From a virus, in IMG/VR virus record IMGVR_UViG_3300030117_002517, positions 1-28,469 of that record: a stretch of DNA of 28,469 nt, one strand, 5' to 3'. How positions within the stretch are numbered: position 1 is the stretch's first letter; each line of letters starts with the position of its first letter. Below, piece after piece: positions 1-28,469 of the stretch. Position numbers and translations under genes: made by a program. A model generated the notes under the pieces. It did no database searches. It had not been told where the DNA came from and saw nothing but the letters and a program-made list of their open reading frames with translations.

Positions 1-1335
1 CATGATGAAAGTGGTAAGTGGGAAAGACCTGATAATATATTAAATAACTGGAGAGTTACAAAAACATGTTTGCGATTAGGTAGTAGGATTATAGGTAAGT
101 GTATGATGGGTTCAACCTCCAACGCCCTTGATAAAGGTGGAGATAACTTTAAAAAATTATACAATGCATCCGATGTTACAAAAAGAAACAGAAATGGACA
201 GACAGCGTCTGGACTATATTCTCTTTTTATCCCAATGGAGTGGAACTACGAAGGATTTATTGACGAATTCGGTATTCCAGTATTTAATAGTCCAGACTAT
301 GATGTTGTCGACCCCCAAGGAGAGTTAATAGACGTAGGTGTTATAGATCATTGGCAAAATGAAGCTGATGGTTTAAAAAATGATCAAGACGCACTAAACG
401 AATTTTATAGACAATTCCCAAGAACTACGGAGCATGCGTTTAGAGATGAAACAAAAAATAGTATATTTAACTTAGTAAAAATATACGAACAGATAGATTA
501 CAATGAAGAGATGTCTAGAACATTAGGTATTTCAACAGGTAATTTTCAATGGGTTAATGGAGTGAAAGATTCAATAGTAATATTTTATCCAGATCCAAAA
601 GGTAGATTTAAAATAAGTTGGGTACCGCCAACAAACATACAAAATAAAGTAATAATAAAAAATGGTGTTAAATGGCCTGGCAATGAGCATATGGGTGCTT
701 TTGGTTGTGACTCATATGATATATCAGGGACTGTAGATGGCGTAGGGTCAAAAGGAGCTTTACATGGATTGACTAAATTTAGCATGGAAGATGCTCCGGC
801 TAATCAATTCTTCCTAGAATATCTAGCAAGACCTCAAACTGCTGAAATGTTTTTTGAAGACGTGTTAATGGCATTAGTGTTTTATGGAATGCCAATACTC
901 GCAGAGAATAACAAACCTAGATTACTTTATTATTTAAGAAGAAGAGGTTATAGAGGTTTTAGCATGAATAGACCTGATAAAATTTGGAATAAATTATCAA
1001 CTGCAGAAAAAGAAATAGGTGGTATACCAAACTCAAGCGAAGATATAAAACAAGCCCATGCAGCTGCTATTGAAATGTATATACAAGACCATGTAGGTAT
1101 GAAACAAGATGGAACATTTGGTAGTTGTTATTTTAATGAATTATTAAATGATTGGGCTAAATTTGATATAAATAAAAGAACAAAGCATGATGCGTCAATA
1201 AGTTCTGGTTTGGCTATAATGGCTAATAATAGACATTTATATAGACCAAATGCAAAAATAGAAAAATCTAAATTAAACATAAATATTGCTAAGTATACTA
1301 ATACTGGTAATATATCTAAAATAATCAATAAATAA
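1..1335 (+). CDS. terL: Terminase large subunit (TerL), 5' end missing
   Basis: This is the DNA-packaging motor: an ATPase that drives genome translocation through the portal, plus an RNase H-like nuclease that cuts the concatemer. The frame is open to base 1, so 444 C-terminal residues are seen. An internal TTG at 70 exists but the reading frame clearly continues upstream, so the gene starts left of the window and the Walker A motif is not visible. Numbering from the edge, DE at residues 2-3 is probably the end of Walker B, and GSTSN at 37-41 fits the ATPase coupling motif. The nuclease domain has the expected acidic triad: D237 in FGCDSYD, E302 in AENNKPR, and D397 in KHDASIS. The stop lies 2 bases before the portal start, the usual TerL-portal pairing. 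No small terminase is visible in the window. Family identification is confident; the exact clade is not. Confidence 0.93.
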   Translation, partial: HDESGKWERPDNILNNWRVTKTCLRLGSRIIGKCMMGSTSNALDKGGDNFKKLYNASDVTKRNRNGQTASGLYSLFIPMEWNYEGFIDEFGIPVFNSPDYDVVDPQGELIDVGVIDHWQNEADGLKNDQDALNEFYRQFPRTTEHAFRDETKNSIFNLVKIYEQIDYNEEMSRTLGISTGNFQWVNGVKDSIVIFYPDPKGRFKISWVPPTNIQNKVIIKNGVKWPGNEHMGAFGCDSYDISGTVDGVGSKGALHGLTKFSMEDAPANQFFLEYLARPQTAEMFFEDVLMALVFYGMPILAENNKPRLLYYLRRRGYRGFSMNRPDKIWNKLSTAEKEIGGIPNSSEDIKQAHAAAIEMYIQDHVGMKQDGTFGSCYFNELLNDWAKFDINKRTKHDASISSGLAIMANNRHLYRPNAKIEKSKLNINIAKYTNTGNISKIINK

Positions 1336-1337
1336 AT

Positions 1338-3749
1338 ATGGCAGAGTCTGTTATAAGCAATTATTTTCCATCTCAAGTTGTAAGTGACTTGGAAAAAATA
1401 AGTTATGATTACGGTTTGAAAGTAGCTAAGGCTATTGAGCAAGAGTGGTTTCATAACGATAGAGGTTCTAATAGATATAGAACTAATCATAATGATTTTC
1501 ATAAATTAAGATTGTACGCTAGAGGCGAACAATCAATACAAAAATATAAGGATGAATTATCTATAAACGGTGATTTGTCCTATCTTAATTTAGATTGGAA
1601 GCCAGTGCCTATTATACCTAAGTTTGTAGATATAGTTGTAAATGGTATTGCAGAAAGAACATATGATATAAAGGCTTACTCACAAGATCCTTATGGTGTT
1701 AGTAAAAGAACAGAGTATATGGAGTCTATGTTAAGAGATATGAGATCAAGAGAGTTTAATGACTACGCTCAGGAGAACTTCAACATGAATACTTATGAAA
1801 ATGCTAAAGAACTTTTGCCTGATACAGAAGAAGAATTAAAACTTCACATGCAATTAAATTACAAGCAAGCTGTAGAATTAGCTGAAGAACAAGCTATTAA
1901 CATAATAATGGAAGGTAATAAGTATGAGTTAATTAAAAAACGTTTCTATTATGATCTCACGGTTTTAGGTATTGGAGCTGTAAAAACAGAGTTTAATACT
2001 TCTGAAGGAACAACTATAAAATATGTAGACCCAATAGATTTAGTTTATTCTTATACAGAATCTCCATATTTTGATGATATATACTATGTTGGTGAAGTTA
2101 AAAGTGTTCCAATAAATGAATTAGTAAAACAATTTCCACATTTAACACATGATGAATTACAAGATGTAGTTAAAAACAAAGGTTTTCACCAAACAAATTA
2201 CAATAGAAGTAGTGCTAATTTAAGGCAAGAAGATGGTAATAAAGTTCAAGTTTTATATTTTAATTATAAAACATATATGAATGAAGTTTATAAAGTAAAA
2301 GAAACTGGTACTGGTGCTGAAAAAATATTAGCAAAAGATGATACATTTAATCCACCAGAAAGTTCTGAAAATTTTGGTAAACTACATAGATCAGTAGAAT
2401 GTTTATATGAAGGTGCTATGGTGTTAGGTACTGATAAGCTGCTTAAGTGGGAAATGGCTAAAAATATGATGAGGCCAAAAAGTGATTTTACTAAAGTAAA
2501 AATGAATTACGCTATTGTAGCTCCACGTATGTATAAAGGTAAAATAGAATCACTAGTAAAGCGTATTACTGGTTTTGCTGATATGATACAATTAACTCAT
2601 TTAAAGTTACAGCAAGTATTATCAAGAATGGTTCCTGATGGTGTTTATTTAGACGCTGATGGTTTAGCTGAAATAGATTTAGGTAATGGTACTAATTATA
2701 ATCCGCAAGAAGCTTTAAACATGTTCTTCCAAACAGGTTCGGTAATTGGTAGATCAATGACGGTTGATGGTGATATAAATCCTGGTAAAGTGCCAATACA
2801 AGAAATAACTAGTGGGAGTGGTGGTAATAAAATGCAAGCTTTAATTGGTAATTATAATTACTATTTACAAATGATTAGAGACACAACCGGATTAAATGAA
2901 GCTAGAGATGGTAGTATGCCAGATAAAAACGCCTTAGTTGGAGTACAAAAATTAGCAGCAGCTAATTCTAATACAGCAACAAGACATATATTACAAGGAG
3001 GTTTATATTTAACATCTGAAATGGCACAATGTTTATCACTTAGAATATCAGATATATTAGAATATTCACCAACAGCTGATGCTTTTATACAACAAATAGG
3101 AGCCCATAATGTTGCAACGTTAGAAGAAATGAAAGAGTTACATTTGTATGATTTTGGTATATTTATAGAGTTAATGCCAGATGAAGAAGAAAAGCAAATG
3201 CTTGAGAATAATATACAAATGGCATTACAACAAAAGTTAATAGAATTAACTGATGCTATTGATCTTAGAGAAATTAAAAACGTAAAACTAGCTAATCAGC
3301 TATTAAAAATACGTAGAGAGAAGAAAATAGAAAAAGATCAACAATTACAAGAAAGAAATATGCAGATGCAGTCTCAAACAAATCAACAGGCTGCTCAAGC
3401 AAAATCACAAGCTGAAATAGAGGCTTCACAACAAAAGACACAAAGTGAAATACAATTAGAACAAGCAAAATCAGAGTTAAAGATATTGCAACTTCAACAA
3501 GAAATGGAATTAAAAAAGCAATTAATGGAGCAAGAATTCCAATATAACTTGCAATTACGTGAATTAGACGTAGATGCACAGAAAGGAAGAGAAGATGAAA
3601 GAGAAAATCGTAAAGATCAAAGAACAAGAATACAAGCTACACAACAAAGTGAACTTATAGATCAAAGAAAAAGTGAAAAACCACCTAAAAACTTTGAGTC
3701 TGTAGGTAATGATAGTATTGGAGGTGCTTTGAACTTAAGCGATATGTAA
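1338..3749 (+). CDS. Portal protein
   Basis: Likely portal (803 aa), the dodecameric ring at one capsid vertex through which DNA is packaged and ejected. Support is its position directly after TerL and two genes before the capsid protein, its length (podovirus and crAss-like portals are about 700-800 aa), and a middle region of the portal type (YYDLTVLGIG... VDPIDLVYS, residues about 205-240). From about residue 625 to 780 the protein becomes one long Gln/Lys/Glu-rich, Pro-free stretch that should form an extended helix or coiled coil, reminiscent of the C-terminal barrel of P22-like portals. The last 20 residues contain a short motif (F786-I794) resembled by one in the scaffold-like protein encoded next. 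The start ATG follows an A/T leader with no Shine-Dalgarno site. Assignment rests on synteny and recognisable sequence style, not on a search. Confidence 0.85.
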   Translation: MAESVISNYFPSQVVSDLEKISYDYGLKVAKAIEQEWFHNDRGSNRYRTNHNDFHKLRLYARGEQSIQKYKDELSINGDLSYLNLDWKPVPIIPKFVDIVVNGIAERTYDIKAYSQDPYGVSKRTEYMESMLRDMRSREFNDYAQENFNMNTYENAKELLPDTEEELKLHMQLNYKQAVELAEEQAINIIMEGNKYELIKKRFYYDLTVLGIGAVKTEFNTSEGTTIKYVDPIDLVYSYTESPYFDDIYYVGEVKSVPINELVKQFPHLTHDELQDVVKNKGFHQTNYNRSSANLRQEDGNKVQVLYFNYKTYMNEVYKVKETGTGAEKILAKDDTFNPPESSENFGKLHRSVECLYEGAMVLGTDKLLKWEMAKNMMRPKSDFTKVKMNYAIVAPRMYKGKIESLVKRITGFADMIQLTHLKLQQVLSRMVPDGVYLDADGLAEIDLGNGTNYNPQEALNMFFQTGSVIGRSMTVDGDINPGKVPIQEITSGSGGNKMQALIGNYNYYLQMIRDTTGLNEARDGSMPDKNALVGVQKLAAANSNTATRHILQGGLYLTSEMAQCLSLRISDILEYSPTADAFIQQIGAHNVATLEEMKELHLYDFGIFIELMPDEEEKQMLENNIQMALQQKLIELTDAIDLREIKNVKLANQLLKIRREKKIEKDQQLQERNMQMQSQTNQQAAQAKSQAEIEASQQKTQSEIQLEQAKSELKILQLQQEMELKKQLMEQEFQYNLQLRELDVDAQKGREDERENRKDQRTRIQATQQSELIDQRKSEKPPKNFESVGNDSIGGALNLSDM

Positions 3750-3775
3750 TTAACTAATTATTATTATATTATATT

Positions 3776-5002
3776 ATGGAAGAAAAATTAGAAGAAGTAG
3801 TTGAAGAAACTACACAAGGGCAGGTTGAACAAACTCCTGTAGAGGAAAATCCTCAAATAGATGAATCAAAATTTGAAAGCGCTGGAGATGACAGTGTTAT
3901 TAAAATAGATTTAAACAAACCAATAACACCAAAAGAAGAAGAAAAAAATGAAACCAAAGAAGAAGTTAAAGAAGATAACGCTGACGACAGCGGAGTGGTT
4001 GAGCTCGTTGAAGATGCCAACACCACAGAAAAACAAGAAGAAGTACAACCGGAAACAGAAGCACAAGAAGAACAACCAACTTTAGAAGAAATAACAGAAG
4101 AAGAAGTAAAAGAAGAAACTAAAGACCTGGCAGAAGAATTACTTGATGCTACTGCAGAAAAACAAGAACAAGGGACGCCTTTACCAGAAAATTTACAAAA
4201 AGTTATAGATTTTATGGAAGAGACTGGTGGTACTTTAGAAGATTATGTTCGTCTTAACCAAGATTATTCTAGTTATGATGATATGACAGTATTAAGAGAA
4301 TACTATAAACAAACAAAATCTCACTTAACAGATGATGAAATTAGTTTTCTTATAGAAGACTCATTTTCATACGATGAAGATGAAGATGAAGATAGAGAGA
4401 TTAAAAAGAAAAAAATAGCGTTAAAAGAGCAAGTTGCCAACGCTAGAACCCATTTGGACGGGCAAAAGTCCAAGTACTATGAAGAAATCAAAGCTGGTTC
4501 AAGGTTAACACCAGAACAACAAAAAGCTGTAAATTTCTTTAATAGATACAATAAAGAGTCGGAAGAAAATAAAAAAATAGCGGACAAACAAACTAATACT
4601 TTTAAATTAAAAACTCAACAAGTTTTTAACGATAAATTCAAAGGTTTTGAATATAACGTCGGAGATAAAAAATATAGGTTTAACGTGAAGAATGCTGACG
4701 AGGTTAAGACAACTCAAAGCGACATTAATAATTTTGTCAAAAAGTTTTTGAATGAAAATAATGAAATGTCAGACGCCAAAGGTTATCATAAATCTTTATT
4801 TACAGCCATGAATCCCGACGCTATTGCTAAGCATTTTTACGATCAAGGTAAAGCTGATGCTATGAAAGAAAGTGTTGCTAAGGCCAAAAACGTAAGTATG
4901 AATCCAAGGCAGTCATTTTCAAATGATAACACAAGTGGTCCTAAAGTTAGAGTGCTTAACGATGATTCTCCTACTTTTAAGTTTAAAATTAAAAATAAAT
5001 AA
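3776..5002 (+). CDS. Acidic scaffold-like head assembly protein
   Basis: Predicted internal scaffold (408 aa) that guides capsid-protein assembly and is then removed. It lies between portal and major capsid genes, where scaffolds normally sit. Residues 1-135 are extremely Glu-rich and low in complexity, probably disordered. An acidic DEDEDED patch follows near residue 200 and is encoded by a GATGAA triplet repeat. The middle is charged and helical. The last part (NPDAIAKHFYDQGKADA near 348-364) looks conserved, and the protein ends in a basic tail, FKFKIKNK, that could bind capsid subunits as basic scaffold C-termini do. FESAGDDSV at 33-41 resembles FESVGNDSI in the portal C-terminus. No separate HK97-type prohead protease is visible in this cluster, and I see no protease motif here. 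It could instead be a head-decoration or minor capsid protein. Confidence 0.65.
   Translation: MEEKLEEVVEETTQGQVEQTPVEENPQIDESKFESAGDDSVIKIDLNKPITPKEEEKNETKEEVKEDNADDSGVVELVEDANTTEKQEEVQPETEAQEEQPTLEEITEEEVKEETKDLAEELLDATAEKQEQGTPLPENLQKVIDFMEETGGTLEDYVRLNQDYSSYDDMTVLREYYKQTKSHLTDDEISFLIEDSFSYDEDEDEDREIKKKKIALKEQVANARTHLDGQKSKYYEEIKAGSRLTPEQQKAVNFFNRYNKESEENKKIADKQTNTFKLKTQQVFNDKFKGFEYNVGDKKYRFNVKNADEVKTTQSDINNFVKKFLNENNEMSDAKGYHKSLFTAMNPDAIAKHFYDQGKADAMKESVAKAKNVSMNPRQSFSNDNTSGPKVRVLNDDSPTFKFKIKNK
4373..4393 (+). repeat. GATGAA microsatellite coding for an Asp-Glu run
   Basis: Three perfect GATGAA units (4373-4390) are followed by a partial GAT inside the scaffold-like gene. They encode the alternating DEDEDED patch. 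The unit is two codons, so gain or loss of a copy keeps the frame. It is a short, simple repeat with no sign of mobility. Confidence 0.8.
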
Positions 5003-5023
5003 CAAATTTAAAATTACAAAATT

Positions 5024-6523
5024 ATGGCAATTACTGCAGGAAGTAGTTTGAATAAAGTCCCAAGCGCACAGCAACAGGCTTTAGCTTCAAATTACATAGA
5101 TTTCACAGACGGTTCTACCGGCTGGGAACAACAATACCTGCCTGACTTAATGGCTAAAGAAGCTGAAGTTTTTGGAAACAGAACTGTTTCAGGTTTCTTA
5201 GCTCAAGTTGGAGCAGAAGAGGCTAGTGCATCCGATCAGGTTGTATGGTCTGAACAAGGAAGATTACATTTATCTTACGTTGGTACGGTAGATGCTGATG
5301 GTGATACTAACGGTACATTTACAGTTACTCATGATATTGATGGATCTGCTGATGGTGAAAATGGTTTCGCTGTTGCAAACCACGGTATTAGAGTTAACGA
5401 TGTAGTATTAATCGCTCAAGCTGGACTTATAGTTAAAGCACTAGTTGTTGAAACTCCAGCTACAGCTGTTGTTACAGTTGAGCCTTATGCTACAGCTGCT
5501 TTATCAACTTTATCTGATGGTACAGCAACTTTATTAGTTGTAGGTTCTCATTATGGAAAAGGACAGTCTTACAGTGATATTACTGGAACTGCTGCTTCTA
5601 CTAAGAGAACTTCACTACAGCCTACATTTAAGTCGTATGGTAACCAAATGCAAATAATGAAAGATTATTATGCTGTATCTGGTTCTGACGCTTCTCAAGT
5701 AGGTTGGGTTGAAGTTACTGGTGAAGAAGGTCAAAATGGTTACCTATGGTACTTAAAAGCTGAAGGTGATACTAGAGCTCGTTTTGCTGATTACTGCGAA
5801 ATGACTATGTTAGAAGCTGAAAAATCAGCTGCTGCATCTATTATTGGTTTTGCTGATGGTCAAATTAGAGGTTCTGCTGATGCAGGTTCTGCTGGTGTTG
5901 GTACACAAGGTTTATTTGATGCTATCGAATCAAGAGGTAACACAACTTCTGGTGTAACTGGTGTTAACGCTGCTACTGATTTAGCTGAGTTTGATGCTAT
6001 TTTAGCTGAATTTGATAACCAAGGTGCTATTGAAGAAAACATGATGTTTGTTAACAGATCTACTAGCTTAGCTATTGATGATATGTTAGCTTCAATGAAT
6101 TCTTACGGGGCTGGTGGTACTTCTTACGGAGTATTTAACAACTCTGAAGATATGGCACTTAATTTAGGTTTCTCTGGTTTCAGAAGAGGTTCTTATGACT
6201 TCTATAAATCTGACTGGAAATATCTAAATGACAAAGCTACAAGAGGATCAATTAACAGTAGAGGTACTACAGCTGCTATTAGAGGAGCTATTATACCTGC
6301 TGGTGTATCTTCTGTATATGACCAACAATTAGGAAAGAATATGAAACGACCTTTCTTACATGTTAGATATAGAGCTTCAAATACAGAGTCAAGACGATTC
6401 AAAACTTGGGTTACTGGTTCTGTAGGTGCTGTAACATCTGCTTTAGATGCAATGGAAGTACATATGTTATCTGAAAGATGTTTAGTTACTCAAGGTGCTA
6501 ACAACTTTATGTTAATGAAGTAA
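5024..6523 (+). CDS. Major capsid protein
   Basis: Predicted shell subunit (499 aa), probably HK97-fold. It follows the scaffold-like gene, has a typical length, and is itself followed by a strong terminator, as very highly expressed capsid genes often are. Residues 31-85 (GWEQQYLPDLMAKEAEVFGN, then DQVVWSEQGRLH) and the C-terminus (YRASNTESRRFKTWVTGSVGAV, then LSERCLVTQGANNF) match the style of capsid proteins of marine/Bacteroidota phages as I remember them. Residues about 86-180 look like a beta-rich insertion (Gly, Asp, Thr and Val-rich, NGFAVANHGIRVNDVVLI), plausibly an exposed surface domain. Codon use is strongly biased to GCT, GGT and TTA, and by eye differs from the A-richer neighbours, consistent with selection for high expression. 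No N-terminal processing site can be identified. The start follows an A-rich leader without Shine-Dalgarno. Confidence 0.87.
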   Translation: MAITAGSSLNKVPSAQQQALASNYIDFTDGSTGWEQQYLPDLMAKEAEVFGNRTVSGFLAQVGAEEASASDQVVWSEQGRLHLSYVGTVDADGDTNGTFTVTHDIDGSADGENGFAVANHGIRVNDVVLIAQAGLIVKALVVETPATAVVTVEPYATAALSTLSDGTATLLVVGSHYGKGQSYSDITGTAASTKRTSLQPTFKSYGNQMQIMKDYYAVSGSDASQVGWVEVTGEEGQNGYLWYLKAEGDTRARFADYCEMTMLEAEKSAAASIIGFADGQIRGSADAGSAGVGTQGLFDAIESRGNTTSGVTGVNAATDLAEFDAILAEFDNQGAIEENMMFVNRSTSLAIDDMLASMNSYGAGGTSYGVFNNSEDMALNLGFSGFRRGSYDFYKSDWKYLNDKATRGSINSRGTTAAIRGAIIPAGVSSVYDQQLGKNMKRPFLHVRYRASNTESRRFKTWVTGSVGAVTSALDAMEVHMLSERCLVTQGANNFMLMK

Positions 6524-6533
6524 AACACTATTT

Positions 6534-6590
6534 TAAAAGGGAGGACGGCATACATGCAAACGTTCTCCGTCTTCCCTTTTATTTTTTATT
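6534..6590 (+). terminator. Intrinsic terminator after the capsid gene
   Basis: A 14-bp stem pairs AAAAGGGAGGACGG (6535-6548) with CCGTCTTCCCTTTT (6567-6580). The only imperfection is one G-U pair (43/72). An 18-base loop separates the arms, and the 3' arm runs into a T-rich tail, TTTTATTTTTTATT. The A-tract before and T-tract after the stem are the classic rho-independent pattern and could also work on the other strand. It begins 11 bases past the capsid stop. It would set a high ratio of capsid mRNA over the downstream neck and tail genes unless read-through or a downstream promoter supplies them. I found no convincing promoter in the 21 bases left before the next gene. Confidence 0.85.
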
Positions 6591-6611
6591 AATTTTATTA
6601 TATATTATATT

Positions 6612-7448
6612 ATGGCAAAAAAACAAAAAACAGAAGTGGAATCAACTCCACAGGTTGTAGAACAACCAAAAGTTGAAAAATCGGTTGTAGAAACTCCAAA
6701 ACCAAAAATGGTTGATCCTATAAAAGAAAAATGGGAGATTAAAGATAGAATGTATAGATTAACAGGTAGTAAAAAACCTTTGTCAAGAATGGTTAGATCT
6801 GCTAATATATACTGGTTTGACGAAGAAGCTGGCTACGAAAGAGAACTAAAATATTGTGAAAACCAAAGAACTGTATTCGTTGATGAAATGAAAGGAGATC
6901 AAAGATTGGCTCATATTATTTTTAGAAATGGCATGCTAGTTGTTGAAAAAGAAAAAACAGTTTTACAAAAACTATTATCTTTATATCATCCAGAAAGAAA
7001 TGTTACTTTTTATGAAGAAAAACCAGCCGCAAGAGCAGCTAATGAGGTAGAAGTTATCGAGTTAGAAATAGAAGCATTAAATACTGCTAGAAATTTAGAT
7101 ATTGATATGGCTGAAGCAGTTATGCGAGTGGAAATAGGTTCTAAAGTTTCAAAGATGAGTTCTAAAGAACTTAGAAGAGATTTATTAGTTTATGCTAAGA
7201 AAAATCCAGGCTTATTCTTAGAGTTAGCAAATGATGACAATGTTATGCTTAGAAACTTTGGTATTAGAGCAACTGAATTAGGGATATTAAAATTATCTTC
7301 TGATCAAAGAACATTTAGCTGGGGTTCTAATGATAGAAAACTAATGAATGTTCCATTTGATGAACATCCATATTCAGCTTTAGCCGCTTGGTTTAAAACT
7401 GATGAAGGTATGGAGATTTACTCAAATATTGAAAAAAGATTAAAATAA
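6612..7448 (+). CDS. Unknown head/neck-region protein (278 aa)
   Basis: I do not recognise a named family. Residues 1-35 are a Lys/Glu/Pro/Val-rich, probably disordered leader. The remainder is a compact alpha/beta mix, with an aromatic patch ANIYWFDEEAGYERE near 64-78 and a well-ordered C-terminal half (NPGLFLELANDDNVMLRNFGIRA, then SDQRTFSWGSNDRKLMNVPFDEHPYSALA). This half has the feel of a conserved domain: many Trp, Pro and Asn at fixed-looking positions. No signal peptide, membrane segment or catalytic motif is visible. Lying between capsid and neck genes, it is probably a virion or assembly protein, for example a head-completion or capsid-associated factor, but that is from position only. 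The start is the ATG after the terminator, with the A/T-rich leader seen throughout. Confidence 0.8.
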   Translation: MAKKQKTEVESTPQVVEQPKVEKSVVETPKPKMVDPIKEKWEIKDRMYRLTGSKKPLSRMVRSANIYWFDEEAGYERELKYCENQRTVFVDEMKGDQRLAHIIFRNGMLVVEKEKTVLQKLLSLYHPERNVTFYEEKPAARAANEVEVIELEIEALNTARNLDIDMAEAVMRVEIGSKVSKMSSKELRRDLLVYAKKNPGLFLELANDDNVMLRNFGIRATELGILKLSSDQRTFSWGSNDRKLMNVPFDEHPYSALAAWFKTDEGMEIYSNIEKRLK

Positions 7449-7453
7449 TCAAA

Positions 7454-7494
7454 TTGTAGGAGCGATCGCCCTACGGGGCGATTGCAAACTACAA
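7454..7494 (+). promoter_or_regulatory. GC-rich hairpin with UACG tetraloop
   Basis: An inner 10-bp stem pairs 7462-7471 with 7476-7485 (one G-U pair) and closes on the loop TACG with a C-G closing pair. That is the cUNCGg class of unusually stable RNA tetraloops. An outer 6-bp stem, TTGTAG (7454-7459) with CTACAA (7489-7494), is separated by a small 2/3-base internal loop. There is no T-run after it, so it is not a standard intrinsic terminator. It ends 14 bases before the next ATG, leaving an unpaired A-rich leader. A role in mRNA processing, 3'-end protection or setting relative expression of the genes on either side is inference. Confidence 0.75.
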
Positions 7495-7508
7495 ATTAAA
7501 AACAAATT

Positions 7509-8234
7509 ATGGCAGTAAACGTAGACACAGTATATCAAAGAGTATTAGCATTGGCTAATAAAGAACAAAGAGGTTATATAACGCCGCAAGAGTTTAATTT
7601 ACTAGCTAATCATGCTCAGATGGATATATTTGAGCAATATTTCTATGATTTAAATCAATATGATAGAGGTCAAGAGAACGATCTTGAATACTCAGGAATG
7701 ATAAATATTTTAGAGGAAAAAATATCAAAATTTGAAAAATTTAAAGTAGCTATGTCAGCTATGAGTGGTAATCAAGCTACATTACCAACAGATGTATATA
7801 GACTAGGGACAGTATTTTACGGTGCGTCTAGTTATGATGTTGAAGTTGAAAAAGTTGGCAAAAAAGAATTAGAATATATGTTAAGAACTTCCTTAGCAGC
7901 TCCAGTAGACGCAAGACCTGTTTATGTAAGAAAAACAGATACATTATTAAAAATATTTCCAGCGTCACCATCCACTTCTTATTCCACGTCAAATATAACC
8001 TGTAATTACATAGCTAAACCAGCTACTGTAAAATGGACTTATAATATTGTTGCTGGTAATGCTTTGTATAATTCATCTGCTTCTGACGCTCAAAACTTTG
8101 AATTACATCAGTCAGAAGAAACTGAATTAGTATATAAAATATTAGAATTAGCTGGTATAACTTTAAATAAACCAGGTTTAGTTCAATTAGCTGGGGCAAA
8201 AGACGCTCAAAAACAACAACTTGAAAAACAATAA
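7509..8234 (+). CDS. Neck adaptor / ring-like protein 1
   Basis: Probable head-to-tail connector protein (241 aa) that would stack under the portal. The start (VDTVYQRVLALANKEQRGYI, then TPQEFNLLANHAQMDIFEQY) is helical and matches what I remember of short adaptor proteins from Bacteroidota and crAss-like phages. The central part (residues about 95-180) is beta-rich with Ser/Thr/Tyr and ends in a helical, Gln/Lys-rich tail. Its length and place, after the head genes and before a similar-sized adaptor and a giant tail protein, fit a ring or gatekeeper role. No enzymatic motif is seen. The start ATG is preceded by a long unstructured A-rich leader downstream of the UACG hairpin. The function is inferred from position and style, not shown. 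Confidence 0.65.
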   Translation: MAVNVDTVYQRVLALANKEQRGYITPQEFNLLANHAQMDIFEQYFYDLNQYDRGQENDLEYSGMINILEEKISKFEKFKVAMSAMSGNQATLPTDVYRLGTVFYGASSYDVEVEKVGKKELEYMLRTSLAAPVDARPVYVRKTDTLLKIFPASPSTSYSTSNITCNYIAKPATVKWTYNIVAGNALYNSSASDAQNFELHQSEETELVYKILELAGITLNKPGLVQLAGAKDAQKQQLEKQ

Positions 8235-8238
8235 ATAA

Positions 8239-9105
8239 ATGGGATTATTAGACAATCAAACTCAAGCTCAATATGAAGCAGGTACTTTAGGTGCTTATCA
8301 ATTCACTTCTTTAGAACATATAATAAATCAATTTATTATAGCTTACGTAGGTGAAGAGAAAATAATATCAAAAGTAAAAAGAACTGATATAGCTTTTCAT
8401 GCTCAAAGAGCTTTACAAGAATTAAGTTTTGATACTTTTAAGTCTACAAAAGCACAAGAAATAGAAATACCAACTACTTTACAAATGATTTTACCACAAG
8501 ATTATGTAAATTATGTTAAGTTGACTTGGAAAGATGATGCTGGTATTGAACGTATAATATATCCAGCTATAAAAACATCAAATCCTAAAGCTATAGTACA
8601 GGGTACTGATGGGTCTTATACTTTAAGTAGTAATGAATTAGATTACGCGTCAGAATCAGATACTTGGGCTGCTTATAAAGCGCATACAGCTACTACAAAT
8701 ACTGATGATTATGAAGATGATACATATTGGCCAGCAGATGGGGAAAGATACGGGTTAGATCCTCAACACTCACAAATTAACGGTTCTTTTTATATAGATG
8801 AACTTGCTGGTAAAATACACTTTAATTCTTTTCTTTCTGGAAAAACTGTAACTTTGAAATATATAAGCGATAGTTTAGGTACAGATGCAGAAATGCAAGT
8901 GCATAAATTTGCGGAAGAAGCAATGTATAAGTCTATAGCACATGCAGTATTAGCAACTAAAAAAGATATACCAGAATATTTAGTGGCAAGATTTAAAAAA
9001 GAAAAAAGAGCAGCAATAAGACAAGCAAAATTAAGATTATCAAATATTAAAATTGAAGAACTTACTCAAGTATTAAGAGGTAAGTCCAAACATATAAAAC
9101 ACTAG
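8239..9105 (+). CDS. Neck adaptor / ring-like protein 2
   Basis: Second probable neck protein (288 aa), starting 4 bases after the previous stop. Residues about 23-75 (FTSLEHIINQFIIAYVGEEK, then RTDIAFHAQRALQELSFDTF) form a helical segment of the kind found in T7 gp11-like and P22 gp4-like adaptors. A beta-rich middle follows, including a Ser/Thr/Asp/Tyr-rich stretch (about 115-175) and YIDELAGKIHFNSFLSGKTV (about 194-213). The C-terminus is a basic helix (RFKKEKRAAIRQAKLRL) ending KSKHIKH. The pair with the preceding gene suggests two stacked rings between portal and tail. It could alternatively be a tail terminator. There are no catalytic residues to report. Confidence 0.65.
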   Translation: MGLLDNQTQAQYEAGTLGAYQFTSLEHIINQFIIAYVGEEKIISKVKRTDIAFHAQRALQELSFDTFKSTKAQEIEIPTTLQMILPQDYVNYVKLTWKDDAGIERIIYPAIKTSNPKAIVQGTDGSYTLSSNELDYASESDTWAAYKAHTATTNTDDYEDDTYWPADGERYGLDPQHSQINGSFYIDELAGKIHFNSFLSGKTVTLKYISDSLGTDAEMQVHKFAEEAMYKSIAHAVLATKKDIPEYLVARFKKEKRAAIRQAKLRLSNIKIEELTQVLRGKSKHIKH

Positions 9106-9108
9106 TAC

Positions 9109-12100
9109 ATGCCAGAGTTAAAGAGAAATTTTGCTCAGGGGAAAATGAATAAAGATCTTGATGAAAGATTACTTCCTCCTGGCGAATATAGAGATGCAAA
9201 TAATATTCAAGTATCAACATCAGATGGTTCTGATGTAGGTACTGTACAAACAATGCTTGGTAACACTAGATTTATAGGCTCTACAAAACTACCGGCAGAT
9301 TGTAAATGTGTTGGTGCAATTGCTGATGGAAAAAGTGATAATTTATATTGGTTAGTAAAAGGACCTGGTAAATATAGTACACAAGCATTAAAATACGATT
9401 TTATTCTTGAAGTAAATGTAGAGTATAATAAAGTTAAATATGTTGTCGTAGACAATTACCAAACAGTATTAACAACATCAGCAGCTACAATTAATGGTGC
9501 AACTTTAACATTCTCTAATGCAGCGGGTGTAAGAGCTGGTATGTATGCTGTTTTTAACGATACTGCTGATGATCCTCAAAGGTGGGAGGTATTATCTATA
9601 GACACAAACAATGTAGTTACTTTAGCACCATTAAATGGAGTTGCGATTTCTTTAAATGTAGCTTCTGGTGCAACTATTGTTTTTGAAGCGCCTAGAGTAT
9701 TAAACTTTTCTGGTGATATTATAACAGGAATAAATATAATAGAAGATAATCTTTTCTGGACAGATAATCAATCTGAACCTAAAAAAATAAATATTACAAG
9801 ATGTAAACTTGGTACGGGTAAAGCAACAAACGCGCCTGATACTAATATTTCTGGTGATATACCTACCCCAGCCGCATTACAAAATTCTCCTTTTAATGGG
9901 GCAAATTACAATATACATACTAGATTAGTATCTACACTAGACGATGCTATAGGACCGGAAGTTATAACTAACGCAGCTGGTACTAAAGCTGTGTTTTTAG
10001 AAGAACAACATATTACTGTTATTAGAAAAAATCCTGTAACGCCTTTGTATTTAGAAATGTCAAACACACAGACTGATAGATATAATCAAAATGGTGTTGC
10101 CAACAATATATTAACAACAATATCATCCACTAGATTTGTAGATAGTGATGGAGACCCTCTTGAAACTGGTGCTATAAAAACAAATGTATTTTTTACAACT
10201 GCTGTTGATTTTAGAATAGGAGATATTATAGTTGCAAAGTCACAAGCAAACCAAAGTAGTTATAGTGATTTTTCAGATTACGAAGTAAGAGCTGAAATAA
10301 CAGGCGTTCCTTCTCAACATCAACCTCCAAACACTATAATGCCAGGTGTAACTGGTGATGCTTATGAGCTTACAATATTAAGTGTTGTAGAAACTGCTTT
10401 AAACTCTGACGAGGTTTGGTCTGTAACTTTAGAGCAGAAAAAACCTTTATTTGAATTTAAATTTCCTAGATTTTCTTATAGATATAAATATGTAGATGGT
10501 GAATACTCTTGTTTTGCGCCTTGGTCTGAAGTTGCTTTTATGCCTGGTAATTTTGATTATTTGCCTAAACAAGCTTATAATCTAGGTATGAAAAATAATT
10601 TAAGATCTTTAACTTTAAAAAATTATATAGTTGAAGATTCTTTAAGACCTAGAGATGTTGTTGAAGTTGATATTTTATACAAAGAAAGTAACTCACCTTT
10701 ATGTTATACTGTAAAAACAATAAAACCTTCAGACGGAGATTTAGTATGGCCTAATACAAGTCAAGATCCTTATGAAAGAGGTAGATTAGAAATAGAAAGT
10801 GAAATTATACATGCTGTATTACCGTCTAACCAATTATTAAGACCTTGGGATAATGTACCAAGACACGCATTATCGCAAGAGGTAACAGGTAATAGGCTTG
10901 TTTACGGTAATTATAAACAAAATTACAACATAATAAGTGATGGTCAATTAATAAGACCTAATCTTGATGTTTCTTTAGTTAGCACAAATGTTAGTAATTT
11001 AATGGGTACAAAATCTGTAAAGACAATGCGTAATTATCAATTAGGTATTGTTTATGGTGATGAATATGGTAGAGAAACACCAGTATTAACTGATCCAGTT
11101 ACAGGTTCTATAAAAGTTGACGTTGAAGAAGCAACCAAAAGCAATAAACTTAAAGTTAAAATAAATTCTATAGCTCCTGATTGGGCTAAAACATGGAAGT
11201 TTTATGTAAAAGAAACTTCTAATGAATATTATAATATGGCTATGGATAGATGGTATGATGCTAAAGATGATTGTATTTGGCTTTCCTTTCCATCAGCAGA
11301 AAGAAATAAAATAGATGAAGAAACATATTTAATACTCAAGAAACAACATGATACTGATGTCGCTATAGAGAAAGAGGCAAGATATAAGGCAATAGCAATA
11401 TCAAATGATGCTCCAAAATATATTAAAAAGAAAAGAGTTTCTTTAGGTACAATTAACAATGCTACCCATAATAGTGTTGTAGATAATGTAATTGGTGATT
11501 CATCTAGTGGTTTCCCTTTTGTTAACACTAACTTTTTTACTGTAGTAGAATCAAAGGCAAATGATACTTGGGGTAATGATTTTTGGGCATATGATAATTT
11601 AGAAATTAAATTTAAATCTTCAACTGGAGATCAATCAAGATATTATGAAGTTATAAAAGCGGCGCCTAGTGGTAGTAATGAGTATAATATAACTATAAAA
11701 GAAAAGTTTGGCGATGATATGTTGTTTGCAACAACTGACGATCCTCAAACTTGGGCTAATAGATTAGGTGCTAGCGATACTAAAGTTCTTCAAGTAGAAA
11801 TGTTTTATGTAGAATACGAAGATAAACCAGAGTTTGACGGTAGATTTTTTGTAAAAATAAATAAAGATTTAGTCTTAAAGAAAAATTTATTAAAAGTGTC
11901 AGATCCAGATAACTACGTAATAACTGCATCTACAAAAATTCATTACATAAATACTTTTGAGGGTAGTACTGGTTCTGATGGTATTAATGGTGTGTTTTTA
12001 GGTGGTGATGGTACTGGCGGTACTCTTTCGGGCATACCTACACTTCCAATAGGTCAAAATTCACTCGGTGTAAGAATTTACTCGGACGGATCAACATCAC

Positions 12101-14646
12101 ACCATTGGGATCCCACATCATACACAGGTGGTAGTTTAGTTGATTTTTACGAAACTAATAATTATAATGCCGATTCACCTGGTAGGAAACAGGCTAGAAG
12201 ATTTTGGGAGGCCTTTTCAGCATTAAATAGAAATCATGATAAAGGTACTTGGTTTATAGATCAAGCTTATGTTAGAAGCGATTTTAAGGGTACTCCGTCT
12301 CGATACGCAGGATTTAAAGGTTGTGGAGACAATATACCTTATGATAATGGTATAGATTCTGGTTTTGGTGATAGTTCTGATGGTGGAGATATTTTTAATC
12401 ATCCTGAAGCTGGTCCATTAAATATATGGTTAGGCAAAGTGCAAGGTGAAGCTGATTTAACAAATCAAAGTGGTAGTGGTTATCATGCTGGTAGTAGAGG
12501 TATATACGCTGGTAATTACGCTATGGACATATCATTCTCGGGTATATGGCCTTATGGCGCTGATATAGGCAAAGAAGGAGTTATAAATAGAATACAAGAT
12601 GCTGGTATGTCAGAGTATGATCAAGATGTAGCTTTTGCAACAGCTCTTTTTCAAGAAGGCGCTAAGTTTAGATTTAAAAGTGATCCTGACTCAATAGTGT
12701 ATACTGTTTTATATGTTAGAGAATTATACGGTTTAAGAAACTATGATCCAAAAGAAGGTGATAAAGGTAATTGTAATGATGATGGTACTATTGATTCTCC
12801 AAACCATGCATATAATAAAAGACAAAGATGGACTATTGTTGTAGATAAAAAGTTTGGTAGTGGTCCTTCTAAATATTGGCCGTTGGATATAGCACACGAC
12901 GGTACTCAAGGACAAAATATTGAAGTTTTAGAACCATATAGTGAGCAAGGCGGTTATTCTAGTGAAAATCCAGCTATATGGGAAACAGAACCAAAAGAAG
13001 ATGTTGGACTTGATATATATTACGAAGCAACTCAAGCATACCCAATGGATATAGATTTTAAAACTAATGAACAATTTATACCTGTAGGTTGTGTTGTAAA
13101 ACACTTTGTTACTAACGAATGGGTTAATATTTACTACGATGGTAGTTCTGCAGATACCACTATTAAAGTACGAACTTACTCTGCAAGTGATCAAAAAGTA
13201 ACCTTAGATGGTGCTTCAGTTGCAATAGCAGTTAACACAAAACTTAGATTTGAACATCCTGATGGTGGTGCAGTTCATGCCTACACACAAACAGCTGTTT
13301 CAGCTGGAGATACTTCTATAATACTACATGGAAATAGCGATAACACTGTTCAAGCATACAGACCTCATAATCAAGATATAATTTTACCTTATTTTAATTG
13401 TTATTCTTTTGGTAATGGAGTTGAATCTGATAGAATAAGAGATGACTATAATCAAGTTAGAATTACTAATGGTGTAAAAGCATCTACGGTTTTAGCAGAA
13501 CAATATAAAGAAGAACACAGACCTAATGGTTTAATATTCTCAGGTATTTACAATAGCAATAGTGGTATAAATAGATTAAATCAATTTATACAAGCTGAGA
13601 AAATAACTAAAGATTTAAATACGAGACATGGTAGTATACAAAAACTTTATGCTAGAGATACCGATTTAATAACATTATGTGAGGATAAAGTTTTAAGAAT
13701 ATCAGCTAATAAAGATGCTTTATATAACGCTGATGGAAAACCACAACTTATATCATCTAATGTTGTTCTAGGACAAGCAGTTCCTTATGTTGGCGACTAT
13801 GGTATATCTAAAAACCCTGAATCTTTTGCTGCTGATAATTATAGATGTTATTTTACAGATAGACAAAGAGGGGCTGTGCTTAGATTATCAAGAGATGGTA
13901 TAACACCAATATCAGAACATGGTATGAGAACTTGGTTTAGAGATAATTTTGGTAAAGTTTATGTTAATCAAGCTATTGGTAGTTTTGATAAAGATAAAAA
14001 TACTTATAATTTAACTTTAAAAACAATAACTGGAAGAGGAGGTGATGATGAGGAAAATGTTAATTATACTCTTGCTTTTAAAGAATCTGTTAGAGGTTGG
14101 CAAAGTTTCCATAGTTATATACCAGAGTATGGTGAAAGTTGCAATAATAAATATTTTACCTTTAAAGATGGTTTCCCTTGGCAACATCATGTTAACACTA
14201 CAGCAAATAATTATTATGGAACACAGTATTATTCAGATATAACAGCAATATTTAACGACCAACCAGGAATGGTAAAAAGTTTTAATACTATTAGCTATGA
14301 AGGTACACAAACAAAAGTTGCTCAAAATTTAAGTGATGGTAACTATCATAATTTAACAGCTGTTGATGGTTGGTATCTTGATAGTTTTACTACAGACTTG
14401 CAAACGGGTACAGTTTCTGAATTCATAAATAAAGAAGGTAAATGGTTTAATTATTTAAAAGGAGAGACTACAACTTTAAGTAATTTAGATGGATTAGAGT
14501 TTTCTGTACAAGGAATAGGTAATCCTTCCGCAGTTACTCATGATGGTAGTAGTGATGGTTCTGGAGGTTCTTACAAATTATATGTTAATGACAGTTCTAC
14601 TGGTACTGATGGTACTGGTTGGGATGACGGTAATACTTATACATAA
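9109..14646 (+). CDS. Giant nozzle/muzzle-like tail protein (1845 aa)
   Basis: Very large virion protein that probably forms the distal short-tail tube. The N-terminus (NFAQGKMNKDLDERLLPPGE, then YRDANNIQVSTSDGSDVGTV) is a signature I associate with the tail stabilization or muzzle proteins of Bacteroidota podoviruses. A second conserved-looking block is FYVKETSNEYYNMAMDRWYD followed by a WLSFPSAERNKID segment, roughly residues 697-740. A third lies at about 1475-1637 (KLYARDTDLI, YGISKNPESFA, YFTDRQRGAVLRLSRDGITP) and reads like a beta-propeller. Between them are several small beta modules, such as the one at about 125-200 with GVRAGMYAVF. Residues 950-1150 are Gly/Asp/Ser-rich, and the last 40 residues are a Gly/Ser/Asp/Thr tail. 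No transmembrane segment is visible. T7 gp12 is the functional analogue I infer; direct homology cannot be shown here. Confidence 0.7.
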   Translation: MPELKRNFAQGKMNKDLDERLLPPGEYRDANNIQVSTSDGSDVGTVQTMLGNTRFIGSTKLPADCKCVGAIADGKSDNLYWLVKGPGKYSTQALKYDFILEVNVEYNKVKYVVVDNYQTVLTTSAATINGATLTFSNAAGVRAGMYAVFNDTADDPQRWEVLSIDTNNVVTLAPLNGVAISLNVASGATIVFEAPRVLNFSGDIITGINIIEDNLFWTDNQSEPKKINITRCKLGTGKATNAPDTNISGDIPTPAALQNSPFNGANYNIHTRLVSTLDDAIGPEVITNAAGTKAVFLEEQHITVIRKNPVTPLYLEMSNTQTDRYNQNGVANNILTTISSTRFVDSDGDPLETGAIKTNVFFTTAVDFRIGDIIVAKSQANQSSYSDFSDYEVRAEITGVPSQHQPPNTIMPGVTGDAYELTILSVVETALNSDEVWSVTLEQKKPLFEFKFPRFSYRYKYVDGEYSCFAPWSEVAFMPGNFDYLPKQAYNLGMKNNLRSLTLKNYIVEDSLRPRDVVEVDILYKESNSPLCYTVKTIKPSDGDLVWPNTSQDPYERGRLEIESEIIHAVLPSNQLLRPWDNVPRHALSQEVTGNRLVYGNYKQNYNIISDGQLIRPNLDVSLVSTNVSNLMGTKSVKTMRNYQLGIVYGDEYGRETPVLTDPVTGSIKVDVEEATKSNKLKVKINSIAPDWAKTWKFYVKETSNEYYNMAMDRWYDAKDDCIWLSFPSAERNKIDEETYLILKKQHDTDVAIEKEARYKAIAISNDAPKYIKKKRVSLGTINNATHNSVVDNVIGDSSSGFPFVNTNFFTVVESKANDTWGNDFWAYDNLEIKFKSSTGDQSRYYEVIKAAPSGSNEYNITIKEKFGDDMLFATTDDPQTWANRLGASDTKVLQVEMFYVEYEDKPEFDGRFFVKINKDLVLKKNLLKVSDPDNYVITASTKIHYINTFEGSTGSDGINGVFLGGDGTGGTLSGIPTLPIGQNSLGVRIYSDGSTSHHWDPTSYTGGSLVDFYETNNYNADSPGRKQARRFWEAFSALNRNHDKGTWFIDQAYVRSDFKGTPSRYAGFKGCGDNIPYDNGIDSGFGDSSDGGDIFNHPEAGPLNIWLGKVQGEADLTNQSGSGYHAGSRGIYAGNYAMDISFSGIWPYGADIGKEGVINRIQDAGMSEYDQDVAFATALFQEGAKFRFKSDPDSIVYTVLYVRELYGLRNYDPKEGDKGNCNDDGTIDSPNHAYNKRQRWTIVVDKKFGSGPSKYWPLDIAHDGTQGQNIEVLEPYSEQGGYSSENPAIWETEPKEDVGLDIYYEATQAYPMDIDFKTNEQFIPVGCVVKHFVTNEWVNIYYDGSSADTTIKVRTYSASDQKVTLDGASVAIAVNTKLRFEHPDGGAVHAYTQTAVSAGDTSIILHGNSDNTVQAYRPHNQDIILPYFNCYSFGNGVESDRIRDDYNQVRITNGVKASTVLAEQYKEEHRPNGLIFSGIYNSNSGINRLNQFIQAEKITKDLNTRHGSIQKLYARDTDLITLCEDKVLRISANKDALYNADGKPQLISSNVVLGQAVPYVGDYGISKNPESFAADNYRCYFTDRQRGAVLRLSRDGITPISEHGMRTWFRDNFGKVYVNQAIGSFDKDKNTYNLTLKTITGRGGDDEENVNYTLAFKESVRGWQSFHSYIPEYGESCNNKYFTFKDGFPWQHHVNTTANNYYGTQYYSDITAIFNDQPGMVKSFNTISYEGTQTKVAQNLSDGNYHNLTAVDGWYLDSFTTDLQTGTVSEFINKEGKWFNYLKGETTTLSNLDGLEFSVQGIGNPSAVTHDGSSDGSGGSYKLYVNDSSTGTDGTGWDDGNTYT

Positions 14647-14650
14647 AAAT

Positions 14651-16570
14651 ATGGCAATAAACGATTATTCTTTTTTATCAACAACAATAAGCAGTGCTTA
14701 CGCGCAGACTGGTGGTAGTGCTGTGTCTGGTACATATTTTAGTTTTACTATAACACCGACTGGTGGTAATCCAGAAGACCCAGCTGTAATAGCTGCTGAT
14801 GATTTTAAAATAGGTAATGCTGCAGAAAATCCTCCAGCATCAAATATTTGGTGGGGTGGAAATGTCGATTCAACAGTTCAAAAGGTTGAATTTGTAGACA
14901 CTGGAACGCCTTACGCCATATCTAATACAGTAGAGGCTAGAATATATTTGTTTAGTGGTACAACAATGCCAAATAGCGATTTAACTATATTAGTAGATGT
15001 TGATTATACAGCACCTACATTTGGTGATGAGGATGATAGAGCCAGTGCTGTAGGTAGACCTTTTTGTATAAGACTTTACACACCTTCTTCTACAAATGTT
15101 TGTGATGGAAGTGGAGGGACAAATACTGCTTATACTGGTATATCTACTTCAGCTATAAATACATCTTATACCGTTTCTTCAGTAAACGCGGAAGGCACAG
15201 GCGCAAATCCTTATTGTTCTGAAGGTTTTCATGAATATAAAATTAGTGGTACAGTTCCCGAAGGTCAAACAACAACTATATTTGGCCAGTCATTTGTTGC
15301 TGATACTGGTTATTATTTTCCAGACCCAGGTATCACCGCTAATTTAACTGTAAATACACAAGGTTTAGATTTTAGCGATGCTTATACTTTACATCATATA
15401 ATAACTAGAAATGCAGACAATCAAATAACTACATATAGATTCGAAGTAAATTACACTCCACCAGATCCATCTATAGAAGATTTAACTGGTACTGATTCAG
15501 CAAATATTACTAAATTTGCTTCTTTACGTCACGAAATGATTTACTCTAACTATACGCCAGTACAAATAACAAGTAGTAATAGTGGTACAGAGCAAACATT
15601 ACAAGCGGTTACTCTTGATGGTCAAACTGGTGTCGGAACCGCTACAGATGGTAATGCTGGGCCTACGCCTTTAGATGCCGACGGAGAAACTAGATCTATT
15701 TATGTTTATGGTAGTGATTTTGCAGGTTATTATTTAACCGTAAAACAAGTTGTTGGTGGAACAACTAAAACGTTAGCTTTTGCAGAACCACATCCTGGTC
15801 AAGGCAAAGAAGCTAGCAATACTTTTACAGCTAGTTCTACAAATTCAGGTGTTGTACAATTAAATATACAAAACACAAAAGGTGGTAAAGCTACATTTTA
15901 TCCAAGTGGTAGACCTTATGCTGTAGATTATGCAAGAGAAAATGAAAACTCAAAAGAAGGTTACCGTGTTCCAGTTGCTTATCATGAATATAAAGTACAT
16001 TTCCCGCCTTGTTCAGCTGTAACATATTATGATATATACGTAACAAAAAGTGATGATAATGAAAGTGGTAATAGCGACGCTACAAAGGAAAACGTAACAA
16101 CAGGATATGGTATATCAGGAGCTGGGTCTGGTGCTACAGCAACATATCCAATAAGGGTCTATCAATATGACGATCCTGAAATATCGATAGCACCAACAAC
16201 AAATGCAGCTTCTAGCTATGACACTATGCCATCTGCTGCTACTAAAACAACTATTAGGGCAAATACAAAACTTGTAGATGGGAAATCTACTGGTACCACA
16301 ACTAGTGCTGGGTATATAGCTCTTAGTTTTGCAATTGGCGCAGCTTCTGACAAAACACTGTCTTTGTCAAGGCAACCTATAGCATCTGATTTTTCAGTAA
16401 TAAGTGGTGGTAATGGTTTATCTATATTTTATGAAAGTTTAGCGGCCGCTGTTGTTGGATCGGGTGACAACAATACTGTAAACGTTACTGGCGCGGCTTA
16501 TATAGAAACAGCGCCTGTAGATGACACTGTAATTAACTTATTAACACAAAACTTTATAACAGCAGAATAA
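14651..16570 (+). CDS. Beta-rich tail fibre/appendage-like protein (639 aa)
   Basis: Probable receptor-binding or fibre-type virion protein. I place the start at ATG 14651, 4 bases after the upstream stop and behind an A-rich leader. The reading frame stays open upstream to 14540, but that extension overlaps the end of the 1845-aa gene and is an improbable Met/Val/Leu-only string made by the shifted GGT/GAT codons. The protein is Thr/Ser/Gly/Ala-rich with many short beta-strand patterns and little helix, with Cys at several sites, as in extended fibres built of repeated beta domains. No signal peptide, collagen repeat or pectate-lyase-like catalytic motif is visible. Position after the tail tube gene supports an external appendage. 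Other options are a baseplate or decoration protein. Confidence 0.6.
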   Translation: MAINDYSFLSTTISSAYAQTGGSAVSGTYFSFTITPTGGNPEDPAVIAADDFKIGNAAENPPASNIWWGGNVDSTVQKVEFVDTGTPYAISNTVEARIYLFSGTTMPNSDLTILVDVDYTAPTFGDEDDRASAVGRPFCIRLYTPSSTNVCDGSGGTNTAYTGISTSAINTSYTVSSVNAEGTGANPYCSEGFHEYKISGTVPEGQTTTIFGQSFVADTGYYFPDPGITANLTVNTQGLDFSDAYTLHHIITRNADNQITTYRFEVNYTPPDPSIEDLTGTDSANITKFASLRHEMIYSNYTPVQITSSNSGTEQTLQAVTLDGQTGVGTATDGNAGPTPLDADGETRSIYVYGSDFAGYYLTVKQVVGGTTKTLAFAEPHPGQGKEASNTFTASSTNSGVVQLNIQNTKGGKATFYPSGRPYAVDYARENENSKEGYRVPVAYHEYKVHFPPCSAVTYYDIYVTKSDDNESGNSDATKENVTTGYGISGAGSGATATYPIRVYQYDDPEISIAPTTNAASSYDTMPSAATKTTIRANTKLVDGKSTGTTTSAGYIALSFAIGAASDKTLSLSRQPIASDFSVISGGNGLSIFYESLAAAVVGSGDNNTVNVTGAAYIETAPVDDTVINLLTQNFITAE

Positions 16571-16571
16571 T

Positions 16572-16934
16572 ATGGCGGTAATAACTTTAACATTCGCAAA
16601 TAAAATAAACACATCTGTACAGGTTGGTGATACTGCTTATTATACTTTAGCACCATCTACTAGTGGTAGTTTTAAAACTTCAAATCAGTCTGATATAGTA
16701 GAAATAGGTGCAATTACAGCTATAAACAACACCACAAATGTTATAACTTGTAGCACAACATTAGCTTATGCTGATAGACCTACTACGAGTAGTTTTATAT
16801 TGTTTAGTAAAAATAACGAAGTAAACTTAAGTGCAGTGCTTGGTTATTATGGTGAGGTAAAGTTTAAAAATAGCTCTACGATTAAATCTGAGCTGTTTAG
16901 CATAGGTACCGATATGTTTGTTAGTAGTAAATAA
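16572..16934 (+). CDS. Small beta-rich virion-associated protein (120 aa)
   Basis: I cannot name the family. Nearly the whole chain is predicted beta strand by eye: NTSVQVGDTAYYTLAPSTSG near the N-terminus, alternating Ile/Thr/Val through the middle, then FILFSKNNEVNLSAVLGYYG (about 76-95) and a closing EVKFKNSSTIKSELFSIGTD segment. The pattern fits a small beta-sandwich, such as a fibre cap, chaperone-like or decoration domain. It starts 1 base after the stop of the fibre-like gene, so the two are probably translated together and may act together. No signal peptide or membrane helix is present. The 43 bases after it are A/T-rich and hold only a weak hairpin. Confidence 0.7.
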   Translation: MAVITLTFANKINTSVQVGDTAYYTLAPSTSGSFKTSNQSDIVEIGAITAINNTTNVITCSTTLAYADRPTTSSFILFSKNNEVNLSAVLGYYGEVKFKNSSTIKSELFSIGTDMFVSSK

Positions 16935-16977
16935 ACTATAAAAAGTGTAACTATAATATATACTTAAATATAATTAT

Positions 16978-17442
16978 ATGTCAACACAAAGTTTAGTTTC
17001 TAGAAAAAAAATACTAGAGTTAGAGAAAATATTAATTGATAGTACTGATGGTACTAATATAATTAGTAATCAAGGCGAAAGTATTGTAAGATCTGATAAG
17101 TTTCCTTTAAAACACTCATTTGCAGATGGTATCTATATTAGACAAATGGGTATGGCTAAAGATTCCGTTGTTGTTGGAGCAATACACAACCATTTACATG
17201 CGTGGTTTTTATTAACTGGGAAAATAACTGTTATAACAGAAAGATCAGAGGAAGATTTTATAGCACCTTGCTACGTAGTGTCAACACCAGGTGTTAAAAG
17301 AGTTATATATGCGGTGGAAGAAAGTATATTTGTAAATATACATAAAAACCCAAGTAACACACAAGATTTAGATAAATTAGAAGCAGAAATAGTTTCAAAA
17401 AATTATGAAGAATATGAAAAATATATTAATAAAAATAAATAA
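16978..17442 (+). CDS. Cupin-fold protein (154 aa), function unknown
   Basis: A double-stranded beta-helix (cupin) domain of about 75 residues sits in the centre. The first cupin motif is H70-N-H72-L-H74 followed by a turn at T80-G81 and strand KITVITE; the second is the P104-G105-V-K-R block followed by FVNIHKNP near 113-121. The HxH pair is present, but the usual Glu of motif 1 and His of motif 2 are replaced (Arg stands where His is expected), so metal binding may be altered or absent. Charged helices flank it: residues 8-20 and a Lys/Glu/Tyr-rich C-terminus. A soluble cytoplasmic or virion-bound role is possible. Cupin-like genes do occur among phage structural genes, but the role is not known to me. 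No sugar-epimerase signature is evident. Confidence 0.75.
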   Translation: MSTQSLVSRKKILELEKILIDSTDGTNIISNQGESIVRSDKFPLKHSFADGIYIRQMGMAKDSVVVGAIHNHLHAWFLLTGKITVITERSEEDFIAPCYVVSTPGVKRVIYAVEESIFVNIHKNPSNTQDLDKLEAEIVSKNYEEYEKYINKNK

Positions 17443-17445
17443 GAC

Positions 17446-18096
17446 ATGGCATTTATAATAGTAGGTGCAGCAATTGCGGTTGGGGCTGGAGCAACACAAG
17501 TTATAATGGCCAATCAGGGTAGAAAAGGTAGAATAGCAGAACAAAAAGCTGCAGCTGCTGAAATGGAAAAAAATAAAAGAGCTTACGAGGCTATTGACAC
17601 TAGTAATACTTATGCTGATTTAGAAAATAAGTTTGAAGATATAACTATAAATCAACAACAAGCACAGTTTGAGGCTCAACAAAACCAACAACAGCAAGCT
17701 AATTTAATGAATCAAATGAATATTGCCGCTGGTGGTTCTGGTATTGCTTCTTTAGCACAAGCTATGGCAAATCAAGGTCAATTAGCATCTCAACAAGCTG
17801 CGGCTTCAATAGGTATGCAAGAAGCTCAAAATCAAAAACTAGTTGCTCAAGAAGCAAGTAGATTACAACAATTAGAAGCAGCTGGAGAACAAACAGCCCA
17901 ACAAAGAGAAGCTGATAAACGTGCAACATTATTAGGTATGTCACAACAAAGAAAAGGAGCTGCAGATCAAGCAAGGGAAGTAGCAAAACAACAGGCAATG
18001 GCTGGTGTTGGAACAATGGCTGGTGGTATAACGTCTGGTTTACAAGCTGGTCAAGCAAATATAGATAGTGGTGGTACGTTTTGGAGAGAAGGTTAA
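17446..18096 (+). CDS. Internal virion / ejection-like protein 1 (216 aa)
   Basis: Probable internal protein ejected with DNA, analogous in size and composition to T7 gp14 or P22 gp7. Residues 3-21 (FIIVGAAIAVGAGATQVIM) are a hydrophobic Ala/Gly/Val segment able to cross a membrane. Then comes a long Gln/Ala/Glu/Lys-rich helical or coiled-coil region (about 22-183) rich in QQ and QA pairs. A second Gly/Ala-rich apolar segment, AGVGTMAGGITSGLQAG, lies at 186-202. This layout suits a protein that forms part of a transenvelope channel. It is the first of three adjacent genes with internal-virion character. It starts 3 bases after the cupin gene stop. It could alternatively be a tape-measure-like fragment, but the length is too short for that. 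Confidence 0.68.
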   Translation: MAFIIVGAAIAVGAGATQVIMANQGRKGRIAEQKAAAAEMEKNKRAYEAIDTSNTYADLENKFEDITINQQQAQFEAQQNQQQQANLMNQMNIAAGGSGIASLAQAMANQGQLASQQAAASIGMQEAQNQKLVAQEASRLQQLEAAGEQTAQQREADKRATLLGMSQQRKGAADQAREVAKQQAMAGVGTMAGGITSGLQAGQANIDSGGTFWREG

Positions 18097-18116
18097 CGTT
18101 TAATAAATAAAAATAT

Positions 18117-19778
18117 ATGGCAGCAGATGCAAATTTAATAAAAAGTGCGGCAACAGCGTATGGAGCTGGGACAGCGGCTAAATTAGCTGGTGGTGATCCA
18201 CTAGGTGATTTAGGAAAAGATCTTATACGTAGAGTAGATATTGGTACAGCTGAAGTAAAAAAGAGAACAGCTGAGGCGAAGAAAAGAGCTCAAATCCTTG
18301 ATGATGAGTTTTTTAAAAATCAAGAAAAAGCATTGCAACAAGGTGGTGCGTTAGGAGAGGCTGAATATGAGTTCACTAGAAGAAAAGTTGACAGATTGCA
18401 AGAAGAGTATCAAAAATGCGGTTTAAAAGATGATGCTTGTAAAAAGAAAGTTATGATGGCTTTATCTATGGAAAGTCAAGGTTTAACTTCTATGAAAGAC
18501 ACAAGAAAATTAAACGCAGAGGCATTAGGTAATATGAGGGGTGATATTAGCAAAGAACAATTACAAGTTATGGGTATTTACGCAAATTCTCAATCTGGCA
18601 AATATACTATAACAGAAGGTGAAGACGGAGAGTTAAGATATACTTTTGATTTAGGCGATGATAAAGAAGCTTCTTATACACAAGGCGAGTTAGATAAAAT
18701 GTTTGAAGCTCAAAAAGATAATGTTGGTGCTGAACAAACTAAACAAAGAGCTTTATCAAATATTAATAGGGGTAAAACTGGAGAAAGTTTTGACGAGGCT
18801 CAAGAAGGAGCTCTTTATGATAATCTTACAAAAACAGATAATTCTCTTAGGTCTTTTCTTAATGACAATTGGGGTGTTGGTACTTTTGCTGGCAGTATAG
18901 ATAATAAAATAAAAGCTGAATTAGAGGTTTTAAAAAGCGACCCGAGAATTCAAAGTTTAGACATTCCTACTGGTGCTGGAGAAACAAATTGGTATGATAA
19001 TATATCAAAAGAAGATGAGGCATTAATAAAACAAAGATTAATGAATCCACAAACAGAAGAGGAGATGGCTATTAGTAGGCAAGTTGGAAGAGAATATTTT
19101 ATTGACGCCCAAAGACAACAGTACAACATGGGTGTAAGAGAAGCTGAAAAAGCAATGCTTGATTCTCGTCAAAAGGAAATAAATAAAATCGCTTTTGAAA
19201 ATTTAAAACAAACTCACAAGTTGGAACTGCAGAACGCAAAAAGCCAAGACGCTATAGATAAAATCAATGCTGAAGCAGAAGTTGATGCAGGTAAAATCAC
19301 AATTAAAGAATCTGAACAAGTTGATAAAGCTGCTCCAAAAATTGATATTATAAATATAAACTACAAAGAAGACGATCCTAGTTCTGGAGAACAATATTTA
19401 ACTAATGTTTCTACAGATCAAATGAAAGCTATTGATAAAAATCTTAAAGATCCTAATGTGAGAGGTGTCCCAGGTAATTTTGGTTACTACTATAAAGATG
19501 CTAAAGGTAATTGGAGAAAATTTGATAATAAACAAGATTTTGCTAAAAAGCAAAAAATAAAAATAAAATCAGGTGAGAATTTAGACGATGCAATTGAAAG
19601 GTATAGACAAGAAGGAAAGTATAAACCTGAAGTTCAAGGTCTTAGAGGTGGTAAAGCAATAAGTTTAGAAACTATTAGAGCTGATGAACAATTAGAATCT
19701 GCAAAAGATCAAGTAATAAAAACTACTACAAGATCACGTACTGAAAATATAACTCCATTTGATCCTAATGACATCTAG
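18117..19778 (+). CDS. Internal virion / ejection-like protein 2 (553 aa)
   Basis: A charged, mostly helical soluble protein with no recognised enzyme motif. Residues 1-30 are Ala/Gly-rich (SAATAYGAGTAAKLAGG). Residues 40-110 are Lys/Arg/Glu helices that include a C101-C108 pair. A short beta part, YTITEGEDGELRYTFDL, is near 163-179, and long Gln/Glu/Lys helices span about 190-400. The C-terminal third contains GNFGYYYKDAKGNWRKF near 456-472 and ends TPFDPNDI. Place and composition match the middle member of three-protein ejection sets, such as T7 gp15 or P22 gp20. The start is the ATG after a leader that reads TAATAAATAAAAATAT, again without Shine-Dalgarno. Function is inferred from position between the membrane-segment protein and the giant polyvalent protein. 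Confidence 0.62.
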   Translation: MAADANLIKSAATAYGAGTAAKLAGGDPLGDLGKDLIRRVDIGTAEVKKRTAEAKKRAQILDDEFFKNQEKALQQGGALGEAEYEFTRRKVDRLQEEYQKCGLKDDACKKKVMMALSMESQGLTSMKDTRKLNAEALGNMRGDISKEQLQVMGIYANSQSGKYTITEGEDGELRYTFDLGDDKEASYTQGELDKMFEAQKDNVGAEQTKQRALSNINRGKTGESFDEAQEGALYDNLTKTDNSLRSFLNDNWGVGTFAGSIDNKIKAELEVLKSDPRIQSLDIPTGAGETNWYDNISKEDEALIKQRLMNPQTEEEMAISRQVGREYFIDAQRQQYNMGVREAEKAMLDSRQKEINKIAFENLKQTHKLELQNAKSQDAIDKINAEAEVDAGKITIKESEQVDKAAPKIDIININYKEDDPSSGEQYLTNVSTDQMKAIDKNLKDPNVRGVPGNFGYYYKDAKGNWRKFDNKQDFAKKQKIKIKSGENLDDAIERYRQEGKYKPEVQGLRGGKAISLETIRADEQLESAKDQVIKTTTRSRTENITPFDPNDI

Positions 19779-19784
19779 ATTAAT

Positions 19785-22700
19785 ATGAATAAAGAGTATT
19801 TACAAAACGTACATAGCATGTTAGGCGTAACGCACGACTTTGATGTTTGGACAAGTAAAATTAAAACAAACGATAATTACTTGTCTAAGCTGCATAGTGA
19901 GCTTGGCGTGACTCATGATTTTGATACTTGGAAGCAAAAAGTTATTGGATCTACTACACCATCTGTACCTAGTGATTATAAACCTAAAGAAGACTTTAGT
20001 GATTGGGAAGTTGTAACTAATGTAGATGGTTTAAGTGTTAGTATATTTAGAAATCCAGAGGGTGATCTTGTAAAAGATGAAGATGTGCCAAGGGAGTTGC
20101 GAGATTTGCATAAAAAGTGGCAAACAAAAGGTCAAGATGATCCAATAAGTTTTGGGCAGTTTTTAGTAGATACAAAAGGCACTGAGGAAGGTAAAGATAT
20201 TATAAAAACAATAGATTCTTATAAATTAGTAGGTACAGATTTAGAAAATAAAAGAAAAGAAAACAAATCAGAAGTAGAAAGGTATAAAGAGCTTGTTAAA
20301 AAAAGAGCTGATCTTAATCTTAGAGTTCAAAAAGCTGGTATTGTTGAAGAAGAAGCTCCTATTGTAAACTTTGCTGGCTTAAGAATGATAGATCCAAGTG
20401 CTGGGGAAGTTACTGGAAATATAATTAGTCAAAGTGATAAAAAATCAAAATCAGAAAAAGCAAGTGGTGCAGAAATAGAACGTCAAAATAAAACAGAAGA
20501 TAGAGAAAGTTTAATAGCTCAAATTGAAAACTCTAGAGTTAAAAGAATATATAACGAAGTTTTATCTACAAAAAGCGATAATGTTATTACTGGTAGTGAT
20601 GAATTTTGGGATTTAGTTACTGAAAAGATGACTGATGAAGATGCTCAAGCCCATTTTAAAAAACTTATTGATGAGGCTATAGAAAAAGACCAAGGTATAT
20701 TTCAACTTTTTATATCAAAATCTCAACAAGAACAAATTAGTAAAACTGAAGAGCAACTTCCAAAAATACAAAAAGCATTAAAAAATAATATAAAATCTAC
20801 ACAATATAGTTATAATAATATAATAAGATTAGAAAAAGAATTAACTGATTTTCAAAATGATTATAATGAATTTGTAGCACCTAAAGCAACTCAATATAAA
20901 AAAGAATTTGAAGATATAGCTTTAAAAATAGAAAATTTAGAAAAAGATAAAGAAGCTTTAGGTGATGTTAATGAGTATTCAGATATAAGTTTAATTAACC
21001 AATGGAATGCTATAAATGATAAACAAAATGTTTTAATAACTCAACAACAAGGTATTCAAGTTAAACAAGAAAAATTACTTGCTGACAATGCTGACATGAT
21101 TTCTTCTTATAAAAAAGCAAATGAAGATATAAAAACTTGGGTTAAAGATTATAAAGATAGAATTGTTATTAGTGATGAACTTATACAAAACGAAAAAGAT
21201 TTATTAATATATCATAATGCTATAAAAAGAAACAACCACAATGTAGTTGCTGGATCAGCTTGGTTATTAAATGGTGCTATAAGTTTAACTAGTGGTGTAG
21301 AAGGTATGGTAAATGCCGTTAGAGAGTTACCGGAAGATTTGCTTTTTGAATATTATGATAATGATGTTGAAAAAATGCCACCTATAGTAAAACAACTAAA
21401 GGGGTATGATATGTTTACAGATGCCATGAGAATGGCTGGTAAGGAAAAGGTAAACAATTTTATGAATAACATTAATAATAGTGTTGAAGAGGCCGTGGAT
21501 TTTGAAGAAATTGATGATGTTGCTGATTTTGGTATGTTTGCGCTTCATGGCTTAGCAAATTTTGCCCCGCAAGTAGCTTTAATGGCAACTACCGGTGGCG
21601 CTTCAATATATGTTATGGGTGCTAGTGCTTTTGGTAACAAATATGATGAAATGGAAAGGTCAAATGCTTTTGGAGGAACAGAGTATACTTTAGGCGAAAA
21701 GTGGTTAGCTTCTACTATAACTGGTGGTTCTGAAGTTTTATCAGAAAAAATAACATATGGTATATTTAAAGGTTATAATAATGCTGTAAAAAGCACAATA
21801 AGAGATAAAGGTTTCAAAGGTCTTATGCAAAACTTTAGTATAGGCGGAACTTTAAAGGCTGGAACAAATACGGTTACAGAGGGTGGGTCTGAGGTTTTAG
21901 CACAAATAGGTGGTAATTTTGCAGATATAATAATTGGTAAAGACGTTGATATAATGGGTGGTGTCAACGGTGCTTTTGTCACAGGTTTAATTATGGAAAG
22001 AGCAATGGCAATGCCTGTGTTGTATAACAAAATATCACCTGTGTTTATGGGTAAAGATTATACAGAGCAAATGGCCAGTCTTAACATAAAGCAAAACGAC
22101 ATTGGTAAAAAAATAATAAACGAGCTTACCTCTGAATCTGCTAGAGAAAAACTTACAACGCAGTGGCTTAAAATACAGGAGAAGAAAGAAACGTTGATGG
22201 CTAAGAATATTGAAAACATCAACATGATGAAGGGTGAAGAGAAAAATAGACTTGTAAATATAGAAAACAATTTATTTAGAATAAGAAATGAAATAAGATC
22301 TATAGAGCAAGACGGTACAATAAAACAATCAGATAAAGACGCATTAATAGAAGATCTTAATAGTGAACAACAAGAGCTAAGTACTGAAAAAAATAAAATA
22401 ATACAAAAATACGAAAGCGACGAAACAAGAGAGGCTAGATATAAAAGATTTGAAGAACAGACTGCTAAAATAAAAGCTAATATAGAAAGATCTAACAAGC
22501 GTAGAAAAAGCCCCTATATATCTGAAAGATTCCAATCAGATAATAAGTATACAGAATTTGAAACAACACAAGAAGGTTTAGATTATTTTAATAATAAAAA
22601 AATGGAGCAAGACGCTCAGTTAGAAGCTGAGATAAGAGCTATGAGGGAAGTTTTAAATAGCGACGTTGCTTCTGAGCGTGATAAAAGAATCGCCGCTCAA

Positions 22701-25700
22701 AACATTAAGTTTCTCCAACAACAAAGAGCAAATACAACTCAAGAAGCTAAATCTGACGCTAAGTCTTATGGTTTTATTATACAAAATGCAGATGGTAGTT
22801 TTGAAGTTGTTGTCAACAAAGAAAACGCACTAGCTAAAGATGGTAATATTAATGTTGCTGCTCATGAATTTCTACATGCTGTTCTTTACAAATCACTTCA
22901 AGCAAATACTAAATTACAATCAAAAATTGGAAATGCTGTAGTTGATTATGTAGAGAAAAATAAAGGTGGTCTTAATCAAAGCTTTATAAATAAAATGACA
23001 CCTTATGCTTACGCTGACAATGCTGGTGAAGAAATTATTACTGTAATGTCAGAATCTATAATGGATGGATCTTTACAGTTTAATGATGGGTTTTTTACTA
23101 AAATAGGAGATCTTATAAGACAAAACTTACAAAGACTTGGTTGGAAAAAAATTAAATTTAATACTGGTAGAGATGTATACAACTTTATAAAAGATTACAA
23201 TGCTTCTATAGAAAAAAACTACAACAGTGAAGCTATAGACCGTTTGATGGATTTTGGAGCAGAAGGTTCTTTAGTTCAATTAGACAAAAAAGTTGATAAT
23301 GCACCTAAGCAAAATATTCAAAAATCAACTCTTGATGGTTTTCAAAATGAAATAATAATTGAGGAGTTAGGATTAAAAGATGAAACTGCTGCTATTGTAA
23401 AAAGAAATGAAGAAATAGAAAAGAAAATATTAGAAGAAGGCTTAAAAGATTCTGAAGGTAATATAATGGCATCTATATCTCTTGCTAACGCTTTGGTTAG
23501 AAATAATATGCCTAGAGCTTTTGCTTTAGCTAGAAAAGCAGCTAACAAAGGTAAAGATCTAACACTAGAAGATGGTTTACGTATGGACGACGTAGCAGAG
23601 TGGTTTAGTCAATTTAATGAAAAGTTAGTAAAGTTATCTAGAACTTATAGGGCTAGGAAAAACGGTAAAGAAGTTCCGTTTGGTGCTTATATGAATGCTA
23701 TTTTACCTAAAAAATATTCTGGTATATTAGAGAGTATGAAAGGTAAAATTGAAACAGCTAGAATAGAAGAAGAAACTGTAGCTAAAAAAGTTGCTAAAAA
23801 AATAGCACCTAAAATAGATGATGGTAGAGAAGAGTTAGAAGGTACTGTAATAGCTTTGGAGCAAATGGGTCATGGTGATATTATGCCAAAACTTCAAAAT
23901 ATATATAACGAAAATAAAAATCAAGTAAAAAAACTAAGCACTTATAAAGATGTTAAAAATGCTATTTATAGGGCTAAAAAAGAAGGGCCTTTTTATCAAG
24001 CTTTAGTAGAAGTTGCTGAGATATTCACAAATCAAAACTTTACAGCAGAAGAACTTGCCAAGCGCATACTTAACAAGCAAGACTTAACTAAAGAAATGCG
24101 TAAAGCAATCCAAGATAAAATACTTAAACATTCTCCTGAAATGATTACGATGGTACCAGACGGTACTACTGTAGGTGGTGATGCTACCGGCATTGCAAAC
24201 ACTAAACTAGGCGTATGGTATACTAAACAAGGTAGATCAAAATTTACAGATACAGGCACTGGTAAAGGTTTAGCGGTACAACAGAAACAAGGTTTAAACA
24301 ATGAGACTTTTAGACAGCCTTTTGGTATAGCTATAAAAGGTCAAAGAGTTACTGACAAAAGTGTAGATGGAGCTTTAAGGGAGTGGGTTATGCAAGTAGC
24401 TACTTTAGCTATGAACCAAGCATCCAGACAGGCAGATCCAAAGAATATTCCTTTATTAAAAATCAAAGAAGGTAAAAGTCGCGTGCAGTTCAGTACAAAA
24501 CAAAGGGCTAAAAAACTTGAAGAGCAAGCTAGTTATAAAACAAACAAACTATTAGCACCAAAAGAAACTGTAACAATAGAAAACGAAGATAAAACTGGTA
24601 AAATAGAAGTTAAAATTATAACAAGAAGAGATTTAGAACAATACCAAGATGAGAAAAATGAAATAACTTGGGAAGAGTTTTATATGAACCAAATACTAGA
24701 TTTTCTTGACGAATTTCCTCAATATTATGAGGTTATGGCAACTGGTTTAACTGGTGGTATAAAAAAAGCTGCGTTTTTTAATATACCTTATTTTAGAGAT
24801 AAAATTGAAAAATATGCTAAAAAAAGTGGTAGAGAAAATATTGTAGAAAAAATAGATAATACAAAGCAGATAAAACCTTCAAGACTTCTTTACCATAAAA
24901 ACAGCATGTTTAAAGGTCTAAAAAATATAAACCTTTCAAAAGATGAAGGTAAAATAGAGTTTTTAATACAGTTTTTTAAAGATATTGCTAAACATGGTAA
25001 GGGGGAAGAAATTTTTCAAGAGTTATTAACTCACCTTGGTTTTGACCAAAGTAACTTTATGAGACACGCGGGTACATTACTTGCTTTTCCTGTTAACGCT
25101 AAAGGTAAAGAAGTAACTAATGAAATAGGTGTAGAAGAGCATGATCCGCAGATGGAAATGGCTAGAATTTTATTTGCTGCAGCGCGTGATGGTAATATAG
25201 AAGATGCTATTAAGCTTTTGAGGTTTAGTTATTCACAAAGCTCTTTAAGAAAGCAAGATGATCCTGGTGGTGATCTTAGACAGTCTAGAGGTAAAGACTT
25301 TTTTGAAAAAGTAGTACCTAGAGTTTTAAATAATGAGCTAGACTTTTTACCTGATGGATTTGGTGCTATATATAGATTTATGAAAGCAGGTGTAAACCCT
25401 AATGCTTATAAATTAGTAAAAGAAAAACAAACTATAGCAGAATACTTTGGTGTTGATAACTTAAGCGTTAAACAAGCGCAACAAGCTATAATTGATGTTT
25501 TTGAAGGCAAGCAAGATATAAATGTTTTGCGTATGCAGTCAGAGATTAAGTATAGTAGAGATATAGATAGTAATCATATGTTTAGTAGGGCTGTAAACAA
25601 GTCTAGAGTGGTTAATGACGCCAAAGGTATTACCGTATTAGACTTTGATGATACGTTAGCTACAACTAAATCTTTAGTTAAATTTACTAGACCAGATGGA

Positions 25701-28202
25701 ACCACTGGAACTTTAAACGCTGAAGAATACGCTAGTACATATGAAGATTTATTAGACCAAGGTTTTACATTTGACTTTTCAGATTTTAATAAAGTTGTAA
25801 AAGGTAAGATAGCACCGTTATTTCAAAAAGCATTAAAACTACAAGGTAAGTTTGGTCCTGAAAACATGTTTGTGTTAACAGCTAGACCACCACAAGCTGC
25901 TAAAGCTATATTTGATTTCTTAAAAGCTAATGGTTTAAATATACCAATGAAAAATATTACTGGTTTAGCTAATTCTACAGCTGAAGCAAAAGCATTGTGG
26001 GTAGCTGATAAAGTTGGTGAAGGCTTTAATGATTTTTATTTTGCTGATGATGCGTTACAAAATGTACAAGCTGTTAAAAATATGCTAGATCAGTTTGATG
26101 TTAAGTCGAAAATACAGCAAGCTAAAACCCAGTTTAGTAAACCTGAAAATTTAGATAAGTCTTTTAATGATATACTAGAAAACATAACTGGTATTGAATC
26201 TAAAAAAAGATTTTCAGCTATTAAAGCTAGAAAACGTGGGGAGAAGAAAGGTAGATTTAGATTTTTTATACCACCGTCGCACGAAGACTTTGTAGGATTA
26301 CTATATAACTTCATAGGTAAAGGTAAAGAGGGTAATGCTCATAGAGATTTCTTTGAACAAGCTTTAATTAGACCATTAAATAGAGCTTATAGAGAATTAA
26401 ATACAGCTAAACAGTCTATAGCTAATGATTACAAATCTTTAAATAAACAATTTGAAGATATTAAAAAGAAATTAACTAAAAAAACCCCAGATGGTGATTT
26501 TTCTTATCAAGATGCTATAAGAATTTACTTATGGGACAAACATGGTTATAAAATACCTGGTTTAAGCAAAACTGATCAACAAGGTTTGGTTGATTTAGTT
26601 AAATCTGATAGCAAATTACAAGCGTATGCAGATGCAATAAACACTATATCAAAACGTGATGATTATGTTAGTCCTGCAGAAAGTTGGGAAGCTGGAGATA
26701 TAAGAACAGATTTAGATGATGCGACTGGTAGAATTGGAAGAGCAGAATTTTTTGCTGAATTTTTTGAAAATGCTGATATAATATTTTCACAAGAAAATTT
26801 AAACAAAATAGAGGCTGTATATGGAGCTAATATGGTTAGTGCTCTTAAAGATATATTGTATAGAACTAAAACCGGTAGAAATAGACCTAGTGGTCAAAAC
26901 AAATTAGTTAATCAGTTTTTGAACTATTTAAATGGATCTGTAGCTTCAACTATGTTCTTTAACATACGTTCCGCCGTGCTACAACAAATGTCTATGGTTA
27001 ATTTTATTAACTATTCTGATAATAATATACTTTCTGCCGCTAAAGCTTTTGCTAATCAAAAACAATATTGGACTGATTGGGCAACTATATTCAATTCTAA
27101 TTTTATGAAGCAAAGACGTGGTGGTATTAAGACAGATGTTAATGGAGCTGAGTTAGCGGCAACAGTTAAAGATGCTAAAAACCCAATAAATGCTGCAATT
27201 AAAAAATTATTAGAATTAGGATTTTTACCAACACAAATTGGGGATAATATAGCTATAGCTACTGGAGGTTCTACGTTTTATAGAAATAGAATTAATACAT
27301 ACTTAAAAGAAGGTATGACTCAAAAAGAAGCTGAATCAAAAGCATGGACTGATTTTCAAGTATTAGCAGAAGCTACGCAACAATCGGCAAGACCAGATAT
27401 GGTTTCGCAACAGCAGGCATCTCCACTTGGTAAAGTTATACTTGCTTTCCAAAACGTAACTTCTCAATTTAATAGACTAGGTAAGAAGGCATTTTTAGAT
27501 ATTAAAAATAGAAGAATAACACCTGGTAATCCAACTCAATTACAAAGTGATATATCTAATTTATCTAGAATAGCTTATTACTTCGCAATACAAAACTTAA
27601 TATTCTACACCTTACAATCAGCGTTATTTATGGCTATGTTTGATGATAACGAAGAAGATGAAAAATGGTTAAAGAAAAAAGAAAGAATGGTCAATGGTAG
27701 TATTGATTCTGTTTTAAGGGGTACTGGTGTTTGGGGAGCAGCCGTTGCTACTTTAAAAAATATGGCTATTAAATGGCACGAGCAAAGAGATAAAGGTTGG
27801 AATAAAGATGAGAGTGCAGTATTAATGGAAATGCTAAACCTTTCACCTCCACTTGGTATTAAAGCAAGAAAAATGGTTAATGCTGAAAAAACTCTTAATT
27901 ATAATAAAAAGACTATAGACGAGATGAGTGCTTTTGATATTGACAATCCAATATGGTCAGCTGTAACAAGTTATACAGAGGCAACAACTAACGTTCCTCT
28001 TAATAGACTGTATAATAAGACAATAAACGTAAGAGAATCTTTAGACAATCAACACAATTCTTTACAAAGAGTTTTAATGTTTAGTGGTTGGAGTAAGTGG
28101 AATCTTGGAATCGAAGACATTGAAAGATCTAAAGGTAAACAAAAATTTACTAAAAGAAAAAGTACAAGGAAAAAAACAGGATCAAAATTTAAAGCAAAAT
28201 AA
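19785..28202 (+). CDS. Giant polyvalent ejection-like protein (2805 aa)
   Basis: A multi-domain chain taking up 30% of the window. In order: a duplicated motif at residues 5-26 and 32-53 sharing LGVTHDFD; long coiled-coil regions (about 230-500 and 780-960) around apolar Gly/Ala-rich segments (588-626 and 720-750) that could meet a membrane. Next is a zincin-like motif HEFLH at 1027-1031 with E1082/E1083 as the candidate third ligand; a Gly-rich block at 1458-1515 (VPDGTTVGGDATGIANTKLG); and an EHDP block at H1786. A HAD-type phosphatase follows, with D1953/D1955 in DFDDTLA, T2032 in VLTARP, K2069, and D2088-D2089 in FADDA. Last is a C-terminal helical region (about 2380-2560, FFNIRSAVLQQMSMVNFINY) resembling the LPD38 polyvalent domain. 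The C-terminus is very basic. The gene lies 6 bases after the second ejection gene, so co-injection is likely. Enzyme activities are predicted from motifs only. Confidence 0.8.
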   Translation: MNKEYLQNVHSMLGVTHDFDVWTSKIKTNDNYLSKLHSELGVTHDFDTWKQKVIGSTTPSVPSDYKPKEDFSDWEVVTNVDGLSVSIFRNPEGDLVKDEDVPRELRDLHKKWQTKGQDDPISFGQFLVDTKGTEEGKDIIKTIDSYKLVGTDLENKRKENKSEVERYKELVKKRADLNLRVQKAGIVEEEAPIVNFAGLRMIDPSAGEVTGNIISQSDKKSKSEKASGAEIERQNKTEDRESLIAQIENSRVKRIYNEVLSTKSDNVITGSDEFWDLVTEKMTDEDAQAHFKKLIDEAIEKDQGIFQLFISKSQQEQISKTEEQLPKIQKALKNNIKSTQYSYNNIIRLEKELTDFQNDYNEFVAPKATQYKKEFEDIALKIENLEKDKEALGDVNEYSDISLINQWNAINDKQNVLITQQQGIQVKQEKLLADNADMISSYKKANEDIKTWVKDYKDRIVISDELIQNEKDLLIYHNAIKRNNHNVVAGSAWLLNGAISLTSGVEGMVNAVRELPEDLLFEYYDNDVEKMPPIVKQLKGYDMFTDAMRMAGKEKVNNFMNNINNSVEEAVDFEEIDDVADFGMFALHGLANFAPQVALMATTGGASIYVMGASAFGNKYDEMERSNAFGGTEYTLGEKWLASTITGGSEVLSEKITYGIFKGYNNAVKSTIRDKGFKGLMQNFSIGGTLKAGTNTVTEGGSEVLAQIGGNFADIIIGKDVDIMGGVNGAFVTGLIMERAMAMPVLYNKISPVFMGKDYTEQMASLNIKQNDIGKKIINELTSESAREKLTTQWLKIQEKKETLMAKNIENINMMKGEEKNRLVNIENNLFRIRNEIRSIEQDGTIKQSDKDALIEDLNSEQQELSTEKNKIIQKYESDETREARYKRFEEQTAKIKANIERSNKRRKSPYISERFQSDNKYTEFETTQEGLDYFNNKKMEQDAQLEAEIRAMREVLNSDVASERDKRIAAQNIKFLQQQRANTTQEAKSDAKSYGFIIQNADGSFEVVVNKENALAKDGNINVAAHEFLHAVLYKSLQANTKLQSKIGNAVVDYVEKNKGGLNQSFINKMTPYAYADNAGEEIITVMSESIMDGSLQFNDGFFTKIGDLIRQNLQRLGWKKIKFNTGRDVYNFIKDYNASIEKNYNSEAIDRLMDFGAEGSLVQLDKKVDNAPKQNIQKSTLDGFQNEIIIEELGLKDETAAIVKRNEEIEKKILEEGLKDSEGNIMASISLANALVRNNMPRAFALARKAANKGKDLTLEDGLRMDDVAEWFSQFNEKLVKLSRTYRARKNGKEVPFGAYMNAILPKKYSGILESMKGKIETARIEEETVAKKVAKKIAPKIDDGREELEGTVIALEQMGHGDIMPKLQNIYNENKNQVKKLSTYKDVKNAIYRAKKEGPFYQALVEVAEIFTNQNFTAEELAKRILNKQDLTKEMRKAIQDKILKHSPEMITMVPDGTTVGGDATGIANTKLGVWYTKQGRSKFTDTGTGKGLAVQQKQGLNNETFRQPFGIAIKGQRVTDKSVDGALREWVMQVATLAMNQASRQADPKNIPLLKIKEGKSRVQFSTKQRAKKLEEQASYKTNKLLAPKETVTIENEDKTGKIEVKIITRRDLEQYQDEKNEITWEEFYMNQILDFLDEFPQYYEVMATGLTGGIKKAAFFNIPYFRDKIEKYAKKSGRENIVEKIDNTKQIKPSRLLYHKNSMFKGLKNINLSKDEGKIEFLIQFFKDIAKHGKGEEIFQELLTHLGFDQSNFMRHAGTLLAFPVNAKGKEVTNEIGVEEHDPQMEMARILFAAARDGNIEDAIKLLRFSYSQSSLRKQDDPGGDLRQSRGKDFFEKVVPRVLNNELDFLPDGFGAIYRFMKAGVNPNAYKLVKEKQTIAEYFGVDNLSVKQAQQAIIDVFEGKQDINVLRMQSEIKYSRDIDSNHMFSRAVNKSRVVNDAKGITVLDFDDTLATTKSLVKFTRPDGTTGTLNAEEYASTYEDLLDQGFTFDFSDFNKVVKGKIAPLFQKALKLQGKFGPENMFVLTARPPQAAKAIFDFLKANGLNIPMKNITGLANSTAEAKALWVADKVGEGFNDFYFADDALQNVQAVKNMLDQFDVKSKIQQAKTQFSKPENLDKSFNDILENITGIESKKRFSAIKARKRGEKKGRFRFFIPPSHEDFVGLLYNFIGKGKEGNAHRDFFEQALIRPLNRAYRELNTAKQSIANDYKSLNKQFEDIKKKLTKKTPDGDFSYQDAIRIYLWDKHGYKIPGLSKTDQQGLVDLVKSDSKLQAYADAINTISKRDDYVSPAESWEAGDIRTDLDDATGRIGRAEFFAEFFENADIIFSQENLNKIEAVYGANMVSALKDILYRTKTGRNRPSGQNKLVNQFLNYLNGSVASTMFFNIRSAVLQQMSMVNFINYSDNNILSAAKAFANQKQYWTDWATIFNSNFMKQRRGGIKTDVNGAELAATVKDAKNPINAAIKKLLELGFLPTQIGDNIAIATGGSTFYRNRINTYLKEGMTQKEAESKAWTDFQVLAEATQQSARPDMVSQQQASPLGKVILAFQNVTSQFNRLGKKAFLDIKNRRITPGNPTQLQSDISNLSRIAYYFAIQNLIFYTLQSALFMAMFDDNEEDEKWLKKKERMVNGSIDSVLRGTGVWGAAVATLKNMAIKWHEQRDKGWNKDESAVLMEMLNLSPPLGIKARKMVNAEKTLNYNKKTIDEMSAFDIDNPIWSAVTSYTEATTNVPLNRLYNKTINVRESLDNQHNSLQRVLMFSGWSKWNLGIEDIERSKGKQKFTKRKSTRKKTGSKFKAK
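19797..19943 (+). repeat. Tandem 27-residue repeat at the N-terminus of the giant protein
   Basis: Two copies begin at Y5 and Y32. Both contain a tyrosine-led helix, the identical LGVTHDFD core, a Trp two residues later and a Lys-rich close. Positions between copies differ at synonymous and nonsynonymous sites, so the duplication is old and kept at protein level. Such a paired motif could be an anchoring site to portal, neck or core proteins. Confidence 0.85.
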
Positions 28203-28469
28203 ATGAAAAAACTAATTACATTACTATTAATTATACTAGTTTCTTGTGTTACGCCAAAAGATTGTTGTTCACAAATAAACTTTAAAAAGTTATTTAAATT
28301 TTCTACATTTTATGCGGCTGCTAATGGTGGTACATCTATATCAGATGTTGAAACATTTTCTGTTACAAATGGTTTAGAAACAGCTACAATTAAAACTCCT
28401 TATGATTATAACTTATCATTAGGTATACGTAAGATAGCAAGATTTGGATATGAGAATAGAGCACAGACG
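28203..28469 (+). CDS. Lipoprotein of unknown function, 3' end missing
   Basis: The frame begins at the ATG directly abutting the stop of the giant protein gene (no gap) and remains open for 89 codons to the window edge. Residues 1-14 are a short lipoprotein signal: two Lys, then LITLLLIILVS, ending in the lipobox L12-V13-S14-C15. Cleavage before C15 by signal peptidase II would give a lipid-anchored protein. A C21-C22 pair follows. The visible mature part (FKKLFKFSTFYAAANGGTSI, then PYDYNLSLGIRKIARFGYEN) is beta-strand-like and starts a domain that continues beyond the edge. I recall similar starts from uncharacterised marine phage proteins but cannot name a family. A role at the host envelope, such as superinfection exclusion, is a possibility with no direct evidence. 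An outer-membrane beta-barrel-like fold is another. Confidence 0.78.
   Translation, partial: MKKLITLLLIILVSCVTPKDCCSQINFKKLFKFSTFYAAANGGTSISDVETFSVTNGLETATIKTPYDYNLSLGIRKIARFGYENRAQT

Follow-up and report, generated by a model that had tools for sequence, protein, structure and literature searches.

A giant, probably ejected protein with zincin-like metallopeptidase and HAD phosphatase motifs in a crassvirus-related podovirus

Introduction

Phage polyvalent proteins, described by Iyer et al. (2017; PMC5512222), combine at least two biochemically unrelated enzymatic domains in a single chain. A true LPD38 polyvalent protein is gp68 of Bacteroides phage BF1-TP2, which contains InPase, ART-PolyVal, PBECR5 and LPD38 modules. 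Giant proteins also stand at the end of cargo gene sets: in crAss001, the muzzle gene is followed by two smaller cargo genes and a giant (gp44–gp47), and gp45–gp47 have been detected in virions (PMC10172136). Such proteins bear on how phages load giant proteins into their capsids and choose what is injected first.

Here we describe a giant protein encoded in a stretch of viral DNA of 28,469 nucleotides (IMG/VR record IMGVR_UViG_3300030117_002517, positions 1 to 28,469; hereafter the window) and compare it with these systems. An earlier interpretation, made from the DNA alone and referred to below as the sequence-only reading, had viewed it as a protein injected into the host. The features of the window are listed in Table 1; L numbers are our labels for the loci of relatives and of comparison phages.

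Table 1. Features of the window, in order of position
Feature	Coordinates	Strand	Evidence
Portal protein	1338..3749	+	phrog_6547, 3e-149; relatives in Flavobacterium, Cellulophaga and Maribacter phages
Muzzle-type tail protein (crAss_MUZ_C)	9109..14646	+	Pfam PF25729, 7.6e-11; crAss001 gp44, 2.4e-4
216-aa protein, first ejection/cargo protein (candidate)	17446..18096	+	homologue upstream of the giant in 66/67 relatives; Gundel_72, 2.3e-5
553-aa protein, positional equivalent of a second ejection/cargo protein	18117..19778	+	synteny; about 500 aa in relatives
Giant protein, whole ORF	19785..28202	+	2805 aa; 73 relatives in IMG/VR; ORF mapping
Duplicated ~28-aa motif, putative transferable N-terminal tag (type A), residues 1–56	19785..19952	+	recurs at the N-termini of other giants
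Apolar module, residues 571–755	21495..22049	+	E699 and E703 fully conserved in 31 members; profile matches
Zincin-like metallopeptidase region, residues 967–1152	22683..23240	+	HEFLH 1027–1031, E1083, N1011
Semi-conserved middle block with Gly-rich stretch, residues 1280–1600	23622..24584	+	21 family members
HAD phosphatase domain, residues 1935–2106, motifs I–IV complete	25587..26102	+	motif conservation; VIA-align; phrog_415
Conserved C-terminal helical core (LPD38-like region of the sequence-only reading), residues 2107–2780	26103..28124	+	49–83% identity across the family; weak similarities

Genome context and host

Upstream of the giant lie genes for a terminase, the portal, a capsid-type protein (SU10_MCP, a weak match), virion proteins and a muzzle protein whose C-terminal domain is that of crassvirus muzzles. 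Named relatives of the portal are found in Flavobacterium elemo phages, Cellulophaga phages, Maribacter phage Panino and Tenacibaculum Gundel_1, and the unclassified Manatee Spring podovirus encodes a further one. Thus, the portal relatives and the muzzle domain identify the virus as a crassvirus-related podovirus whose host most likely belongs to the Bacteroidota, and its hosts are probably marine flavobacteria-type bacteria. The eight matches obtained in genome_contigs were discarded as host evidence: all of them lie in contigs of MAGs whose labels are mixed (Maricaulis, Aliivibrio, Woesearchaeota, Ilumatobacteraceae, Flavobacteriaceae and Bacteroidetes), and we take these for viral contigs that had been binned with cellular DNA. 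At 1845 aa, the muzzle ORF far exceeds crAss001 gp44 (1371 aa) in length, and it shares about 107 bases with the ORF that follows (14540–16570).

The order of a ~216-aa gene, a ~500-aa gene and the giant is kept in the relatives, with the ~500-aa ORF usually intervening. Cellulophaga phage phi18:3 has the same gene order, and its gp120, gp121 and gp123 were annotated from experimental MS/MS; the muzzle-cargo1-cargo2-giant order of crAss001 gp44–gp47 is also the same. This synteny agrees with the earlier view that the giant closes a likely set of ejection genes. The 553-aa protein has no detectable homologue, even in those relatives that have a gene at the same position. In two relatives (L008, 5737–8280; L055, 6080–8611) the 216-aa and ~500-aa cargo genes are apparently fused into one ORF of ~845 aa.

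The giant protein and its family

The giant ORF begins with ATG 6 bases past the upstream gene's stop codon and stays open for 2805 codons without an internal stop, so that it encodes one chain, as originally read; the next start codon directly follows its stop. Searches of Pfam and PHROGs with this single protein gave nothing above threshold, and names for its modules therefore needed comparative evidence. Ribosomal_L17, DUF5763 and GvpO, which came up as weak Pfam/NCBIfam names, were treated as chance or uninformative.

One scan of IMG/VR yielded 73 relatives of the giant, and about 70 viral-contig relatives are of comparable size, the complete chains ranging from 2189 to 3372 aa by ORF mapping. 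The C-terminal ~860 residues are about 44 to 83% identical across the family; the N-terminal and middle parts are far more variable, with homology that appears and vanishes blockwise and central modules that are swapped between relatives. Exchange of parts in a multi-domain chain is expected to leave a mosaic of this kind. About seventy uncultured viruses encode relatives that share the plan of the giant, and their front ends are exchangeable. The module order, which the sequence-only reading took to be undescribed, has only partial matches among 50,697 records of isolated phages; it is common to this large uncultured family, however, and is therefore not unique to the virus analysed here. Chance can be excluded for the zincin and HAD motifs discussed below because they are conserved where their surroundings have diverged beyond the reach of BLAST. 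In L055 the giant gene consists of two ORFs, split just before the zincin motif (11440–11620), probably by a sequencing or natural frameshift.

N-terminal tag and apolar module

The duplicated motif noticed earlier at the N-terminus is real, its two copies (YLQNVHSMLGVTHDFDVW.../YLSKLHSELGVTHDFDTW...) both lying in residues 1–56. A similar doubled motif opens the chain in about a dozen relatives; other relatives begin with one of at least four alternative short N-terminal modules. The profile of the doubled type matches the N-termini of the Manatee Spring podovirus giant (3.5e-5) and of BF1-TP2 gp68 (0.004), as well as those of phi18:3 gp122 and BKO1-TP3 gp55, and the repeat is common to otherwise different giants of other Bacteroidota phages (e.g. 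the N-termini in L080, L076, L082 and L169). Its consensus gave a single match in 2.3 Gb of phage DNA, with an E-value (0.3) that is not significant alone; the location of this match, 7 residues inside the start of the 5553-aa DarB-like protein of BKO1-TP3, is telling. In phi18:3, the frame of gp122 (L082, 17310–17640) is lost at an A-rich stretch and the alternative frame leads into gp123, so that the tag probably belongs also to this giant, which was annotated from MS/MS. Sequencing error and programmed slippage are alternative explanations of the frame change near the run of A.

The apolar segments seen earlier form a module of ~188 residues, from which iterated profiles retrieved 31 family members. 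In blind searches, the apolar profile reached the last giant gene of cultured phages of Pachyviridae, Pervagoviridae and Elemovirus, with matches to Gundel_74 (2.7e-33), elemo (7.4e-27), phi38:1 gp101 (6.8e-24) and phi18:3 gp123 (8.4e-23), and it also reached BF1-TP2 gp68 (2.2e-21). The match to phi18:3 gp123, annotated from MS/MS, is indirect evidence; even so, no other finding speaks as strongly for the giant as a virion component.

The metallopeptidase region and the middle of the chain

The HExxH motif is present in all 70 family sequences whose alignment covers the region, with H1027, E1028 and H1031 conserved in 100% of them, and was found in every relative whose ORF spans the site. Downstream of HEFLH, E1083 is conserved in 98% of the same sequences, and N1011 on the preceding strand is invariant in 48 sequences. 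The arrangement typical of zincins, HExxH and a downstream Glu as third ligand after a preceding strand, can thus be recognized, the metallopeptidase claimed in the sequence-only reading is borne out by these residues, and we consider a zincin in the giant very probable. About ten relatives have zincins too divergent for the family HMM; three divergent zincin subfamilies in the same slot were linked to the family by hhalign with 96–97% probability. In blind searches, the zincin profile found the giant of the Flavobacterium elemo phage (elemoA, 3.2e-8) and, more weakly, LPD38-type polyvalent proteins (3e-5 to 1e-3; 3.1e-5 for L101).

A search of PDB sequences with the zincin profile found no chain, and no zincin was among the listed PDB matches of the zincin-region model, which is of low confidence (mean pLDDT 64.7). 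The model of residues 905–1600 was poor and matched only generic helical bundles in PDB and BFVD. An HEAFH motif at residue 2157 of crAss001 gp47 (L170, 26120–33145) is missed by the family zincin profile. The middle block that follows the zincin region of the giant was found in 21 family members and in no protein outside the family. Only L033 and L038 have an extra domain of ~420 residues (HRxEYEKTIAKxRPDLV...) between the HAD domain and the C-terminal core.

The HAD domain and kinases nested in it in three relatives

All four HAD motifs, DxDx(T/V), the S/T of motif II, the Lys of motif III and the acidic pair of motif IV, can be identified in the giant (D1953xD1955xT1957, T2032, K2069 and D2088-D2089) and are invariant in 48 of the 48 C-terminal sequences; their spacing is constant within two residues, except for four relatives with inserts. 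The AlphaFold2 model (mean pLDDT 64.7, local pLDDT about 57–79) has a HAD Rossmann fold in model residues 39–194, nearly all of its listed PDB matches being HAD proteins. The top ones by VIA-align were Nir2 LNS2 (Z 9.1, rmsd 2.3), Pnkp1 (Z 9.0) and T4 PNKP (Z 8.5); matches within 1 Z of each other count as ties, which makes PNKP one of several top HAD matches. Further, phrog_415 (polynucleotide kinase) matches the HAD domains of 17 of 19 members and, in the 2805-aa giant, nearly the whole domain. A search of PDB sequences with the HAD profile found no phosphatase, and none of the isolated phages carries the HAD of the giant at E ≤ 1e-6. With motifs and fold match in agreement, the HAD phosphatase proposed earlier holds good, and we regard its presence as extremely probable. 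The divergent relatives L065 and L066 have no HAD motif; thus, the domain is not essential to the class.

In three relatives (L010, L033 and L061), a zeta/PNK-like P-loop kinase of ~200 residues is nested in the HAD domain at the same position between motifs I and II, starting 34 residues past motif I. The nested kinase of L033 matches Zeta_toxin (8.8e-13) and AAA_33 (3.1e-12), and PezT (5e-4) was the match in PDB. A different insert of ~136 residues is found in the same interval in L023. A kinase inside a phosphatase suggests end-healing chemistry; an alternative is a zeta-like UNAG kinase. That the HAD acts on a PNKP-like substrate is a tentative idea, which we hold with some doubt.

The C-terminal core and the LPD38 family

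The C-terminal core and the HAD are the best conserved parts of the giant, and the core is weakly similar to Gundel_74. Of the three modules named in the sequence-only reading, zincin and HAD are upheld by motif conservation, whereas the LPD38-like region, placed here, is not: Pfam PF18857 (LPD38; curated score 27 bits) gave no match at E ≤ 10 in the record of the giant itself or in those of 12 relatives and was not reached at E ≤ 0.1 in 35 relatives. A direct LPD38 family search in 19 records gave a single match, to BF1-TP2. Profiles of LPD38, built from BF1-TP2, MetMV, BcepIL02, a Vibrio phage and a Ruegeria phage (5 sequences) and then with 80 further loci (85), matched the core with P 0.004–0.07 at two collinear sites, of which one is near the FFNA/LAFQN stretch; among column- and block-shuffled decoys, the block-shuffled ones reached 32.4 vs 35.9 observed. 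Independent hhalign comparisons gave a probability of at most 8%. A larger hhalign score, obtained with Gundel_74 on the LPD38 side, was set aside as circular because Gundel_74 already matches the core. Searching BFVD by Foldseek with the low-confidence model of the core gave the Gundel_1 structural protein and several LPD- or ART-PolyVal-labelled proteins (E 1e-7 to 4e-4) in long alignments with low TM, and a PDB sequence search with the core gave nothing credible.

The C-terminal region might nevertheless be a true, very divergent LPD38 module, in which case the three-module description would be right; this would be compatible with the reading we prefer. Its position in the chain is that of LPD38 in BF1-TP2 gp68, and the two weak collinear matches and the Foldseek matches to LPD-labelled phage proteins (e.g. 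A0A6J7WSF1, E 4e-4) point the same way. However, PF18857 was never reached in the family members tested, the hhalign and decoy values put the profile similarity at the edge of noise, and the model is of low confidence. With profile scores that are only marginal, we did not adopt the LPD38 label; true membership appears rather unlikely, and distant kinship to LPD38, as opposed to membership, is possible.

Discussion

Motif conservation, together with homology and synteny to recorded virion proteins and with the modules found also in the undoubted polyvalent protein BF1-TP2 gp68, supports the proposal of the sequence-only reading that this is a large injected protein of polyvalent type with a zincin and a HAD phosphatase, two biochemically unrelated enzymatic domains in one chain in the sense of Iyer et al. 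(2017). We therefore consider it probable that the giant is an ejected virion cargo protein of this type, and we infer its presence in this virion, its ejection, its role at the envelope, its catalytic activities and its substrates.

Some of the evidence would also fit a protein of structural or scaffold type, located in the inner core or channel. In this case the zincin would be a maturation protease acting in the particle, a role that has been proposed in N4-type virion RNAP proteins, and the HAD would be a relic or a structural part. Annotations of positional homologues say only that they are structural proteins, the helical core and the HAD have changed least, and prepackaging processing has been suggested as one MPTase role (Iyer et al., PMC5512222). 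We nonetheless think a structural role unlikely, since invariant HAD catalytic residues and a kinase inserted in three relatives fit a working enzyme, and the swapping of central modules between relatives is unlike a structural core. A diverged form of the crassvirus gp47-type, RNA-polymerase-associated cargo protein is far less probable still: the giant is in the position of gp47, behind two smaller cargo genes and in the crAss001 gp44–gp47 order, and gp47 likewise has an HExxH motif, but the C-core, tag and zincin profiles have no significant similarity to gp47, and the acidic motif of the giant is part of a complete HAD motif set.

As an ejected polyvalent-type protein, the giant would most likely share the capsid with the two smaller products of the genes just before it and leave through the muzzle-closed tail, either together with the DNA or in advance of it. 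The apolar module may help it to pass through the cell envelope or to line it. Once in the cytoplasm, the zincin would process the chain or cut a host protein, and the HAD would remove phosphates. Their most plausible source would be nucleic-acid ends, as it is for PNKP. The variants with a kinase nested in the HAD predict that repair of nucleic-acid ends is delivered along with the genome. If this is right, the polyvalent repertoire would extend to a phosphatase that the founding survey does not name in its main text.

The tag may have a role in loading or ejection order. More speculatively, and with considerable doubt, the short N-terminal modules could be interchangeable address tags that load unrelated giants of Bacteroidota podoviruses or order their ejection, placed ahead of a conserved scaffold (apolar module, zincin slot and C-terminal core) with swapped effector enzymes, including the kinases nested in HAD. 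About seventy natural variants now display a fixed plan with swapped parts, and a short N-terminal repeat is common to otherwise differing giants; a loading signal could therefore be tested directly by moving 60 residues.

Comparison with known systems

The HAD fold of the giant is that of T4 PNKP and bacterial Pnkp1, with Z scores of 8.5–9.0 and a phrog_415 match over the whole domain, and some relatives add a P-loop kinase. Unlike in T4 PNKP and Pnkp1, the kinase of these relatives lies within the HAD and most closely resembles zeta toxin and PezT, and the 2805-aa giant has none.

Like the polyvalent proteins (PMC5512222), the giant is a single chain with unrelated enzymes, a zincin and apolar and C-terminal helical parts. 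It differs from those surveyed in its HAD phosphatase: the word 'phosphatase' is absent from the main text of the survey, and HAD does not occur as a domain name in those of its passages that were examined. The comparison of architectures called for in the sequence-only reading did reveal modules shared with BF1-TP2 gp68, namely the apolar module (2.2e-21) and the N-terminal tag (0.004). In contrast to gp68, the giant has no InPase, ART, PBECR5 or LPD38 by Pfam, in which it matches no LPD, ART or PBECR family.

With crAss001 gp45–gp47 it has in common the order after the muzzle gene and the giant size; sequence similarity, by which homology would be recognized, was not detectable. The last giants of Pachyviridae, Pervagoviridae and Elemovirus (phi18:3 gp123, phi38:1 gp101, Gundel_1 gp74 and elemo gp90) include two, phi18:3 gp123 and phi38:1 gp101, that unlike the giant lack HExxH, and among them only Gundel_1 has a C-terminal core that can be detected, weakly. 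All four resemble the giant in gene position, in the preceding genes of ~200 and ~500 aa and in the apolar module (1e-22 to 1e-33), and the elemo giant also has the zincin.

Follow-up and report, generated by a model that had tools for sequence, protein, structure and literature searches.

What would a phosphatase domain do within a giant protein encoded among the structural genes of a virus, and on which substrate would it act? The question is raised by an open reading frame (ORF) of 2805 residues (19785–28202, + strand) in a 28,469-base viral record, the whole of which was analysed and is called the window here. A sequence-only reading of this DNA had noticed in the ORF a complete set of HAD phosphatase motifs, and had predicted a real phosphatase on an injected chain. 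The reading preferred here, with a probability of about one half (0.48), is that the domain is a predicted active phosphatase of the 3'-phosphate end-healing type, carried by a polyvalent protein that would be packaged and injected with the DNA.

Motifs and conservation of the HAD domain

The HAD domain covers residues 1945–2115 approximately (25617–26129, + strand), as delimited by motifs, conservation and a structural model. Motif I, DFDDTLA (25641–25661), contains the nucleophile D1953 and D1955, motif II is T2032-A-R2034 (25878–25886, with T2032 at 25878–25880), motif III is K2069 (25989–25991), and motif IV is the pair D2088-D2089 (26046–26051), all on the + strand. These residues and their normal order are those that had been read from the sequence; the distance between motifs I and II, given then as roughly 70 residues, is 79 when measured. 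A loose pattern of the four motifs has one match in the real protein, at position 1951, and also fits 52 of 20,000 shuffled versions, and for this reason the pattern alone is modest evidence and conservation is the stronger.

Relatives of the domain are common in viral contigs. A profile search confirmed at least 467, of which 80 were kept, in a set that is biased for motif I because one of the two patterns used was DFDDTLA itself; a search whose patterns leave out the catalytic residues confirmed 149, and 80 of these were kept. In a search through the genomes of 84,980 species of bacteria and archaea, eight relatives (L162–L169) were found, every one of them on a MAG contig, and these are likely phage contigs in mixed bins that provide no evidence of hosts. 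The labels of the MAGs are Maricaulis, Bacteroidetes, Ilumatobacteraceae, Woesearchaeota, Flavobacteriaceae and Aliivibrio. In 50,697 phage records, a tblastn search with the window domain found nothing at E up to 1.

Within 134 distinct domain sequences, window included, T2032, R2034, K2069, D2088, D2089 and N2093 are invariant. D1953 and D1955 are likewise present in all 134. Five rows with large inserts seemed to lack one or the other, but this loss was rejected as misalignment at the inserts, all five having DFDDTLA before the insert. Conservation of these two aspartates across homologs had been proposed as a check on the sequence-only reading, and no loss was found. Variation in motif I (DFDDT, DADDT, DLDGT, DFDET, DFDHT) leaves the catalytic positions in place. 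Outside the set of 134, one contig (L172/L346) has lost 11 residues, including an Asp of motif IV.

Conservation was also followed in a set that is independent of the choice by HAD, made of 64 loci fetched by the C-terminal 558 residues of the giant protein. The HAD domain was found in 59 of them. Among the others, L273 and L284 begin at contig ends, the match of L316 spans 41 residues only, and L311 and L312 keep the C-terminal part with the HAD truly absent and other sequence at its place. The DxDxT motif is present in all 57 readable domains of this set (49 with DFDDT or DLDDT and eight with DFDET), and TAR, K and DD in 58 of 58, with TAR and DD located by pattern. In a pattern-free alignment of the same loci, a few rows mismatch at the catalytic positions; an insert, truncation at one end or the missing domain accounts for each of them. 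The median dN/dS was 0.097 (about 0.1) over 200 pairs with at least 80% DNA identity. The HAD domain is complete and under strong purifying selection, and the earlier prediction of a real phosphatase is strongly supported by this degree of sequence conservation.

Fold and profile matches

A Rossmann-like fold had been named as a further check, and the model of the window domain (pLDDT 75, built from 17 sequences) predicts a HAD, Rossmann-like order of elements. A flap hairpin follows motif I, with strands at 1964–1968 and 1974–1978, and the combination of core and hairpin is also seen in the model of a relative with a nested domain (pLDDT 88). In VIA, HAD structures lead the matches of the window model, the top ones being tied (Nir2, whose domain is lipid-binding, Z 8.0; Pnkp1, 7.6; T4 PNKP, 7.5); all matches of this model have Z of 8.0 or below, and a Z under 8 may mean a common arrangement. 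Foldseek gave no rows at E 0.001 or better for the window model. Its top two rows, both FakB1, are not HAD proteins and were rejected.

The HAD profile search suggested with the sequence-only reading was productive with PHROGs but gave weak results with Pfam. The Pfam matches of the window domain are below cut-off (PF12710, E 0.14; DUF2608, E 5e-4), NCBIfam has no match on the window protein, and PDB sequence searches with the domain or its alignments returned chance-level rows only. None of the Pfam models for the Swiss-army-knife kind of HAD phosphatase matched, even with E allowed up to 1. Among PHROGs the best match is to phrog_415, annotated as 'polynucleotide kinase' (E 9.6e-4 across 180 residues); the phosphatase half of T4 Pnk matches this profile at E 8e-25. 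Among the relatives, phrog_415 was matched by L141 (E 2.7e-4) and marginally by L281 (E 0.055), but the nested domain of L148 had no listed match to it. With hhalign, the comparison against ten HADs of the PNKP type gave a probability of 93.4 (E 2.6e-7) across motifs II–IV only, against 4.5 for the one control, a single 117-aa phage HAD protein.

The signature of T4-type PNKPs consists of DxDGT, an R in the motif I loop, R..D..K and DD(R), and what is found in the window family is DFDDT, TAR, K and DDA. The positions of T4 R176, D254 and R279 (the R of DDR), which presumably are important residues of T4 Pnk, differ or are not conserved in the window family. On these motifs the window HAD is not a canonical PNKP member; it would act like a T4-type PNKP, yet is not filed there because the signature of that clade is absent.

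A kinase nested in the flap hairpin

The tip of the flap hairpin lies at residues 1969–1973 approximately (25689–25703, + strand). A kinase-profile search confirmed 110 relatives, of which 80 loci were kept, and 76 of these 80, a set retrieved by way of the insert itself, have a P-loop kinase nested inside the HAD at the hairpin tip. This count is the sum of 68 loci accepted by strict rules, three of which (L364, L401, L408) are cut before motif IV, and eight added on inspection. Among these eight, TAR and DD are visible in six, L352 is truncated past TAR, and L346 has lost motif IV. In two of the 80 loci (L388, L389) the kinase is in tandem, immediately after the HAD. L407 has it apart from the HAD, about 950 residues before a motif I in the same ORF, and for L395 no HAD motif was found in the stretch examined. 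Among the C-terminus-selected loci the kinase is present in five of the 57 readable domains, and two further cut loci are on kinase-bearing contigs. The window HAD is without a kinase, the P-loop pattern having no match in the window protein.

The nested model places the kinase between the two strands of the flap, and its first match in Foldseek is T4 polynucleotide kinase, aligned across both domains. The small cap expected by the sequence-only reading is recognizable in the flap hairpin plus helices, but in relatives the tip of this hairpin bears a whole kinase. No published description of this kinase-phosphatase topology, with a kinase nested in a phosphatase flap, was found in the literature searched, which did not include PMC5062991. 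Mapped on a tree of 233 HAD cores, of which 76 are nested, the label 'nested' takes six changes, at least three of which are forced by starred branches, and gains or losses of the kinase have therefore probably occurred at least twice; the tree was made by a quick method that leaves 99 of 230 inner branches open, and its rows were picked by motif patterns, so that conservation is partly built in.

One contig has an ART-like insert at the hairpin tip (ART-PolyVal, E 0.0013, below cut-off), and a search for other carriers returned only its own contig. In L292 and L296 (L214) an insert domain lies immediately behind the HAD, and in L296/L214 it is followed by a repeat of the last helix of the HAD. 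A second insertion site behind the HAD is likely, given that the tandem kinase is at this place in L388 and L389. The computations show that whole domains have been inserted at the flap hairpin in relatives, and that the insert is mostly a P-loop kinase resembling polynucleotide kinases.

Known systems and the probable substrate

T4 Pnkp (pseT) and bacterial Pnkp1 consist of a 5'-kinase and a HAD 3'-phosphatase. The window family is like them in its HAD core, with DxDxT, the R of motif II, K and DD, and the nested relatives are like them also in that the HAD is paired with a P-loop kinase that shares their kinase fold. The order is different, given that the kinase stands in front in T4 Pnkp and Pnkp1 and here either interrupts the flap hairpin or follows the HAD. 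Moreover, the HAD belongs here to a giant protein, and the window copy is without the kinase. Nucleic-acid 3' ends are favoured as the substrate class because of the PNKP-like fold (tied with Nir2), the match to phrog_415, and the kinase nested in or adjacent to the HAD of relatives. From the models and alignments, 3' DNA ends or RNA would be the best-supported class. This was also the guess made from the sequence, which stands to that extent, with the qualification that the fold matches of the window domain itself are weak.

A different substrate would be small nucleotides or a nucleotide defence signal, which the HAD would dephosphorylate so as to break host signalling, the kinase-bearing relatives then being a side branch. 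The small flap, in place of a large cap, would admit many substrates, most of the C-terminus-selected relatives are without the kinase, and enzymes against nucleotides within injected proteins are a proposed theme (PMC7824862). The same paper names the Swiss-army-knife HAD phosphatases of phage RNA repair, which resemble the window domain as phage HADs that mostly lack a kinase and differ from it in that they tend to stand alone. Nonetheless, the recurrent pairing with a polynucleotide-kinase-like domain, both nested and in tandem, and a best PHROG that is the profile matched by the T4 Pnk phosphatase make a nucleotide substrate unlikely.

The identity of the kinase bears on a further proposal, in which the HAD is paired with a zeta-toxin-like kinase acting on a sugar nucleotide or small metabolite, and the two set the phosphorylation of that metabolite with no healing of ends. 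The kinase of L148 exceeds the Pfam cut-offs for both Zeta_toxin (E 1.1e-7) and AAA_33 (E 1.3e-8), the sequence search lists PezT and zeta toxin as weak matches, and zeta toxin 1gvn is matched by the nested model in VIA at Z 14.6. However, ranks 1–5 of the same VIA search are structures of Clostridium polynucleotide kinase, at Z 17.0–17.6, the match to phrog_505, polynucleotide kinase, has an E of 2.2e-7, and the Foldseek alignment to T4 Pnk extends over both domains of the nested model. We regard this proposal as rather improbable.

The giant protein and its delivery

The + strand of the window carries a structural gene block in the order terminase end, portal, head proteins, muzzle-type tail protein and then the giant ORF. 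The portal (1338–3749, + strand) matches phrog_6547 at E 3e-149 and has 53% identity to the portal of MW202828; the closest portals in phage records are those of a Caudoviricetes (53%) and of Maribacter phage Panino (52%), and 86 of the 87 records matching the portal are named for Flavobacterium, Cellulophaga, Tenacibaculum or Maribacter phages. The muzzle-type protein (9109–14646, + strand; 1845 aa) matches Pfam crAss_MUZ_C over cut-off at residues 1699–1784 (E 7.6e-11). An ORF of 676 aa at 14540–16570 shares its first 107 bases with the end of the muzzle ORF. In the elemo phage, the sequences that match the muzzle C-terminus and the next ORF of the window (120 aa, 16572–16934) are contiguous, and for this reason the gene at 14540–16570 seems to have been inserted in the muzzle gene.

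Four phages, MW202828, elemo, Panino and Gundel, all have a giant gene downstream of a muzzle-type gene; from portal to muzzle the gene order of MW202828 and elemo matches that of the window, and Panino and Gundel match in part. Within the part of these giants that was read, HEXXH is present in three of the four and the HAD motif I pattern in none. Gundel's is the only one of the four with a BLAST match to the window giant, the best piece being residues 450–744 (E 1e-12).

In the window giant, a zincin-like metallopeptidase motif, HEFLH, is found at residues 1027–1031 (22863–22877, + strand), and its H, E and H together with a downstream E are invariant in the 15 giant relatives chosen for alignment. 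Pfam recognizes little in these 15, with AAA_33 and Zeta_toxin in one member each and DUF5763 in two. A tandem repeat is present in the N-terminal part, at 19797–19931 of the window (YLQNVHSMLGVTHDFDVW / YLSKLHSELGVTHDFDTW). The C-terminal part, residues 2251–2805 (26535–28199, + strand), is conserved. In 70 closed ORFs the distance of the HAD from the C-terminus, taken from motif I, varies from 841 to 1303 residues with a median of 864, and the part before motif I has 1196 to 2524 residues, start codons not being set.

Identity to the window in 70 HAD-selected relatives is 85% in the HAD, 61–67% behind it and 25–35% elsewhere where alignable, values biased towards the HAD, which was the part used to find these proteins; position counts in these 70 likewise come from rows chosen via motif patterns, and conservation there is partly by construction. 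With the reverse bias, the 58 C-terminus-selected proteins have 74% in the HAD versus 67% in the C-terminus, with the HAD higher in 38 of 58. As judged from these identities, the HAD is the best-conserved part of the giant protein and the front part is highly variable.

Polyvalent proteins are giant proteins of mobile elements that unite several domains with effector or peptidase roles in one chain, and the window protein combines the zincin HEXXH with the HAD, relatives having kinase or ART-like domains in addition. The polyvalent proteins of PMC5512222 are likewise giant multidomain phage proteins with a zincin motif and a variable N-terminal part, and the ART-like insert of one relative (below cut-off) adds to the likeness. 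The sequence-only reading had called a phosphatase on an injected chain unexpected, which is softened by this known theme of multi-enzyme injected proteins; in the text of that paper that was searched, however, the words 'phosphatase', 'haloacid' and 'polynucleotide' are all absent.

That the giant protein is packaged and injected with the DNA is inferred from gene order only. The crassvirus cargo proteins of PMC10172136, of 154–277 kDa, are alike in being giant proteins encoded downstream of a muzzle-type protein; these were detected in virions via mass spectrometry. Alternatively, the giant protein might stay in the producing cell, where the HAD would serve, for example, assembly or late RNA or DNA metabolism. 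No virion proteomics for this giant was found in the literature, the 'structural protein' labels in Gundel and elemo are annotation, and 'mass spectrometry' does not occur in the text of the Gundel paper that was searched. Furthermore, the giant is not simply the last gene, given that a further ORF comes after it in the window and two genes and the portal come after it in Gundel. The ORF in the window (28203–28469) begins directly past the stop codon of the giant, has a lipoprotein-like start and leaves the window edge. The position of the giant in the structural block, downstream of a crAss-type muzzle protein, the virion cargo of crassviruses, and the invariant zincin motif, typical of polyvalent proteins, nevertheless make it improbable that the protein remains behind. 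A catalytically dead HAD, retained as a fold or binding module, would fit the loss of part of motif IV in one relative (L172/L346) but is highly improbable, given that the catalytic positions are kept 134 times in 134, even where neighbouring residues change.

Proposed mechanism and significance

According to the end-healing reading, the HAD would be a Mg-dependent phosphatase that takes 3'-phosphates off nucleic-acid ends. D1953 would presumably form the phospho-aspartate, with D1955 as general acid/base, and we assume that the phosphate would be held by T2032/R2034 and K2069, and the metal bound by D2088-D2089. Where relatives have a nested or tandem kinase, 5'-OH ends would also be phosphorylated, which would make the chain a one-chain end-healing enzyme. 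The giant protein would be packaged and enter the cell alongside the DNA, and ends cut by host nucleases, whether in RNA such as cleaved tRNA or in DNA, could be healed before phage gene expression.

Sealing of the healed ends would need a ligase, and an ATP-dependent DNA-ligase domain is present in the contigs of some relatives. This domain, PF01068, is over cut-off in four of 20 nested contigs, two of which (L184 and L185) are near-identical phages, and in four of 16 un-nested contigs; there is no firm association with the nested kinase in these contigs, which are mostly fragments. RNA ligase PF09414 was found in none of the 20 nested contigs, and RtcB was over cut-off in none of them, with two sub-threshold rows. 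The giant ORF of the L081 contig (G024:C1:18126-18638) has a weak DNA-ligase-like match (E 2.9e-4, below cut-off).

We tentatively propose, as one possibility, that the family makes up a third, separate lineage among the end-healing HAD phosphatases of phages, residing in virion cargo, with the flap as an exchangeable socket for a kinase or ART-like domain and with repair delivered ahead of phage expression. If true, a 3'-phosphatase becomes a nested kinase-phosphatase on a single chain once a 5'-polynucleotide kinase is inserted. The end-healing enzyme of T4 is made once infection has begun; a pre-made enzyme borne by the particle could act before host nucleases stop the infection.
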